This document shows, piece by piece, positions 1 through 64,000 of a stretch of 64,000 nt of DNA. This stretch comes from Methylobacter tundripaludum (lineage in GTDB: Bacteria > Pseudomonadota > Gammaproteobacteria > Methylococcales > Methylomonadaceae), in the NCBI RefSeq assembly GCF_002934365.1, contig NZ_PTIY01000008.1:1-64000 (forward strand), read 5' to 3'. The notes beneath the pieces are model-generated. The model saw nothing but the letters and a program-made list of their open reading frames with translations. It searched no databases and was not told the origin of the DNA. How positions within the stretch are numbered: the first letter of the stretch is position 1; each line of letters starts with the position of its first letter. The position numbers were made by a program, and so were the translations under genes.

Positions 1-98
1 GGCTAAAGGCTAAAGGCTAAAGGCTAAAGGCTAAAGGCTAAAGGCTAAAGGCTAAAGGCTAAAGGCTAAAGGCTAAAGGCTAAAGGCTAAAGGCTAAA
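1..98. repeat. Tandem heptamer array, 14 copies of GGCTAAA
   Basis: Fourteen perfect head-to-tail copies of GGCTAAA run from the first base of the window, so the array may extend beyond the edge. Related heptamer arrays recur near 138-187, 39556-39640, 48739-48797 and 50485-50515, always between genes. It lies downstream of the RND pump gene, which is transcribed toward it. Confidence 0.97.
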
Positions 99-137
99 AA
101 TTGAAATCCCCCTTAAACTTAAATGCAAGCTTTTTTT

Positions 138-187
138 GCCCTTCGCCCTTCGCCTTTCGCCCTTCGCCCTTCGTCTTTCGCCTTTCC
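138..187. repeat. Degenerate heptamer array, CTTCGCC/TTTCGCC units
   Basis: Seven to eight imperfect copies of a CCCTTCG/CTTTCGC unit. On the other strand these read GGCGAAA/GGCGAAG, so this array is opposite in sense to the GGCTAAA array just to its left. The two could pair imperfectly in RNA leaving the 3' end of the RND operon; a terminator-like role is inference. Confidence 0.85.
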
Positions 188-226
188 ACCACTCAAATCC
201 GAGTCGTCTGTGCGCGATTTTACAAA

Positions 227-3200
227 CTACACACTTGTTTCTTTGTTAATCAAAAAATAAACCGCCGGAATCACCAGCAACGAAAACAAAGTCGACGCAA
301 AAATACCGAAGATAAAACTCCATGCCAGCCCGGAAAAGATCGGATCGAAGATAATCACAAACGCACCGAACATGGCCGCCCCGGCAGTCAAAAATATCGG
401 ACGCAAGCGTATCGCGCCGGCTTCAATCAGGGCTTCCGCCAGCGTCACATCGGCACGGGCGCGAATACGTTCGATAAAATCGATCAGGATAATCGAATTG
501 CGCACCACGATCCCCGCCAACGCAATCATGCCGATCATCGCGGTGGCGGTAAAATAAATCGGGTTCGGGTAACCGGCAACAGGCGCAGCAAATAGGTTAA
601 GCAGCCAGAAACCGGGCATGATGCCGATCACGGTCAGCGGAATGGCGATCATCATCACCAGCGGTACGCTCAGCGATCCGGTTTGCCCGACCAGCAGCAC
701 ATAGATCATCACCAACGCGGCCGCAAAAGCCAAGCCAAGATCGCGAAACACATCGACGGTGATTTTCCATTCGCCCTCGCCCGCCAATTCGGCTGTATAG
801 CCTTCCGGCAACGGGCGTTCGTCGAGCACGTCATTCAAATCGAAAACCGCTTCCACGGGGCTGCGTCCGGCCATTCCGGCAATCACGTAATTCACCCGTT
901 GCAGGTTCTTGTGGAAAATAACCGGGTCTTCGTGTTCGATACTGGCGCTGCCTATTTCGCTTAACGGTATCAAAGCGCCCTGTCCGGTTTTAACGCGCAA
1001 CGCCAGTAAATCGGCGACAGACGAGCGTAGTGCGCGGGGCAGTTGCAGGGTGATTTCCAGCGGTTGGCGTTCGCTGTCCAAATGAACGATGCCGACGTTC
1101 CGGCCTGCGGCGGCGATGCGCAAGGTTTGGGCAACTTGCTCGACGCTGATGCCGGATAGCGCGGCTTTTTCACGGTCCAGGTGAAAATGCATCTTGTCGT
1201 GCTGCGCTTCGGAAAAATCATCGACATCGACCACGCCTTCGGTTTTTTCCATATCGGCCCTGACCCGTTTGGAGACCGCGATCAAGCTGTCAATACTGGC
1301 TTCAGGCGGGCCGTAGACTTCGGCGACCAGATCGGAAAGCACCGGCGGCCCCGGTGGAATTTCTGTAATCTTGAGGTTTGCGCCGTATTGTTTACCGATC
1401 CGCTCTATTTCGGGCCGTATGCGCAACGCGATTTCGTGCGACTGCTGTTCGCGCCGGTCTTTAGCCAACAAATTGATCCTGACCTCGCCGACGTAACCGC
1501 CGCTACGCAAATAATAGTGGCGAACCATGCCGTTAAAGTCCATCGGCGCGGCAAGACCGGTGTAGGTTTGATAATCGGTGACTTCGTTGACGGTCGCAAG
1601 ATAACTGCCCAGGGCGCGCGCGACTTCATCGGTCTGCTCCAGCGTCGAGCCGCGCGGCATGTCGATCATGATTTGCAGCTCGTTTTTATTGTCGAACGGC
1701 AATAACTTGAGCGGAACGGCTCGGGTAACCGCCAGCAGGGTCGAAGCCACAAAAGCCACCAGCACAATCAGCAAAAATAATTTGGCACGCCCCGAGGTTT
1801 CAAGCAAAGGCCCGAGTGCGGCGCGGTAAGTCCGGTAGATGAAAGTCTGTTTAAGCTCCAACGGCGCTTCGTCGCTGTGACTGTGATATTCGCTTTGCAG
1901 CAGCTTGAAACTCGCCCACGGCGTCACGGTAAAGGCGACGATCAACGAAACGATCATCGCTATCGGCACGTTGAAAGCCATCGGCGCCATGTACGGCCCC
2001 ATCATGCCGGTGATGAAAAACATCGGCAGGAACGACACGATCACCGTGAAAGTCGCCAGAATGGTCGGCGGCCTGACTTCGTCGACCGCCGTCAACAACG
2101 CTTGCAGCGGCGATTCCTTCCGCAGTTTATAGTGCCTGTGGATGTTTTCGACATCGACTATCGGGTCGTCCACCAGCAGGCCCAGCGACAGGATCAACGC
2201 AAACAAGGTGACGCGGTTGATTGTGTAACCGGAGAGATAGTCCAGCAACAAAGTCAGCGCCAGGGTCATCGGTACGGCGATGGACACGATGAACGACTCT
2301 TTAAGCCCCAGCGAAAAAGCCAGCAGCACCACGATAATCACGATCGCGAAACTCAAATGCTTAACCAGTTCGTTGACTTTATGGTTGGCGGTTTCGCCGT
2401 AATCGCGGCTGATGCTCATCAAGACATCTTCGGGGATCAGCGTACCGTGCAGCTTTTCCGCCGTGGCGATAACGGCTTCGGCGACATCGACGGCATTGCT
2501 GCCTTTACGCTTGGCGACGGCAATGGTGACCATCTGCCGCTCTTGCCCGGCTTGCGGCTTGTTGCCGGTAGCCTTGCCAACCGTGGGCAAAGCATCGACG
2601 GCAGGGCCAAAGCCGATGCGGGTGTAATGATCGACATCGGCCGGGCCGTCTTCAATGCGCGCCACATCGCGCAGGTAAACAGGGCGTCCTGCAACGCTCT
2701 TGATGACGGTCGCGCCCACTTCGTCCGATGACTCAAAATGCGGCCCGGCTTCCAGCAGAATTTCACGGTTGCCGCGTTCGATGCTGCCGACTTGCAGATT
2801 CACGTTGGCATCGGCCAGGGCTTGGGTTATTTCAAGCAATGTCACATCATGCGCGGCCAGTGCGGCGGGATTGGCGTAAATCGATACCCGCCGCTGTTCG
2901 CCGCCGACAACCCAGCTTTTACCGACATCGCCGACGCTCCTAAGGGAAGTAATCAGCTCGTCGGCGATACGCCGCAAGGCCATCGAATCGTAATTATTGT
3001 TCTGCGCGGAAAGCGTCAGCAACACGATAGGCACGTTATCGATTTCGACCGGCGACACTTTCCAGTGCGTTACACCCGGAGGAATCAGGTTCTGGTTGGA
3101 CATCAGCCTGTCCCAGGTCTTGACCAAGCTGTCTTCAAAAGATTGGCCGACGAAATAACGCACGGTAACGACCGCCGCACCGGGCCTGGAAATGGAATAG

Positions 3201-3478
3201 ACATATTCCACGCCTTCAAGCTGTTTGAGCAGAACCTCCAGCGGCGTGGACACCAGCTTTTCAACTTCCTCGCTGGACGCGCCCGGATATTCGACCAGCA
3301 CATCCATAACCGGCACGACAATCTGCGGGTCTTCTTCGCGTGGCGTCAGGATTAGCGCCGCCGCTCCGGCCAACAAAGAAATAATCAGGAACAGTATCGA
3401 CAGCTGGGAGGTGGTAAAGATTTCGACAATCTTGGTCGTCAATCCACGCTTGGGATTTTGGTTTTGCAGCTCGTCCAT
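227..3478 (-). CDS. RND-family efflux pump inner-membrane subunit
   Basis: A 1083-residue AcrB/HAE-type proton-driven transporter of the inner membrane, the usual length for the family. An N-terminal transmembrane segment (about residues 20-45) is followed by the first porter region, a block of membrane helices carrying the relay motif VDDPIVDVENIHR (the two Asp of helix 4), a second porter region, and the final helices ending near residue 1080. It overlaps the stop of the upstream adaptor gene and forms a tripartite operon with adaptor and TolC partner. The substrate cannot be told from sequence; the GGEQRRVSIY stretch is typical of drug rather than metal pumps, but that is weak evidence. 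Confidence 0.93.
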   Translation of the reverse strand: MDELQNQNPKRGLTTKIVEIFTTSQLSILFLIISLLAGAAALILTPREEDPQIVVPVMDVLVEYPGASSEEVEKLVSTPLEVLLKQLEGVEYVYSISRPGAAVVTVRYFVGQSFEDSLVKTWDRLMSNQNLIPPGVTHWKVSPVEIDNVPIVLLTLSAQNNNYDSMALRRIADELITSLRSVGDVGKSWVVGGEQRRVSIYANPAALAAHDVTLLEITQALADANVNLQVGSIERGNREILLEAGPHFESSDEVGATVIKSVAGRPVYLRDVARIEDGPADVDHYTRIGFGPAVDALPTVGKATGNKPQAGQERQMVTIAVAKRKGSNAVDVAEAVIATAEKLHGTLIPEDVLMSISRDYGETANHKVNELVKHLSFAIVIIVVLLAFSLGLKESFIVSIAVPMTLALTLLLDYLSGYTINRVTLFALILSLGLLVDDPIVDVENIHRHYKLRKESPLQALLTAVDEVRPPTILATFTVIVSFLPMFFITGMMGPYMAPMAFNVPIAMIVSLIVAFTVTPWASFKLLQSEYHSHSDEAPLELKQTFIYRTYRAALGPLLETSGRAKLFLLIVLVAFVASTLLAVTRAVPLKLLPFDNKNELQIMIDMPRGSTLEQTDEVARALGSYLATVNEVTDYQTYTGLAAPMDFNGMVRHYYLRSGGYVGEVRINLLAKDRREQQSHEIALRIRPEIERIGKQYGANLKITEIPPGPPVLSDLVAEVYGPPEASIDSLIAVSKRVRADMEKTEGVVDVDDFSEAQHDKMHFHLDREKAALSGISVEQVAQTLRIAAAGRNVGIVHLDSERQPLEITLQLPRALRSSVADLLALRVKTGQGALIPLSEIGSASIEHEDPVIFHKNLQRVNYVIAGMAGRSPVEAVFDLNDVLDERPLPEGYTAELAGEGEWKITVDVFRDLGLAFAAALVMIYVLLVGQTGSLSVPLVMMIAIPLTVIGIMPGFWLLNLFAAPVAGYPNPIYFTATAMIGMIALAGIVVRNSIILIDFIERIRARADVTLAEALIEAGAIRLRPIFLTAGAAMFGAFVIIFDPIFSGLAWSFIFGIFASTLFSLLVIPAVYFLINKETSV

Positions 3479-4560
3479 TATTGCGCCTGCTGCGGATCAG
3501 TTAGGACGGTCTCGCCGGTATGCAAACCGGAAATGACTTCAATTTGATCGTCGAAGGCTTTGCCGGTTCTGATGTGGCGCATCTGTTGTCGACCTTCCGA
3601 TAAGACTTTGACGACTTCCAGCTGGCCGATGTGTTGCACTGCACCGGCAGGGATCAATAAGGCTTCATGTTGACCGCAGGCTTGTTCCAGCCAGCCGAAA
3701 TATCCCGGTTGCAGGCCTTCGATGGCAGGCAGCGCAATTTTGATCAGCTGGGTGCGGGTTTGCGGGTCGACTTCGGGACTGATCTCGTCAATTTGCGCAC
3801 TTGTTGTTAAATCCAGGGTATCGATACGCACGTTGACGTTCATGCCGATGCTGTAACGTCCGGCGCAAGTGCTGGGCACGCCGGCTTCAAGCCTTAATTC
3901 TTCCGGTATCTGCAAAGTGACTACGGGTACGCCGGGCAGCCCCATGTCGCCGGGTTCTTTAAGGCGCTTAACGATAACGCCGTCAAAAGGAGCGACTAAC
4001 AGCGTATCGGCCAGATGGCTCCTGATTTCCGTTACAGCACTTGATGCCTGATTTGCACCGGCTTGCGCCTCTTTTGCCCTGGCGACTACCGCATCAAAGT
4101 TTTCTCGGGTTGCCGCCTCTTTGCTGTATAGGCTGCGGGTGCGTTGTTCGTCTGCTTGGGCGCGGTTGGCCTGGGCGTTGGCTCCGGCCAGCGCGGCCAG
4201 AGCTGCATTTTCCTGTGCCTTAACGTCACGTTCGTCAAGACGGGCGATAACATCGCCTTTTTTGACTTTGTCGCCCGCATGGACCTTAATCTCGATAATC
4301 CGGGCCGTCATTTTAGGGGCGATATTGGCAACGGTTCTCGACTTTACCGTGCCGGGCCAGGCAAGAATATCGTCAACCTGCTTCTTTTCGACTACAGCCG
4401 TGCTTATTTGGGCGTTTGAATCGCCGGGCAACGGACTTGATCCGGGCGACACTTTACCGACAAAACTGCCTTGCATATAAAGCAACAATAGGATCAAAGC
4501 AAAAACGGCGGCGGAAATAGTGACGATTTTATTGGTATTTTTGAATTCGATGTGTGACAT
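3478..4560 (-). CDS. RND efflux periplasmic adaptor (membrane fusion protein)
   Basis: A 360-residue HlyD/AcrA-type adaptor that would bridge the inner-membrane pump and the outer-membrane channel. One N-terminal membrane anchor (about residues 13-30) is followed by a lipoyl-like half motif (AGDKVKKGDVIARLDERD), an alpha-helical hairpin rich in Ala, Gln and Glu (about residues 110-175), the second half motif (VAPFDGVIVKRLKEPGD) and beta-barrel segments. The start is supported by AAAGGAAA upstream of ATG. The gene lies 10 bp after the TolC gene and its stop overlaps the pump start. Confidence 0.93.
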   Translation of the reverse strand: MSHIEFKNTNKIVTISAAVFALILLLLYMQGSFVGKVSPGSSPLPGDSNAQISTAVVEKKQVDDILAWPGTVKSRTVANIAPKMTARIIEIKVHAGDKVKKGDVIARLDERDVKAQENAALAALAGANAQANRAQADEQRTRSLYSKEAATRENFDAVVARAKEAQAGANQASSAVTEIRSHLADTLLVAPFDGVIVKRLKEPGDMGLPGVPVVTLQIPEELRLEAGVPSTCAGRYSIGMNVNVRIDTLDLTTSAQIDEISPEVDPQTRTQLIKIALPAIEGLQPGYFGWLEQACGQHEALLIPAGAVQHIGQLEVVKVLSEGRQQMRHIRTGKAFDDQIEVISGLHTGETVLTDPQQAQ

Positions 4561-4570
4561 GAGATTTCCT

Positions 4571-5971
4571 TTATTTCCAGTCGCCGACAGCTTTTTTCAA
4601 TGCAGCCTCAGCACTCAAAGCATCGTAATGCGCTGCAATCGTATTGGCGTGAGCTTTATTCCTGGCAACTTCAGCTTCGATATAGCGGGTGACGGTGACT
4701 GTTTCTGCCCGCCTTTCCTCATTAACGAGCCTTAAGGCTTCGTTAGCAGCCAGCACGGATGCTTCGGTGACGCGCAAACGCGCCAAGGCTTCTTCAAGTT
4801 TTAAATGAGCTATCTTCACTTCCTGTTCAACAGCCAGCTTGGTTTTTCGCTCGGTTTCACGGGCTTCTGCGGCTTTACGTTCCGCAGCGCTGACGCGGTT
4901 TTTGGTTTCCAACCCGGAAAACAAAGCCATTTCAACGCTGACTCCGGCGGTGACATTGTCTTTGTCGCTGGAAAAACCGGGATTTTGGCTATCTTGGCCG
5001 TAACTCACATAAGCATCGGCTTTAGGCAGATAAGCGCCCTGCTCGCTTTTTAACTTGGCCTGAGCTATTTCTACCTGATTGGCGGCCGCTTTAACTTCCG
5101 GGCGTTGGGTCATTGCGAGTCCAAGCAGGTCGTTAAACGATGTTGTCAGTTTCGGTTCCGGTAATTTTGAAGATGCGGGCGCAACCGTAAACGCTTGATC
5201 CGTTGGCAGACCGAGCAAGGTGGCGATGCCGGTTTTGGACAGCTCGATGCCGTTGGCTGCCCTGATCTCGGCGCTCTGCGCCTCAGCCAGCTGCACTTCC
5301 AGCGATAAAACATCGGATTTAAGTACGGTTCCCGCCTCGTACCTCAATTTTGTCTGCTTTAGCTCACTGGCGATTGCCAAAATGGAATCCTGGGCGACTT
5401 TATGCGCTTCCTGCGCGGCCAAGTAGGCGTAATATGAAGCGCTTACGGCTTCAATCAACGCATTGCGCACGGTTGAGCGCTCGAATTCAGCAGCGTCTAT
5501 GCCCAGCTCCGCCGCTTTACTGTTCTGATAATCCTGCCCGCCGCGAAACAGCGACAATTTTCCTATGATTTCTGGGCGGAAATTTTGCCGGTATCCGGGA
5601 TTGTTGATGTTTTGATCGGCGCTGTATTGCCTTTGCGCCACAATCATCGAAAAGACTTGTGCGGGATTATTGGAATGCTCATAGCCGACTTTGGCGATAA
5701 CTTGCGGATAAAACGCCGACAGGGCTACGCCTAATTGGGCTTCTGCTTGGCCGATGCGTTCCGTGGCGATTTGCAGGTCAGGGTTGTTGGATAAGGCGTA
5801 ATCAATAGCCTGATCCAGCGTAAAGGATTGGGCGACTGATTTTTCCTGCGCTACTTTATCGGCAGTTTTTTGAGACGACAGCTCCGCCAGGGCTGAACCG
5901 TTCGATAGCATGATTATCGGTAATAGAGTTAATGCCAGTTTGTTTTTAATGTCTTTAAGCATAATCTTCAC
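4571..5971 (-). CDS. TolC-family outer membrane efflux protein
   Basis: A 466-residue OEP/TolC homologue with a signal peptide (hydrophobic core near residues 12-28, ending near LAE). Two related halves carry the family pattern: FTLDQAIDYALSNNPDLQIA near residue 50 and a matching repeat around LGLAMTQRPEVKAAANQVE. It is predicted to form the outer-membrane/periplasmic tunnel for the downstream adaptor and pump. The start shown is a GTG; the in-frame ATG at 5962 is equally possible. It is the first gene of the efflux operon. Confidence 0.92.
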   Translation of the reverse strand: MKIMLKDIKNKLALTLLPIIMLSNGSALAELSSQKTADKVAQEKSVAQSFTLDQAIDYALSNNPDLQIATERIGQAEAQLGVALSAFYPQVIAKVGYEHSNNPAQVFSMIVAQRQYSADQNINNPGYRQNFRPEIIGKLSLFRGGQDYQNSKAAELGIDAAEFERSTVRNALIEAVSASYYAYLAAQEAHKVAQDSILAIASELKQTKLRYEAGTVLKSDVLSLEVQLAEAQSAEIRAANGIELSKTGIATLLGLPTDQAFTVAPASSKLPEPKLTTSFNDLLGLAMTQRPEVKAAANQVEIAQAKLKSEQGAYLPKADAYVSYGQDSQNPGFSSDKDNVTAGVSVEMALFSGLETKNRVSAAERKAAEARETERKTKLAVEQEVKIAHLKLEEALARLRVTEASVLAANEALRLVNEERRAETVTVTRYIEAEVARNKAHANTIAAHYDALSAEAALKKAVGDWK

Positions 5972-6011
5972 TTACCTGTGCCAGGTTTAACACAATACCC
6001 ATTAAGGTTTT

Positions 6012-6203
6012 TTATTCACCACGAAGAGCACGAACGACTTGCATGGATGCAGGAGGTAGAGCAATGCATGGAGCAATTGCCGAGAGCACGAAGGATTATG
6101 TTTTTCGCTTCCTATTTAAGGATGGACAAAAGTGGGGCCTAACCTGATGTCCCTCTATAAATTGGTAACCTGTTTTTCTTCGTGCCTTCGTGGTGAAAAT
6201 AAA
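6012..6203. repeat. MITE-like element with TTCACCACGAAG inverted ends
   Basis: A non-coding stretch of about 190 bp. It starts with TTATTCACCACGAAG and ends with its near inverted copy CTTCGTGGTGAAAATAA. Positions 6037-6087 hold a core (ATGGATGCAGGAGGTAGAGC, then GAGCAATTGCCGAGA) that recurs at 15730-15780 and 46050-46098. No ORF is inside. It fills the space between the TolC gene and the SQR operon. Confidence 0.8.
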
Positions 6204-6213
6204 CTATCCGCAA

Positions 6214-6414
6214 TCAGAATGCACTGCCCGGCTTAACACCCAATTTTTTAAGTATGATTGCCATCGGGCAAAATCCCGTAAATGCCGATTGCAACAGGTT
6301 AGCGCCGACAAAAGCGGTGAACCATAACCATAATTCCGAATGATAATGCGCCAGCAGTAAACTGATCAAAATAAAACTGCCGGCAACGGCGAAAACCACG
6401 CGTTCAATAGTCAT
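6214..6414 (-). CDS. Small DUF2892-type membrane protein
   Basis: A 66-residue protein with two hydrophobic segments (about residues 7-22 and 28-44) and the [16 protein letters not shown] signature seen in DUF2892 (YgaP-like membrane domain) proteins, which often accompany sulfur-handling enzymes. It starts one base after the stop of the sulfide:quinone oxidoreductase gene, so the two are almost certainly co-translated. Family knowledge suggests a membrane partner in sulfide or sulfane-sulfur metabolism; the exact role is unknown. Confidence 0.85.
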
Positions 6415-6415
6415 C

Positions 6416-7696
6416 TTACTTTCCTTTTAGCCGGACTACGCCTATTAATTTGAGCATTGCTCTTTCATAAAAAGGCTCACTGATGCCTTTGCGTATCTTA
6501 CGCATGAAATATTTCTCGAAAATGATTTTAGCCAGATGCACCCATTTACCTTCGGCCGACCAGGTGACGTTACGCGGTGGGATTTGCGGCTTGGCTAGAA
6601 ACGCCACCCCGGAATCGCCAAAATCGGCCAGACATAAAGCGTTCAGCGTTGCTTTGTGTGTCGGCTCTTTGCCGGCCAATTCATCGGCAATATTATGCGC
6701 GGTGGCGGTCACCATCGATTCGATCATATAGCCGGTTTTCGGCGCGCCAACCGGTACCGGCGTCGGTTCAATAGGCGGTATCGCAATGCAAACGCCGACG
6801 GAATAGATATTTTTAAAGGTACGATTGCGCTGGTGCTCATCGACTAAAACAAAACCGCGCGGATTGACCAAGCCTTCAACGCCGACATTGCGCACCGCAT
6901 CGACGCCGGTAAAAGCCGGCAACATCATTGAATGTTTAAACGGCAGCTCATGTTTTTTCTTGTCTTTTCCGTCATCATCGACTTCAGTAACAAACATCAT
7001 GCCGGGCTCGATTTTGTCGACCTTGGCGTTGGTTATCCATTTGATGGTCTTGTCACGCAAGGCGCTTTCCAGCATACCTTTGGTATCCCCGACACCGCCC
7101 AGGCCCAAATGGCCTATATAAGGTTCTGCGGTAACAAAAGTCATCGGCACTTGGTCGCGAATATTCTTTTTGCGTAATTCCGCTTCGAGAATCATTAAAT
7201 ATTCATACGCGGGGCCGTAGCAGGATGCGCCCTGAACCGCGCCGATCACAATCGGGCCGGGATTTTCCATGAACTTTTCCCAGTCTCCGACCGCAACCGC
7301 CGCATGATCGACATGACAAACCGATGAGGTATAACCGTCCGGCCCTAAACCGGGAACTTCGTCGAAGGCCAGACGCGGCCCTGTCGCAATGACCAGGAAA
7401 TCGTAAGGAACAGCTGAGCCATCTTCCAGCTGCACCTGATTATTCACCGGATCGACTTTCGACGCCGCTTTTTGGATGAATTCTATGCCTTTCTTTTTCA
7501 TCACCGGAGCCAACTCAATCTTTAAGTCCTCCGGTTTACGCCATTTGGGCGGAACCCAGGGATTTGACGGAACAAAATGGAAGGTCGGCGTATCGGAAAT
7601 CACGATCACATCATGATTTTTTCCTACCGTTTCCTTCATTTCGTAGGCCATTGGTACGCCGCCAATGCCTGCACCTAAAATTACAATACGCGCCAT
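6416..7696 (-). CDS. sqr: Sulfide:quinone oxidoreductase-like flavoprotein
   Basis: A 426-residue FAD/NAD(P)-binding oxidoreductase predicted to oxidise sulfide and reduce membrane quinone. The FAD dinucleotide fold is at the start ([17 protein letters not shown]). Three cysteines fall where SQR has its redox/polysulfide cysteines: [18 protein letters not shown] and [10 protein letters not shown]. The C-terminal part is amphipathic and basic ([15 protein letters not shown]), suiting membrane attachment. I chose ATG at 7696 because GAGGAGAG sits directly upstream and the Rossmann fold begins there; a longer frame starts at 7765. Co-transcribed with the DUF2892 gene. The SQR subtype was not assigned. 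Confidence 0.88.
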
Positions 7697-7919
7697 GATA
7701 CTCTCCTCATTCGATGTTATTACTGCATGCCTTGTGTTTTGCAATTGCCTTGGAGTGCTCTGCAACCTTTAACCGGTACAAACTGAGCAGCAAAAATAAA
7801 CCGTAACCGATCAGGCAAAAGTACCGAAAAACTTAAAAAATAACTTTGTATATTAGGAAACATTAATAGACAATAACACAACCCAATCTTAGCACACAAG
7901 ATTAATTGTTAGGGTAAAA

Positions 7920-7936
7920 ACAAACTTAAAGTTTGT
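7920..7936. promoter_or_regulatory. 17-bp perfect palindrome upstream of cydA
   Basis: ACAAACTTAAAGTTTGT is a perfect palindrome 114 bp before the cydA start in the AT-rich 350-bp gap between the divergent sqr and cydAB operons. It has the form of a dimeric-repressor or activator site. It does not match the FNR (TTGAT-N4-ATCAA) consensus. Function is inference. Confidence 0.45.
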
Positions 7937-8049
7937 ATTGTTTCTCCAAGTGTAATTTGTTCTAATCCAAGTTGCATTGGTTTACTTTGTTTTCAACGCC
8001 ATTCATCTCAAGTTCTGATCTACAGAACTGCAACCCATAGGGGAAATTT

Positions 8050-9612
8050 ATGATTTCAGAAGCCGTGGTTGATTTATCCCGCTGGCAGTTTGCAGCAACT
8101 TCTCTATACCATTTTCTGTTTGTTCCGTTGACATTAGGCTTGTCGTTTCTACTGGCGATTATGGAATCGACCTATGTGATGACCGGCAAGGAAATTTACA
8201 AGGATATGACCCAGTTCTGGGGGAAACTGTTCGGCATCAATTTCGCGCTGGGCGTCACCACCGGCTTGACCATGGAATTTCAATTCGGCATGAACTGGTC
8301 GTATTTCTCGCATTATGTCGGCGATATTTTCGGCGCGCCGCTTGCGATCGAAGGCTTGATGGCGTTTTTCCTGGAATCCACCTTTGTCGGCCTGTTTTTC
8401 TTTGGCTGGGACAAGCTAGGCAAAGGACAACATTTGCTGGTGACCTGGCTGGTTGCATTGGGAACCAACTTATCCGCCTTGTGGATTCTGGTCGCCAACG
8501 GTTGGATGCAAAACCCGGTCGGCGCGGAGTTTAACTATGAAACCATGCGCATGGAAATTTCCAGCTTTGCCGATCTGTTATTTAACCCGGCCGCTCAGGT
8601 TAAATTCGTCCATACCGTTGCCGCAGGCTACACCACGGCTTCCGTTTTCGTTCTGGGCATCAGCGCTTATTACATGCTCAAGGGCCGCGATGCGGCTTTT
8701 GCGCAACGCTCTTATACCATCGCCGCCGGTTTTGGCCTGGCTGCGATCCTGTCGGTCATCGTGTTGGGCGATGAAAGCGGCTATACCGACGGCGAAGTGC
8801 AAAAAGCCAAACTGGCGGCTATTGAAGCCGAATGGCACACTGTAGAACCGCCCGCCGCATTTACCGTCATCGGCATACCCGACCAGGAAACGATGGAAAC
8901 CCATTACGCAATAAAGATTCCCTGGGTATTGGGCTTGATCGGAACCCGTTCCATCGATGAGCCGATTACCGGTTTGTCGGAAATACTGGAAAAAAACCGC
9001 CAGCGCATTCGTGACGGCATCAAGGCCTACTCATTGCTGCAACAATTAAGACAGGGTAGCAAAGACCCGATTGTCCGTGCCGAGTTCGACCACTACAAGC
9101 AGGACCTGGGTTACGGCCTGTTGCTCAAGCGCTATACCGAAAACGTGGTCGATGCGACCGATCAGCAAATAGAACAAGCGGTGCAATATTCGATACCCCG
9201 AGTCGTGCCTCTATTTTGGACCTTCCGAATCATGGTGGCTTGCGGCTTCATCATGCTGGCGATATTTATTTTTGCGGTCATAGCCAGCTCGATTCGTAAA
9301 TGCAGGCAGAACTGGCTGTTGCGTTCCAGCCTTTATATTATGCCCTTACCCTGGATTGCCTCTGAAATGGGTTGGTTCGTAGCCGAATTCGGTCGTCAAC
9401 CCTGGACTATTGCGGAAATCTTACCGACCTTCTTGAGCACATCATCCCTAACCGAACTGGACATATACCTGAGCCTGGCAGGCTACATCGGCTTATATAC
9501 GGTATTTTTGATCATCGAAATGTTCCTGATGCTCAAGTTTATCAAGTTAGGCCCCAGCAGCCTGCATAAAGGCCGTTACCATTTTGAAATCGCCACTGGA
9601 GCATCACTATGA
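8050..9612 (+). CDS. cydA: Cytochrome bd ubiquinol oxidase subunit I
   Basis: A 520-residue subunit of the high-affinity quinol:O2 oxidoreductase, closely matching E. coli CydA over its whole length. Family landmarks are the N-terminal [14 protein letters not shown] (His21, matching the haem ligand His19 of E. coli), [16 protein letters not shown], the long Q-loop with LKRYTENV, and [12 protein letters not shown]. About nine membrane helices are predicted. The long Q-loop marks it as E. coli-type rather than CioA-type. ATG follows a purine-rich AGGGGAAA. Its stop overlaps the cydB start (ATGA). Confidence 0.98.
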
Positions 9613-10748
9613 TTTTCGATTATGAAACCCTGCGCCTGATCTGGTGGGCTTTGTTAGGCGCGTTACTGATCGGCTTTGCCATTACCGACGGCTTTGACCT
9701 GGGCGTGGCGGTCCTGTTGCCCTTTTTAGGCAAAAACGACACCGAACGCCGCGTGATTATCAATTCCATCGGAGCGACCTGGGAAGGCAACCAGATTTGG
9801 CTGGTAACCGGCGGCGGCGCGTTGTTTGCAGCTTGGCCTCTCGCCTATTCCGTGGCGTTTTCGGGATTTTATTTCGCCTTGCTGCTGACCTTGTTCGCGT
9901 TATTCTTAAGACCGATAGGCTTTGATTACCGCAGCAAACTGCCCAGCCCAAAATGGCGCAGCAACTGGGATATTGCGTTGTTTGTCGGCGGATTCGTACC
10001 GGCGCTGATTTTCGGCGTGGCGTTCGGCAACTTGTTGCAAGGCGTGCCGTTCCACTTCGATAACGATATGCGCATCTTTTATACCGGTTCGTTCTGGGCC
10101 TTATTAAACCCTTTCGCGTTGGCTGCTGGATTGGTGAGCTTATCGATGCTGGTTATGCACGGTGCGGTCTATTTGCAGCTAAAAACCGAGGGCGACATTA
10201 ACCGGCGCAGTAAAAAAGTAGTCACTGTTTCTGCAATCACAACGCTGGCCGTTTTTGCTGTGGCGGGCATCTGGGTTGCCAATATCGACGGCTACCATAT
10301 CACCACTGAAATCCTCCCTAACGCGCCGTCCAACCCGCTGACAAAAATGGTTTCTAAAGAACCGGGATTATGGCTGGATAACTATGCTCATTGCCCTATG
10401 TTGTGGGTTATTCCTGCACTGGCTTTTATCGCCGGAGCGGCAACCATCGTGCTGTCAAAAGCCGACCGCACGGGTCTGGCGTTTATAAGCAGCTCATTAA
10501 CCTTGGCTTCGGTTATTTTAACGGCGGGCGTATCGATGTTTCCGTTCCTGATTCCGTCAAGCTCTGCTTTGAACAGTTCCTTAACCGTGTGGGACGCCAG
10601 TTCCAGCCTCACCACCTTAAAAATCATGTTCGGAGTGACGGTAATTTTCTTACCCATCGTTGTTGCTTACACCACTTGGGTATTCCGTGTATTGCGCGGC
10701 AAAATCACGCTGGAACACATTCAACAAAACGATCATACGGCTTATTAG
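9609..10748 (+). CDS. cydB: Cytochrome bd ubiquinol oxidase subunit II
   Basis: A 379-residue subunit, the same length as E. coli CydB. Signature segments include [15 protein letters not shown] near the N-terminus and [20 protein letters not shown]. About eight membrane helices are predicted. It is translationally coupled to cydA by an ATGA overlap and followed after 9 bp by the CydX-GGDEF gene. The assembly exporter genes cydDC lie 2.6 kb downstream on the other strand. Confidence 0.98.
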
Positions 10749-10757
10749 GAGATTGCT

Positions 10758-11324
10758 ATGTGGTATTTCACCTGGATACTTGGATTATTGCTGGCCTGCT
10801 CGTTGGGCATTATCAACGTACTGCGGCTGGAGGCTCAAGAAACATGGGATAGAGAACATATCCCCTTAGACCCGTTAACCCAGTTAATGACCAAGGACAT
10901 GATGCTGGGACGGTTAAAGGAAAAAGTCGAGAACTCCAAACGCAACGGTTTTCCTTTTTCCATTCTCTTTATCAGCTTAAAGGATTTTAAAGCTAAAAAT
11001 AATTTACCCGCTTTTGAAATGGACGCCATCTTACGCAACGTGGCCGACTGTTTTCAAGGAGACATCAGGGCGGGCGTCGATATTGCGGCAAGAATGGATG
11101 AACAGGATTTTCTTATTGCGATGCCGGGTTCTCCATTGAAAAAAGCCGAGGAAATCGCGGCGCAGATTAAAAATGAGATTTCAAAATGTATTAAAGCACC
11201 CGGCCTGGCTGTTGAAATAGCTACAGGAGTTGCGGAATATTCCGCACCCTCTGAAGAATCGGCAGCAACAACGGACGAAGTGGATGAATTGATCAGAATT
11301 GCAACGGCAAAAAGCGGCTCATAA
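10758..11324 (+). CDS. cydX: CydX-like small subunit fused to a degenerate GGDEF domain
   Basis: A 188-residue protein. Residues 1-25 (MWYFTWILGLLLACSLGIIN, then VLRLE) match the CydX small subunit of cytochrome bd, normally a protein of about 37 residues encoded directly after cydB, exactly as here. From about residue 37 (PLDPLTQLM) to 165 the sequence resembles a GGDEF domain: SILFISLKDFKAKNN, ILRNVADCF, then ARMDEQDFLIAMPG. The catalytic GGDEF is replaced by DEQDF (residues 114-118), so cyclase activity is unlikely. AGGAG precedes the ATG. The reading frame is uninterrupted and ends before a strong terminator. The fusion is seen directly; regulation of the oxidase by a nucleotide is inference. 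Confidence 0.88.
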   Translation: MWYFTWILGLLLACSLGIINVLRLEAQETWDREHIPLDPLTQLMTKDMMLGRLKEKVENSKRNGFPFSILFISLKDFKAKNNLPAFEMDAILRNVADCFQGDIRAGVDIAARMDEQDFLIAMPGSPLKKAEEIAAQIKNEISKCIKAPGLAVEIATGVAEYSAPSEESAATTDEVDELIRIATAKSGS

Positions 11325-11370
11325 ATTAAATTCCAGCCTTTTAACAATGCGGCGGCAGAAGCACGCATCG

Positions 11371-11400
11371 CGGACGGGTTCACAACAACCCGTCCGTTTT
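11371..11400 (+). terminator. Rho-independent terminator of the cydAB operon
   Basis: A perfect 10-bp stem (CGGACGGGTT/AACCCGTCCG) with a 6-nt loop, followed by TTTT, lies 46 bp after the CydX-GGDEF stop. Confidence 0.88.
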
Positions 11401-11426
11401 AAGGTAACCTCATTGGACGATTATTC

Positions 11427-11861
11427 ATGCGTAATAAAACCATTCTGATTCATAAATTCGGCGACATACTGGTCGACAGTTTTCACTATCTCGCATTATT
11501 CGGCATCGGCGCCACAATAGTCTGGTCAGCTGTTCATGATTATTTGGACATGATGCGGGCGGGGCACGCTCGTTTGGAAGAGATACTGCTGTTATTCATT
11601 TATCTTGAATTAGGCGCGATGGTCGGTACTTATTTTAAAACGCGTCGGCTGCCGGTACAGTTTCTGATTTATATCGCCATCACTGCATTATCACGCCATT
11701 TAGTCATTGATGTGCAAAAAGTAGCGGATATTTTCCATCTTTATTTATTGCTTAGCATAACCGTCTCGATTGCCATACTCAGCGGTTCTATCTTGATATT
11801 GTCTTACACTGCCAAACATTACGGTTGCCCCGAAGACAGTGAAATTAAAGACGAAAAGTAG
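11427..11861 (+). CDS. psiE: PsiE-family membrane protein
   Basis: A 144-residue integral membrane protein with about four hydrophobic segments and the family landmarks EEILLLFIYLELGAMVGTYF and the TALSRHLVID stretch of phosphate-starvation-inducible PsiE. Its length fits the family (136 residues in E. coli). The biochemical role of PsiE is unknown. It lies after the cyd terminator, so it probably has its own promoter. The C-terminus is charged (EDSEIKDEK). Confidence 0.85.
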   Translation: MRNKTILIHKFGDILVDSFHYLALFGIGATIVWSAVHDYLDMMRAGHARLEEILLLFIYLELGAMVGTYFKTRRLPVQFLIYIAITALSRHLVIDVQKVADIFHLYLLLSITVSIAILSGSILILSYTAKHYGCPEDSEIKDEK

Positions 11862-11892
11862 AAACCTGTTTCGATTTATTTGTACGATTCAT

Positions 11893-12170
11893 ACAAAACG
11901 CCCCGTTCCATACTATAAACCACATCGACCACCCAATCCGGCCTCTCGGTGAGTCACCATGATCACGGTTTTATCCCTGGCAAAATCCGCAACGCTGTAA
12001 ATACATCCCGCTCCGTATCACCATCCAAGCCTTCGGTCGGTTCATCCAGGATTAATACCGGCGCATTTTTAAGATAAAGCCGCGCCAAGGCGATACGCCG
12101 CGCCACCCCTCCCGACACTTAACCGATAAAGCTCTCCAACCCTGCGGCCTTAACGGCAGCATTCAGTTAA
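11893..12170 (-). pseudogene. Decayed duplicate of the 3' end of cydC
   Basis: Non-coding DNA that matches the 3' end of the intact cydC (about 13355-13677) in the same orientation. It includes the Walker B region (VLDEPTEGLD equivalent) and the CSGGE-equivalent part of the nucleotide-binding domain. About 46 bp are deleted after CCCGACACTT, and several indels and stops break the frame. It is a dead remnant and forms a partial direct repeat around the segment holding the toxin-antitoxin genes. Confidence 0.88.
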
Positions 12171-12297
12171 TGTAGGCGGGCGACAGCTTTCGTTGCCCGA
12201 CATTTTAACGCCAGAAGATGGAACGGCGGCGGTTAAGCCCAAAATTCGTCATCTTATTGAAGCTTGAGAGCGTCGGGCATAAACAGCATGCCCGTAT

Positions 12298-12597
12298 CTA
12301 CGGAACTAATAAATCGAAGTATGATTGTGATGGTTCGTAACGAGTAAGAATATGCCTGCCATATAAATAAAATACATATGATTTTCTTATATCTTCAACA
12401 GGATAATTGATTAATAATTCATGTAATCCTTTTGCTTTATTATTTCCTTCGACGTCAATAATTGCATGATTCGAAACAGTAAAATTATTAAGATCAAATG
12501 GAATATGATCAATATCTGATTGAACATCTTCTGTTTTCTTGAACTCCAAAATTGTTTCTATTATTTCAAAATTAATAGTTTGATGAAGCGTTGTCAT
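12298..12597 (-). CDS. Small hypothetical protein
   Basis: A 99-residue protein I do not recognise. It is acidic, with no signal peptide or membrane segment, and has a C-terminal part rich in aromatics (SYVFYLYGRHILTRYEPSQSYF). Codon use is much more AT-rich than the flanking cyd genes, which suggests acquisition. It lies in the segment between the cydC remnant and cydC, beside a toxin-antitoxin pair, but nothing shows that it belongs to that module. No good ribosome binding site is visible, so it may not be expressed. Confidence 0.5.
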   Translation of the reverse strand: MTTLHQTINFEIIETILEFKKTEDVQSDIDHIPFDLNNFTVSNHAIIDVEGNNKAKGLHELLINYPVEDIRKSYVFYLYGRHILTRYEPSQSYFDLLVP

Positions 12598-12735
12598 ATT
12601 TTATTTTCTGCAAGTTACAAGTTCAATTGAACCAGAAATCTTGATGCCTGGAAATAAAGGGGCAGGTCTTGCCTTGTGCATTTTTGTTTTTTGAGGAGAT
12701 AAACCCCATACTTCGTATTATCAAATCATACCAGC

Positions 12736-13017
12736 TCATGTTTGATACACCTCATCATGACTACCCACATTAACCAAAATAATTTCCTGTTCGGTGATGA
12801 TCATTTCCAGGGTTATCCGATAGCTGATATTGATCGATACCGAATGCAAAGCCGCCAACTTGCCTTTTAGAGGATGCAGTCGCAGTGACGGATGGTAAGG
12901 ATTTTGGGCCAGCAACAGCAAGGTTTTGCGGTATTGCTCTTTCAATTCGGGGTGTTGCCGTGCAAAGCGCTTGGCGCGTTTTTTATAGCTGTCGGTAAAG
13001 ATTAAGGCGTAGCTCAT
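12736..13017 (-). CDS. RelE/ParE-superfamily toxin
   Basis: A 93-residue protein with the layout of RelE/YafQ-type mRNA interferases: an N-terminal strand and helix (YALIFTDSYKKRAKRFARQHPE), a basic middle (LRLHPLKGKLAALHSVSINISYRI) and a C-terminal strand ending VNVGSHDEVY, a common ending in this family. Predicted to cut mRNA at the ribosome when free of antitoxin. Its start overlaps the antitoxin stop by 4 bp (ATGA), the classic toxin-second order. Confidence 0.85.
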   Translation of the reverse strand: MSYALIFTDSYKKRAKRFARQHPELKEQYRKTLLLLAQNPYHPSLRLHPLKGKLAALHSVSINISYRITLEMIITEQEIILVNVGSHDEVYQT

Positions 13018-13262
13018 TCGGCGAATAGTTCGGCTACATGTTGATCCACGCTGTCTTTGCTGAACCGGCCCGCTGTAACATCCTGTTGCGCCTCATATAG
13101 CGCTGCTTCCAGTTCCATTTCGCGCAGATAATGGTAATGTTCGATTTTCATCACCACAAAGCTTTCTTTGCCGCGCACGGTTATAACGGCTTCCGGCTGA
13201 TTCGCAAGGCTCTCTTCTAAACAGGCGATGCCTTTGGTTTTTAAGTCGTTTGCTGTAATCAT
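13014..13262 (-). CDS. Phd/YefM-like antitoxin
   Basis: An 82-residue protein from ATG at 13262 (MITANDLKTKGIACLEESLA). The N-terminal part resembles Phd/YefM-type DNA-binding antitoxins, with VITVRGKESFVVMKIEHYHYLRE as the core. The C-terminal tail is acidic and probably wraps the toxin. A longer frame starts at 13319, but the promoter identified at 13291-13319 would put that start in or before the -35 box, so the ATG at 13262 is preferred. Expected to neutralise the toxin and repress its own promoter. Confidence 0.83.
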   Translation of the reverse strand: MITANDLKTKGIACLEESLANQPEAVITVRGKESFVVMKIEHYHYLREMELEAALYEAQQDVTAGRFSKDSVDQHVAELFAE

Positions 13263-13290
13263 TTTAATCACCCGATAAATAGTGCGATTG

Positions 13291-13319
13291 ACTATATTCT
13301 TGAGAGTATTGTTTGTCAA
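13291..13319 (-). promoter_or_regulatory. Sigma-70-type promoter of the toxin-antitoxin operon
   Basis: On the minus strand TTGACA (13319-13314) and TATAGT (13296-13291) are separated by exactly 17 bp, a near-consensus promoter. It lies 29 bp upstream of the antitoxin ATG. The spacer and start region (AATACTCTCAAGAATAT) would be a natural site for autoregulation. Confidence 0.8.
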
Positions 13320-13342
13320 ATACCCCCTGTAAAAGTAAAAAG

Positions 13343-15022
13343 TTACAGCTCCCGCAAAACGCCCTGCTCCATGCCATAGACCACATCGACTAAGCCTAAG
13401 CCGGCCTCACGGTGAGTCACCATGATCACTGTCTTGTCCCTGGCAAAATCCGCCAACGCTGTGAATACATCCCGTTCCGTATCGGCGTCCAAGCCTTCGG
13501 TCGGTTCATCCAAGACCAATACCGGCGCATTCTTAAGATAAAGCCGCGCCAAGGCGATACGCCGCGCTTCCCCTCCCGACACTTTCACGCCGCTTTCGCC
13601 TACCCAGGTATCAAGACCTTCCGGTAGATAAGCGATAAAGTTTTCCAGTCCGGCGGCTTTAATCGCAGCATTCAATTCTGTTGCCGAGGCGTCCGGTTTG
13701 GCAATCAACAGGTTTTCTTTAATAGTCGCGGCAAACAATTGGCTGCGCTGGGACAACACGCCGAAACAGCTCATCAACTCATCGGAATCGAATTGCTTGA
13801 TATTTTGTCCGCCTAATAACACACTGCCCTGCTCTGGATCGTAGTAACGCATTATTAGCTGCAACAAGGTGGTCTTGCCCGAGCCGCTAGGGCCGACGAT
13901 GGCGATTTTACCGCCCTGCGGAATAGTCAGGTTGATGTTTTTCAGCACCCGGTCCTGCTGATCCGAATAGCGAAAGCTCACATCGTTTAACTGCAAACCA
14001 TAACTGTCCGGCAATGCTATTGCCTGAGTTGGTGGGATAATTGTCGGCGGCATTTCTGTAATCTGCCTGATACGCCGCGCGGCTTTTTGGGTTTTCGCCA
14101 GCATTTGCATGGCTTGCGGCAACGGCGTCACCAGCTCGAAAGCCGCTGTCACGCAAAAGACAACCAACGCGGAATCCGCTCCCGATAACAGGCCGTCTTG
14201 AAATGCAATCGCCGCAAGCACCAGCGCCATCAATAATGTCACCTGCGACAGCAATAAGGTGAATGCCGATGAAACCGCCGACAAACGGTTGTTCCGGCGC
14301 TGGATGTCGATCATCAAATCGGAAAACTGCCCGAGCTTATCGCTAAATCGCCCGTAAGCCCGGTTGGCGATCAAATCCGCCAAGCCTTGGATCATATCGA
14401 GCTGCCGAATCCTGAAGTTTGCGGCCAATACGACGATTTCTTCCGCTCCTGCACGTCCTAGACGGTTAAAAACCCACGGCGTCCACACCGAAGCAATCAC
14501 CAGCATCAAGCCGGTAGCCAAACTGATGACCGGCGCATAAAAAGCCAAAAAGACGGTAACGGCGGTTACGCCGATTGCCGCAACAATGGCTGGGGCCAAC
14601 AATCGCAAATAAAGCGCGTCCAAAGCGTCAATATCCGCCGTCATCCGTGACAGCAAATCGCCGCTACGCATAGTCGACAAACGACCCGGAACCAGCGGAA
14701 TAAGCTGCCGGAAAAACCAGCAGCGTATGCCCGCCAACACTCGGAAAGTCGCTTCATGGGTGACTACCCGCTCGCCGTAACGACCCAAGGTGCGGGTGAT
14801 TGCCAGAGCGCGGATTTGCGCGGCGGGCAGCATAAAATTGAAAGCCAGCGTATTGCCGTCAACAGCGACCAATCCGGCAATCGCCGAAGCGCTGATAAAC
14901 CAGCCTGACAGTGTCAGTAACGCGACAGAAGCGAATGCGGTCAGCAATGACAGGATAATCCCGCCTGATAACCAGCCGCTATGCGGTTTGAACAATTTCA
15001 GGAAAAACCATAAATCTTTCAT
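13343..15022 (-). CDS. cydC: Thiol-reductant ABC exporter subunit CydC
   Basis: A 559-residue half transporter of the inner membrane; with CydD it exports glutathione/cysteine needed to assemble cytochrome bd. Six membrane helices occupy about residues 1-310. The nucleotide-binding domain follows, with Walker A GPSGSGKTTLLQ, signature VSGGEARRIALARL and Walker B PVLVLDEPTEGLD. It overlaps the cydD stop by 4 bp. The 3' end is duplicated as a dead fragment 1.5 kb away. Confidence 0.95.
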   Translation of the reverse strand: MKDLWFFLKLFKPHSGWLSGGIILSLLTAFASVALLTLSGWFISASAIAGLVAVDGNTLAFNFMLPAAQIRALAITRTLGRYGERVVTHEATFRVLAGIRCWFFRQLIPLVPGRLSTMRSGDLLSRMTADIDALDALYLRLLAPAIVAAIGVTAVTVFLAFYAPVISLATGLMLVIASVWTPWVFNRLGRAGAEEIVVLAANFRIRQLDMIQGLADLIANRAYGRFSDKLGQFSDLMIDIQRRNNRLSAVSSAFTLLLSQVTLLMALVLAAIAFQDGLLSGADSALVVFCVTAAFELVTPLPQAMQMLAKTQKAARRIRQITEMPPTIIPPTQAIALPDSYGLQLNDVSFRYSDQQDRVLKNINLTIPQGGKIAIVGPSGSGKTTLLQLIMRYYDPEQGSVLLGGQNIKQFDSDELMSCFGVLSQRSQLFAATIKENLLIAKPDASATELNAAIKAAGLENFIAYLPEGLDTWVGESGVKVSGGEARRIALARLYLKNAPVLVLDEPTEGLDADTERDVFTALADFARDKTVIMVTHREAGLGLVDVVYGMEQGVLREL

Positions 15023-16977
15023 GACACCAGCCGCCCTTGCTGCAATGCTATCCGCCTGTTCATTCGCTGAATCACGTCCGGGTCATGGCTGGCGATGATC
15101 AGAGTTTTATCGGCAAACAATCGGTCGATCACATCCAACAGCAGCGCTTTGTTGGCGGCATCGAGATTGGCGGTCGGTTCATCAAGCAGGATAATGTCGG
15201 CATTCTTTAAAAACACCCTGGCCAGCGCGATTCGTTGCACCTGCCCGCCTGACAGGCCATAGCCCCGCTCGCCGATCGGGGTCAGCAAGCCTTCCGGCAA
15301 TTGCGCGCTGAATTCGGTCACTCCGGCCGCCTGCGCAGCATCAATAACGCGTTGTTCTGATGCATCCGGGTCGGTCAGCGCGATATTGTCTTTGATCGTG
15401 CCGTGGAAGATATAGGCGTTTTGCCCCACCCAGGCAATGGCTTTTGCGGCACACTCACGGTTAACGGGTAAGCCGTTAAGCAATACCCGGCCTTCGGTTG
15501 ACGCCTCAAAACCCAATAACAGATTTAAAAGCGTCGTTTTTCCGGCGCCCGATTCGCCGACCAACGCAATTTTTTCACCGGCTGCAATGCGCAGATTGAT
15601 GCCGGTTAAGACCTGCCGCTTGCCGTAAGATTTACTGACATTGTTAAATTCGATGAGATTCGCTAGTTCCCAAACTCCAGCTTGGGAACTAGGTGAGAGA
15701 AGCTCCAGCTTCCCGTCTCGCGAAGCTGCGACTTGCATGGATGCAGGAGGTAGAGCAACGCAGGAGCGGTTGCCGAGAGCTTCGCCCTCTGGGTTCCCAA
15801 GCTGGAGCTTGGGAACCAGCGTACAATCACTATCACTCGACGCCTCGGCGTCTTGCTCCAGTATCGCCAGGATTGCATCAGCCGCACCCAAAGCCGCAGC
15901 CCGGTCATGGTAATTGATCGCCAATTGCCTGAGCGGCATAAAAAACTCGGGGGCCAGCAGCAGCACGAACAGCGATTCGCCTAAGCTAATCTGCTCGGCC
16001 GGGCCGAAATGAACCAGTCCCAACAAGCCCAGCCCGACATATACGGCCACCAGCGCAACCGCTACCGCACTGAAAAACTCAAGAATCGCCGACGACAAAA
16101 ACGCGATTCGCAATACCGCCATCGTTTTTTCCCGAAAACCGTCGGCGATCTTGTTGATGTTGGTTAACTCCCGGGTAGCCTGGCCGAACAGCTTTAATGT
16201 CTCCAACCCTTGCAAACGATCGAGAAAATAACCGCTCATTCTCGCCATCGCCAAAAACTGGCTGCGATTTGCGGAGGCGGCCCCCATGCCGACTAAGGCC
16301 ATGAAAACCGGCACCAGCGGCCCGGTCACTAAAAAGATCAACCCGACCACCCAGTTGACCGGCATGACCACGCCAATCATGATCAGCGGCAATACCCCGA
16401 CTATCATTTGCTGCGGCAAATAACGCGAAAAATAATTTTCCAGCGCATCGACCTGTTCCAAGGTAACGGCCGCCAGCTCGCCGCTTTGCCGTTGCTTGAT
16501 CGCGGCAGGCCCCAGCGTTAAAAACCGGTCGAACAATCGTTGTCTTACCGACGCCCTGACTTGCGCCCCTGCCTCAAATCCCCAGGTTTGATGCAAATAC
16601 ACGCACACGCTACGCAGGATGAAAACCGCGGCCAACACCATGAACGGCGTGATTAAAGACGTCCACGGTAGTTTGTCGATAATGACGGCTTGCAGGATAA
16701 AGGCAAGCGCCGCCGATTGACCAATTACGCCCAAGCCGTTGGCAATGCCCGCAGCAGCGGCCAATAAAACAGGCTTGCGGACGGCTTTGCCTTGCTGTTT
16801 TAACCAAGCGGCGCAGGCTTTCTCTCTGGCCTTGTGTTTATCGAAATAGGCTTGATTTTCTGTTTCTGTCAGCTGCACTGGTTTTGCCACTTGTTTTGTT
16901 GAAAGACAAGCATAACACAGCGGCTTTGCATCTAACGTCCCTGTCACTAAGGATCGTGCATGAAATAACTTGAGCAA
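15019..16977 (-). CDS. cydD: Thiol-reductant ABC exporter subunit CydD with a repeat-derived insertion
   Basis: A 652-residue partner of CydC, about 60 longer than E. coli CydD (588). The membrane domain is at about residues 55-370 (ETLKLFGQATRE, LAPEFFMPLRQL). The ATPase domain begins at LIEFNNVSKSYG near residue 438 and carries GESGAGKTTLLN, GLSGGQVQRIALARVF and IILLDEPTANLD. Residues of about 385-437 (with LVPKLQLGNPEGEALGN) are translated from a palindromic repeat sitting in the linker between the domains, in frame. The N-terminus has an extra 45 or so residues and its start is uncertain. Both ATPase motifs are intact, so the protein is probably functional. Confidence 0.92.
   Translation of the reverse strand: MLKLFHARSLVTGTLDAKPLCYACLSTKQVAKPVQLTETENQAYFDKHKAREKACAAWLKQQGKAVRKPVLLAAAAGIANGLGVIGQSAALAFILQAVIIDKLPWTSLITPFMVLAAVFILRSVCVYLHQTWGFEAGAQVRASVRQRLFDRFLTLGPAAIKQRQSGELAAVTLEQVDALENYFSRYLPQQMIVGVLPLIMIGVVMPVNWVVGLIFLVTGPLVPVFMALVGMGAASANRSQFLAMARMSGYFLDRLQGLETLKLFGQATRELTNINKIADGFREKTMAVLRIAFLSSAILEFFSAVAVALVAVYVGLGLLGLVHFGPAEQISLGESLFVLLLAPEFFMPLRQLAINYHDRAAALGAADAILAILEQDAEASSDSDCTLVPKLQLGNPEGEALGNRSCVALPPASMQVAASRDGKLELLSPSSQAGVWELANLIEFNNVSKSYGKRQVLTGINLRIAAGEKIALVGESGAGKTTLLNLLLGFEASTEGRVLLNGLPVNRECAAKAIAWVGQNAYIFHGTIKDNIALTDPDASEQRVIDAAQAAGVTEFSAQLPEGLLTPIGERGYGLSGGQVQRIALARVFLKNADIILLDEPTANLDAANKALLLDVIDRLFADKTLIIASHDPDVIQRMNRRIALQQGRLVS
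15664..15818. repeat. Palindromic repeat element inside cydD
   Basis: Two hairpins of the form AGTTCCCAA...TTGGGAACT (15665-15690) and GGTTCCCAAGCTGGAGCTTG (15792 onward, to 15817) bracket the core ATGGATGCAGGAGGTAGAGC (15730-15780 region) that is shared with the elements at 6012 and 46038. The reading frame of cydD stays open through all of it. Confidence 0.88.
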
Positions 16978-16990
16978 ATTTTATTTTTAA

Positions 16991-17053
16991 ACCATGAAGC
17001 GCATGAAGGACATGAAGGATTTAAGTCTTCATGTCCTTCATGCGCTTCATGGT
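16991..17053. repeat. Perfect 27-bp inverted repeat upstream of cydD
   Basis: A perfect 27-bp stem starting ACCATGAAGCGCATGAAGGA (16991-17017) pairs with 17027-17053 around a 9-nt loop. It lies 14 bp upstream of the cydD start in the gap between divergent cydDC and thiD. No T-run follows on either strand. It resembles the palindromic dispersed repeats seen elsewhere in the window. Confidence 0.9.
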
Positions 17054-17097
17054 GATTGCTTAAATTAATTTATGCATGCTCCTAAGTTAGACTTGTT

Positions 17098-17230
17098 CCG
17101 TTCGCCCTGAGCCCTTCGACTACGCTCAGGAGAGCCTTGTCGAAGCCTGTCATGAGCTTGTCGAATGAGGTGGGCGGAACACAAGTCGTTAAGCCATTCA
17201 TGGTTCGACCGGGCTCACCACGAACGGCTT
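17098..17230. repeat. Dispersed repeat with inverted ends (TTCGACTACGCTCAGGAGAG type)
   Basis: It begins GTTCGCCCTGAGCCC and ends with the near inverse GGGCTCACCACGAAC. Inside is CTCAGGAGAGCCTTGTCGAA, which recurs at 34618-34636. No coding content. Together with the preceding palindrome it fills most of the cydD-thiD gap. Confidence 0.75.
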
Positions 17231-17280
17231 AACTTAATGCCAATGACGCTCTCCGACGACATAATTTGTTAAGGGCGTTA

Positions 17281-17286
17281 TATAAT
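17281..17286 (+). promoter_or_regulatory. Possible -10 box for thiD
   Basis: A perfect TATAAT lies 65 bp before thiD, but there is no good -35 box at the right spacing. I found no TPP-riboswitch consensus (CTGAGA or GGATAA-type elements) in the leader. Confidence 0.35.
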
Positions 17287-17350
17287 GCCGATAGGATTTC
17301 TAAAACCAAGACCGCTTAAACCGACTCCATAACAACTATACAATTTCATC

Positions 17351-18139
17351 ATGACAGTAAACCGCCCCGTTGTGCTTTCATTTTCCGGCCATGACCCCAG
17401 CGGAGGAGCGGGCGTTCAGGCCGACATTGAAACCCTGGCCAGCCATCGCTGCCATGCCGCCAGCGTGATCACCGCCTTAACCGAACAGGACACCCGGAAT
17501 GTCAAAAAACTGCTTCCGCAAAGCCCGGAAGCCATTATCAGCCAAGCCAACACCCTATTGGACGACCTCCCGGTCAAGGCGTTTAAAATCGGCTTGATCG
17601 GCCATCATGAAACCGCCGCCGCGATTCATGCCGTATTAAAACAGCACCCGGATATTCCTGTGGTTTTGGACCCGGTGCTGGCGGCAGGCGGCGGTGCCGA
17701 GCTGTCTAACGACCGGCTGATAGCAACCGTGATTGATTTGCTGCTGCCCTGCACTACCGTGTTGACGCCGAACAGCGAAGAGGCTCGCAAACTGGCCGGA
17801 CTGCCCGATCTTAACGACTGCGGCCTGGCATTGCTGGAAAAAGGCTGCGACTATGTGCTGATTACCGGCAGCCATGAAGACACGCCTTCGGTCGGCAACC
17901 AGCTGTTCCATGACCGTCGCAGATGGGAAACCTACACCTGGGACAGGTTGCCGTTCAGCTATCACGGCTCCGGCTGCACGCTGGCCGCCAGCATTGCGGC
18001 ATTGATCGCGCACGGCCTGGAGCCGTTGCAAGCGGTCATCGAGGCCCAGGAATACACCTGGAATTCATTGAATACGGCTTACCTGCCGGGCCAAGGCCAA
18101 CACATTCCCAATCGATTTTTCTGGATGGATGACGAGTGA
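17351..18139 (+). CDS. thiD: Hydroxymethylpyrimidine/phosphomethylpyrimidine kinase
   Basis: A 262-residue ribokinase-fold enzyme that phosphorylates HMP and HMP-phosphate in thiamine synthesis. Landmarks are FSGHDPSGGAGVQADIETLA at the N-terminus, VVLDPVLAAGGG in the middle and the anion-hole/catalytic segment YHGSGCTLAASIAALIAHG near the C-terminus. The length is typical. The stop overlaps the GTG start of thiE, so the two are coupled. Confidence 0.96.
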   Translation: MTVNRPVVLSFSGHDPSGGAGVQADIETLASHRCHAASVITALTEQDTRNVKKLLPQSPEAIISQANTLLDDLPVKAFKIGLIGHHETAAAIHAVLKQHPDIPVVLDPVLAAGGGAELSNDRLIATVIDLLLPCTTVLTPNSEEARKLAGLPDLNDCGLALLEKGCDYVLITGSHEDTPSVGNQLFHDRRRWETYTWDRLPFSYHGSGCTLAASIAALIAHGLEPLQAVIEAQEYTWNSLNTAYLPGQGQHIPNRFFWMDDE

Positions 18140-18756
18140 TTAAATTTCCTATGCGCGGACTTTACGCGATCACCCAAACCGAAAACAAATCCGGCGACGC
18201 CGTCATTAACGACGTTGCCGCGGCAATTAGAGGCGGTGCGGCCATCGTGCAATACCGGGACAAAAACCCGATCGACGCGCCCTTTCTTGCCCGTGAACTG
18301 GTTAAACTCTGCCACCGGCATAACGTGCCGTTGCTGATCAATGACGACATCGAACTTGCGGCGCTGGTAGGCGCTGACGGCGTCCATCTCGGCAGAGAAG
18401 ACGGCGCGGCGGCCCAGGCAAGAAAGCGCTTGGGCAACGACGCGATTATCGGCGTTTCCTGCTACAACTTTGTCGAACTGGCTATCGCCGCCCAGACGCA
18501 GGGCGCCACCTATGCGGCTTTCGGGCGGTTTTTCCCGTCTTCGTCAAAACCGCTGGCAGCGCCTGCCGATATTGAAACACTGCGGCAAGCAAAACTTACG
18601 CTGACTATCCCGATTGTTGCGATAGGCGGCATTCTGCCGGAAAACGCCCCCCAGTTACTGGCGGCAGGAGCCGATTTGCTGGCGGTCATCGGCGGGCTAT
18701 TCGACCGCGAGCCGGAACAATCTGCCAGGGCTTATCAGGCCTTATTTCATCATTAA
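18136..18756 (+). CDS. thiE: Thiamine-phosphate synthase
   Basis: A 206-residue TIM-barrel enzyme joining HMP-PP and thiazole phosphate to make thiamine phosphate. Landmarks are RGLYAIT, VQYRDKN, PLLINDDIELA, GVHLGREDG, IGVSCYN and the phosphate loop IVAIGGILPENA. The start is either GTG at 18136, overlapping the thiD stop, or ATG at 18151; the catalytic fold begins right after the latter. It forms a thiDE pair with the upstream gene. Confidence 0.95.
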   Translation: MIKFPMRGLYAITQTENKSGDAVINDVAAAIRGGAAIVQYRDKNPIDAPFLARELVKLCHRHNVPLLINDDIELAALVGADGVHLGREDGAAAQARKRLGNDAIIGVSCYNFVELAIAAQTQGATYAAFGRFFPSSSKPLAAPADIETLRQAKLTLTIPIVAIGGILPENAPQLLAAGADLLAVIGGLFDREPEQSARAYQALFHH

Positions 18757-18786
18757 CGCTTTAAATCACGCCGGGACCAGCCATTC

Positions 18787-19248
18787 ATGACCGACAACCG
18801 CAGGGCATTCATCAAGAAGTCTGTCGCTTTGGGCGGTTACTCGCTTATCGCCACAGGCGGACTGCTTGGCTCGTCCGACGCCAACGCAGAATGGCTGCCC
18901 GATACCTCGATACTGCAACAGACCTTAAAGCGCCTGTTCAAAGCCCAGGACATCATCGCATCCGACAAAATCGCCATCCAGATTCCGAAAACTGCGGAAA
19001 ATGGCGCAGCCGTACCGATCACGGTCACCAGCAGCCTGAACAATGTTGAAAGCATCGCCATACTGGTCGAAAAAAACCCGATACCTTTGGCCGCCAAATT
19101 CGAGCTATCGCCAGACCTGGAGCCTTTTGTCTCGACGCGTTTGAAATTAGCCGAATCCTCGGTCGTCATGGTCATCGTAGAAACCGGTGAAGGCTTTTAC
19201 AGCGCCGGCGAGAAAGTCATCGTCACCGTTGGCGGCTGCGAGATTTAA
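18787..19248 (+). CDS. soxY: SoxY-like sulfur carrier protein, Tat-exported
   Basis: A 153-residue protein with a twin-arginine signal (DNRRAFIKKSVALGGYSL), hence periplasmic. The C-terminus ends VIVTVGGCEI: the carrier cysteine of the flexible SoxY arm is kept, but the usual GGCGG ending is changed. Known SoxY carries the sulfur substrate through thiosulfate oxidation as a complex with SoxZ, which follows immediately. No soxA, soxX, soxB or soxCD is in the window. It lies 30 bp after thiE and may be read from the same transcript. Confidence 0.88.
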   Translation: MTDNRRAFIKKSVALGGYSLIATGGLLGSSDANAEWLPDTSILQQTLKRLFKAQDIIASDKIAIQIPKTAENGAAVPITVTSSLNNVESIAILVEKNPIPLAAKFELSPDLEPFVSTRLKLAESSVVMVIVETGEGFYSAGEKVIVTVGGCEI

Positions 19249-19249
19249 T

Positions 19250-19561
19250 ATGTCGAGCATTAAAATCCGCAGCAAACGCATGGACGGCAAGACGCAAATC
19301 AGGATGCTGATAGCCCACCCGATGGAACACGGACGCAATCGGGACGCCAAAACCGACTCATTAATCCCCGCGCATTTCATTCAGAAACTAACGGTAAAAC
19401 ATAATAAAAACGTGATTATTAGCGGCAACATCGGCGCCAATGTTTCCAAAGACCCCTACTTTGCTTTCATGCTAAAAGGCGGCAACATCGGCGATAAAAT
19501 CACCATCAGCTGGGTCGATAACCTGGGCAACAAAGATACCCAGGATCATATTGTGAAATAA
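19250..19561 (+). CDS. soxZ: SoxZ sulfur-oxidation carrier partner
   Basis: A 103-residue immunoglobulin-like protein matching SoxZ: SSIKIRSKRMDGKTQIRMLI, MEHGRNRD, IPAHFIQKLTV and ISWVDNLGNKDT near the C-terminus. It has no signal peptide, as expected for a protein that travels with Tat-exported SoxY. I chose ATG at 19250, one base after the soxY stop, over the longer frame from 19187, because the family sequence begins there. Confidence 0.92.
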   Translation: MSSIKIRSKRMDGKTQIRMLIAHPMEHGRNRDAKTDSLIPAHFIQKLTVKHNKNVIISGNIGANVSKDPYFAFMLKGGNIGDKITISWVDNLGNKDTQDHIVK

Positions 19562-19598
19562 ATGTGAAGTCCTGTAGGCCGGAAACATCCGTCCATCG

Positions 19599-19901
19599 CT
19601 ACGCCTTTGCGCCGGCTACCGGCTCATAGTGCAACACCGTAGGAAATGGGTCGTAAAAATGATGAAGCAGCTCTTTCCACTGTTGATATTGCGACGACTG
19701 GCGAAACCCCACTTCATGGTCTTTGAGGGTTTGCCAGCGCACCAGAAGGATGTATTCGCCATCCCGCTCAACGCAACGCTGTAGTTCATGCGAGACGTAA
19801 CCCGGCATTGAAGAAATGATGGCTTGCGCCTTGTCAAAGGCTGACTCGAATTCGGCATATTGACCGGGGCGGACTTGCAACAGAGCGACTTCCAGGATCA
19901 T
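19599..19901 (-). CDS. Antibiotic-biosynthesis-monooxygenase (ABM) fold protein
   Basis: A 100-residue dimeric ferredoxin-like-fold protein: ILEVALLQVRPGQYAEFE, then SSMPGYVSHELQRCVERDGE and YILLVRWQTLKDHEVGFRQS. ABM proteins include small haem-degrading and quinol monooxygenases as well as many of unknown role; no substrate can be assigned. It converges with soxZ. Confidence 0.85.
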   Translation of the reverse strand: MILEVALLQVRPGQYAEFESAFDKAQAIISSMPGYVSHELQRCVERDGEYILLVRWQTLKDHEVGFRQSSQYQQWKELLHHFYDPFPTVLHYEPVAGAKA

Positions 19902-20026
19902 AGATCAGACTCAAAAACATAAATCGAATAGCCGTATTCCAGTGTTTTTTAAGAATGCCTTAAATATAAACAGAGAAACCAGTGCGGCCATGTTATCGCC
20001 TACAAGCCGGCGCGTTCCACTTGGCC

Positions 20027-20857
20027 TTATTGTTGGGCCTTGCTCAATTGAGTGCATATCTTTGGTGCTGTTTCGTACAAGCATGAATAATGAGATAGAC
20101 CGTCCAATACTTCGACATGTGAGCAACTCGGAATCGCCGATTCTAAATATTCAGCCATAAATTTTGGCGACCAATTGTCCTCTGCTCCGTGCCAGATATG
20201 CGTATTGACGGAAATCTCAGGGAGCGTGGTTTTCCATGGATGCACATAAGCCTTAATATCTCTTGTGTAGCCTTGGACGCGACCAATAAAGCACGACCTC
20301 AATGTTTTAATGATGCTCACTTGAAACTCACGGTTGACGACCAATGCTTTATCCTCACCAGCGGTATTTGCAAACAACAAGCGAAATAACGCATTGGGAA
20401 AAAGCAAAGCGAGCCCCCCTTGCCAATAAGATAAAAGAACGAATAAGACGGGAAATGCTTTTGCTAATTGAAAAACGTGCTTCCCTGCCATTGCGCTAAG
20501 AAAATCGCCCGCTTCTAGCGGCGCAGCAGCAGAGACTAAATGCAGATTTTGAACTTCATTGGCCATATAGCGGCATGTCTGTAGTGCAATGAAAGCGCCA
20601 ATTGAAAATCCAATGACATCCACTTTTTCCCCAGCGGCTTTCTTTAAAATCTCTTTTGCCAAAAACTGGTAATACGCCTCACCGTCTATTGAAGCATCTA
20701 CAGAAAACCGATCAAAACAAATAAACGTTAAGCTATTTTCTTTTCCATAAATATCAAAAATGGCGCATTCTTCTAGTGCGCCGGGCGCACCATGAAAATA
20801 GATAATTAGCCGCCCATTATCGGAACCGAACTGGCTAAATTTCAACGGTTGTCCCAT
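20027..20857 (-). CDS. Alpha/beta-hydrolase fold protein
   Basis: A 276-residue hydrolase. The oxyanion-loop motif YFHGAPGA is at about residues 20-27, the nucleophile elbow GFSIGA has its Ser near residue 92, and the closing His is likely DGLSHYSCLY near the C-terminus. An acid in WHGAEDNWSP would complete the triad. Substrate unknown. It lies 29 bp downstream of a methyltransferase gene on the same strand. Confidence 0.85.
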   Translation of the reverse strand: MGQPLKFSQFGSDNGRLIIYFHGAPGALEECAIFDIYGKENSLTFICFDRFSVDASIDGEAYYQFLAKEILKKAAGEKVDVIGFSIGAFIALQTCRYMANEVQNLHLVSAAAPLEAGDFLSAMAGKHVFQLAKAFPVLFVLLSYWQGGLALLFPNALFRLLFANTAGEDKALVVNREFQVSIIKTLRSCFIGRVQGYTRDIKAYVHPWKTTLPEISVNTHIWHGAEDNWSPKFMAEYLESAIPSCSHVEVLDGLSHYSCLYETAPKICTQLSKAQQ

Positions 20858-20886
20858 CTGATGCCTAACGTCAACTTGCCCCCTGC

Positions 20887-21684
20887 TTATGTGATTTTTT
20901 CTGCTTCAACTTCAATCATTACCATAGCCACATGCGCTTTACCGTCTGCTGCTAGCGGCACTTTATCGAGATATTTCGAACAAACCTCTTCGATAAAACC
21001 TTCCCTCTGTTCTGTTGGAATGCGTAGCGTATAAGGCAACCATGTTGTCCGAATCCATCCTTCCAGCCCTGATTTTCCATCATGCGTCATGTCTTTTGGC
21101 ATGAGTTCAACACGCTTTATAGAAAAGCCGGCTTCTTTCAATAGCACTTGATAGTCATCGACACCCAGAAAAGTAAAGGGGAATTCAAAGCCGGTAAAAT
21201 ACTGCGCCCATTTATTTGCCGCTCTAACCTCGTTCATAACCGAAAGTATCCCTTCGGCATCGCCTTTTCCGCCCATTCGCAGCAGAATCTTTCCTCCAGC
21301 CCTGAGGCTGTTATATAAGCCCTCAACGACAGGTTGATGATTTTTGACCCAATGCAGCACCGCATTTGAGAAAACCAGGTCAAAACAGCCTTCAAACGAC
21401 AAATCGCTCGCATCCATGACTTGGAACGAAAGATTAGCATGCTGGTTTTGCGAATATTTTTCCTTTGCCAAGTCTATCATCTGCCTTGAGTTATCAACGC
21501 CGACCACCGAGCCATCGCCTACTAAGCCAGCGATTTCCGCCGTTACTTTGCCATCGCCGCACCCCAAATCAAGAATGTCTTCTGCGCCTGTTAAATTCAG
21601 ATTTGCAATAAGCTCCCTTGCCCATTTTTGTTGGGCTTGTGAGTTTCTCTGATAATCCTTGGCATTCCAACTATAGGTATTCAT
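20887..21684 (-). CDS. Class I SAM-dependent methyltransferase
   Basis: A 265-residue protein from ATG at 21684 (MNTYSWNAKDYQRNSQAQQK), preceded by AAGGAAA; the longer frame to 21789 is not needed. The SAM-binding motif is ILDLGCGDGKVTAEIA, followed by GVDNSRQMID and VFSNAVLHWV. The layout resembles trans-aconitate 2-methyltransferase (Tam), but the substrate is not certain. Co-directional with the downstream hydrolase. Confidence 0.87.
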   Translation of the reverse strand: MNTYSWNAKDYQRNSQAQQKWARELIANLNLTGAEDILDLGCGDGKVTAEIAGLVGDGSVVGVDNSRQMIDLAKEKYSQNQHANLSFQVMDASDLSFEGCFDLVFSNAVLHWVKNHQPVVEGLYNSLRAGGKILLRMGGKGDAEGILSVMNEVRAANKWAQYFTGFEFPFTFLGVDDYQVLLKEAGFSIKRVELMPKDMTHDGKSGLEGWIRTTWLPYTLRIPTEQREGFIEEVCSKYLDKVPLAADGKAHVAMVMIEVEAEKIT

Positions 21685-21724
21685 ATTTTCCTTATCGCAT
21701 AACGTAAAGCTAACCGGGCGCGGC

Positions 21725-22054
21725 TTATTTTTTATAAAACTTTTTGGTGTAGCAGGCCATAAGCAGCCCCTTGACCGTTGCAATATCACTTTGTTGATAA
21801 ATCTTGCTGTCCTTATCGCTCATGGTCGGCATCAGGCTTTTTGTTTCATCGGAAATGTCTCTGTTGCTAAACACCGCATCAGCTGCGCAATCACAATAAG
21901 ATTTGGCCTGTTCCGCAGGGCGTGTGGAACTTTCCTGCTGTATGCAGTTATTAATGTAAGCCGATTTAACCAGGTTTGCCTTATCCTTTTCACCACTGCA
22001 TGCCGATAAGCCGAGGCATAAAGCCGCGATAATCACTAAAATTTTCTTATTCAT
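21725..22054 (-). CDS. Small predicted lipoprotein, function unknown
   Basis: A 109-residue protein with a lipoprotein signal peptide (MNKKILVIIAALCLGLSACS; lipobox LSAC). The mature part has a conserved-looking run of cysteines (NNCIQQ, YCDCAAD, MACYTKK). Not assigned to a named family. The 5' end of this gene and its leader are duplicated 1.8 kb away at 23881-23937. Confidence 0.75.
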   Translation of the reverse strand: MNKKILVIIAALCLGLSACSGEKDKANLVKSAYINNCIQQESSTRPAEQAKSYCDCAADAVFSNRDISDETKSLMPTMSDKDSKIYQQSDIATVKGLLMACYTKKFYKK

Positions 22055-22100
22055 TTTGTTCCTTATTATCGATTATTGTTATGGGGTTACGTCGGACAAA
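22044..22100. repeat. 57-bp direct repeat, copy 1 (leader of the lipoprotein gene)
   Basis: TTCTTATTCATTTTGTTCCT and onward; the second copy is at 23881-23937, with about four mismatches. The repeat covers the first codons (MNKK), ribosome binding site and leader of the lipoprotein gene. The two copies flank the diguanylate cyclase gene. Confidence 0.9.
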
Positions 22101-22203
22101 ACCTATTTGGATAGCGAAAAGGTGCAAGCCAAGCCTCACTGCTGAAAACAAGCGGTTACACGGATTTCCTTACCCTCTGGTGAAGCTCCAAATCCACAGA
22201 AGA

Positions 22204-23517
22204 TTAATAACAAAGCCGATTTCTGCCGCCGGCTTTTGCTTGAAACAGATTACTATCGGCTACTGCCAGCATCTGTTCAAAACCGTCAAAACTAAGATCG
22301 CCATTCAGGCCTATGCTCATGGTAACCTGTAGATCAGGATGTATCGCTGACCAAGGGAAATTTTCAATCTTTTTACGCAGTCTTTCGCATTGTTCCACTG
22401 CTTGCATCAACGGCGTTTCAGGAAAAATAACGACAAATTCTTCACCGCCATAACGGGCGACAACATCGCTTGCGCGTATGCCGTCATTCAATATACCGGC
22501 AACTGCTTTCAGCACTTCATCACCGATAGCGTGAGAAAACTTGTCGTTTACCTGCTTAAAATGATCAATATCGCCAATCATAAAACTCAATGGATGCTTA
22601 TATCGTTTCATCTGGTTGAAAAGCTTATTCGCCTGTTCATTAAAGTAGCGGCGATTATAGAGTTGAGTCAATTCATCGCGAATACTCAGCTCCTTTAAAA
22701 GCAAGGCCTGCTCGCTAATGGTGCAGTTGGACTCCTTCAGTTTCTCATAAGCATGGGCAAGATCGGCACTCATACGATTAAATGCTTCAGCAAGGATAGC
22801 TGTTTCATCATTACCATGCACTGTCACCGTTTGGCGGAGCTCCCCTTGGCTCATGGCTCTGATAGCCGTTGTCAGTTCATGAAGCGACTTGCTTAAGCGT
22901 TTACTGAACAGAAAACCGAGAAAAATCGCCAGTGCGCCGGCAATAACAAATGCATAGATCAGAGCTTCCCTGATTATCGCCAGATAATTCCGGTCTATCG
23001 CAGATAAATTGGGCTTGCCCTGTGGAATCGCCAATGCCAGCACCTGATTTTCCAGCATAATGGGAGTCACTCCCAAACGGGCCGACACCGGCACAAATTC
23101 TCCATCTTCATATTTTCCGCCACCCAGTAACACCTTACCCTGCGGATCGAGCAATATGAACAGGAACGGCGGAGCCCACTCAGGCTCATCCGGCATCGGC
23201 GGCTTTAATCGCCGCCCGGCAGGCTCTATCCGGTCTTCTGGCCCGGAAAAGAACGGCTCATCAGGAAGCGCGCCTGTTAACGCGCGCTTGCGTCTGACAA
23301 ACTGGCCAAACCGTTCGACCTGTCGCGCCTCGTTCCAAGACCCGTAAGAGGCAATATAGGCCGTAACATCCGCTTGAAAATTTTCAAAAGCGCGTTCCAT
23401 CGCCATCTGATCAAATCGTGTCGACACCCGCCACTGGGCAATAATACCGACAACGATGACGGCGCTCATGCTGGTGATGATAAGCGCTAATGAAAATTTA
23501 AACCGGAGTGAATGCAT
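22204..23517 (-). CDS. Membrane diguanylate cyclase (sensor-HAMP-GGDEF)
   Basis: A 437-residue protein predicted to make cyclic di-GMP. Transmembrane helices are at about residues 7-27 and 184-205, with a Pro-rich periplasmic sensor region between them (about 30-183) that I cannot assign. HAMP is about 206-260, with a coiled coil to 275. The GGDEF domain (about 276-437) has the active site GGEEF at 357-361 and the product-inhibition site RASD at 348-351, so it should be active and feedback-controlled. It lies between two copies of a 57-bp direct repeat. Confidence 0.94.
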   Translation of the reverse strand: MHSLRFKFSLALIITSMSAVIVVGIIAQWRVSTRFDQMAMERAFENFQADVTAYIASYGSWNEARQVERFGQFVRRKRALTGALPDEPFFSGPEDRIEPAGRRLKPPMPDEPEWAPPFLFILLDPQGKVLLGGGKYEDGEFVPVSARLGVTPIMLENQVLALAIPQGKPNLSAIDRNYLAIIREALIYAFVIAGALAIFLGFLFSKRLSKSLHELTTAIRAMSQGELRQTVTVHGNDETAILAEAFNRMSADLAHAYEKLKESNCTISEQALLLKELSIRDELTQLYNRRYFNEQANKLFNQMKRYKHPLSFMIGDIDHFKQVNDKFSHAIGDEVLKAVAGILNDGIRASDVVARYGGEEFVVIFPETPLMQAVEQCERLRKKIENFPWSAIHPDLQVTMSIGLNGDLSFDGFEQMLAVADSNLFQAKAGGRNRLCY

Positions 23518-23738
23518 TATTGATCGATAGGGTATGCAATTTGATTTTATTCATGATTATAACTGATGTTATGCAGTCTTTATTGTGGCAGCTCAGAATA
23601 AGCCATCTGATCTGCTTTAATTGGCAGCTTTGCCCGTAAGGCATTACAACTTGAATACGGCATAAATTGCCATAAATGGGTTGTTTTGTGTCGTGCCGGT
23701 TGGGGATTTTGCCAGTCCTGCATTGGCTTTCAGCCCTA

Positions 23739-23874
23739 TAGGGGGCGCATCGCGCCCCTTTTCGGAATCCCAACATACAAGGAATCTTAATGCTTGAAAT
23801 GGATACCCGTTAGAATATTTTAAAAAGCCCGGCCATTTTAATATTCGTAAATGGTGCGCGATGCGCACCCCTAC
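23739..23874. repeat. Two inverted copies of a GCGCATCGCGC palindrome
   Basis: TAGGGGGCGCATCGCGCCCC (23739-23758) and, in opposite orientation, GGTGCGCGATGCGCACCCCT (23853-23872) are the same short dispersed palindrome. No gene lies between them, and the 360 bp from the cyclase start to 23880 otherwise show nothing I can identify. Confidence 0.7.
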
Positions 23875-23880
23875 CTGGCT

Positions 23881-23937
23881 TTCTTATTCATTTTGTTCCT
23901 TATTATCGATTATTGTTATGGAGTCACGTTGGGCAAA
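23881..23937. repeat. 57-bp direct repeat, copy 2 (orphan lipoprotein leader)
   Basis: A near-identical copy of 22044-22100, including the reverse-strand start codon and first codons of the lipoprotein, but the coding sequence does not continue. It is a truncated duplicate. Confidence 0.9.
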
Positions 23938-24006
23938 CTGTTTATGCCCGATATTCATATACATCAAAATATTGGGCAACAAAAAGATGTTGTCCGACAC
24001 GTCTGG

Positions 24007-24682
24007 AACCCCAACGGGGTTTAATCCGTTAGCCGGGGGTTGAGCGTAGCGACACCCCCGGATGGCATGGACAAAGAACCTTGACCCCGGCAGGGTCGCA
24101 GGTCGCAATAATCCGGGCTACAAATAATCCAGATTATAATCGACACCGGATTTTTCCAGCATTTCAACCAACTCATCCCGGAACGATTTCATTTTATGGT
24201 GTTGTTCCTGATTGGCGATATATTTCGCCACAGCGTCCAGCCCGGACGCACTAACGGTGAAAGCCGCATAACCTTCTTGCCATGCAAATTGCTTTTCTCC
24301 TAATGTATCATGAACCCACACGGAAGATGATTTCTTCAACTCCCGCATCAGATCGGCAAGATTGTGCGTGGATTTTAAAGACACCAGCAAATGCACATGG
24401 TCATCGATTCCACCAATTCGTTTTGAAAACCCGCCCAGTCTATGGACAATTCCACCGAGATAATCATAAAGCCGGGGACGCCATTTTGCATCTATGACGG
24501 GAGCACGGTTTTTAGTTCCAAATACGATATGGTAATGCAGACTAAGATAGGTGAATGACATGGTGTATTTCGCTTAGATGTTGTGTTTCTGCGACCCCGC
24601 TGGGGTCGGGAGGTTTGTTTCATGCCATCCGGGGTGTCGCTACGCTCAACCCCCGGCTAACGGCTTGAACCCCGTTGGGGTT
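24007..24682. mobile_element. Y1-transposase element bounded by long REP-like inverted repeats
   Basis: The ends, 24007-24069 and 24621-24682, are inverted copies about 62 bp long with only about three differences; each contains hairpins (AACCCCAACGGGGTT and GCCGGGGGTTGAGCGTAGCG). A second, inner pair of palindromes (GACCCCGGCAGGGTCGCA type at 24083-24100; GCGACCCCGCTGGGGTCG at 24591-24608) also faces inward. The single gene inside is a Y1 transposase. This is the architecture of a REP-associated tyrosine transposase (RAYT) element. Confidence 0.85.
24118..24561 (-). CDS. tnpA: IS200/IS605-type Y1 (RAYT-like) transposase
   Basis: A 147-residue HUH single-strand transposase. The HUH pair is in GGIDDHVHLLVSL (near residue 55), and the catalytic Tyr is in VAKYIANQEQHHK near residue 118, followed by the usual KSFRDELVEMLEKSGVDYN ending. 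The length and motifs are complete, so it could be active. REP-like palindromes stand on both sides, as for RAYT proteins that move or maintain REP sequences. Confidence 0.93.
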   Translation of the reverse strand: MSFTYLSLHYHIVFGTKNRAPVIDAKWRPRLYDYLGGIVHRLGGFSKRIGGIDDHVHLLVSLKSTHNLADLMRELKKSSSVWVHDTLGEKQFAWQEGYAAFTVSASGLDAVAKYIANQEQHHKMKSFRDELVEMLEKSGVDYNLDYL

Positions 24683-24713
24683 CCTGACGCGTTGGGTTTC
24701 AGCTTCGCCTAAA

Positions 24714-25099
24714 GCGCCTGCTGTCGGTATCGTTAACCCAATATTTTCGTGCGAATGTGTTGGGTTGCGGAAAGATGCAACTCAACCTACGATGCTAGCG
24801 CGAATCTGCCTTACTGCTTTCATCCTTAGGCGTAGGCCGGAATAAGGCCATCCAAGCGCGTAGCGCGAGGTGGCGTTTCCGGCGAATTTGGATGGATGTT
24901 TGCCGGAAACACCAGTTCTCGCTGCCTACAAGCCGGACGGGGCATGTTGCCCCGTCCGAAACGTTTTGTGTTGATTAAGCTCAACCACTTTCTAGGCATT
25001 GTGGAAACGTTAGGAGCGGGGTTGCAAACCCCGCCCCGCTTGAGGAAGCGCCTACTGTTGGTATCGTTAAACCAATATTTTTGTGCGAATGGGTTGGGT
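24714..25099. repeat. Repeat-filled intergenic region with a 53-bp direct repeat and hairpins
   Basis: AGCGCCTGCTGTCGGTATCG at 24714 begins a 53-bp unit repeated at 25047-25099 with about six mismatches. Between them are a perfect 11-bp stem with a 3-nt loop at 24934-24958 (CGGACGGGGCA/TGCCCCGTCCG), a GGGGTT/AACCCC hairpin near 25017-25033, and a GTAGGCCGGAA-type REP at about 24832. No gene is seen from 24562 to 25120. Confidence 0.8.
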
Positions 25100-25120
25100 G
25101 GTTCGGGTTACGCTACGCTG

Positions 25121-25855
25121 CTATCCGGCTGTATTTGCCATCATTTTTGTAAGCTCCTCAATTGTAAATGGCGGGTCTTTTTTATGTAGCATAGCGTGGC
25201 AGTTCGGACAAACTGGAACCATATCCAACTCTGGATTTACGATATATTCTTCGGCGATATTCGAAAGCGGAATTTTATGGTGAATATGAATATAGCCTTT
25301 CCCAATAGAACCATATTTTTGTGCAAAATCGATTTTGCATGCCGCACATGTATATCCAAGTTTTTTTATACAAATTTCTCTAGCAATAATGCTTCTCTCG
25401 TATCGGTTAGATATAGCTGCTTTTTTTGATCCTTCTGTTATTGTAGCTTCAGAAGTTGATGCATAGAGTTCATTTGTATGCTTAAGAATTACTTGTTGTG
25501 CCACCTGCACCCCTTGATTTGTTAGTGTCCATACGCCTTTACTTGCTGGCATCATGTATCTAATATATACAGAGTTTTTTGCTCTTTGCACTAAGGTTCT
25601 CCAATAAATCGCGTTTCTTCCATTTTTGTATATATCATCATACGTTCGCGTCCTTTCTATTTCAGTTAAATTGAAATAATCTGCTAGCGGTTCATAAGTG
25701 TCTTTAGCTTTGACAGCATGAACATCTCCACCATTTTCGTATATAAAGACAAGCAAAGGTTCTACAATTGCAAAAAAGTAAGGATAAGAAATTATTATTT
25801 CCCCAATATCTGATATTTTTCCTGATTTAATATCAATTGTTTCTTGTTGCTCCAT
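25121..25855 (-). CDS. HNH endonuclease with N-terminal winged-helix region (orphan restriction-type)
   Basis: A 244-residue protein. The C-terminal third is an HNH nuclease with zinc-type cysteines: GYTCAACKIDF, then YIHIHHKIPLSNI (catalytic His) and MVPVCPNCHAMLHKK. The N-terminal part (DVHAVKAKDTYEPLADYFNL, with GRNAIYWRTLVQRAKNSVYI and GVWTLTNQG) resembles the Mrr N-terminal winged helix. That combination is typical of modification-dependent or orphan restriction nucleases. No methyltransferase partner is adjacent. Its strongly AT-rich codon use suggests horizontal transfer. Confidence 0.85.
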   Translation of the reverse strand: MEQQETIDIKSGKISDIGEIIISYPYFFAIVEPLLVFIYENGGDVHAVKAKDTYEPLADYFNLTEIERTRTYDDIYKNGRNAIYWRTLVQRAKNSVYIRYMMPASKGVWTLTNQGVQVAQQVILKHTNELYASTSEATITEGSKKAAISNRYERSIIAREICIKKLGYTCAACKIDFAQKYGSIGKGYIHIHHKIPLSNIAEEYIVNPELDMVPVCPNCHAMLHKKDPPFTIEELTKMMANTAG

Positions 25856-26113
25856 CTTGGTTATTTCCTGAATTTTTTGATTATGTGGGAACTTAGCAGA
25901 GGATTGGCCTAATATAATATATACGACATCAATTGCCGTATATAAAAATTGTGCTTTCGTATATTCTTCATAAAGCCATCTAATTATTTGTTTTAATTAA
26001 GCCAACATACAGCAACAGGTCTGATGTGCAAACAAATAAGCACAGGCTCAGGTCTTGCAATCACTCATCCGATCTAACCTTAGCCCAGCCGGGCATACTG
26101 TTTATACCTGCCA

Positions 26114-26386
26114 TCAAAAAAACGCCTTCAATACCAGCGATATAACGCCGGCCAATAATGCGCCGAGCATCCATCTGTTTAACTTTAATTCGCCGTCAAT
26201 ACGCTCAAAACGAGAATCCAGGCGTAATTCCGTTTCTTTTAAGCGGTGGTCTAATGTCAGATTAGAAACTAAGGTATCTTGCGCCTCGGAAATTACCCGC
26301 ACAACAGCCTCTGCTTGTGCCTGCGGGAAACCGGCAGATTTTAGCTTGGCTACCAGTTCAAGGGTATCAAAGGTAACGGTGGTCAT
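26114..26386 (-). CDS. DUF1640-like coiled-coil protein with C-terminal membrane anchor
   Basis: A 90-residue protein: an N-terminal segment (TFDTLELVAKLKSAGFPQAQ), then AEAVVRVISEAQ, a helical middle of heptad type (LKETELRLDSRFERIDGELK) and one C-terminal transmembrane helix (WMLGALLAGVISLVLKAFF). This matches the bacterial DUF1640/CCDC90-like layout. Function unknown. It stands alone; the 258 bp between it and the HNH gene show only AT-rich sequence. Confidence 0.82.
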   Translation of the reverse strand: MTTVTFDTLELVAKLKSAGFPQAQAEAVVRVISEAQDTLVSNLTLDHRLKETELRLDSRFERIDGELKLNRWMLGALLAGVISLVLKAFF

Positions 26387-26449
26387 GGTATTGACTCCTG
26401 CTTTTAGTTTAACGCTCAGTCTACCACGACCTGACAGACGCCGGAAACT

Positions 26450-27094
26450 TCAGCCGACATGGTTAACCCCGGCGTCGACCAATGCGGCCATTGCCGCCGC
26501 CTCGCTTTGCCCGCCGGCATTCAGCCCTTGAACAACGCTACGCCGGTTTTGCGGCGGTTGATTTTGACTGACTTTCCACTTGCCGATTAACCGGGTGATA
26601 ACCATTTCAATACCGACCACAGCCTCAATCAGCTTTCCGGTAAAATCCTCCGGCGCATCCGACACCGCCCACGGCTCGGGGAAAGCCGCTTCCTGTTGCT
26701 GCGTTAACGCTTCAAGCTGGGCGCGAACCCAAACAGCATCATCGATAATCCGCAAAGTACCGTAAGCATGAACTACCGCGTAGTTCCAGGTCGGAACCAC
26801 CTTCCCTGCTTCCTGTTTGGTCGCATACCACGACGGGCTGATATAAGCGTCCGGGCCGTGGAATATGGCCAGCATTTCAACATCCGATGCAAGGTCATGC
26901 CAGAGCGGATTGGCCCGCGCTATATGGCCGCGTAACACGCCAAACGGTTCGGGTGCCGGTTCAAGATGCAAGGGAATGTGATTGGCGTTAATGCCGTTTG
27001 CGCCGAGCGTTACCAATGTCGCAAGCGGCCGGTTGCGGATCAGCTCGTGCATGACTTCAATATCGGGCTGTTCAAACTGTGACGGTATGTACAT
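26450..27094 (-). CDS. FMN-binding PaiB-family protein
   Basis: A 214-residue protein with the split-barrel flavin-binding fold of PaiB: YIPSQFEQPDIEVMHELIRN, ANHIPLHLEP, GHIARANPLWHDL, FHGPDAYISPSWYATKQEAG and VVPTWNYAVVHAYG. In Bacillus PaiB is a negative regulator of sporulation and proteases; in proteobacteria the role is not known. It lies 4 bp after a truncated GFA gene. Confidence 0.93.
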   Translation of the reverse strand: MYIPSQFEQPDIEVMHELIRNRPLATLVTLGANGINANHIPLHLEPAPEPFGVLRGHIARANPLWHDLASDVEMLAIFHGPDAYISPSWYATKQEAGKVVPTWNYAVVHAYGTLRIIDDAVWVRAQLEALTQQQEAAFPEPWAVSDAPEDFTGKLIEAVVGIEMVITRLIGKWKVSQNQPPQNRRSVVQGLNAGGQSEAAAMAALVDAGVNHVG

Positions 27095-27098
27095 GGGT

Positions 27099-27302
27099 CT
27101 ACTGAGAAATAAGAACTTCGCTGATTTGAATAACCGGCTCTATGTCCGTGTAATTGGGCATGTCGCCTTGCAGCATTGCGGCAGTCGAGGCGAACAGGGC
27201 CGCGTGGGCTTTTTGGCAAGTCCGGCAATGGCAATGAGCGACAGGCATATCGATGCTGTCGATTTCGTACTCAACGGCTCCGCATAAACAGCTACCTTTC
27301 AT
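27099..27302 (-). pseudogene. Truncated GFA-family gene
   Basis: Sixty-seven residues starting at ATG 27302 (MKGSCLCGAVEYEIDSIDMP), preceded by a G-rich ribosome binding site. The first zinc cysteines of the GFA/CENP-V fold are present (CLCG, HCHCRTCQKAH), but the second half with the remaining CxxC is missing; the frame runs into unrelated sequence (DIEPVIQISEVLISQ) and stops 4 bp before the PaiB gene. It is probably a remnant cut by recombination. A functional mini-protein cannot be ruled out. Confidence 0.8.
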
Positions 27303-27334
27303 GTTAGTCCCCCCGTTACTTATCAACTGTATGA

Positions 27335-28024
27335 CTATGAACGCACTACAGCTTCCAGAAAAGCCGTAACCAACGGATGCGGTCCTTCAGGCGCAGAGCG
27401 GGCTTGCGGCACGAACAACGTACCGATAAAAAACGGATGATCGGGGTGCTCAATGACGCGGATTTCACCCTCGGCATCGGCGCCCGAGACATTCAACGGC
27501 CCTTGCTTCAGCTCGTCAATGCAATCGGGGTTGACCCCGAAGTTGCAGTAGTAATGCTCTTTCGCTGACAGGCTTCCGTAGATTGCAGCTACCTGGGAGT
27601 CCGGTGCAAAATTAAGCTGCATCTCGCGGCCTGCCAGCGAACAAGCCAGTTGCGAAATAAACAGGCTTGAGGCGTAGGGATCGTACTCGGCATGTTGCGC
27701 GTCCTTAAAGCCTAAGACGTTCCGGGCATACTCGATCACCATATGCTGAAACCCGCCGCAGGTGCCGAAACAGGGGATTTTGTTTTCCCTGGCATAGCGA
27801 ATCGCCCACAGTGTAAGCTCCATGCTTTTGTAAGGGCTGCCGGGCGCAACCCATATGCCAGAATACTGTTCAAACAGCGTGGGGCTTATGTCTTCAGTTG
27901 AAACCCAATCAACAGCCACCTCCACATTGAGCAGATTCCGGGCATGCCGGATGGCCGCATCGGTGGAAATATGCGGCGGGAATGTCGGCGTGTATTCGCC
28001 GAGCAAAGCGATAGCTTTAATCAT
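27335..28024 (-). CDS. CTP-synthase-like class I glutamine amidotransferase domain protein
   Basis: A 229-residue protein (MIKAIALLGEYTPTFPPHIS) resembling the C-terminal glutaminase domain of CTP synthase, without the synthetase half. The oxyanion segment VAPGSPY and nucleophile elbow FGTCGGFQHMV are present. The usual FHPE carrying the catalytic His and Glu is replaced by FVPQ in HPFFIGTLFVPQARSAPEG, so normal glutamine hydrolysis is doubtful. Start chosen at 28024, where the fold begins. It may have another hydrolase or binding role. Confidence 0.82.
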   Translation of the reverse strand: MIKAIALLGEYTPTFPPHISTDAAIRHARNLLNVEVAVDWVSTEDISPTLFEQYSGIWVAPGSPYKSMELTLWAIRYARENKIPCFGTCGGFQHMVIEYARNVLGFKDAQHAEYDPYASSLFISQLACSLAGREMQLNFAPDSQVAAIYGSLSAKEHYYCNFGVNPDCIDELKQGPLNVSGADAEGEIRVIEHPDHPFFIGTLFVPQARSAPEGPHPLVTAFLEAVVRS

Positions 28025-28079
28025 GTCGTTTATTTTCCTATGGCGTGACAATCAGTTTTGATGTCCGCACCTTTTATGC

Positions 28080-28958
28080 TCAGGCCGGTCGGATGCGAAC
28101 AGCAATGCGAGCCCCAAACAAATTGATGCACAAACCTGCAATAACCAGAGCGGCGGCGTTTATCTTCCAATCGAACAGAGGCTCCCTCAAGGCTAATGTT
28201 GAAGCCGCAAACCCGAATATCGGCACCAGCAAGGTAAACGGCGCCACTGTCGCAGCCGGATAGCGGCTCAACAACCAGCTCCATGCGGCAAATCCAAGCA
28301 GGGTCACCGGATACACCATATAGCCAATCGCGCCGACAGTCAGCCAGGAAATATGCGAAATGATTTCAGCATTCCAGCTGTTTTGTTCCAGAAAAAACGA
28401 CAGAACCAACAGCGGCGGCCAAGCGACGAGGCTTGCCCAAACGACCAGCGCAAACATATCGACTTTGCCGAGTTTCTTGGAAATCAGGCTGCCTACCCCC
28501 CATGTGGCCGCTGCGGCGATAATCAGCATCAGGCCGTAAACCGAAATTTCACCGCCACTATTTGAAGCGACCAGCCCGATTCCCGAAAATGAAACCAAGG
28601 CGCCGGCGATTTGCCAAATGGAAGGTTTTTCGGCCAGGAATAAGACGGCCAGCAAGACCGTGAAGAACACCTGCATCTGTAGTACCAACGACGCCAGCCC
28701 CGCTGTCGTCCCGGCGTACATGCCGGAAAACAGCAACGCGAACTGAAGCGCAAACATCACCAAGCCGAAGCCGACAACCATGCGCAATGGCGCGGCGGGG
28801 CGCTTGATAAAAAAGATAGCCGGAAACGTACAGAGGAAGAACCTGAGTGCGCAAAGCAGAATGGGCGGAATTTCTTTAAGGCCGACTTTGATCACGACAA
28901 AATTGACTCCCCAAATAGCGACGACCAATATCGCCAACGCCATGTGATGTAAACGCAT
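28080..28958 (-). CDS. EamA/DMT-family transporter
   Basis: A 292-residue inner-membrane protein with ten predicted helices in two EamA repeats (about residues 5-135 and 145-285). Landmarks are WGVNFVVIKVGLKEIPP and ALRFFLCTFPAIFFI in the first repeat and GWGSLISKKLG-like and VTLLGFAAWSWLLSRYPAAT in the second. The closest named relatives are the cysteine/O-acetylserine exporter type (YdeD/EamA); the substrate here is unproven. It precedes the amidotransferase-like gene by 55 bp on the same strand. Confidence 0.9.
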   Translation of the reverse strand: MRLHHMALAILVVAIWGVNFVVIKVGLKEIPPILLCALRFFLCTFPAIFFIKRPAAPLRMVVGFGLVMFALQFALLFSGMYAGTTAGLASLVLQMQVFFTVLLAVLFLAEKPSIWQIAGALVSFSGIGLVASNSGGEISVYGLMLIIAAAATWGVGSLISKKLGKVDMFALVVWASLVAWPPLLVLSFFLEQNSWNAEIISHISWLTVGAIGYMVYPVTLLGFAAWSWLLSRYPAATVAPFTLLVPIFGFAASTLALREPLFDWKINAAALVIAGLCINLFGARIAVRIRPA

Positions 28959-29022
28959 AGTTCTCCAGTGGGTCTGTTATAGATAACCTCGCATTTCGAC
29001 AAGCTTAATACGGACGGCTCTA

Positions 29023-29824
29023 GGTTCTGTTGACGTTTCATCTCAGCCATAAAAGTACCGAAGAAAACGACAACATCCCCATGTAATTAACAGCTTTTTT
29101 CTCATATCGAGTGGCAATTCTGCGGTAGTGCTTGAGCTTGCCAATCGACTACATGCCGCTCTTTATAATAGCACTCAATTGTTTCTTTCCGATTCGATTT
29201 TGGCGGGATGACGGCTTTTATTCCCCGGCATTCCAACCGCTCTCAACTCGTTTGTGTCGTAAGCCTTGTCCGCTAAAACGGCAGAGGCTTTAACGTTTTC
29301 AAGCAAGGGTATCGCTTGCTTGCATTCAGCTTCCTGGCCGCCTGTCGGGATATACTTAATCGGCATGCCTAAAGCATCGCAGAGCGCGTGGATCTTACCG
29401 CTAAAACCACCTTTGGAACGGCCCAATGCCTCATTGTCGGCAGAGCTGTTTGCCGCCCCAGCCGCGCTGGCATGCGACCTAACCACCGATCCGTCCATAG
29501 AAACATCCTGTAAATCCGAGGCTTCAGAATAATGGCCGAAGAGTTTCTCCCAGACGCCATTGGCACGCCAGCGTGAAAAACGCTTGAATATGCTATTCCA
29601 CTTACCTGCGTTGGCGGCAAAACCCGCCACTGCGATCCCTAACGTAATATCCACAAGCACGCACTAATAAATTGTCTGCACGTGTCTGGCTGACCGACAT
29701 GAATGCCTGTTAATTTCTTTAAGTTTGCCAATATTCGCAGCCATTCTTCATCGCTTAAATTTATCCGGTTCATTCCACTCAAAATGATCGATTCTACCGG
29801 ATTAGTGGAACGTCAACAGAACCT
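29023..29824. mobile_element. Decayed IS5-family (IS427-like) insertion sequence
   Basis: Perfect inverted ends GGTTCTGTTGACGTT (29023-29037) and AACGTCAACAGAACC (29810-29824) are each flanked by TA, the target duplication expected of this group. The 802-bp element encodes one DDE transposase on the minus strand, broken by frameshifts and a stop. Confidence 0.9.
29036..29776 (-). pseudogene. Broken IS5-type transposase gene
   Basis: Reading starts at ATG 29776 (MNRINLSDEEWLRILANLKK) and hits a stop after LWILR. The frame then shifts before GKWNSIFKRFSRW, continues through VSMDGSVVRSHASAAG, the ALGRSKGGFSGKIHALCDAL region and VLADKAYDTNELR, shifts again at ECRGIKAVIPPKSNRK, and once more to reach KLKHYRRIATRYEK and the C-terminal end. 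At least three frameshifts and one stop make it inactive. Confidence 0.9.
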
Positions 29825-30048
29825 AGCGTTGCGGTCTTCAAAACGCAACGTTGCAACTTGCGTCTAGTTATCCAGTTGTTCAGTAAATTATTCATGGTGT
29901 ACGAAACATAACGTAAAAGCAAACTCGATATAAATCAATGACTAGGTTAACCGATGTCACGCACGGATAATTTTTGTCCTGTTTGTCGTGCTGCATTCCC
30001 ACGTAGCGTTAGGAAGGGTTCTGGAAAAAATAAAGTTTAAAATATGCG

Positions 30049-30729
30049 TCACATACAGGTCATACGCTTGATAAAGTCCTGCAGGCTTTGACCTTCGATG
30101 TCTATAAATGTCGCATTTTCCGATTGGATGCTCTGAATTCTATCCAGCCGGAAATTGCGAAAATCGTCTCGTAATTCACACCAACCGACCAAGGTCCAGA
30201 CGTTTCCCCAAAAATAGAGCCCCAATGGGCGGATGCGGCGCAGGCTTTGCTCGCCGTCGGCACGGCAATAGCCCATCTGTAACAAGCGTTTGTCGTCTAT
30301 GGCTTTACGGCAAATATCCAAGTTAACATCCAAATCTTGGCGCTGAGAGAAGCGTAAGGAAAACAGTTTGCTGTCTTCAATCTTGGTCCTTAGTTCGGCG
30401 GGAATGACGGCGGTAATTTTGTCCAGCGCCGATTGCGCCGAGTAACCCAGTTCGGTTCCCGCCCAAGTCTTTACCATCCTCGCACCGACGACCAATGCCT
30501 CGATTTCGTCCGACGTAAACATGATCGGCGGAATGTCGATGGAGTGCCGCAGCATATAGCCGACGCCGGCTTCGCCCTCAACCGGAACGCCGGACAGACT
30601 GAGATCCTGAATGTCCCGATAAATGGTGCGCTCGGATACCTCCAGGCGTTCGGCAAGCGTCTTGGCGGTGACCAGGCGCTTGTTGCGCAGGATTTGTACG
30701 ATTTGAAATAAACGGTCGGCGCGTCGCAT
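30049..30729 (-). CDS. YafY-type HTH/WYL transcriptional regulator
   Basis: A 226-residue cytoplasmic regulator. The N-terminal winged helix (RRADRLFQIVQILRNKRLVT, then ERLEVSERTIYRDIQDLS) is followed by a WYL ligand-binding domain (about residues 130-215: LQMGYCRADGEQSLRRIRPL, WTLVGWCELRDDFRNFRLDR). Such proteins often control neighbouring genes; the next genes upstream are a VOC protein and a glutathione transferase on the same strand. The ligand is unknown. The 220 bp between it and the IS element show nothing recognisable. Confidence 0.93.
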   Translation of the reverse strand: MRRADRLFQIVQILRNKRLVTAKTLAERLEVSERTIYRDIQDLSLSGVPVEGEAGVGYMLRHSIDIPPIMFTSDEIEALVVGARMVKTWAGTELGYSAQSALDKITAVIPAELRTKIEDSKLFSLRFSQRQDLDVNLDICRKAIDDKRLLQMGYCRADGEQSLRRIRPLGLYFWGNVWTLVGWCELRDDFRNFRLDRIQSIQSENATFIDIEGQSLQDFIKRMTCM

Positions 30730-30781
30730 GTTTTTGGGTAGGAGGCGGCCGATGCTCCGGCCGCCTGTTGATCAATTATGA

Positions 30782-31153
30782 TTAGGACGCTGAATACAAA
30801 CCAAGCCGGTTGCCTTCGCTATCCAAAAACATCGCGAAGTAGCCGCAGTCGCCGTCATGAATCGGCGTTTTGGGCATGAGCACACTGCCGCCGTGTTGAA
30901 CGACCCTATCCAGAGGAACGCTTAAATCCTCGCCGCCGTTGAAATAAATCACTGCGCCGGTTTGGCTGGGTTGGTAATGTTCTCCCTGCATTAGCATACC
31001 GCTGACGGCGCCTTCTTCGGCGTCGAAAATCGCCAATTGATAACCGCCCATTTCCTCGTCTTTAAAAGTGGCTTGCAGAACATTTTGGTAAAAGTCTTTA
31101 GCGCGTTGCATGTCGGTGACCGGAATTTCAAACCAAGTTGCTACATTGTTCAT
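30782..31153 (-). CDS. VOC/glyoxalase-fold protein
   Basis: A 123-residue protein with two beta-alpha-beta-beta-beta modules: NNVATWFEIPVTDMQRAKDF at the start and DCGYFAMFLDSEGNRLGLYS at the end. Members include dioxygenases, glyoxalases and resistance proteins; this subfamily (YafY-neighbour VOC) has no known substrate. It is 52 bp upstream of the YafY-type regulator gene on the same strand, suggesting co-transcription. Confidence 0.9.
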   Translation of the reverse strand: MNNVATWFEIPVTDMQRAKDFYQNVLQATFKDEEMGGYQLAIFDAEEGAVSGMLMQGEHYQPSQTGAVIYFNGGEDLSVPLDRVVQHGGSVLMPKTPIHDGDCGYFAMFLDSEGNRLGLYSAS

Positions 31154-31305
31154 TTTTATCTCCGTATTTTAAGTGTTAACGAGCGGCTATGGTATGACAG
31201 CCTTCCTGACAGCGTGGTGTCAGTAGTGTTTACATGTTTGACAATTTCTTAAGCGATCCCGGATCGAACCCTATGCGGCCCAGAATTGCCATCATACTTG
31301 TTCGC

Positions 31306-31908
31306 TCAGGCTGTCCCAATGCCCGGCATGGCGATATAACCGGGTAAGTTTTCCACCCTTTTTAGCCATGCCCGAACCGACGGATAGGCGTCCAGAGCGA
31401 TTCCGCCTTCCGGCGCCAGCGCTACATAGGGATAGCAGGCAATGTCGGCAATTGTCGCCCGTTCGCCGGCCAGCCAGAGATGGCCGGATAAGCGCTGCTC
31501 TAATACCCTCAACCCTTGTTTGCCCAGTGCTTGGGATTGCTCGATGTCCCAGGGTCTGTTGAATTTTTTCGCTGCCCGAGCCCTGGCGAGTCCGTAGAGA
31601 ATTTCGTTTTGCGACAGACTCAGCCACTGCATGACTTCGGCCATGGCTATGGCGTCAAGCGGAAGCCAGCATTCCCCGCCATAGCGGCGCGCCAGATACA
31701 GCAAAATAGCCGACGAGTCCCAGATAACCGTGCCTCCGTCATCCAATACCGGCAGCTGGCCGCGCGGATTCAGTTGTAAGAACGCGGCGGTTTTATTCTC
31801 GCCTTGCCCTAAATCGACCGGCGCCGATTCGTAAGCCAATTCGAGCAAGGCGCACAACAATCTGACTTTGTAGCAGTTGCCGGACAGTTCCATATCGTAA
31901 AGTTTCAT
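31306..31908 (-). CDS. Glutathione S-transferase family protein
   Basis: A 200-residue protein with an N-terminal thioredoxin-like domain (MKLYDMELSGNCYKVRLLCA) carrying the cis-Pro segment GQLPVLDDGGTVIWDSSAIL for glutathione binding, and an all-helical C-terminal domain with the N-capping motif ATIADIACYPYVALA. The catalytic residue may be the Ser or Cys in SGNCYK. Substrate unknown. Same strand as the VOC and YafY-type genes. Confidence 0.92.
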   Translation of the reverse strand: MKLYDMELSGNCYKVRLLCALLELAYESAPVDLGQGENKTAAFLQLNPRGQLPVLDDGGTVIWDSSAILLYLARRYGGECWLPLDAIAMAEVMQWLSLSQNEILYGLARARAAKKFNRPWDIEQSQALGKQGLRVLEQRLSGHLWLAGERATIADIACYPYVALAPEGGIALDAYPSVRAWLKRVENLPGYIAMPGIGTA

Positions 31909-32105
31909 CGTTTGTCCTTGATCATGGTGGATCGATAGTCGTTATTTCACGTCCAGTTGCCGAGGCGTTAACGGCGTAGATCGCTGAATAGTAACTGGGC
32001 GCTTTTCTTGTATAAACTAATCGCGCATCCGCGTCAAAAACAATACCGCTGGCATGTCAATTGCTACGGAGTTATCCGTGAATAACCGCATTTGAGGCGT
32101 CCCCG

Positions 32106-32567
32106 ATGGAAATCAAGCCCTATACAGCCCTTACAATTATCTCTAGTTCGCCACAACAGCGGCAAGTTTCCGCCGGTGCTACGGAAACATCTGCCGCTTT
32201 TACGGCCAGCCTTGCCGACAAGGCCACTATTTCCCAAGCCGCACGAGACCGATTAGCAGAAGAAGCCAAGGGTGAGCGCACCTACGATTTCACCAATATA
32301 GCGCCGAACGATATGTTGAACGCCATCAACAGTCTGATAAAAAATGGCGAGATGTCGCTGGATGAATCCAGCTCACTCTTGGCTTTTGCACCGCTGACCG
32401 AATTGAATGCCGCGATGGGCAAACCCGGCAGCACAAATCAGCCAATAAATTTATTCTCCGGTTTGGAAAAAATGATTGCCTTTAATAAGTCTATTCATAA
32501 CGACGCAGGCGCCATTTATGCCCAGAAAGCACTTTCTGCGCTTAAGCGCCTTGACGGTGAGTATTGA
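32106..32567 (+). CDS. Hypothetical protein, possibly surface or flagellum-linked
   Basis: A 153-residue protein with no signal peptide or membrane helix. The N-terminal third is Ser/Thr/Ala-rich and disordered-looking. A short motif DKATISQAARDRLAEEAKGE is of a kind seen in small proteobacterial proteins of unknown role. The rest is predicted helical (NAINSLIKNGEMSLDESSSL). It stands about 190 bp before the next hypothetical gene, which has a similar low-complexity start. Confidence 0.65.
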   Translation: MEIKPYTALTIISSSPQQRQVSAGATETSAAFTASLADKATISQAARDRLAEEAKGERTYDFTNIAPNDMLNAINSLIKNGEMSLDESSSLLAFAPLTELNAAMGKPGSTNQPINLFSGLEKMIAFNKSIHNDAGAIYAQKALSALKRLDGEY

Positions 32568-32751
32568 TAGGTCGATTGCCTTGTGTATGGGGAGGGAATG
32601 CTGATTTTCATTGTTGCCTGAATTAACTGGAAAAGTCTTCACGATAGCTTGACCAAAGCAATCATAAGTAAACGAAGTCCCTTGAAACACCAATAATGAC
32701 GCGCTACAAAATTTCTTGGCGCCATTTTGTAATCAAAATCAGGAGTCTGAT

Positions 32752-33489
32752 ATGTCAAATTTAAATGTAAGCAACGCAGCTACTGCTTCAACTGTAACAT
32801 CGGCAAGTAACACAGCAATGAATGGCCAACAAAAAGTGACTACTGATTTTCAGTCAACCTTGGAAAAAGCAATGCAAGCCGAAAATACAGCACAGACGTC
32901 CTCTGATCTCAAAATGAGAATGAAGGATGGCAAAGTCGTTGAACTTAAGAATTATCGGCGTTTAAATTTTGAGCCCGTGACTGTTGAGTCGGTACAAAAA
33001 AAGCTAGGCCTTAGCCAAGAAGAGGCGGAAGCGGAATTTGCAAGAATGGCGGCTGAGCATAAAAAATTGTGGGCCGAGCATGACAAACTTGAAAAAGAAC
33101 ATGCGAAAGCAGCGGAGGAAGCAAGTTCACCTGAAGGACAGAAGAAATACCTGATGTCCAAAGAAGTAGAAGCGGTGGCGCGCGATGCTACAGGCAATAT
33201 AGTTGCAAAGCTCTACAAAGACGGTAGTTTTTTTTGCAGTAACCGGTTAGCTGGGGTTGTAAGTGAATTTTTGGACGGCCGTTCGCATGCGCAAGCCATG
33301 CAGAAAATAGCAAAACAACCGAACGTGGTTGTCACTCATTACAAAAGCAAGGTAACGGACTTCGATCTTTTGCCGGAGCAAATTGCTAACGACAGAAAAC
33401 AATATCTGCTTTATCCAGAGTTCTATCGTGAACATAGGGCTTCAATAGAAGAGGTTATGGCGTTGAGAGAGCGTATTTTGGCCCTTTAA
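32752..33489 (+). CDS. Hypothetical protein with long helical region
   Basis: A 245-residue protein starting at ATG 32752 (MSNLNVSNAATASTVTSASN), eight bases after AGGAG. The frame is open from 32716, but the ribosome site fixes the later start. The disordered Ser/Thr-rich N-terminus (1-50) is followed by a probable coiled coil of Glu/Lys/Ala heptads (EEAEAEFARMAAEHKKLWAE, then HDKLEKEHAKAAEEA; about residues 95-135), and a C-terminal globular part. No family recognised. No secretion signal. It forms a possible pair with the gene just upstream. Confidence 0.75.
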   Translation: MSNLNVSNAATASTVTSASNTAMNGQQKVTTDFQSTLEKAMQAENTAQTSSDLKMRMKDGKVVELKNYRRLNFEPVTVESVQKKLGLSQEEAEAEFARMAAEHKKLWAEHDKLEKEHAKAAEEASSPEGQKKYLMSKEVEAVARDATGNIVAKLYKDGSFFCSNRLAGVVSEFLDGRSHAQAMQKIAKQPNVVVTHYKSKVTDFDLLPEQIANDRKQYLLYPEFYREHRASIEEVMALRERILAL

Positions 33490-33780
33490 AAACTGATCGT
33501 CTGAAAAGGAACTTACAATATTTTCCATTCTCGGCAGCTGTTTTTCCAGTTAAGGGGCGGTCAGTGAGCATTCTAAAAACAGTCGTGCAAAGATTGCATG
33601 CCGTCCAACAATCAATACGATATGAGTGTCTGTTTGGCGATTTTTTACATTAAATAATGAAACTTGAACAGTCTGTTTCAGGGGAAATACCCGTCAATAT
33701 TGACGGACAGCGTTGCACTCTTGCGCGGCCTGCCGAGTTCACGCCGTGCCTCTAAACCTAAACCAAAGGATAATTCATTC

Positions 33781-34470
33781 ATGCTGGAACTCTACATTGC
33801 TAACAAGAACTACTCATCCTGGTCATTAAGGCCGTGGGTGCTGATGCGCGAACTCGAAATCCCGTTCGTTGAACATTTAGTGCCTTTCAGCGACAACCAG
33901 AGATCAAACGCGTTTCGCACTTTTTCGCCCAGCGGAAAAGTGCCGTGCCTAATTGACGGCGCTACCGTCGTCTGGGATTCATTGGCTATCGCTGAATACT
34001 TGGCAGAGAGGACGCCGCAAGTCTGGCCGGCCGATACGACGGCACGGGCTTGGGCGCGCAGTGCGACTGCGGAGATGCACTCGGGGTTTCAGGCCTTGCG
34101 TAGTTTCTGCACGATGAATTGCGGCCTAAGAGTACGCATCGACTCGAACTCCCCAGCTTTGAACAAGGATCTGGCTCGGCTCGACGAACTATGGCGCGAG
34201 GGTCTTTCCCGTTTTGGCGGTCCGTATCTAGCGGGACAATCATTCACCGCCGTGGATGCGTTTTTCGCGCCTGTCGCATTCCGCGTACAGACTTATGGGC
34301 TGTCCATGATTGATGGCTCCCTGCTATACGCCAAGCGCCTGCTGGAATTGCCTTCCATGCAGGATTGGTATGCCGCAGCCCTGAGTGAAACGTGGAGGGA
34401 CGATGCGCAGGAGGAGACGGCGCGAAATGCCGGAATTTGGTTGAACGATTACCGTGCAATTGATGCGTAG
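33781..34470 (+). CDS. Glutathione S-transferase family protein
   Basis: A 229-residue GST. The start at ATG 33781 is preferred because the family sequence begins there (MLELYIANKNYSSWSLRPWV) and AAAGGA lies 10 nt upstream; the longer frame from 33664 adds an unrelated tail. The SSWSLR motif holds the likely catalytic Ser; GKVPCLIDGATVVWDSLAIA is the glutathione-binding part. The C-terminal helical domain includes FTAVDAFFAPVAFRV. Related to the YfcF-like/maleylacetoacetate isomerase-like branch; substrate unknown. Confidence 0.9.
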   Translation: MLELYIANKNYSSWSLRPWVLMRELEIPFVEHLVPFSDNQRSNAFRTFSPSGKVPCLIDGATVVWDSLAIAEYLAERTPQVWPADTTARAWARSATAEMHSGFQALRSFCTMNCGLRVRIDSNSPALNKDLARLDELWREGLSRFGGPYLAGQSFTAVDAFFAPVAFRVQTYGLSMIDGSLLYAKRLLELPSMQDWYAAALSETWRDDAQEETARNAGIWLNDYRAIDA

Positions 34471-34600
34471 TGTACGATAAATAGGTTAGGCGTCCGGCCG
34501 GGTTTGTTGCATCGAATAAAGACACGATTGGGTGTCTCGAAAACTTGTTCCGTCCATGCTCTCCAAATTAACAATTTAAAATCAAAGGGCATATATTTAA

Positions 34601-34645
34601 AGTCCTTCGACCGCGCTCAGGAGAGCCTTGTCGAACCATGAGCGA
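34601..34645. repeat. Dispersed repeat, second copy of the CTCAGGAGAGCCTTGTCGAA unit
   Basis: GTCCTTCGACCGCGCTCAGG, then AGAGCCTTGTCGAACCATGAGCG, matches the core of the element at 17098-17230. It lies in the gap before the PAS-GGDEF gene. Confidence 0.8.
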
Positions 34646-34707
34646 AATCAATTTATTCGGCGCTTCCCTAACGAGCCAACACTCTTCATTTTAGAGCCGG
34701 TCGCGGC

Positions 34708-36897
34708 ATGAAGTACAGCGCAGTGCTCAGGCATCAGCGCATGTTGAAACGGACTTATGGGCTACAGGACTGGAAAGCCGCGCCGAACGGGTTTACTATT
34801 GGCTTGAAGACAGGATGCAGGGGCGTTAATTTAAGCCTCGTTTACACCAAACTCAGGACAGCAGCCGATGAACAACAGGATTATGTACCGGAGCGCCAAG
34901 CAATACACAGCCTGTGCAAGCCGATGGTAAACCCTAAAAAACACAGGCTTAGACTTCCGGTATTTTCTACCGGCGGGAAAGTTGTTTTTATTATCTCCCT
35001 GTTCGTACTGATTTCGGTATTGCTGGGCGGCATGATTTTTTGGTACGGCAATATTTTCGACGGCGTGCGCTCCTACGTCAGGGGCGAAGGCTTGTGGGCC
35101 AAAGCGCAAAAGGATGCCGTATTCTATCTGGACAGTTATTCCTATAATCACGCGGAAACCGATTACAACGCTTATCAAGAAGCCCTAGAGGTCATCAAGG
35201 GCGATAAAAACGCCCGATTGGCATTACTGGAATCGCCCCCAAACTACGAAGAAGCCAGAAAAGGCTTTCTGCTGGGACAAAACCACCCGGACGATATCGA
35301 TTCAATGATCGGGTTCTTTTTAACATTCCAGCGTATTTCCTACATGCGCGACGCTATCGCTACCTGGCAATCCGCCGATCAAACCATCGACGAATTGAAG
35401 CGGCTAAGCGGGCAAATTCGAACTGAAATCAACGCACCAAACCGCAATACAGGGAAAATATCCGAATTGAGGCAACGCTTGCAGCATCTCAACGACCGGC
35501 TTCATCAGCTGGAAAACCGCTTTTCGCTGATTCTGGGTGAAGGGGCAAGATGGGTCAAACAAACGACATGGCGCATTACCGTGCTGGCACTGCTTATCTT
35601 TACCGGTATCGGACTATGGGTCAGCCGTCAGATCATCAAGGGAATCACCAAAGCGGAGCAGCAGCTGACTATCAGCGAATTGCGGTTCCGCAGGCTCAAG
35701 GAATCGAATACGATCGGCATTATTTCCTGGAGAATGGACGGCAGTATCGAGGAAGCGAACGATCTGTTTTTAACTATGCTCGGCTATGACCGATCGGATA
35801 TTTCGGCCGCCGCCATCAACTGGCGGGAGATTACGCCGGTTGAGTTTCAGCGCCGGGATCAACAAGCCGTCAATGAGCTGTTAACACAGGGGCGATGCGA
35901 GCCTTTCGAGAAAGCCTTGATCCATAAACAGGGACATTGGGTGCCGGTATGTATTGGCGCGGCGATGCTCGACAACAATCAGGAGCAAGGCGTCGCCTAT
36001 GTGATGGATCTGAGCGAACATAAAAAAGCGAAGCAGCAGTTACAATTGGCGGCAACGGTTTTTGCCAGCAGCAGCGAGGGGATTTTGATTACCGATTCAT
36101 CGGCCCACATCGTTTCGGCCAACCAAGCGCTTTGCGCGATGACCGGATACGACGAAAGCGAATTATTGGGCCAGCCTCCGTCGATCCTGCAATCGGGTTA
36201 TACCGCCGACGAAGACTATAACCGAATGTGGGAATCGCTGAATCAAACCGGCCAATGGCAGGGCGATATTATCGACCGGATGAAAAACGGCGACTTAATA
36301 CCGATGAGAGTCAGCATTAATCAGGTAAAAAACACCGATAACCAAATCACGCATTATGTCGCCATCATGTCGGATATTTCCGAACACAAGGCAAAAGAAG
36401 AGCATTTGCGCCATATCGCTTATCATGACCCTTTGACCGGATTGGCCAACCGGGTGCTGTTCGACGACCGGCTTGAGCATGCCATTAAAGTGGCGGCGCG
36501 CAACAACACCCAATTTGCCGTGTTGTTTCTGGACTTGGATAAATTCAAGCCGGTTAACGATCTATTCGGACATAAGGTCGGGGACCGGCTATTGCAAAAA
36601 GTGGCCGACCGACTCACCCGCAGCGTCCGCGAAACCGATACGGTCACCCGCTTGGGCGGCGACGAATTCGTCATACTGCTCGAGAATGTCAGCAACCGGG
36701 AAATGGTGGAAAAACTGCTTAACCAGATTATCGACACAATAAGCAACGCTTACCGTATTGATGATTACGATATAGAAATTGGCGTGAGCGCCGGAATCGG
36801 CCTTTATCCGGGCGATGGAACCGACGCTAAAACGCTGCTGCAGCATGCGGATACAGCAATGTACGAAAGAAAAGGGGCAAAAGGATCGTGCGCTTAA
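34708..36897 (+). CDS. Membrane PAS-PAS-GGDEF diguanylate cyclase
   Basis: Up to 729 residues. Two transmembrane helices (VVFIISLFVLISVLLGGMIF near residue 90; VLALLIFTGIGLWVSRQII near 290) enclose a helical periplasmic sensor region. Two PAS domains follow (about 315-440 and 445-565), then a GGDEF domain (about 570-725) with RLGGDEFVILL and the inhibition site RETD five residues before it, so it is predicted active. Start is uncertain: ATG at 34924 (MVNPKKHRLR) lies just before the first helix, and no good ribosome site supports either start. The last helix is short and ends GAKGSCA. It converges on the histidine kinase gene. Confidence 0.88.
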   Translation: MKYSAVLRHQRMLKRTYGLQDWKAAPNGFTIGLKTGCRGVNLSLVYTKLRTAADEQQDYVPERQAIHSLCKPMVNPKKHRLRLPVFSTGGKVVFIISLFVLISVLLGGMIFWYGNIFDGVRSYVRGEGLWAKAQKDAVFYLDSYSYNHAETDYNAYQEALEVIKGDKNARLALLESPPNYEEARKGFLLGQNHPDDIDSMIGFFLTFQRISYMRDAIATWQSADQTIDELKRLSGQIRTEINAPNRNTGKISELRQRLQHLNDRLHQLENRFSLILGEGARWVKQTTWRITVLALLIFTGIGLWVSRQIIKGITKAEQQLTISELRFRRLKESNTIGIISWRMDGSIEEANDLFLTMLGYDRSDISAAAINWREITPVEFQRRDQQAVNELLTQGRCEPFEKALIHKQGHWVPVCIGAAMLDNNQEQGVAYVMDLSEHKKAKQQLQLAATVFASSSEGILITDSSAHIVSANQALCAMTGYDESELLGQPPSILQSGYTADEDYNRMWESLNQTGQWQGDIIDRMKNGDLIPMRVSINQVKNTDNQITHYVAIMSDISEHKAKEEHLRHIAYHDPLTGLANRVLFDDRLEHAIKVAARNNTQFAVLFLDLDKFKPVNDLFGHKVGDRLLQKVADRLTRSVRETDTVTRLGGDEFVILLENVSNREMVEKLLNQIIDTISNAYRIDDYDIEIGVSAGIGLYPGDGTDAKTLLQHADTAMYERKGAKGSCA

Positions 36898-36910
36898 ACA
36901 TCCCTGCCAA

Positions 36911-38941
36911 TTATAAAATGCCGGTATCGCCTAACCATTGAGCAAGCCCTTCAAAATCGAATTGATTGACCCGCTCCGACAACACATCGGCTAACGGCGC
37001 ATCCAGTGCTTTAACTTGTTCGATTACCGCCAAGCTGTGCTCTATATCCAGGCACATGACCGCTTGCCGCAATTCGGACAGCAGCTCTTCGGGCAACTGC
37101 TTCAAGCACTGGCTATACGGCTGAGTCAACAATTGCTCGGCAGCGTTTTTCTCATTAACCGGCTCATCGTAAATAAAACGCACGCCTAAATACGTTGCCA
37201 TGGCATCGAAAATCTCGGCATCGCGATAGGGTTTACCGACAATGCCGTTGACGCCCGCATTTAAAAACTCCTGCCGTTGTTCCGCAAAAATCGATGCGGT
37301 AACTGCAACAATTTTCACTTTACCGCCATCCGGCAAAGCGCGGATTTTTTGCGTGGCCGCCATGCCGTCCATAATGGGCATGCGTCTATCCATCCAAATA
37401 AAATCCGGCTTCCAGCGCTTAAATTGTTCTACGCCTTGCTGACCGTTCACCGCTTCCCGCACTTGAAAACCGACCGCTTCCATCAACCTTTTCAGCAACA
37501 GCCGATTTTCCAATTGATCCTCGACAACCAGAACGCGGTAAACGGGCTGTCCCGCCGCTAATCCCAGCACTCGCTTACCATCGAAAACGGATTTGTTGAT
37601 AATCTCCGATTCGCCGACCTTGGCGACGGGCAAGGTCAAGATAAAAGACGAGCCCTTGTCCAATTCACTGGTCACGGTAACTTGGCCACCCATTAATTCA
37701 GCATATTGCTTGGTAATCCGCAAACCTAAGCCGCTGCCTTGCTGATCGGATTCCCTGCCGACCTGGACAAAGGTATCGAAAACAAACGGCAGATCCTGCT
37801 CGGCAATGCCGATGCCGGTGTCTTTAACCTCGCAGGTGAGTATGCATTGCCCAGTATCGGGCGAGTTTTCAGCCGTTAGGCGCACAATAACGCGGCCCTT
37901 TAATGTGTATTTAATCGCATTACCGACCAGATTCAGTAAGATTTGCCGGAATTTTGCCTCATCGCTATTCACAAAGCGCGGAAAACTGGACGATTGGTCC
38001 AGCAACAATTCCAGGCCTTTGGCTTCGGCGCGTTCGTGCATCATGTCAATGGTGTCGCGAACTAACGCACCCAGGTCAAAATTACCGTTTTCGATAATCA
38101 CACGCCCCGCTTCAATTTTCGCCATATCCAGCACATCGTTAATCAGCCCCAGCAAATGCTTGCCGCTGTTGTTAATGATGTTCAGCGTCTCGCGTTGCGT
38201 TGGGCTGAGGTCGCTGTCTCTTTGCATCAGCTGAGAAAATCCCAACACGGCGTTCATCGGCGTGCGTAATTCATGGCTCATGTTAGCCAGGAATACACTT
38301 TTGGCCCGGTTCGCCGCTTCCGCTTCATTTTTTGCGGCGACTAAGTTCCGCTCGGTTTGCTTGCGAATGAGGATTTCTTGCTGCAATAGATTGTTGACGT
38401 GTTGCAGACGGGTGTATCCGAGAATCTCGTTTTTCAATACCAGCGCGGCGTAATTAAAAAACAGCGGCAATTGGCTGTACAAATCGCGCATAGCGATATG
38501 CAGACTTTCTATTTTAAACACGCCGATCACTACCGAACCGACTTTGAGCGGATAAATCCATGTATACGCATGGGTAAAAGCCGGCGTCAGCATTTGGGTA
38601 TCGTTAAAATCATGCTGATATTCGCTGGCGTCGCCGGTGGCGAAAGCGCTGATAACACGCTCGTCATCCGGTTGTTGCAATTGTTTTTTCACGCCATAAA
38701 CATCGGCATAAAAAATATCGGCATCGATTTTGTAATACAGGACCAAGTTGGCTCCGCCGATGACATCGACAATCGAACGCAACATATTGTCGATGACATT
38801 TTCCAAGCCCGAGGCTTCACTCATTTTGCTCATCAACTGCATGACCAGTTGTTGATTGGATTTGTCCAAAGCGAGTTTGGTCGCGCGTTGTTTAAGTTTA
38901 TTCCACTCGGCAGCGGGGATGGTGATCAGTTCATTGGGCAT
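36911..38941 (-). CDS. Soluble hybrid histidine kinase/response regulator
   Basis: A 676-residue protein without transmembrane helices. The N-terminal 180 or so residues look GAF-like (NLVLYYKIDADIFYADVYGV, TWIYPLKVGSVVIGVFKIES), then a coiled coil, HisKA with phospho-acceptor His in FLANMSHELRTPMNAVLGFS (near 230), HATPase motifs (LVGNAIKYT, DTGIGIAEQDLPFVF, GSGLGLRITKQ) and a receiver domain near 475-600 (VLVVEDQLENRLLLKRLM, phospho-Asp in FIWMDRRMPIMDG). A C-terminal helical tail remains. Its start overlaps the end of the DUF1638 gene, so it is the last gene of the corrinoid operon. The sensor ligand is unknown. Confidence 0.92.
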   Translation of the reverse strand: MPNELITIPAAEWNKLKQRATKLALDKSNQQLVMQLMSKMSEASGLENVIDNMLRSIVDVIGGANLVLYYKIDADIFYADVYGVKKQLQQPDDERVISAFATGDASEYQHDFNDTQMLTPAFTHAYTWIYPLKVGSVVIGVFKIESLHIAMRDLYSQLPLFFNYAALVLKNEILGYTRLQHVNNLLQQEILIRKQTERNLVAAKNEAEAANRAKSVFLANMSHELRTPMNAVLGFSQLMQRDSDLSPTQRETLNIINNSGKHLLGLINDVLDMAKIEAGRVIIENGNFDLGALVRDTIDMMHERAEAKGLELLLDQSSSFPRFVNSDEAKFRQILLNLVGNAIKYTLKGRVIVRLTAENSPDTGQCILTCEVKDTGIGIAEQDLPFVFDTFVQVGRESDQQGSGLGLRITKQYAELMGGQVTVTSELDKGSSFILTLPVAKVGESEIINKSVFDGKRVLGLAAGQPVYRVLVVEDQLENRLLLKRLMEAVGFQVREAVNGQQGVEQFKRWKPDFIWMDRRMPIMDGMAATQKIRALPDGGKVKIVAVTASIFAEQRQEFLNAGVNGIVGKPYRDAEIFDAMATYLGVRFIYDEPVNEKNAAEQLLTQPYSQCLKQLPEELLSELRQAVMCLDIEHSLAVIEQVKALDAPLADVLSERVNQFDFEGLAQWLGDTGIL

Positions 38942-39527
38942 GCAGGCTATCCAATTTACGGCTGATGGCCGCTTGCAAGACGTTTTCGAGATGATCCAAG
39001 CTTACATCGCGCCATTGCAAAGGCAAGTCCAGCATGGCGCTGATGTGCAGGGCTTTTTGGCTAAAATCGCCGGATTGCGGCGTGCGCAGGCACAACAGGT
39101 AACGGTGCTGGTCATGAAAAATATCGCGGATTACATCGATATTCGAGCCGAAGGTTTTGGCAATAACGGCATCCCAATTGCGCGCCCAGTCATCCAATAA
39201 AAAGTACGCGCCTTGAGTCAGTTCCCGATTGAATTCTTCCGCCCCCAGCAGCATTTCGATGCAGTTTTGTCCCGCTGTTCGCAGAGTGCGCGCCTCATTC
39301 AGCATAGTATCCATTCCCGGATGGCAGGCCCCGTAAAAGACAATGGTTTGTTCATCCGCATGCCTGGCTAAGCCTGTGTGTAAAGCGCCGGCCAAGCCTT
39401 TGAAGTCAATGTGCAGAGAAGCGGGCAGAAAATCCGTTGCCAACGGCCAGTTATTTTTTGCAATTAAATAACCGACTTCTTTTTGCAAAATGCCGCAGCC
39501 GACCAGGCTCAGTGTTGATGTTGACAT
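38931..39527 (-). CDS. DUF1638-family protein
   Basis: A 198-residue protein from ATG 39527 (MSTSTLSLVGCGILQKEVGY); a GTG start at 39569 is also open, and no strong ribosome site is seen for either. Landmarks are the GCGILQKEV start, YGACHPGMD, RTAGQNCIEMLLGAEEFN and YFLLDDWARNWD. Cysteines in GCG, GACH and NCIEMLLG are plausible metal or cofactor ligands. From general knowledge this family is found beside corrinoid methyltransferase genes, mainly in anaerobes; its function is unknown. It lies about 150 bp after the URO-D-like gene and overlaps the kinase gene by 11 bp. Confidence 0.85.
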   Translation of the reverse strand: MSTSTLSLVGCGILQKEVGYLIAKNNWPLATDFLPASLHIDFKGLAGALHTGLARHADEQTIVFYGACHPGMDTMLNEARTLRTAGQNCIEMLLGAEEFNRELTQGAYFLLDDWARNWDAVIAKTFGSNIDVIRDIFHDQHRYLLCLRTPQSGDFSQKALHISAMLDLPLQWRDVSLDHLENVLQAAISRKLDSLHAQ

Positions 39528-39555
39528 ATACAATTTCAGCCGCAGATCGACAGAT

Positions 39556-39640
39556 AAGGCGAAAGGCACAGGGCTAAAGGCGAAAAAATCCGAGCGTCAA
39601 CACGCCCGCCCTTAGTCTTTCGTCTTTCGCCTTTCGCCTC
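39556..39640. repeat. Heptamer-type inverted arrays in the operon gap
   Basis: AAGGCGAAAGGCACAGGGCT, then AAAGGCGAAAAAA, on one side (39556-39587), and CTTTCGTCTTTCGCCTTTCG on the other (39616 onward) form an imperfect hairpin of GGCGAAA-type units. It separates the URO-D-like gene from the DUF1638 gene. Confidence 0.85.
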
Positions 39641-39681
39641 ACTCTTGATAATGTCCATCCGCGTAATCCGTGGCCGAACAA

Positions 39682-40710
39682 TTAACATTGCCCAAACTCA
39701 TAAACAGTATCCAACATTGCCCGAATATTGCGTTCAGGAATTTTGTACGGCATCAGGATCGTGCCGAAAAGGAATTTACCGCCCGCCATGCCCGCCTCCA
39801 ACATGCGTTTCACCTCTTGCCTGATTTGCTCCTCCGACCAATCAATCAGCTTAATGTCATTGATAACGCCGCAGGTCAGGCCGCGGCCGTTGATGATTTG
39901 TTTTCCTGCCGCAATATCATCCAAAGGGCTTAAATAATAAGTCTCGATGCCGATTTGCGAAATAATGGCTTCTATGACCTGATTAAAACGCGCCCCGCCG
40001 CAGTAATAGACGATGCCTTGCGTGCCTGCGCTTAAATCCTGTTTCATCCACGGTATGCCCGTTTTGATGATGTATGGCAGCGGCACAAAATCGGTGGAAC
40101 CGAACGGGTTGGCGTAAACGATCACATCGACGCCCAATTCCCTCAATGCGGCGATATGACGCTGACAAAATAAGGAACATTTGGCCAATAGCTCATCGCG
40201 CACTTCCGGCGGTCCCATGAACAATAACTCAAACCATTTATCCATGCCCATTAATAAGGCGGGCAATGCCATAGCGGCGGTCACATAACCGCAAATCGGA
40301 TAACGCCCGCCCACTTCCCGCTTCAGGATTTGCAGGCATTTCAGTTCCTCGACAAAAACGGGGTGATGAGTAATATCGTCAGGAATTTCCAGCCGGTGAA
40401 TATCGTCATAAGACTGAATGACAAAATGCTCAACATTCGGCGGGCCGTCGGGCGAAAACAAAATCTTTCGACAGCCCAATAATTCCGCCTCCTTGCCGAC
40501 ATAAAACAAGCTCCATACGTTATCGTAACCGTATTTCTCGCGCATTTTCAGTTGCCCTTCGGCAACGTATTCACCGCTTTGATAATAATCGTACAAAGAA
40601 ACCAAGCCCAGTTCTTTAGCGCCTTGATCCAGCAAATTGCAAAACACGGGAATCCGATCCGCCTTTTCGCCCTTTATTGCCGCGACCAATCTATCCATTC
40701 CAGTCATCAT
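39682..40710 (-). CDS. URO-D/MtaA-like corrinoid methyltransferase homologue lacking two zinc ligands
   Basis: A 342-residue uroporphyrinogen decarboxylase-fold protein of the type that moves methyl groups between a corrinoid protein and an acceptor (MtaA/CmuA branch). It starts MTGMDRLVAAIKGEKADRIP, includes CGYVTAAMALPALLMG and the late segment LFGTILMPYKIPERNIRAML. In MtaA the zinc ligands are His and Cys in HICG and a later Cys in GCGIAPRTP. Here they read YYCG and LFGTILMP, so only one Cys is kept. Its start overlaps the corrinoid-protein stop by 4 bp (ATGA). Methanotrophs have no coenzyme M, so the acceptor must differ. Confidence 0.87.
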   Translation of the reverse strand: MMTGMDRLVAAIKGEKADRIPVFCNLLDQGAKELGLVSLYDYYQSGEYVAEGQLKMREKYGYDNVWSLFYVGKEAELLGCRKILFSPDGPPNVEHFVIQSYDDIHRLEIPDDITHHPVFVEELKCLQILKREVGGRYPICGYVTAAMALPALLMGMDKWFELLFMGPPEVRDELLAKCSLFCQRHIAALRELGVDVIVYANPFGSTDFVPLPYIIKTGIPWMKQDLSAGTQGIVYYCGGARFNQVIEAIISQIGIETYYLSPLDDIAAGKQIINGRGLTCGVINDIKLIDWSEEQIRQEVKRMLEAGMAGGKFLFGTILMPYKIPERNIRAMLDTVYEFGQC

Positions 40711-41375
40711 TTGTGCATCCCCTCGATTAAATCTTTAATGACTTTTCCTGCTGAAATACCGTCGCTTGCCCAAGCGTCCGCCCGGACAACTTTATAAAGT
40801 TCCGTATCCCATGTGTAAGGCGCGCCGCCGACAATGATTTTAATGCGGTCTTCTAATCCGCGTTCTTTGAGCAATTGCCGTACTGCAAGACAGCCCCGTT
40901 CACTGCGGGCTGTATGCACCATCATCGAAGAAATGGCGATAATGCCTGCGTCATGTTCCAGCGCGGCAGCGACAAAGCGCTCGGCGCTGACATTAACGCC
41001 TAAATCAATCACATCAATCATCAACGAACGCAAACAGCCGCTGACAATGCGTTTACCCAGCGTGTGCAGATCAGCATACGATGTGCCGATGACGACACGG
41101 CCAATGGTTTCCGGGCTTGTTTGAAACCGCGCGACCATTTCGTCGGTGACTTGCGAGGCGATTTGAGAAGCCATGAAATGCTGGGCGAGATTGGCGTCAA
41201 AATCTTCGCTGATGGCTTTAATCATCATTTCCATCGAAGGAATCACCACTTTAAAAACAATCTCCTCGGGCGTAACGCCTTGGGCGATTGCGTCGTGAAT
41301 GACCTCGAACGCTTTATCTCGATCCGTATCGAAAACGGCTTCGCTATAAGCTGCGATAACTTTTTCCAGCATCAT
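40707..41375 (-). CDS. Corrinoid (B12-binding) methyl-carrier protein
   Basis: A 222-residue two-domain protein of the MtaC/MtbC/MttC type. The N-terminal helical cap is about residues 1-90 (EEIVFKVVIPSMEMMIKAIS). The Rossmann-like B12 domain holds the base-off/His-on motif D102-L-H104-T-L-G107 (GTSYADLHTLGKRIV), where His104 would bind cobalt, and later VGGAPYTWD. It is expected to carry a methyl group on cobalamin. It sits between the activator and URO-D-like genes, with an 11-bp gap and a 4-bp overlap. Confidence 0.94.
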   Translation of the reverse strand: MMLEKVIAAYSEAVFDTDRDKAFEVIHDAIAQGVTPEEIVFKVVIPSMEMMIKAISEDFDANLAQHFMASQIASQVTDEMVARFQTSPETIGRVVIGTSYADLHTLGKRIVSGCLRSLMIDVIDLGVNVSAERFVAAALEHDAGIIAISSMMVHTARSERGCLAVRQLLKERGLEDRIKIIVGGAPYTWDTELYKVVRADAWASDGISAGKVIKDLIEGMHK

Positions 41376-41386
41376 AAAACTCTCGG

Positions 41387-42946
41387 TTAAGCTAACAGCA
41401 TCGGCTGCAAATAAAGATTATCGACAAAAACATCTTCATATCCGTCAACTTGCGACAAATTAACTATTTCAACGCAACGCTTCAATTCATTTAACTGCTC
41501 ATCCCGATTAGAACTTGAAAGCAATTGCTCGCATCCCATTAACGCCGTATTGCCGCACAATTCGACTCTTTCAGGCGCGCAATCGGGCAATAAACCTATG
41601 GCCTGAGCCTGTTGAATATTTAGAAACCGCCCAAAAGACCCCGCAATGCACAACCGGGTTAAATCCGCCGATGTCGCGCCTGCGATGCCAATCAGTTTAC
41701 TGATACCGGCTCCTGTGGCCGCTTTGGCGCGCTGAAAAATATCAATATCCTGTTTTTTAACAGTAACACGATAATTCAGATTGACTAACTCGATTTCCAA
41801 TTCCGAATCCGCCTGAACAAAGCGGCCGTTTTTTTTCAGTTGTCCCGATGCCAGCAGGCATGCCATCACATCGCATAAGCCCGAACCGCATAATCCTTTA
41901 ATCTCGCTGGTATCGTTTACTGTACCGATTAATTCACCGCGAAACTCGCCTGTCGCGGCGTCATAATTAACATGACTAATCGCGCCCTGCTCGGCGGCAA
42001 CGCCGCAGCTAATGCCGCAACCTTCAAACGCGGGGCCGCCGGGAACTGACGTGATCCATAATTTGTTCCGATGCCATAAAGCCATCTCGGTGTTGGTGCC
42101 AAAATCAACAAACAACGCACTCCCCTCACTCTGCGCTAAACCCACAGCCAATAAGCCAACTAACAGATCGGAACCGACAAAACCCGCTACGGGCTGAACG
42201 ACGGAAATAGGAATTTGCGTTTGCCCCAATGTCGAAAAATCTAAGGAGCAATCGATGGCTTGCGTCCAGTACGCCGGCTGTAATAATTGCTCAACATGCT
42301 TGTTCGCCAACAACACCAACATCGCGGTATTGCCGACCAGCAAGATTTCGGTAATGCTCAATTGATTAGTGTCTGCCCACTCCGTGAGCACACTCTCCAC
42401 CGTGTCCTGTATCAGCTCGCTCATCGCCGTCCCTGCGGCCTTATCCGTCGCAGCGGCGTTCAAGCGGTTGAGTATGTCCGTGCCGTAATAAGCTTGCGGA
42501 TTAAATCCGCAATAGCCTGCAATACGGCGTCGATGGACGCTATCCCATAGGCTGATTCGCAACTGCGTTGACCCCAAATCGACTGCCGCAGCATACCGGG
42601 CATTAGCCGCCAGTGGCGAATGCACGGTCAAGTTATCCAACGCATCGATAGCCAGCGGATTAATCAGGGTAACGCTTGCGTGGTCAAACAACCTGATTTG
42701 ACAGGCCAGACGGATGCCTTGAGCGATCTGGCCGGCGCTAAGCCGCCGATGTTCATACTGTGTCAGCTCGCCGGTCCGGCCCTGGTCGATACGCACCAGA
42801 CACAGGCCGCATGTACCCTTGCCCTGACACGCTGACCGTACCCGTGTATGTTCAGACATCGCCAACAATTTGAATACGTTGGCAGAGGATGTAAAGGGAA
42901 TATCGGCGATGTGTTGATGGTTTAAGGCAACGGATAGTATGGGCAT
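41387..42946 (-). CDS. ASKHA/ferredoxin reductive activator of corrinoid protein (RACo-like)
   Basis: A 519-residue protein with an N-terminal plant-type [2Fe-2S] domain, cysteines C40, C46, C49 and C82 (SACQGKGTCGLC and RLACQ), a linker, and an ASKHA ATPase domain (DUF4445 type) with AVDLGSTQLRISLWD, FVDFGTNTEMALWHRN, GGPAFEGCGISCG and CGSGLCDVMACLL. Proteins of this design use ATP to reduce inactive Co(II) corrinoid to the active Co(I) state. Its place next to the corrinoid protein gene supports that role. It starts 9 bp after the HD-GYP gene. Confidence 0.94.
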   Translation of the reverse strand: MPILSVALNHQHIADIPFTSSANVFKLLAMSEHTRVRSACQGKGTCGLCLVRIDQGRTGELTQYEHRRLSAGQIAQGIRLACQIRLFDHASVTLINPLAIDALDNLTVHSPLAANARYAAAVDLGSTQLRISLWDSVHRRRIAGYCGFNPQAYYGTDILNRLNAAATDKAAGTAMSELIQDTVESVLTEWADTNQLSITEILLVGNTAMLVLLANKHVEQLLQPAYWTQAIDCSLDFSTLGQTQIPISVVQPVAGFVGSDLLVGLLAVGLAQSEGSALFVDFGTNTEMALWHRNKLWITSVPGGPAFEGCGISCGVAAEQGAISHVNYDAATGEFRGELIGTVNDTSEIKGLCGSGLCDVMACLLASGQLKKNGRFVQADSELEIELVNLNYRVTVKKQDIDIFQRAKAATGAGISKLIGIAGATSADLTRLCIAGSFGRFLNIQQAQAIGLLPDCAPERVELCGNTALMGCEQLLSSSNRDEQLNELKRCVEIVNLSQVDGYEDVFVDNLYLQPMLLA

Positions 42947-42955
42947 TTTGCTCGG

Positions 42956-44014
42956 CTATTCAGCTGTCGTATATTTGTTTCGGATAACGATAAAGTCATC
43001 CAAATGGTCAAAAAACAGCGTAACCATATCAGGGTCAAAATGCCGGCCGCGTTCTTGTTGAAAAATCTCTAAAATCTCTTCCAAACTCTTCGACGGCTTA
43101 TAACAGCGCATAGCCCCCAGTGCGTCGAACACATCGGCGACCGCGGTAATGCGCCCGGCCACGCTGATTTCTTCGCCTTTAATGCCATAGGGATAGCCGG
43201 TACCGTCCCATTTTTCATGATGTTCCAGCGTAATCGTCGCGGCCAGTTTAAATAGGGGGCGTTGCGACACACTGAGCATCTGATAACCCAAATGGCTGTG
43301 CGTTTTCATGGTCGCCCATTCTTCGTCGGTCAACGCTCCCGGCTTATTCAAAATGCTGTCGGGAATAGCGACTTTACCGATGTCGTGCATGGAAGCCGCC
43401 TGTTTCATCAGGTCTAACTGTTCAAAACCGTATAATTTTGCCAATAAATACGAATATTCGGCGACACGTTTTACATGCTGCCCCGTTTCGTGCGAACGGG
43501 TTTCGCAAACCTGCCCCATCGTAAAAATAAGTTCTTGCTGGGTATCGATGATTTCCTGATTCAAGCCCTCGATTTCGCGAATGCCCAGCACTATTTGCGC
43601 TTCCATGTCGTCTTCATAGGCTTTTAAACGCAAATGGGTGGCGACCCGGGCTTTTACTTCTTCAAATTGAAAAGGTTTATTAATGTAATCGAGAGCGCCC
43701 ACATTAAAGGCCTGGATTTTATCGGCAACATCATTTAAGGCGCTGATAAATAGCACAGGAATATTCTTGGTTTCAGGATTATTTTTTAACGCCGCGCAGA
43801 CCTCATAACCGCTCATTTCAGGCATTTTAATATCCAGCAGGATCAAGTCCGGCTTTTTTGCCGCAACCGCTTGCAGGGCCATAGCGCCGTTGCTGGCGGG
43901 GCGTACTTTATAGCCTTCTTCTTTCAAAAGCGTCGATAATAGCTGCAAATTCGCCAATGTATCATCGACAATTAAAATATCCGCTGCGTATTCCAAAGGT
44001 AAACCTTTAACCAT
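42956..44014 (-). CDS. Response regulator with HD-GYP cyclic-di-GMP phosphodiesterase domain
   Basis: A 352-residue protein. The receiver domain (about 10-135) has DILIVDDTLANLQLL and the phospho-Asp in LILLDIKMPEMSGYE. A helical linker leads to an HD-GYP domain (about 165-345) with HETGQHVKRVAEYS, MHDIGKVAIPDSIL, HSHLGYQML and HHEKWDGTGYPYG, all metal and GYP residues kept. It should degrade cyclic di-GMP when phosphorylated. It is the first gene of the corrinoid operon; the likely donor kinase is the last gene. Confidence 0.95.
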   Translation of the reverse strand: MVKGLPLEYAADILIVDDTLANLQLLSTLLKEEGYKVRPASNGAMALQAVAAKKPDLILLDIKMPEMSGYEVCAALKNNPETKNIPVLFISALNDVADKIQAFNVGALDYINKPFQFEEVKARVATHLRLKAYEDDMEAQIVLGIREIEGLNQEIIDTQQELIFTMGQVCETRSHETGQHVKRVAEYSYLLAKLYGFEQLDLMKQAASMHDIGKVAIPDSILNKPGALTDEEWATMKTHSHLGYQMLSVSQRPLFKLAATITLEHHEKWDGTGYPYGIKGEEISVAGRITAVADVFDALGAMRCYKPSKSLEEILEIFQQERGRHFDPDMVTLFFDHLDDFIVIRNKYTTAE

Positions 44015-44314
44015 AATCTTAGTAAGCCTAAAAATTTTTTATGAAAAATAACACGTAGCGCGGAAACAATAAACCAACTTGATGAATCAATATTTTTCCA
44101 AAAGCAAAAAACCTTCATTTTCGTGAGCGATTGACAACCTCACGTCAAATTGTCTGACAAGAATGGCGCGTTAAAGCCCCCATACTGTAAATAAATGCCG
44201 ATAATAATATCGGCAACAAACCGGCCGCCTGAATTGATTACGATAACGGGATGACTAAACCGGCATTAAATCGGTAAAATAGCGGTTTTTCATTGTCCAG
44301 CTCCTTAAAACATA
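44015..44314. other. Divergent intergenic region between the corrinoid operon and proS
   Basis: Three hundred bases that must hold both promoters. A perfect 7-bp stem with a 4-nt loop, GCCGATAATAATATCGGC, lies at 44197-44214. TTGACA at about 44133 and TTGACG on the opposite strand lack a convincing -10 partner. No cobalamin-riboswitch B12 box is evident. Confidence 0.5.
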
Positions 44315-46024
44315 ATGCGCACTACTCAATTCCCGCTCAATACCGTTAAAGAAACGCCTGCTGATGCCGAAATAGCCAGCCACCAACTGATGATCCGCGC
44401 CGGCCTGATCCGCAAACTGGCCGCCGGTCTTTACACTTGGTTGCCCTTGGGACTGAGGGTCATGCGCAAGGTCGAAAAAATCACCCGCGAAGAAATGGAA
44501 AAAACCGGCGCGCTGGAAGTGTTGATGCCCGGCCTGCAACCGGCCGAACTGTGGCAGGAAACCGGACGCTGGGAACAATACGGCCCGGAACTGGCGCGGT
44601 TAAAAGACCGTCATGACCGCGATTTTTGCTTAGGGCCCACTCACGAAGAAATCATTACCGATCTGGCGCGCAACGAGATCAAAAGCTACAAGCAGCTGCC
44701 GATCACTTATTATCAAATCCAATCCAAATTCCGCGACGAAATCCGTCCGCGTTTCGGTGTGATGCGTTCGCGCGAGTTTATCATGAAAGACGCCTATTCC
44801 TTTCATTTGGATCATGAATCGTTGCAACTCACTTACGATGCGATGCATCAGGCTTATACCAACATCTTTAATCACTTAGGTCTAAAGTTTCGCGCGGTAG
44901 TCGCCGATTCCGGCTCTATCGGCGGTGCGGTATCGCATGAATTCCATGTATTGGCCGATTCCGGCGAAGATGCGATTGCGTTCTCAACTGGCAGCGGCTA
45001 TGCGGCCAATGTTGAAAAAGCCGAAGCGGTGATGCCCGCAGGTTCTCGCGGCGCAGCTACCGAAGCGTTGACGCTGGTTGACACGCCCAACCAGCACAGC
45101 ATCGAAGAAGTCTGCGGTTTTTTAAACATCCCCGCCACGCAATGCCTTAAGACTCTGATCGTTAAGGGCGAAGAAGACACGTTGGTTGCGCTGCTGTTAA
45201 GAGGCGACCATAACCTTAATGAGATTAAAGCGATAAAAATCGACGGCATCGCCTCTCCGCTCGAATTCGCCGGCGACGAGCAAGTCCTCAGCGCCTGCAA
45301 CTGCAAACCCGGCTCTATCGGCCCAATAGGCTTGAACATCAAGATCATCGCCGACCGTAGCGTGACCTTGATGTCCGATTTCGTTTGCGGCGCGAATCAG
45401 GACGGCAAGCATTATAAAGGCGTTAACTGGGAACGCGATTTGCCTGTACCGGACCACATTGCCGATCTTCGCATGGTGGTCGAAGGCGACCCCAGCCCCG
45501 ACGGCAAAGGCCAAATCACGCTGGCTCGCGGTATCGAAGTCGGCCACATCTTCCAGCTGGGCACCAAATACAGCGAGGCGATGAAAGCCGGCGTCATCAA
45601 CGAAGGCGGCAAAAACCAGATTATGACTATGGGCTGTTACGGCATCGGCATTTCCCGCGTGGTCGCAGCCGCGATCGAGCAGAACCATGACGATAAAGGC
45701 ATCGTCTGGCCGGCCAATCTTGCGCCTTTCCAGGTGGCGCTCTGCCCGATGAACATGCACAAGTCCGAGCGCCTGAAAGAAGCCTCGGAGAAGTTGTACC
45801 AAGACTTGCTGGCTGCCGGAATCGATGTATTGTTCGATGACCGAAAAGTCCGCGCCGGTTTTATGTTTTCCGACATGGAACTGATCGGCATCCCGCACTG
45901 CATCGTGGTAGGCGATCGCGGCCTCGATTCCGGCACGGTTGAATACAAGGCCAGAACGGCCGAGACAAACGAGGAAATCCCGTTTGCGGAGGTTATTGAT
46001 TTCTTAAAGGCTAAGCTGGCTTAA
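44315..46024 (+). CDS. proS: Prolyl-tRNA synthetase
   Basis: A 569-residue class II synthetase of the bacterial type. N-terminal [20 protein letters not shown], motif 2 region [20 protein letters not shown] and motif 3 [18 protein letters not shown] are present. The editing insertion domain (about residues 225-400, VEKAEAVMP, then [21 protein letters not shown]) is present. The C-terminal anticodon-binding domain ends in [16 protein letters not shown]. Length as expected. Housekeeping gene. Confidence 0.98.
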
Positions 46025-46037
46025 AAATTGGCAATTG

Positions 46038-46151
46038 TTCACCACGAACGACCGCACGGATGCGGGAGGTAGAGCAATGCAGGAGCAATTGCCGAGACAC
46101 AAAGTTTTTATCTTAAGCTTTTCTTCGTGAACTTCGTGTCTTCGTGGTTGA
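46038..46151. repeat. MITE-like element with TTCACCACGAA inverted ends
   Basis: It begins TTCACCACGAACGACC and ends CTTCGTGTCTTCGTGGTTGA. The core at 46050-46098 (GGATGCGGGAGGTAGAGCAA, then TGCAGGAGCAATTGCCGAGA) matches the elements at 6012 and in cydD. It is shorter than the copy at 6012 (about 115 against 190 bp). Confidence 0.8.
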
Positions 46152-46165
46152 TCATTCAAATTTAA

Positions 46166-46699
46166 TTATTGCCACTGAATCAAATTCAGCGTCCTTTCCG
46201 GCAGATTTTCCGTAGTCTCACCTTCCAGATGCAAGCGCGCATCTTCATGGACGGTCGTCATAAACCGGATTAGCTGCATCTCGTGCTGCATTTTCTGTTC
46301 AAAATCCTCCGCTTCCCACATTTTATTCAGCAAATATTTCGCATGATGATGAATGGTAAAGGCGACCGCCTCAGGCAGATGGGTATAGCTGGCCTGAATT
46401 GAAGATTTGAGCTGATCCAGCGCCGCCAGGTACTGTTTATAATCCTTAACATCCTGCTTGCACTTGGTTTTAAACATCGACAGTTCGGCGTCATGTTTGG
46501 TCTTCAGCAAACTTATATCGTGCTCCAGCTGTACGCTTTTCTTTTTTAATTCGGCTTCCAGGGCTTTTTCGGCCAGGACGCGGGCATGCTTGAGCTTGGT
46601 CTGGTCGCCCTGATTAGCCAGCCGCCATTTCAGATTTTTATCTTTAACCGAATGAAGCAGACTAACCGCATTTAAAACCCAGTTTTTTACAAGAGTCAT
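46166..46699 (-). CDS. Hypothetical coiled-coil protein
   Basis: A 177-residue soluble protein dominated by charged helices: KHARVLAEKALEAELKKKSV (about residues 38-57), QLEHDISLLKTKHDAELSMF and FKTKCKQDVKDYKQYLAALD. It is likely a coiled coil over residues 35-105. No family recognised. It lies 3 bp after the membrane-protein gene on the same strand, so the two are probably partners. Confidence 0.7.
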   Translation of the reverse strand: MTLVKNWVLNAVSLLHSVKDKNLKWRLANQGDQTKLKHARVLAEKALEAELKKKSVQLEHDISLLKTKHDAELSMFKTKCKQDVKDYKQYLAALDQLKSSIQASYTHLPEAVAFTIHHHAKYLLNKMWEAEDFEQKMQHEMQLIRFMTTVHEDARLHLEGETTENLPERTLNLIQWQ

Positions 46700-46702
46700 A
46701 GG

Positions 46703-47227
46703 CTAAACAAGGTCGGATATTTGTTGCTGCAATTTTAACAATGCCTCGATGTCCTGCCGGTTGCGATGGCGGGCATTGTCTTGTTGCAGTTGCCGGTAAG
46801 TCGTTTCCGGCAATTTGGTTTTATTCGACAACAGATCCTTGTCGATGGCTTTGGACAACAACCGGATGTGCTTGCGGTTGTTAAGCTTTAACAGGCGTTC
46901 TCTGCTGAGTTCATTAAAATACTTTATTTGTTTTGTTTTGAAATAAAACAAGCGCTTAACCTGATCTTGTCTGGCCTGCCTAAACCATAGCCGACGCTGT
47001 ACCCGCTGTTTGGCCGAAAAATAATCCAAAACAGAACGGGCGGTTATTTTAACAACACCTAATAACCCGGCGATTATCAACACCGTAAACGCGCTTAACA
47101 GCATCGCAGCTCCCAGCATGGTTAATGCACCCGGCAAGCCGGACACGGCCAACCACGACAACAGCTCTACCAATAAAAACACCGGTAATGAAGCCAGAAC
47201 CAACAACAGGGAAATTCTAATAATCAA
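46703..47227 (-). CDS. Hypothetical membrane protein with basic cytoplasmic tail
   Basis: A 174-residue protein with two N-terminal hydrophobic segments (IRISLLLVLASLPVFLLVEL; AMLLSAFTVLIIAGLLGVVK) and a strongly basic helical tail (RVQRRLWFRQARQDQVKRLF, then NNRKHIRLLSKAIDKDLLSN). No family recognised. It is the first gene of a two-gene unit with the coiled-coil protein. Confidence 0.75.
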   Translation of the reverse strand: MIIRISLLLVLASLPVFLLVELLSWLAVSGLPGALTMLGAAMLLSAFTVLIIAGLLGVVKITARSVLDYFSAKQRVQRRLWFRQARQDQVKRLFYFKTKQIKYFNELSRERLLKLNNRKHIRLLSKAIDKDLLSNKTKLPETTYRQLQQDNARHRNRQDIEALLKLQQQISDLV

Positions 47228-47349
47228 AATAAACGCCGGAAACTAAGAAATCTGCCTTTGTAGAGGTACTGAGTATTGTACTTAACTTTTATCCCAACCG
47301 GAAAAATCAGCAACACGGCGCATCTTCAGTCATCGAAACGAGGTCCCCG

Positions 47350-48498
47350 CTATCCCTGACTGACCACCGCAGCCAATTGTTCATCATAAAGCGCGGCGAT
47401 TAAATTGGCCTGATAAACCATGCCTACCAAGCGATTTTCACCGTTGACTATCGGAATCTGCCGATAGCCTTGGGTAGACATCAATGAAACAAGGTCGGCG
47501 ATATGGGTGCATTCAGGCAGCACGACAACCGACCTGCTCATCATGTGACCGACCGACTCCGGTTTATCGGTCGATATATCCGGGGTACGCCGTATAAATG
47601 CCCGGAATTTATCCTGAAACCTGTCATAAGGTCTCAGGTCAATAAACTTAAAGAAATCATTCCAGGTGATAATGCCAATCACCCGCCTGGCCCTGTCAAT
47701 AACCGGCATCGCCTTGAGTTTTTGCTTATGCATGATATTCCAGGCTTCCTCGACTTCCGTCCCGTATTCGACGGCCGGCACATCCCTGAGCATAATGTCC
47801 GCACAGGTAATGCAGCCCTTAAAGCGCTTAAAGCTTCGCGCCTCTGCGTCGGCAAGCAGTTTGCGCAGATCTCCCGACGAAACATCCATGAACATGTCCA
47901 TGCTTTCCAGCGCCAGCGTCAAATCCTGGTCCGAAATACCGGTTTGCTGGGTAGATTTATCAATAGCATCCGCACCGGGAACTGTTGGATATTGATGCCG
48001 CAACACCCAGCGATTAATGACTATCGCCATCGCCAACAGGATCAGCGCATTCAAGCCCACCGGCATTAGGACAAAACCGTAACCCAAAGAAGTATCGAAC
48101 AGAATCGGTGCAATCGCGGTCGCAGCACCGGGAGGATGCAGGCAACGCAGCAACAGCATCGCAAAAATGCTGCCGCCAACGGCACATGCCGAGGCTGTTG
48201 CCGTATCGGCAATCCACTGGGCGCATGCGACGCCGATAATAGCGGAAACCAATTGCCCGCCAAAAAACGGCCAAGGTTGCGCCAACGGACTGTGCGGCAT
48301 AATAAACAGAATAATCGCAGAAGCGCCCATCGAGGCAACGATAACGGGCTGAGCCAAGCCCATGCTTAATTTCTGCGTAAGCAAAGCCATAATCAATATG
48401 GCGCTGAAACCGGAAGCAACAGCAAGGAGCTTGCCTTTAAAACTTAAGTTTACCGGATCAACAATAAGAAAACGAAGGAACCGACTGATATTCACCAT
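47350..48498 (-). CDS. HPP-family membrane protein with two CBS domains
   Basis: A 382-residue protein. The N-terminal HPP module (about residues 20-170) has four to five helices with IMPHSPLAQPWPFFGGQLVS and the defining LHPPGAATAIAPILF. Two CBS domains follow, about 230-285 (DIMLRDVPAVEYG, IGIITWNDFFKF) and 320-375 (MMSRSVVVLPECTHIADLVS, LVGMVYQANLIAALYDE). Related HPP proteins have been linked to nitrite transport; CBS domains would sense nucleotides. Role here unproven. Confidence 0.9.
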   Translation of the reverse strand: MVNISRFLRFLIVDPVNLSFKGKLLAVASGFSAILIMALLTQKLSMGLAQPVIVASMGASAIILFIMPHSPLAQPWPFFGGQLVSAIIGVACAQWIADTATASACAVGGSIFAMLLLRCLHPPGAATAIAPILFDTSLGYGFVLMPVGLNALILLAMAIVINRWVLRHQYPTVPGADAIDKSTQQTGISDQDLTLALESMDMFMDVSSGDLRKLLADAEARSFKRFKGCITCADIMLRDVPAVEYGTEVEEAWNIMHKQKLKAMPVIDRARRVIGIITWNDFFKFIDLRPYDRFQDKFRAFIRRTPDISTDKPESVGHMMSRSVVVLPECTHIADLVSLMSTQGYRQIPIVNGENRLVGMVYQANLIAALYDEQLAAVVSQG

Positions 48499-48738
48499 TA
48501 AACTAGACTACCTCGTGCATTGAAAACGTTCTCGGCCTGAACCTGGAACCAAGTATGCGCCCTTTGGCAAGTGACCGTATTTTATTAATGGAAGATTTTA
48601 CCGGCAGGGACCAAAGCGGGCGGCGAATTATTCGAATAAAGACTGCAACGGCAGAAGAGCCGATTTTGTGGGCTGCTGGATTTTATGGCCGGAAAAGAAA
48701 AACTAATGGATTGCGAAATCGATTCTTTATTACCTTAT

Positions 48739-48797
48739 TAAGGCGAAAGGCGCAAAGCGAAAAAACAAACTCCCGCTCTTCTTTGCCTTTCGCCTTA
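48739..48797. repeat. Heptamer-type inverted repeat between convergent-side genes
   Basis: AAGGCGAAAGGCGCAAAGCG (48739 onward) pairs with CTTTGCCTTTCGCCTT (48781-48796). It lies just beyond the 3' end of the MlaA gene. The 314 bp between the HPP gene and the MlaA stop hold no convincing gene. Confidence 0.85.
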
Positions 48798-48812
48798 TAC
48801 CGTTCGCGGTTT

Positions 48813-49799
48813 TTACCTACGCTTTTTTGATTTTCTAAAGTTATCTACCTTGGTGGCGGCCTCTTCAAACGACTTGGCGGTATCGTCAAACGATTGGGCG
48901 ACGCTGCTAAATGACTGTGAGACTTGCTCAAACCGCTTAGTCTCCGGGTCCAGACGCAGAGCAAAACCCGGCTCGTTACTTGAGACTGCATCGCCAGACG
49001 ATTTTTTCCCCGAAGCTTCGCCTTTGTCGCCGCCCAACTCATCTTCAAAACCGTCTACATCCGAATACGCCTCAGCCTTTCCGTCCGTCGCCAGGTTATT
49101 ACGCCATTGCAAGAAGGATTCGCGCGTAAATACATAAGGGTCTAACGCGGCTTCATCGATGAATTTCAATGCGCCTTCCGCACTGGCTCGCGCATTCAAC
49201 ATAGAGACCAATTGCACCGGCAAACCCACATAACTGGAAGGATTTGCCGCCGTATCAAATACCGCCCCCGGGATACCGCGAGACGTTGACGGGCCTAAAA
49301 AAGGCAGCACCAAATAAGAGCCTTGAGGCACACCCCATACCGCTAAAGTCTGATCAAAATCCTCTTCATTTTGTTCCAGTCCCACATGTTTAGCCACATC
49401 AAACAGGCCACCCAAACCTACTGTGGTGTTGATCGCAAGCCGCCCGGTATCTTCAGCGCTTTGCGAAAATTTAGCCTGTAAGACATCATTGATTACCACA
49501 TTGACATTCTTCAGGTTATTAAAGAAGTTGAACACACCCGTTTGCATAAATTGCGGGGTTATCCATTTATAGGCATTTGAAATAGGCTCAGCTACATAAT
49601 TATCAACGTGATCATTAAAAACAAACATTTTCCTGTTGAAGTTCTCATAAGGATCAGTCTTGTTCGCTACGGTTGGCTGGTCAACGACTTCTGTTGTCGC
49701 ACAGCCGCCCAACGCGATGCTGGCCCCAATCAGTATGCTTGAAAATGTGTGCCGCATTTTAATGCTGCGTTTGCCATTGCATGGTCTGTTCATTGGCAT
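48813..49799 (-). CDS. mlaA: MlaA/VacJ-family outer-membrane lipoprotein
   Basis: A lipoprotein of up to 328 residues (lipobox ALGGCATT). The family core runs through DPYENFNRKMFVFNDHVDNY, NFFNNLKNVNVVINDVLQAK, DTGRLAINTTVGLGGLFDVA and LPFLGPSTSRG. The C-terminal 80 residues are low-complexity and acidic, then heptad-like (SQSFSSVAQSFDDTAKSFEE). Known MlaA removes phospholipid from the outer membrane with the MlaC shuttle; the MlaC-like gene lies 5 bp upstream. Start may be 49799 or the ATG at 49793, better spaced from AGTAGG. Location in the hopanoid cluster suggests a lipid or hopanoid task. Confidence 0.9.
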   Translation of the reverse strand: MPMNRPCNGKRSIKMRHTFSSILIGASIALGGCATTEVVDQPTVANKTDPYENFNRKMFVFNDHVDNYVAEPISNAYKWITPQFMQTGVFNFFNNLKNVNVVINDVLQAKFSQSAEDTGRLAINTTVGLGGLFDVAKHVGLEQNEEDFDQTLAVWGVPQGSYLVLPFLGPSTSRGIPGAVFDTAANPSSYVGLPVQLVSMLNARASAEGALKFIDEAALDPYVFTRESFLQWRNNLATDGKAEAYSDVDGFEDELGGDKGEASGKKSSGDAVSSNEPGFALRLDPETKRFEQVSQSFSSVAQSFDDTAKSFEEAATKVDNFRKSKKRR

Positions 49800-49804
49800 A
49801 AAAC

Positions 49805-50422
49805 CTACTGTTTTGAATAATTATCAATTTTTTCGTTAATCTTGGCCATTAAAGCATCAAAACCTTCGCGCTGTAAGATGGTGGTGTATTCCGATCTTTT
49901 CAACGCCAAATCGCTCACACCATTGGCGATAATATTGATAATCCGCCAGCTGCTGCCCTTTTCCTTTAACATGTAATCGAATTTAACCGGCTTGTCGCCA
50001 GGAATAACCAGATGAGAATGCAAAACAACGCCGCCTCTTGTCGTTTCTTCTTCCGAATCGAATACAAATGATTCACCCGAATAATCTTTAAAGTTGTGCG
50101 CATAAGAAGCGATACTTAATCGGCTGAATACGTCGACCAGCTTTTGTTGTTGCTCCTCGGATAATTTCTCCCATTCCTTACCGACAACAATGCGGGCGAT
50201 TTTATTCAGTTCGTGACTGTTGGAAATAGGATCTTTTAGTTTTTCATACCTTCCGGCATAACCTAATTTTTTGCCTTCCTTCATCACATTGATCAGGTCG
50301 GCCTGAAATTTCTCTACTACTTGCTTTGCGGTTGCCGCACCTTCGTCCATAGCAAAAGCGCTCGTTGTCCCAAATAAAAAGAACGCAAATGCAATAGCTA
50401 ACCTCACACTTTTGAAAACCAT
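49805..50422 (-). CDS. hpnM: MlaC/Ttg2D-family periplasmic lipid carrier (HpnM-like)
   Basis: A 205-residue protein with a cleavable signal (MVFKSVRLAIAFAFFLFGTT, then SAFA). The mature part has the MlaC pattern: VVEKFQADLINVMKEGKKLG, VVGKEWEKLSEEQQQKLVDV, FVFDSEEETTRGGVVLHSHL and IINIIANGVSDLALKRSEYT. ATG at 50422 is chosen over upstream TTG/GTG codons because it begins the signal. MlaC proteins beside hopanoid genes are called HpnM; that name rests on location, between hpnH and mlaA. Confidence 0.85.
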   Translation of the reverse strand: MVFKSVRLAIAFAFFLFGTTSAFAMDEGAATAKQVVEKFQADLINVMKEGKKLGYAGRYEKLKDPISNSHELNKIARIVVGKEWEKLSEEQQQKLVDVFSRLSIASYAHNFKDYSGESFVFDSEEETTRGGVVLHSHLVIPGDKPVKFDYMLKEKGSSWRIINIIANGVSDLALKRSEYTTILQREGFDALMAKINEKIDNYSKQ

Positions 50423-50484
50423 AATCAAAAAACCTCGAAACACCAATATGTATTTGAATCAGGCAAAAGGTGAAAAACCGGCTC

Positions 50485-50515
50485 CCTTTAGCCTTTAGCC
50501 TTTAGCCTTTAGCCT
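50485..50515. repeat. Tandem heptamer array CCTTTAG, about four copies
   Basis: Four copies of TTTAGCC (GGCTAAA on the other strand), the same unit as the array at position 1. It lies 10 bp beyond the hpnH stop, upstream of hpnM. Confidence 0.9.
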
Positions 50516-50524
50516 AAGTAAATT

Positions 50525-51634
50525 TTAATCGACAATCTCTACTCTGACAGGAATGCCCGCGATAGTTGACGACAATTTTTCTTTTGCATACTCAGGCGTA
50601 GCCTCAGGCACCATCTCACCCTCGGTTTTTGGGCCTCTAAGAGATGTGAGCAATGCCTTCACCGGATGCGCCAACATATCTTCAACAGCTGTCGCCTCAT
50701 AACCGCAATGCGCCATGCAACTCGCGCATTTTGGGTTATTGACCGTGCCGTATTTGTCCCAAGGCGTGGTATCCAGAAGCTCCTGAAAACTCGACACATA
50801 ACCTTCATCAGCTAATAAATAGCAAGGTTTTTGCCAGCCGAACACGTTACGAGTTGGATTTCCCCAAGGCGTACAATCGTAATTTTGATTACCGGCCAGA
50901 AAATCCAAATATAGCGTCGAATGGTTTAATTTCCATTTGCGGTTTTTACCGATTTTAAAAATGCCGCGGAATAAGTCCTTGACGTCGCTGCCTTTAATAA
51001 ATACATCCTGCTGGGGAGCATGTTCATAACTGAAGCCGGGGGCAATGGTGACGCCCTCTACGCCCAGCTCCATCGCATAATCCAGGAAATCGGCAACTTC
51101 TTGGGAGCTTTCGCCTTGAAACAGGGTGCAATTTACGGTGACCCTAAAGCCTTTGTCCAGAGCCAGTTTTATGGCTTCAACGGCGCGCTCAAAAACGCCT
51201 TCCTGACAAACGGATGTATCATGCCGCTCTTGCATCCCATCCAAATGGATTGAAAATGTCAAATAAGGAGACGGCTTATAATCGTCAATTCTCTTTTTCA
51301 ACAAGAGTGCATTGGTACACAGGTAAACGAATTTCTTCCGCGCAATAATACCCTCAACGATTTGCGGCATTTCTTTATGGATAAGCGGCTCCCCGCCCGG
51401 AATAGACACCATCGGCGCATCGCACTCGTCTACAGCCTGCATGCATTCTTCAAATGAAAGACGCTTATCGAGAATATCATCAGGGTAATCGATTTTACCA
51501 CAGCCTGCACAGGCCAAATTGCAACGAAACAACGGCTCAAGCATCAGTACCAAAGGATATTTTTTAACCCCTTTCAACTTTTGCTTAATCAAATAACTGC
51601 CTACAGTTAACTGCTGACGTAAAGGAACTCCCAC
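50525..51634 (-). CDS. hpnH: Adenosyl-hopene transferase, radical SAM
   Basis: A 369-residue radical SAM enzyme that adds 5'-deoxyadenosyl to hopene, the first step of C35 hopanoid side-chain synthesis. The iron-sulfur motif is CNLACAGC (C38, C42, C45 from this start), then SIPGGEPLIHKEM; a C-terminal cysteine cluster is CASCMAHCGYEATAVEDML. The start is the GTG at 51634 (VGVPLRQQLTVGSYLIKQKL) because GGAGG stands 8 nt before it; a TTG at 51649 overlaps that site and is unlikely. Divergent from the sqs-shc operon. Confidence 0.95.
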   Translation of the reverse strand: MGVPLRQQLTVGSYLIKQKLKGVKKYPLVLMLEPLFRCNLACAGCGKIDYPDDILDKRLSFEECMQAVDECDAPMVSIPGGEPLIHKEMPQIVEGIIARKKFVYLCTNALLLKKRIDDYKPSPYLTFSIHLDGMQERHDTSVCQEGVFERAVEAIKLALDKGFRVTVNCTLFQGESSQEVADFLDYAMELGVEGVTIAPGFSYEHAPQQDVFIKGSDVKDLFRGIFKIGKNRKWKLNHSTLYLDFLAGNQNYDCTPWGNPTRNVFGWQKPCYLLADEGYVSSFQELLDTTPWDKYGTVNNPKCASCMAHCGYEATAVEDMLAHPVKALLTSLRGPKTEGEMVPEATPEYAKEKLSSTIAGIPVRVEIVD

Positions 51635-51960
51635 GAGCAAACCCTCCAAAAAACTTCGATAAACTTAATGGCGCACATATAAATATAAACGCCCTGAAAC
51701 CACACACTGCGAAACGACAAACCTGTACCAATAAAGCAACAAGCCGACAATATTCACCAAAATACAACTACCTACTACTTTTGAACGGCAGAAATCAAGG
51801 CATATTGACAAGCCTGTTATATAATACAATCGCTTATCTATTGTTGACTAGAATACTATCTTTTAACTGACGACTCCAGTTTTATAGTGTGCATGTGCAA
51901 ATATCGACGTAGAGCGCCACTTATTGCCATCAACATAAATATGACAAAAAATCATATAAC

Positions 51961-51989
51961 AAATTGTTTTTAATTATAAAAAACAATTT
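51961..51989. promoter_or_regulatory. AT-rich perfect inverted repeat upstream of sqs
   Basis: AAATTGTTTTT and AAAAACAATTT form a perfect 11-bp inverted repeat around a 7-nt spacer in the 478-bp gap between hpnH and sqs. A TATAGT at 51883-51888 is a possible -10 box. The repeat could be an operator or a terminator-like hairpin. Apart from these, the gap is featureless AT-rich DNA. Confidence 0.5.
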
Positions 51990-52112
51990 TCAACGACTAC
52001 AGGGTTATCATATTTGCAACAAAACAACATTGCTTTGCAAAATACCAACAAACAGTCTATTATTGCCTGCAATTACCCTAAATTAAACTTGTAGGCCGGC
52101 ATTAAAAATATC

Positions 52113-53213
52113 ATGAGTGAAACTCAAATATCTCTGGATAACCCAAAATCGCTCAGCCAATGTTCTGACGATGAATTTCAAGCTCTCTTACTTGAGGGTG
52201 TCTCCAGAACATTTGCGCTGACCATTCCCCAATTGCCGGAAAAGTTATACGGTGCAGTCGCCAACGCTTATTTGTTATGCCGTATTGTCGACACCATAGA
52301 AGACGAAGTCTCCCTGTCCCCCGAACAAAAAAAATATTTTTGCTCCGAGTTTATTCAGATCGTAAAAACCGGCATCAATTCAGAGCCGTTTGCCGTGGAA
52401 CTTGCACCATTGCTGTCCGCTCAGACGATTCCCGCGGAGCACACCTTAATTCATGTATTGCCGCGAGTTATCCAAATCACCCACAAATTTGATCCCGATC
52501 AAATCGAGGCGCTGGCCACCTGTGTAGAAACCATGGCTGAAGGCATGCCGATCTTCCAAGCCCAGGATCTGCATGGCGGCCTTGAAACACTCGCCGACAT
52601 GGACAGGTATTGCTATTACGTTGCCGGTTGCGTCGGTGAAATGCTGGCCAAGCTTTTTTGCCATTACTCACCGGAAATTGCACAACACAAAGAGGAATTG
52701 CTTACCCTTTCGGTGTCCTTCGGCCAAGGTCTGCAAATGACCAACATATTAAAGGATATTTGGGACGATGCCGGACGCGGCGTTTGCTGGTTACCTCAGG
52801 ATATTTTCACCGAAACGGGGTTTGACCTTAAAAAGCTGACACCGGAAACTAATGACGAAAGCTTCAGAAAGGGCTTGGAACACTTAATCAGCATTGCTCA
52901 CGGCCATTTGCATAACGCGCTGAAATACACGCTGTTGCTGCCCAGCCATGAGACCGGTCTCCGCAACTTCTGTCTTTGGGCATTGGGCATGGCTGTTTTA
53001 ACCTTGAAGAAAATCAAGCAAAACCTGGATTTTACCGATTCCGATCAAGTCAAAATCACCCGCAACAGCGTTAAAGCGACTATTTTAGCGACCCGATTAA
53101 CAGGACGTAGCAACACCATGTTGACCTTACTTTTCAACCTGACAAGTCGTGAACTCAAAACGCCCGACTGGACATATTCAACACCATCCTCAAAAGCCAA
53201 GATAAAACTTTAA
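52113..53213 (+). CDS. sqs: Squalene synthase (farnesyl-diphosphate farnesyltransferase type)
   Basis: A 366-residue enzyme that condenses two farnesyl diphosphates to squalene. Two Asp-rich magnesium sites are present: D60-TIE-D64 (CRIVDTIEDE) and D215-IWDD (NILKDIWDDAGRG). The sequence SRTFALTIPQLPEKLYGAVA and YCYYVAGCVGEMLAKLF are like eukaryotic-type squalene synthase rather than the HpnC/HpnD pair, neither of which is in the window. It is the first gene of the plus-strand hopanoid operon, 11 bp before shc. Confidence 0.92.
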   Translation: MSETQISLDNPKSLSQCSDDEFQALLLEGVSRTFALTIPQLPEKLYGAVANAYLLCRIVDTIEDEVSLSPEQKKYFCSEFIQIVKTGINSEPFAVELAPLLSAQTIPAEHTLIHVLPRVIQITHKFDPDQIEALATCVETMAEGMPIFQAQDLHGGLETLADMDRYCYYVAGCVGEMLAKLFCHYSPEIAQHKEELLTLSVSFGQGLQMTNILKDIWDDAGRGVCWLPQDIFTETGFDLKKLTPETNDESFRKGLEHLISIAHGHLHNALKYTLLLPSHETGLRNFCLWALGMAVLTLKKIKQNLDFTDSDQVKITRNSVKATILATRLTGRSNTMLTLLFNLTSRELKTPDWTYSTPSSKAKIKL

Positions 53214-53224
53214 GGACGTAACTT

Positions 53225-55183
53225 ATGTTTAATGAAACCAATTCAGAAATAAATACCGGCAGCCACATTTCGAGTTCATCGAACACTGTTAATAATTATT
53301 CATTGGATCTCAATCGAGCCATTAACAAAGCGCAGGATAAATTATTAAGCCTGCAGGACAAAGACGGTTATTGGGTATTCGAACTGGAAGCCGACTGCAC
53401 GATTCCATCCGAATACATCATGATGATGCACTATCTGGGTGAAATTGATGAGTCGCTGCAGGCCAAAATAGCCAACTACTTAAGATCACGCCAATCCGAA
53501 GACGGCAGCTACCCGCTGTTTACCGGCGGCCCCGGCGACATCAGTTGCAGCGTTAAAGTTTATTATGCGTTAAAAATGGCCGGCGATGCTATCGACGCGC
53601 CGCATATGGTCCGTTTAAGAAGCTATATCCTCAGCCAGGGCGGAGCGGCAAAAGCCAACGTCTTTACCCGTATTGCGCTGGCGACCTTCGAGCAATTGCC
53701 TTGGCGCGGTGTTCCGTATATTCCTGTCGAAATCATGCTGTTCCCCAGCTGGTTTCCGTTCCATCTGGACAAAGTAGCTTACTGGTCAAGAACCGTTATG
53801 GTGCCGCTGTTTATTCTTTGCACTTTAAAAGCGACGGCAAAGAACCCCAACAACATCAATGTGCTGGAGCTTTTCGTCACTCACCCCGATGAAGAAAAAC
53901 ACTATTTCCCTGAAAGAACTCTGTTAAATAAACTTTTCCTGGGCCTGGACAAACTGGGCCGGGTAACGCGTCCGTTAATCCCGAAAAAAGCGCATGAATT
54001 GGCGATTCAAAAGGCCAAAGACTGGTTTATTGAACGCCTGAACGGCGAAGACGGCCTGGGCGGAATTTTTCCGGCGATGGTCAACGCTTATGAAGCCATG
54101 CTGTTGCTGGGCATGCCTAAAGATCATGAACATGTCGTCACCGCGCGTAAAGCCATAGACAAATTACTGGTCGTCAATGAGCATGACGCCTACTGCCAAC
54201 CTTGCTTGTCCCCGGTTTGGGATACGGCGCTGGCCGCACTGGCCTTACAGGAAGCCGACAAGGCGGGCAACAGCCAAAACCTGACTCGCGCTTACGACTG
54301 GCTTAAAAGCAAACAGCTATCTGACGAGCCCGGCGACTGGCGTATTTCCAAGCCAGATTTGGCAGGCGGCGGCTGGGCGTTTCAATTTGAAAATCCGCAT
54401 TATCCCGATGTCGACGACACTGCAGTCGTGGCTTTCGCGATGGCGGAATCGAACGTGCCCAACCTGGACGAATCGATACACCGGGCAACCCGCTGGATAG
54501 TCGGCATGCAATCCAAAAATGGCGGTTACGGCGCGTTCGATGTCGATAATACTTACTATTATTTGAATGAAATTCCTTTTGCGGATCACGGGGCGTTATT
54601 AGACCCCCCTACAATCGATGTCAGCGCGCGTTGCGCGATGCTGATGGCCAGAGTGGCTCAGGATCACGCCGAATATTTGCCGGCGTTAGAGCGCACTATC
54701 GAATACATCCGTAGCGAACAGGAAGCTGACGGTTCATGGTTTGGCCGCTGGGGTACTAACTATATCTACGGCACTTGGTCGGCACTGCTTGGCCTTGAGC
54801 AAACCAGCCTGCCTAAAACCGACCCAATGTACACCAAGGCCACAGCATGGCTGAAAAGCGTACAGCGCGGCGATGGCGGCTGGGGCGAAGACAACTACAG
54901 CTACCACGATGTAAGCCATAGCGGAAAATATCATTTCAGCACCGCATTCCAAACAGCCTGGGCCGTTTTAGCATTGATGGCGGCCGGTGAAGCTCACAGT
55001 CCCGAAGTGAAAGCGGGTATCGATTTCATCCTGCGCAACCAGAAAGCGGATGGCGTATGGAACGATGAATGCTTTACCGCTCCTGGCTTCCCCAAGGTTT
55101 TCTACCTCAAATACCACGGTTACGACAAGTTCTTCCCGCTATGGGCGCTGGCTCGCTACCGTAACGAGCTCCTCAGAAAGTGA
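53225..55183 (+). CDS. shc: Squalene-hopene cyclase
   Basis: A 652-residue monotopic membrane enzyme that cyclises squalene to hopene/hopanol. The catalytic D395-V-D-D398 motif (PDVDDTAVV) and several QW repeats (for example QDKDGYWVFE, QSKNGGYGAFDVD, QEADGSWFGRWGTNYIYGTW, QRGDGGWGEDNYSY, QKADGVWNDECF) are all present. Length and layout are standard. The stop overlaps the GTG start of hpnG. Confidence 0.98.
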   Translation: MFNETNSEINTGSHISSSSNTVNNYSLDLNRAINKAQDKLLSLQDKDGYWVFELEADCTIPSEYIMMMHYLGEIDESLQAKIANYLRSRQSEDGSYPLFTGGPGDISCSVKVYYALKMAGDAIDAPHMVRLRSYILSQGGAAKANVFTRIALATFEQLPWRGVPYIPVEIMLFPSWFPFHLDKVAYWSRTVMVPLFILCTLKATAKNPNNINVLELFVTHPDEEKHYFPERTLLNKLFLGLDKLGRVTRPLIPKKAHELAIQKAKDWFIERLNGEDGLGGIFPAMVNAYEAMLLLGMPKDHEHVVTARKAIDKLLVVNEHDAYCQPCLSPVWDTALAALALQEADKAGNSQNLTRAYDWLKSKQLSDEPGDWRISKPDLAGGGWAFQFENPHYPDVDDTAVVAFAMAESNVPNLDESIHRATRWIVGMQSKNGGYGAFDVDNTYYYLNEIPFADHGALLDPPTIDVSARCAMLMARVAQDHAEYLPALERTIEYIRSEQEADGSWFGRWGTNYIYGTWSALLGLEQTSLPKTDPMYTKATAWLKSVQRGDGGWGEDNYSYHDVSHSGKYHFSTAFQTAWAVLALMAAGEAHSPEVKAGIDFILRNQKADGVWNDECFTAPGFPKVFYLKYHGYDKFFPLWALARYRNELLRK

Positions 55184-55899
55184 TCACCGGCATTGTTGTA
55201 GCTTTGCCGGAAGAACTCAGCACCCTGACCTCAAAAAAAATTGATAAAGGGTGCTGTGTTTTTATTACCGACGCAATCGTCCTCGTCTATGCCGGCGCTG
55301 GCCCGGACAATGCCCGCGCGGCATCTGAGTTATTGATTGCACAAGGCGTCACCAAACTGATCAGCTGGGGTTGCGCGGCCGCCCTCTGCGAAACACTAAA
55401 ACCTGGCGATCTGGTCCTGACCGATACGCTGATAGATATCGAGTTGCTTGAGATCAGCATTCACGCTGAATGGCACAGCCATACCCATAACTTGCTGTCA
55501 TCCCATCTACCGGTCCACACCGGCAGTTTAGCCGAAAGCAAAGGCATCGTAGCAACCGGCAGGCAAAAAAAGCACCTATACGCACATACCGGGGCAATCG
55601 CATTGGACATGGAGAGCATCGCCATAGCCAAAGTCGCCCGGAAAAACAACCTGCCTTTTTTAGCGATCCGCGCCATCGCCGATCCGGCTCACATGGATTT
55701 GCCCAAAGCCATCAATCATTCGCTTAATGATCACGGCGACATTGTTTTGCGTAAATTGTTATTGTTTATCGTGCTCAACCCTTCCGAATTACCGGGACTT
55801 ATAAAACTGGGCCGACATTTTAATGCCGCCAAAAACACGTTAAAATTGATTGCCAAACAGCTCCATCATTTGACCGCATTAGCCAGCCACGAGCAATAA
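55180..55899 (+). CDS. hpnG: Hopanoid nucleoside phosphorylase HpnG
   Basis: A 239-residue phosphorylase-fold protein that removes adenine from adenosylhopane to give ribosylhopane derivatives. The start is GTG at 55180 (VITGIVVALPEELSTL), overlapping the shc stop. Landmarks include YAGAGPDNARAASELLIAQG, ISWGCAAAL, GDLVLTDTLID and ALDMESIAIAKVARK near the active site. It follows HpnH in the pathway and is 5 bp before hpnN. Confidence 0.93.
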   Translation: MITGIVVALPEELSTLTSKKIDKGCCVFITDAIVLVYAGAGPDNARAASELLIAQGVTKLISWGCAAALCETLKPGDLVLTDTLIDIELLEISIHAEWHSHTHNLLSSHLPVHTGSLAESKGIVATGRQKKHLYAHTGAIALDMESIAIAKVARKNNLPFLAIRAIADPAHMDLPKAINHSLNDHGDIVLRKLLLFIVLNPSELPGLIKLGRHFNAAKNTLKLIAKQLHHLTALASHEQ

Positions 55900-55904
55900 A
55901 CAGC

Positions 55905-58544
55905 ATGTCATCCTTTTTCAACACCCTTATTGGCTGGTGCGAACGGCAAATCATGCGCTGCCCTTGGACGCTGTTATTGTTGTCGCTATTGCTCTGCGGC
56001 GCCACGTTCGTTTACACCCTTAAAAACCTGGAAATTAACACCAACACCGCTGAAATGCTGTCCCCCGACTTGCCTTTCCAGCAGAACCAGGCGCATTTGA
56101 ATCAGGCATTCCCCGAGGATGCCAATACCATTATTTTTGTGGTTCAGGCCGAAACGCCGGAAGAAACGGCTCAAGCCGCCGCCAAGCTCGCCGAGCAATT
56201 AAATAAAGCAAACGATCGCTTTGATTCCGCCTACATCCCCACGGACAATGCTTTTTTCAGGCAACAAGCCCTGCTCTATCTCAATCAAAACGATCTGGAT
56301 AAACTGGCTAAAAAACTCACCGACGCCCAGCCTTTCATCGGCCACCTTGCTCAGAATTATCACCTTGAAGGCCTGTTCGGCATTATCGGTCAAGCGCTTA
56401 ACCGGCATGACAACGCCTTGCCTATGGACTTGAATCCGATACTCGTCGCTATCGACGATATTCTGAAAAACCAGTTAAACGGCACGTCGCACTATGTGTC
56501 CTGGCAAAACATACTGGCTGAAAACAAGCCGAATACCGACGATTACAAGGATGCAGGCGCGCAAACAAAATTTAACCGGAGCATCGTCATCGCCAAGCCT
56601 AAAATGCATTTTAATGAAATGCTGCCCGCCGATGTCGCGCTCTCGGCAGCGCGTGAAATCAGTCACGGCATCATGGCCGAAAATCCATCGCTCAGCATCC
56701 GCATAACCGGCGAAACCGCCCTGGAACACGAAGAACTTGAAAGCGTGACCAAAGGCGCGGCTTTCTCCGGCATGTTGTCGCTGATTTTAGTCTGCGCAGT
56801 CCAATGGATAGGTTTGCGTTCAATAAGATTACTGGTTACGACCTATGTCGTTCTGGTCATGGGCTTGATATTCACCGCCGGATTCGCCGCCGTCACCGTC
56901 GGGCATTTAAATGTCATTTCCATCACCTTCGCCAGTTTATATATCGGACTGGGGGTCGATTACGCGATCCATATCTGCCTTCATTACCGAGAAGGCAAGG
57001 CGGACGGTCTGTCAAACAGCGAAGCCATCCTGATCAGCATCCGCGATGTCGGCTCTTCCTTGTTTTTATGCGCCCTGGCCACTGCGATCGGTTTTTTTGC
57101 GTTCATCCCGACCGATTATGCCGGCGTATCCGAGTTAGGCGTTATTTCAGGCGGCGGGATCTTTATCGGCCTGATTATTTCGCTGACCGTGTTACCGGCC
57201 ATATTCTGCGTTTTTCCGGTCAATAATGTAAAACCGATACGTTCGCCGTTAACCCCGGCCTTTATCATCACGTTTCCGTTCCGCTTTTCGACCGGTATCA
57301 AAATCGTATCCATATTGCTGGGCATCGGCGCCTGTTTCGTATTGGCCGATTTCACCTTTGATTACGACCCTATCAACCTGAGAGATCCAAACAGCGAATC
57401 GGTCGTGACCATTAAAGAACTGCTGAAATCAAAAACCGAATCCCCCTTCGCGCTGACCGCGCTGGCAAACAACCTTGAAGACGCCGGCAAAATCACCGCC
57501 CGACTGGAACAGCAGCCGTCGGTACATGAAGCTATCACCTTGGCGAGTTTTGTCGCCAAAGACCAGGACGATAAGCTGACAACTATTGAAGATTTGAATC
57601 TGATGCTGGGCGGTCAAATTAAAAACTTCGACAGCACTCTCAATACCGCGAACCACAACCAGCAAGCCGCATTGATTAAATTCAATGAAGCGCTGAAAAA
57701 AGCCATTGTTGAAAAGTCCCCTCATGCGCCGCAACAAACCTTGCAGCAATTGCAGCAGCGCGTTGACGCATTCGTGAATCAGGCAGACAGCACGCCTATT
57801 CCTGCCGACAGTTATGTACAGTTGGAAAAAAACATTCTAGGCCTGCTGCCGTTCACCATCGAACGCCTCCGAACCAGCTTGACCCCAGTACCGTTTGGAA
57901 TGGACGACCTGCCGCGGGAGATAACATCGCACTGGGTCAGCTCCACCGGCCTTTACAGAATCCTGATCACGCCTGAAAAAGATCAAAACGTACCGGAGAA
58001 TCTAAAAGAATTTGTCAGCCAAGTGCAGGCTATTGATAACACCGTTTCCGGCCTGCCGATTTTTAATCAGGCCGGGGGCGTTATCGTGGTTAATGCTTTT
58101 GTTAAAGCATTTAGCGGCGCTTTCATTGCCATTGTGATGTTATTATTGCTGATGTACAGAAACGTCAGAAAGACCCTGCTGGTTATCATGCCGTTATTGC
58201 TTGCCGCTTTACTGACCAGCGCAAGTAATGTGCTGCTGGATAATCCTTTCAATTTCGCCAATATTATCGCCCTGCCCTTGCTGTTGGGCATGGGCATCGA
58301 CAGCAGCATCCTTATCATGCACAGGCACCATTCCAGTGAATGTGAAGATGAAAATTTGCTGCAAAGCAGCACCACCCGAGGCATTATTTTCAGCTCCATA
58401 ACGACCTTATGCAGCTTTTCCAGCTTGGCCTTCACCGCTCACCGGGGAATGGCCAGCATGGGCTTAGTATTAGCCATAGGCCTTACTTTCACAGTGATGT
58501 GTTCTTTAATAGTCCTGCCAGCTTTCAGCGGCAAAAGAATTTAA
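55905..58544 (+). CDS. hpnN: Hopanoid RND transporter HpnN
   Basis: An 879-residue MMPL/RND-type inner-membrane protein that carries hopanoids toward the outer membrane. N-terminal helix TLLLLSLLLCGATFVYTLKN, a large periplasmic loop starting NTNTAEMLSPDLPFQQNQ, a sterol-sensing-like helix block (about 290-470, FASLYIGLGVDYAIHICLHY), a second loop and a second block (LPLLLGMGIDSSILIMHRHH). Both GxGxD motifs are present. Part of the operon, 5 bp after hpnG and 16 bp before hpnO. Confidence 0.95.
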   Translation: MSSFFNTLIGWCERQIMRCPWTLLLLSLLLCGATFVYTLKNLEINTNTAEMLSPDLPFQQNQAHLNQAFPEDANTIIFVVQAETPEETAQAAAKLAEQLNKANDRFDSAYIPTDNAFFRQQALLYLNQNDLDKLAKKLTDAQPFIGHLAQNYHLEGLFGIIGQALNRHDNALPMDLNPILVAIDDILKNQLNGTSHYVSWQNILAENKPNTDDYKDAGAQTKFNRSIVIAKPKMHFNEMLPADVALSAAREISHGIMAENPSLSIRITGETALEHEELESVTKGAAFSGMLSLILVCAVQWIGLRSIRLLVTTYVVLVMGLIFTAGFAAVTVGHLNVISITFASLYIGLGVDYAIHICLHYREGKADGLSNSEAILISIRDVGSSLFLCALATAIGFFAFIPTDYAGVSELGVISGGGIFIGLIISLTVLPAIFCVFPVNNVKPIRSPLTPAFIITFPFRFSTGIKIVSILLGIGACFVLADFTFDYDPINLRDPNSESVVTIKELLKSKTESPFALTALANNLEDAGKITARLEQQPSVHEAITLASFVAKDQDDKLTTIEDLNLMLGGQIKNFDSTLNTANHNQQAALIKFNEALKKAIVEKSPHAPQQTLQQLQQRVDAFVNQADSTPIPADSYVQLEKNILGLLPFTIERLRTSLTPVPFGMDDLPREITSHWVSSTGLYRILITPEKDQNVPENLKEFVSQVQAIDNTVSGLPIFNQAGGVIVVNAFVKAFSGAFIAIVMLLLLMYRNVRKTLLVIMPLLLAALLTSASNVLLDNPFNFANIIALPLLLGMGIDSSILIMHRHHSSECEDENLLQSSTTRGIIFSSITTLCSFSSLAFTAHRGMASMGLVLAIGLTFTVMCSLIVLPAFSGKRI

Positions 58545-58560
58545 TTTTTTGAGGTATCTA

Positions 58561-59952
58561 ATGTCATTCAGTATCGCCGAACTTTTTGCGCAACATAGCA
58601 CTGATAAATTTGATCTGCACGAACAGCATCTCAATAATCAAATGGTCAGAATGCTAAAAACCATCGGCTATGACCGCCATTACAAAAGAGCTGTCGGTCA
58701 ATATCTCTATGACCAGGAAGGCACGGAGTATCTGGACTTGCTAAGCGGCTTCGGCGTGTTTGCGATCGGCCGGAATCATCCGACCGTCATCAGCGCGTTA
58801 ACAGAAACCTTGACGCTGGAACTGCCCAATCTGGTGCAAATGGATGTCTCCATACTCAGCGGCCTACTGGCTAAGGAAATTCTAAAAACTACGCCGGATA
58901 ATCTGGACAAGATGTTTTTCTGCAATTCCGGCACCGAATCCGTAGAAGCGGCGATCAAATTTGCCCGCTACACCACCAAGCGTGAAAAAATCGTGTTTTG
59001 CGAGCACGGCTATCACGGCTTGACGATGGGAGCTTTGTCATTAAACGGCGAAGAGATTTTCCGTGAAGGTTTCGGCCCCCTGCTGCCCGCTTGCAGCGCA
59101 GTTCCTTTCAACGATCTTGAGGCATTGGAAAAAGCATTGAGCAACAAAGACGTTGCCGCTTTTGTGGTCGAGCCGATTCAAGGTAAAGGCGTCAACCTGC
59201 CGGATGACAATTACTTACCGGAAGTCGAGCGCTTATGTAAAAAATACGGCACTTTGTTTGTGGCCGATGAAGTTCAGACTGGTTTGGGCCGCACTGGCGC
59301 ATTCTGGGCGATCGACCACTGGAACGTTAAACCGGATATGATCTGCATGGCCAAAGCCCTGTCCGGCGGCTTTGTCCCCGTCGGCGCAGTCGCGATGACG
59401 CATAAAATCATGGATAGCGTTTTTAACCGCATGGACCGGGCTATTGTTCACGGTTCCACCTTTTCCAAAAACAATATGGCGATGGCGGCAGGACTTGCCA
59501 CGTTGCGTGTGATGGAAGACGAGAAGCTGGTGGAAAACAGCATGAAAGTCGGCACGGACATCATCGACAGCCTGAACGCGATGACCGGGAAATATGAGTT
59601 CCTCAAAGAAGCGCGCGGCAAGGGCATGATGATTGCGATTGAATTCCAGTCACCCAAAAGCCTGAAACTGAAGGCGGCCTGGGCGATGTTGGAAGCGGCC
59701 AACAAAGGCTTGTTCTGTCAAATGGTCACCATTCCTTTATTTAAGGAGCACCACATATTGACGCAGGTTGCAGGACACGGCATGAACGTGGTCAAGCTGT
59801 TGCCGCCGTTAAACTTAACGCAAAAAGACCGTGACACTATTGTTACTTCATTTGATAAAGCCATTGCCGACACGCATCAAATCCCAGGCTCGATCTGGGA
59901 TTTAGGTAAAAATCTGGCCGGTCATGCCCTGAAAGGCAAAAAAGGCAACTAA
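58561..59952 (+). CDS. hpnO: Class III aminotransferase HpnO (aminohopanoid synthesis)
   Basis: A 463-residue PLP enzyme that aminates the hopanoid side chain, giving aminobacteriohopanetriol-type lipids common in methanotrophs. ATG at 58561 is set by GAGG upstream; the extra four codons to 58549 are not needed. Landmarks are CNSGTESVEAAIKFARYTTK, ADEVQTGLGRTGAFWA and the PLP lysine in MICMAKALSGGFVPVGA. Its place after hpnN supports the name over ornithine- or acetylornithine-type aminotransferases. Confidence 0.9.
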   Translation: MSFSIAELFAQHSTDKFDLHEQHLNNQMVRMLKTIGYDRHYKRAVGQYLYDQEGTEYLDLLSGFGVFAIGRNHPTVISALTETLTLELPNLVQMDVSILSGLLAKEILKTTPDNLDKMFFCNSGTESVEAAIKFARYTTKREKIVFCEHGYHGLTMGALSLNGEEIFREGFGPLLPACSAVPFNDLEALEKALSNKDVAAFVVEPIQGKGVNLPDDNYLPEVERLCKKYGTLFVADEVQTGLGRTGAFWAIDHWNVKPDMICMAKALSGGFVPVGAVAMTHKIMDSVFNRMDRAIVHGSTFSKNNMAMAAGLATLRVMEDEKLVENSMKVGTDIIDSLNAMTGKYEFLKEARGKGMMIAIEFQSPKSLKLKAAWAMLEAANKGLFCQMVTIPLFKEHHILTQVAGHGMNVVKLLPPLNLTQKDRDTIVTSFDKAIADTHQIPGSIWDLGKNLAGHALKGKKGN

Positions 59953-59965
59953 GTAGGAAAGAGTC

Positions 59966-60322
59966 ATGAAAAAAATCATTTCGCTGTGTTTATTATCGTT
60001 AACATTGGGCCAATCTCACGGGATCTTCGCCCACGCGGTTATCACGGATTATTCATTAAAAATCACGCCCATTCACGCCAACCGGCCGGACAAAGTGGAG
60101 CTTAGTTTTAACTCCAAGATCGAGTTGGGACTGTCTCAGGTTTTTCTGGTCAGTAAAGGCGATAAGCACGAATTACTGCAAGTATCCAACGGCAGCAAAC
60201 AAGGCCAAATTATTATTCATATTCCGGCGTTGGGATCCGGTGATTATGCGCTCAGGTTCAAAGTCTTTGCTGCCGATGGTCATTTAACTGAAGACGTCAT
60301 CCATTTTTCCGTTTCACAATAG
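59966..60322 (+). CDS. copC: CopC-family periplasmic copper-binding protein
   Basis: A 118-residue protein with a signal peptide ending FAHA, so the mature protein begins at or near His, the usual amino-terminal copper(II) ligand. The second site is seen in FAADGHLTEDVIHF (Asp and His). Length is typical. Copper proteins of this kind are often near copper-dependent methane oxidation genes in methanotrophs; here it is embedded in the hopanoid operon, 13 bp after hpnO and before copD. Confidence 0.9.
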   Translation: MKKIISLCLLSLTLGQSHGIFAHAVITDYSLKITPIHANRPDKVELSFNSKIELGLSQVFLVSKGDKHELLQVSNGSKQGQIIIHIPALGSGDYALRFKVFAADGHLTEDVIHFSVSQ

Positions 60323-60334
60323 GTTTTTTTTACA

Positions 60335-61972
60335 ATGGCCGGCATAGCTGATTTTCTTGATTCTCTTATAGGCGGATTTGACCTGATTTGCTTCGCACTG
60401 GCAATCGGCAGCCTGTTTTGGGGACTTTTTGTTTTACGTCCATGGAATAATGGCGATGGATATAACGCGGTATTGCTGCAAAGAACCATTACCCTATTGT
60501 ACAAAGGCGGTTTTTGGCTGGCTGCGGCTCAAATTTTCAAGATCATTCTTAAAATATGGTTAATGGCCGCGGTACTTGAACGATGGCCGTTTCCTGAGTT
60601 CGCCAGCACTACGCAATTCATAGGCGGCCTAGTTCGCGCAGTACTGACGGTGTTTTTGGCGGGTTACTGTTATCAATACCTCAGCAAAAATCCTTTTTCC
60701 AAACGGCACTGGATAACCGCCAGCATCGTAGCCTTGCCGATGATTATTTCCGGCGCTTGGCTGGTGCATGGCGCCGGGCGTTTTGAAAACCAGTTCATCT
60801 TGATGTCGCTGACGGTCGTCCATCAACTGGCCGCAGCAGCCTGGATCGGCGGCGTTTTTCAGTTGGTCAATATTTGGCTGTTACGCAGCAGTAAACAGGT
60901 TCCGGCCGAATTATGGCCTGTATTGCTTAAGCGTTTCTCCACTTTCGGCATAGCCTCGGTTGCGATGATCCTGATCTCGGGTCTGCCTATTGCATTACAA
61001 TACATCGACACCTGGAACGGCCTGATCGGTACCGGCTACGGCAATTTATTGATGGTAAAAATCACTTTAATGGCTATCGCTTTGGGATTTGCCTGGTTAA
61101 ATCGGTCCGCCATCTTGGCATTCGGCTTTTCCGGCGACCATCACGCATTAAACAACCGCGTGCCTTATTATATTGAAGCGGAAACCTTTGTTTTGGTCAC
61201 CTTGTTGTTTACCGCCGCCAGTCTGGCTTCCCAGCCTCCGGCTATCGACATTCCGACATTGACGGCGAGCTGGCAGGAAGTCCTGAATACTTTTAACCCG
61301 CAAATCCCGCAAACAAGCTCGCCAACGCATACCGATTTGATTGCAGGTGAAGCCGGGCGCGTTGCGATTGTCGGCCAAGTGCCTTCCCTGGCCGCAACCG
61401 AATGGTCTAACTACAACCATAACATTTCCGGCATTTTCCTGACCGTGATGAGCTTCTTTGCGATGCTGTCTTACGTCAACAAATCCGGATTTGAGCGGTT
61501 AAAATACTGGCCGTTGGGCTTTGTCGGACTGGGCATCTTCCTGTTTTTCCGTAGCGATGCGGAAACTTGGCCCTTAGGTCCGATAGGCTTCTGGGAAAGC
61601 ACTTTTAATAACGGCGAAGTGTTGCAGCACCGGATTGCGACCTTGCTGGTGTTTGTACTCGGCATTATGGAGCTGAGCGCCCGGATAACCAAGACCCCGG
61701 ACAGCAAACTACCTTTCGTATTTCCGTTGCTGGCGGCTTTTGGCGGCTTAATGCTGCTGACCCACTCGCATGTCGGCTTTCAACCCAAAAGTGCTTTCCT
61801 TATCCAGGTCGGCCATACCATGATGGGAATTTTTTCCTTAATCTTGGCAACCGGCCGTTGGCTGGAGTTAAAATTGGACAGACCGGGCAAGGAAATTGCC
61901 GGTTTTATTTCTGTTGCCGCCATGTTCCAGATTGGCCTCATCCTGATGTTCTATCGCGAACCTCTTTATTAA
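60335..61972 (+). CDS. copD: CopD-family copper transport membrane protein
   Basis: A 545-residue polytopic membrane protein, larger than classic CopD (about 300). The CopD domain spans about residues 1-320, including [20 protein letters not shown] and [17 protein letters not shown]. Residues of about 340-545 add further helices with conserved His ([20 protein letters not shown], then TMMG) that may bind copper or haem. The gene lies 12 bp after copC and 1 bp before dxs. Copper uptake or export is the likely task; direction is not known. Confidence 0.88.
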
Positions 61973-61973
61973 T

Positions 61974-63836
61974 ATGAATACATTACATAACTACCCATTG
62001 CTCAAAGACATCAACACCCCAGCCGATCTGCGCAAGCTGTCGAAAAGCCAGCTTAAGCCTTTGGCAAAAGAACTGCGCGAGTATTTAACCCATACCGTGA
62101 GCATTTCCGGCGGCCACTTTTCCGCCGGCTTGGGTACGGTTGAATTAACGATAGCCCTGCATTACGTGTTCGATACGCCGTCCGATCAGCTGGTTTGGGA
62201 CGTCGGCCATCAGGCTTACCCGCACAAGATCCTGACCGGACGCAAAGACCGGATGACCACCATTCGTACCAAGGACGGGGTATCTGCATTCCCTAATCGG
62301 GCGGAGAGCGAATACGATGCATTCGGCGTCGGCCACTCCAGCACCTCGATCAGCGCGGCCTTGGGCATGGCGATTGCGTCCGAGTTAAAAGGCGAAGACA
62401 AGAAAATGGTCGCGATCATCGGCGACGGCAGCATCACCGGCGGCATGGCGTTTGAGGCGATGAACCACGCCGGCGCCCTGGACGCCAACCTGCTGGTGAT
62501 CCTGAACGATAATGATATGTCGATCTCGCCGCCGGTCGGCGCGATGAACAATTACCTGACCAAAATCTTGTCCAGCAAGTTTTATTCTTCAATGCGCGAA
62601 GGCAGCAAAAAAGCCCTGAGCAGCATGCCCAGCGTCTGGGAACTGGCGCGGCGCACCGAAGAACACATGAAGGGCATGGTCGTTCCGGGTACCCTGTTTG
62701 AGGAGCTGGGCTTTAACTATATCGGCCCGATCGACGGACATGACATCGACATGCTGGTGTCCACCCTGGAAAACCTGAAGCATATTACCGGACCGCGCTT
62801 TTTGCATATCGTGACCCAAAAAGGCAAGGGTTATGCGCCTGCCGAAAAGGATCCGCTAGCTTATCACGGCGTACCGGCTTTCGATCCCAGCAAAGATTGC
62901 CTGCCCAAATCAGCGCCTTCCCCGCACCCGACTTACACCGAAGTATTCGGCGAATGGCTCTGCGATATGGCGGCAAAAGACGAGCGCTTATTGGGCATTA
63001 CTCCGGCCATGCGCGAAGGTTCCGGGCTGGTCAAGTTTTCAGAATGCTACCCAAAACGTTATTTCGATGTCGCGATTGCCGAACAACACGCTGTAACGCT
63101 GGCCGCAGGACAAGCTTGCCAGGGCGCTAAACCCGTCGTGGCGATTTATTCGACGTTCCTGCAACGGGCTTACGACCAGATGATTCACGATGTCGCGATC
63201 CAGAACCTGGACGTATTGTTCGCCCTGGATCGAGCAGGCCTAGTCGGCCCCGACGGCCCGACCCATGCCGGCAGTTTCGATTACACCTACATGCGCTGCA
63301 TTCCCAATATGCTGGTCATGGCGCCTGCCGATGAGAACGAATGCCGGCAAATGCTCTACACCGGTTTTATGCATGAAGGCCCCGCCTCCGTCCGTTATCC
63401 GCGCGGCAAAGGCCCCGGCGTTGCGGTCGACAAAACCATGACCGCATTGCCGATAGGCAAAGCCGAAGTTCGTCATCAAGGCAGCCGCATTGCCTTCCTG
63501 GCCTGGGGCAGCATGGTAACCCCGGCTATGGAAGCGGGCAAACAGATGGGAGCCACCGTCGTCAACATGCGCTTCGTCAAACCTATCGATGAGCAACTGG
63601 TGCTTGAATTAGCCAAAAGCCACGATGTGCTGATCACCGTCGAAGAAAACGTACTCGCCGGCGGCGCAGGCAGCGCCGTCAATGACTTCCTGCAAGCCCA
63701 ACAAATCCTGATGCCGGTGCTGAATATCGGCCTGCCGGACAGCTTTGTCGAGCAAGGAACCCGAGAGGAATTACTGGCGCTATGCGGCCTGGATATACAG
63801 GGAATTCTTGATAAAGCTAAGAAATTTTGTGCTTAA
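61974..63836 (+). CDS. dxs: 1-deoxy-D-xylulose-5-phosphate synthase
   Basis: A 620-residue thiamine-diphosphate enzyme catalysing the first step of the MEP pathway, pyruvate plus glyceraldehyde-3-phosphate. TPP-binding motif [20 protein letters not shown], then [13 protein letters not shown]; the second half has [17 protein letters not shown] and [20 protein letters not shown]; the C-terminal domain carries [16 protein letters not shown]-like residues. It supplies precursor for the squalene and hopanoid genes upstream, and uses the cofactor made by ThiD/ThiE elsewhere in the window. Confidence 0.97.
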
Positions 63837-63857
63837 GGGTGCTGTCCCGCCAAAGTC

Positions 63858-63905
63858 ATAAAAATGTTGGGCAACGAAAAGCAGTTGCCCAACCTGTCCG
63901 GCTCG
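63858..63905 (+). repeat. GTTGGGCAAC hairpin repeat downstream of dxs
   Basis: A perfect 10-bp stem (GTTGGGCAAC/GTTGCCCAAC, 63866-63875 and 63884-63893) with an 8-nt loop, 30 bp after dxs. There is no T-run, so terminator use is only possible. The surrounding bases resemble 23965-24006. Confidence 0.7.
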
Positions 63906-64000
63906 AGATTGAAAATCTCCGAGCAGCATAGATGATGGCGGGTTTTCTGACTTTTATCCTGAAAGCAAATTATCGTTTGACATATAGACTCTTGCAGCGT

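Follow-up and report, generated by a model that had tools for sequence, protein, structure and literature searches.

A corrinoid, RACo, URO-D and DUF1638 gene set in Methylobacter tundripaludum as a candidate sensory input to a GAF-type hybrid histidine kinase

The window analysed here is a stretch of 64,000 nucleotides from Methylobacter tundripaludum (contig NZ_PTIY01000008.1, positions 1 to 64,000). Six open reading frames lie on the minus strand between positions 36911 and 44014, and their positions, together with Pfam matches above the cut-offs, bear out the six-gene layout given in a preliminary description of this DNA. The features of the locus are as follows.

42956..44014, minus strand: response regulator of the HD-GYP type (Pfam Response_reg, 108 bits; HD_5, 116 bits)
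41387..42946, minus strand: RACo/RamA-like corrinoid activator (Pfam Fer2, Raco_middle and RACo_C_ter, 208 bits)
40707..41375, minus strand: corrinoid (B12-binding) protein (Pfam B12-binding, 71 bits; B12-binding cap, 25.5 bits)
39682..40710, minus strand: URO-D superfamily protein with an MtaA-like fold (Pfam URO-D, 142.5 bits)
39572..39680, minus strand: URO-D/DUF1638 gap with a terminator-like hairpin and a repeated piece
38931..39527, minus strand: DUF1638 protein (Pfam, 98 bits)
36911..38941, minus strand: hybrid histidine kinase with GAF-fold domain, HisKA, HATPase and receiver (Pfam)
38357..38941, minus strand: GAF-fold input domain, kinase codons 1-195 (predicted structure, no Pfam match)
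34708..36897, plus strand: convergent PAS-GGDEF protein (Pfam GGDEF, 168 bits)

Recomputing the junctions returned the spacings first described: 9 bp, 11 bp, a 4-bp overlap and an 11-bp overlap. The gap between the URO-D and DUF1638 genes, originally put at about 150 bp, is 154 bp counted from the ATG at 39527 and 112 bp if the start is taken at an upstream GTG; in the four nearest Methylobacter loci it measures 112 bp (L073), 143 bp (L074), 153 bp (L072) and 15 bp (L075). L072 is the orthologous cluster of the laboratory strain M. tundripaludum SV96. The gap in the window contains a terminator-like hairpin at 39608-39591, one of 14 such sites in a scan for which 10.7 were expected, and a segment with further copies elsewhere in the genome. 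The proposal of a single operon thus holds for the tight junctions, but the hairpin and the repeat make one unbroken transcript across this gap uncertain, and an operon break or an attenuator is possible there.

Enzymes of the RACo/RamA family carry out ATP-dependent reductive activation, by which a corrinoid is held as reactive Co(I). The RACo protein is present in a single copy in its own genome, and four cysteines of its Fer2 domain are at least 95% conserved in the alignment. In the corrinoid protein, whose solved relatives are 1y80 and 7xcn, the DxHxxG motif residues D102, H104 and G107 are at least 95% conserved in 78 aligned rows. The locus contains a corrinoid protein with a DxHxxG motif and a Ram/RACo activator, as expected of corrinoid methyltransferase systems. 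The URO-D protein matches the MtaA structure 4ay7 with an E-value of 7.7e-14. It lacks the HxC motif, which is the zinc motif of MtaA: the histidine position is replaced in all 81 aligned rows, while the cysteine is kept in 67 of the 81. Its score against TIGR01463 is 81 bits, the cut-off being 235. In this motif the protein departs from what is expected of an MtaA/CmuA thiol or methyl-halide methyltransferase. The only other URO-D protein of the genome, on contig C9, matches the family far better (486 bits) and is presumably HemE.

Pfam does not recognise the first ~190 residues of the kinase in the window; some relatives give GAF matches under the cut-off. This region of the kinase is predicted to adopt a GAF fold, the model having a mean pLDDT of 90.1 and Foldseek matches mainly to GAF domains. 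We searched for the domain with a profile, its alignment taking in the window sequence and 51 of 71 domain matches, in the 80 best loci out of 139 relatives collected in a wider scan (the best-80 set). It is present in 65 of these loci at 130 bits or more; a 66th, weak match of 16 bits in L138 was dropped. A universal GAF input is thus ruled out, and six of the 15 best-80 loci that lack the domain have ETR1_N kinases instead. The GAF domain precedes interchangeable outputs, namely kinases, GGDEF (L080), GGDEF-EAL (L142, L148) and HD-GYP (L085). Among 251 genomes, which belong to one order and are related by descent so that co-occurrences are not independent tests, 44 have one copy each, and 43 of these copies sit no more than 5 kb from URO-D.

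The HisKA, HATPase and receiver domains of the kinase, together with a response regulator, place two-component signalling within the cluster. The HD-GYP regulator, probably an output that lowers c-di-GMP, has the NosR family as its best NCBIfam match, below cut-off at 163.6 of 400 bits. Orthologues of the hybrid kinase occur at 79-87% in L039, L055, L061, L064 and L066, and those of the HD-GYP regulator, at 62-90%, adjoin the module in L044, L055, L061, L064 and L066. c-di-GMP domains were found in 31 loci of the best-80 set, which rules out a universal c-di-GMP output. The idea of a constant HD-GYP partner was not upheld either: among constant partners, the GAF-type kinase is the most frequent.

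The DUF1638 protein conserves Cys10, Cys67, His68 and Cys88 (at least 95% in 54 aligned rows). A search by sequence returned no solved relative (best E-value, 0.62), and among the Foldseek matches listed for a DUF1638-GAF fusion model, mainly GAF or whole-protein matches, there was no named DUF1638 fold. DUF1638 and the GAF-kinase are joined in one protein in L111, L120 and L136, and in a distant second clade DUF1638 stands at the head of kinases or GGDEF proteins.

The association extends well beyond this genome. Across Methylococcales we find the gene order RACo, corrinoid protein, URO-D, DUF1638 and kinase again, and it recurs under 11 phylum labels, which for contigs of metagenome-assembled genomes are approximate. 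Three of 40 Methylococcales neighbourhoods were set aside because no URO-D was found in them (L041, L054, L069); in all of the remaining 37 a histidine kinase lies no more than four genes away, and 30 of them have a c-di-GMP gene. In the best-80 set, counting the same strand within 8 kb, any signalling domain is present in 69 loci, a histidine kinase in 66, DUF1638 in 52 and RACo in 40; absences in this and other neighbourhood comparisons may be overcounted, since the mechanical gene caller drops some overlapping genes (for example the corrinoid protein or DUF1638 in L043, L049 and L068). In one case, G366 (L188), the genes for RACo, the corrinoid protein, URO-D and DUF1638 are all there, but no signalling gene follows them on the same strand. 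As the association is so widely retained, both in Methylococcales neighbourhoods and in the wider scan, the coupling of the corrinoid module to signalling first suggested for this locus is well supported by these comparisons. These genomes are probably often rich in kinases, and some would then adjoin corrinoid genes by chance. This explanation is very improbable and largely refuted by the fusions, the dedicated single-copy GAF domain and a sharp positional peak: signalling genes fill 49 of 72 places at gene +2 after URO-D, and the share drops to 8 of 109 for genes +6 to +8 and to 23 of 197 for genes -8 to -5.

The preliminary description had noted that no substrate-specific methyltransferase (MT1) is encoded in the window. 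Extending the search to the whole genome, for the MttB and MtaB types, again returned none. Of the two outcomes that the description had named as refuting its proposal, an order conserved in no relative and an MT1 gene elsewhere that completes an ordinary pathway, neither was encountered in these searches. As a premise this absence is weak, because URO-D-superfamily proteins can themselves be MT1; CmuA and phenolic O-demethylases are described as such in the available text of PMC9768040 and PMC10418091. The strongest rival explanation is a catabolic or salvage corrinoid methyltransferase pathway in which URO-D is the MT1, the acceptor enzyme is encoded elsewhere and the adjacent two-component system merely exerts control. 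There are precedents for corrinoid clusters that include a kinase and a regulator: the mec cassette, according to the available part of PMC9768040, comprises the kinase MecA, the corrinoid protein MecB and three URO-D-superfamily proteins. The acceptor enzyme might also have gone unrecognised. Against this, the pterin-binding proteins of the genome are a FolP-type match and MetH only, with no other methyl acceptor enzyme (MT2) among the families searched. phmmer, with MetH and the longest open reading frame of the FolP-type locus as queries, detected no methyl-folate transferase in the neighbourhoods of the best-80 set; the part of MetH before residue 600 gave only stray matches to corrinoid proteins. 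Nor would pathway regulation need the frequent c-di-GMP outputs and the DUF1638-kinase and DUF1638-GGDEF fusions. We regard such a pathway as possible but unlikely.

A second alternative is that RACo and DUF1638 mainly reactivate cobalamin for methionine synthesis, the kinase neighbours being secondary. RamA-like and DUF1638 genes are indeed needed by the split methionine synthase of Phaeobacter inhibens (available text of PMC5764234). The MetH of our genome, however, is complete and carries its own activation domain (Met_synt_B12, 441 bits), and for this reason we judge methionine synthase reactivation quite unlikely. RACo is, moreover, present in exactly the same 47 of the 251 related genomes of the order as the URO-D clade.

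A set of proteins resembling a B12 methyl-transfer system that travels with signalling proteins, and is sometimes fused to them, suggests a B12-based chemical sensor. We know of no receptor for which corrinoid methyl-transfer chemistry serves as the input, and a full-text search of the literature found no report of one or of such a B12-based sensor. New in this analysis are the GAF-fold domain of the kinase, which lacks a Pfam match and is tied to the corrinoid module, its exchange of outputs, the identical set of genomes for RACo and URO-D, and the fusions of DUF1638 to kinases or GGDEF proteins in two distant clades. The best reading, in our view, is that the corrinoid set acts as the input of a two-component pathway, often one involving c-di-GMP. 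For this locus, we think it fairly probable that the corrinoid protein, URO-D, DUF1638 and RACo form a cytoplasmic sensory unit driving the GAF-type hybrid kinase encoded next to them, which in turn acts on response regulators of c-di-GMP.

Anatomy, co-inheritance, the dedicated GAF domain, output swapping and fusions were computed here; the chemistry would run as follows. RACo, judging by its family, would maintain the corrinoid as reactive Co(I), drawing on ATP and on its own 2Fe-2S domain. URO-D would present a small methyl donor, or an oxidant would reach the cobalt directly, and the corrinoid would thereby be methylated or oxidised. DUF1638, our proposed relay, would hand this state on to the kinase's GAF domain, as the DUF1638-GAF-kinase and DUF1638-GGDEF fusions suggest. 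From its domain content, the kinase would then phosphorylate its own receiver and the HD-GYP regulator, so that c-di-GMP changes. Whether this extends to a broad receptor class, in which DUF1638 and a dedicated GAF domain transmit the methylation or oxidation of Co(I) by an environmental molecule to exchangeable outputs of the kinase, GGDEF, EAL or HD-GYP kind, is in our estimate evenly balanced. The same even judgement applies to the composition of its sensor (a corrinoid protein, a URO-D protein without the MtaA zinc motif, DUF1638 and often an ATP-driven reductive activator), and we are equally divided on whether the module, as part of such a class, is present in two or more distant clades and has passed between bacterial lineages on a wide scale.

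In H-NOX and NosP systems, the gene for a heme protein adjoins that for a hybrid kinase, and the outputs are HD-GYP or EAL regulators. The present locus is alike in having a separate cofactor protein beside a hybrid kinase and outputs of the HD-GYP/EAL type, but corrinoid protein, ATP-driven reactivator, URO-D and DUF1638 replace the heme protein; a Pfam scan of the six proteins found no H-NOX/NosP-family member in the operon. The mec cassette of dichloromethane-fermenting bacteria shares the kinase and regulator beside corrinoid and URO-D-superfamily proteins. In the available text of PMC9768040, however, control of transcription is the role assigned to its kinase, which contains a PocR domain, and the cassette includes MecF, a folate-type MTII; at our locus we find a GAF-fold kinase, DUF1638, RACo and an HD-GYP output, and no MTII. 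Type 1 mlp clusters likewise combine a corrinoid protein, Ram/RACo and the URO-D family without a folate methylase. Their definition calls for two or more Mlps, and the hosts reported for them are obligate anaerobes, whereas our cluster has one URO-D gene, a methanotroph host and signalling genes; the available portion of PMC10418091 contains none of the terms 'two-component', 'signal' and 'DUF'. The split methionine synthase of Phaeobacter and Ruegeria shares a RACo-like protein, DUF1638 and a corrinoid protein, but no URO-D or kinase is described in the available parts of PMC5764234 and PMC12478193, and the genome here has a complete MetH. MsmS and RdmS of Methanosarcina are also sensor kinases associated with corrinoid methyltransferase genes; they sense through their own heme or thiols, and the available text of PMC6944256 describes no corrinoid protein as input.

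If the proposed sensor is real, DUF1638, for whose function the authors of PMC5764234 make no specific proposal in the text available, gains a specific, testable role. Such a sensor might be relevant, too, to the bacteria with RamA-like and DUF1638 genes yet a self-sufficient MetH, which the same portion of that paper calls unexplained, and would point to a way in which B12 chemistry is connected with c-di-GMP in methanotrophs and other bacteria.

Class-wide, the URO-D clade is rare, occurring in nine of 369 genomes at an E-value of 1e-40; only four of the nine reach 1e-160 or better, and two of these belong to the window's own family. L079 (labelled 'Bacteroidales') and L081 ('Alphaproteobacteria') have near-identical URO-D proteins and neighbourhoods, so one of them is probably misbinned. 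Finally, 13 bp separate the ends of the convergent GGDEF gene and the kinase gene, and three relatives (L055, L064, L066) retain the GGDEF gene beside the kinase; the GGDEF protein is a possible further c-di-GMP partner of the module.

The genome that carries the module is Methylobacter-like (assembly G000, 4.18 Mb, completeness 99.9%), and the closest relatives of its URO-D protein, at 90-95% identity, are from Methylobacter tundripaludum SV96 and other Methylobacter. ORF reading and Pfam matches bear out the preliminary description in placing six module genes on the minus strand. The features discussed here are:

36911-44014, minus strand: module of HD-GYP regulator, RACo, corrinoid protein, URO-D, DUF1638 and hybrid kinase genes
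38357-38941, minus strand: codons 1-195 of the kinase gene, termed the GAF domain
34708-36897, plus strand: convergent PAS-GGDEF gene, beside the end of the kinase gene
39572-39680: gap between the URO-D and DUF1638 genes

The DxHxxG motif ascribed to the corrinoid protein is indeed present and, like the four Fer2 cysteines of RACo, at least 95% conserved among relatives. Cys10, Cys67, His68 and Cys88 of DUF1638 are nearly invariant. An alignment of the URO-D protein with MtaA (4ay7) spans almost the full length of the protein. The HxC motif of MtaA has a zinc role; its His is replaced in all 81 aligned URO-D rows (YYCG in 65, YYVG in 12, four others). Given this replacement and a score of 81 bits against the MtaA/CmuA model, far under the cut-off of 235, the window protein is probably not an MtaA/CmuA-type thiol methyltransferase. 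The gap at 39572-39680 contains a terminator-like hairpin, and its middle looks like a dispersed intergenic repeat, since a stretch of 25-38 bases there recurs, at 84-96% identity, at 11 further sites of the genome.

We read 40 neighbourhoods in the order Methylococcales; URO-D was found in 37, which are the basis of the following counts. The proposed link to a histidine kinase is conserved throughout, with a kinase no more than four genes away in 37/37; the link to cyclic-di-GMP enzymes holds in part, a GGDEF, EAL or HD-GYP partner lying within this distance in 30 neighbourhoods and missing from seven. Among 251 genomes drawn from the order, the URO-D clade and RACo each occur in 47, the identical genomes, and DUF1638 (PF07796) in 46, 45 of them shared with that set; Fisher values for this co-occurrence are not probabilities, because the genomes share kinship. 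Of 48 RACo places, 42 share a contig with URO-D at a distance of 5 kb or less, two are further off and four are on other contigs. Because presence is patchy even within the window's own genus (8 of 19 genomes listed), gene content gives the impression that the set is gained or lost as one unit.

Scanning the URO-D alignment against 84,980 species genomes gave 139 relatives, the best 80 of which were made into loci. Their titles carry 11 phylum labels, including Pseudomonadota, Thermodesulfobacteriota, Nitrospirota, Chloroflexota, Bacteroidota, Verrucomicrobiota, Acidobacteriota, Planctomycetota and Myxococcota. Several labels are scattered across the URO-D tree, where many entries are MAG contigs and some may be misbinned; the loci labelled Bacteroidales (L079) and Alphaproteobacteria (L081) are nearly identical, and one is probably a misbinned contig. 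On the same strand and within 8 kb of URO-D, these best 80 of 139 contain a corrinoid protein in 77, any signalling domain in 69, a histidine kinase in 66, DUF1638 in 52, RACo in 40 and c-di-GMP domains in 31. In 14 loci no kinase was recognised; nine of them end less than 4 kb past URO-D, and three (L085, L142 and L148) carry HD-GYP or GGDEF-EAL instead. Signalling genes peak directly 3' of URO-D (49/72 at gene position +2, 37/66 at +3) and are sparser away from it (8/109 at +6 to +8, 23/197 at -8 to -5). The corrinoid protein and URO-D form a single polypeptide in eight of these 80 loci; in unfused loci a 4-bp overlap is the most frequent junction. The clade is rare in the class (9/369 genomes at E 1e-40, four of these strong), and one of these class genomes, G366 (L188), is a clear exception, with corrinoid genes and no downstream same-strand signalling gene.

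The N-terminal ~190 residues of the window kinase have no match in a Pfam scan. The AlphaFold model of this region is confident (mean pLDDT 90.1), and the Foldseek matches listed for it are mostly GAF domains. An iterated profile built from it matches 62/76 proteins next downstream of the module, and the domain is found at 130 bits or more in proteins of 65 of the best 80 loci. It precedes HisKA kinases in most loci, GGDEF in L080, HD-GYP in L085 and, without a kinase, GGDEF-EAL in L142 and L148. Within the order it is single-copy in each of 44/251 genomes, and in 43 of these it shares a contig with URO-D at a distance of 5 kb or less; in the remaining one (G244) its neighbour is DUF1638, close to where the contig ends. 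URO-D occurs in the absence of this domain in four genomes (G061, G110, G214, G248). This single-copy domain beside URO-D is the strongest evidence that the kinase belongs to the corrinoid module.

The 15 GAF-less loci among the best 80 limit this claim: signalling coupling is common to most loci, with a variable sensor domain. L119 has a hemerythrin domain, L115 and L130 PAS domains, and L138 PAS plus an ordinary GAF; in L094 a phosphonate-binding-type protein precedes the kinase; L118, L123 and L144 end soon past the module, and L127 switches strand. Six (L124, L128, L129, L132, L134, L139) have ethylene-receptor-like ETR1_N kinases, which come after DUF1638 at loci with a fused corrinoid protein/URO-D. 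In L052 (13130-16015, minus strand) a response-regulator receiver and a complete glycogen-phosphorylase domain make up one fusion protein, encoded upstream of RACo, a possible metabolic instead of c-di-GMP output.

Three Desulfuromonadales loci (L111, L120, L136) each encode a single protein that combines DUF1638 with the GAF domain and the kinase. The L111 DUF1638-GAF model is confident (mean pLDDT 91.5, pTM 0.73); among the Foldseek matches listed for this model, none gives the DUF1638 part a named fold. A second, distant URO-D clade (~140-175 bits) occurs in other Methylococcales and gammaproteobacterial genomes. In 11 of its 13 loci (L174-L186) a kinase or GGDEF protein directly follows URO-D, and the corrinoid proteins seen keep DxHxxG. 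Among 11 downstream proteins scanned, seven have an N-terminal Pfam DUF1638 match above the cut-off, three have one that falls short of it, and one has none; L177 and L180 encode DUF1638-PAS-GGDEF and L186 DUF1638-PAS proteins. Together with the three fusions, these domain matches place DUF1638 in signalling proteins of two clades. Variant arrangements were also seen: L054 (6354-9342) has RACo, corrinoid protein and DUF1638 of the window clade, no URO-D found there, adjoining kinases and a periplasmic-binding-type protein, with a full module elsewhere in the genome. At L041 (2292-11151), perhaps a third arrangement, a RACo-like gene accompanies genes for a more divergent DUF1638 protein (104 bits) and a very long kinase protein, with a MetH-type corrinoid protein close by.

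Passages of PMC5764234 and PMC12478193 connect RamA-like and DUF1638 proteins with the recharging of cobalamin, those of PMC9768040 treat the mec cassette and those of PMC10418091 type 1 mlp clusters; DUF1638 is named in three open-licence papers, PMC12542648 among them. The module is not described in such passages of the first four papers, nor in those of PMC8846402, PMC6944256 and PMC11796333; passages of the open-licence literature yielded no published description, and one may exist elsewhere in print.

From the gene anatomy we infer a sensory device. RACo would hold the corrinoid cobalt reduced as cobalt(I), which a donor sitting in URO-D could methylate or which O2, NO or some other oxidant could oxidise. 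With its conserved Cys and His residues, DUF1638 would relay the state of the corrinoid to the GAF domain; the kinase would then pass the signal to HD-GYP, perhaps also to the convergent GGDEF protein. A missing methyl acceptor would fit a sensor, because a sensor needs little turnover. We take the layout to be like that of H-NOX or NosP signalling, with heme replaced by corrinoid.

The main rival to this sensor is a methyl-transfer pathway with unrecognised partners. It is possible: URO-D may itself be an MT1, and our search for partners covered the MttB, MtaB and pterin-binding types. However, the lack of an MT1 first noted for the window extends to MttB and MtaB in the whole genome, and the only two pterin-binding matches are a 273-residue FolP-type protein and MetH, which has its own activation domain. 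B12-binding matches in the genome are MetH, the module corrinoid protein and a radical-SAM protein, with a MerR-type regulator below the cut-off. A MerR-type regulator carrying B12-binding domains is encoded at L171 (621-1529), in the same genome, and is CarH-like in layout. Elsewhere in the window, consecutive genes for squalene/phytoene-synthase-type, squalene-hopene cyclase and MMPL-type proteins (52113-58544) probably form a hopanoid cluster.
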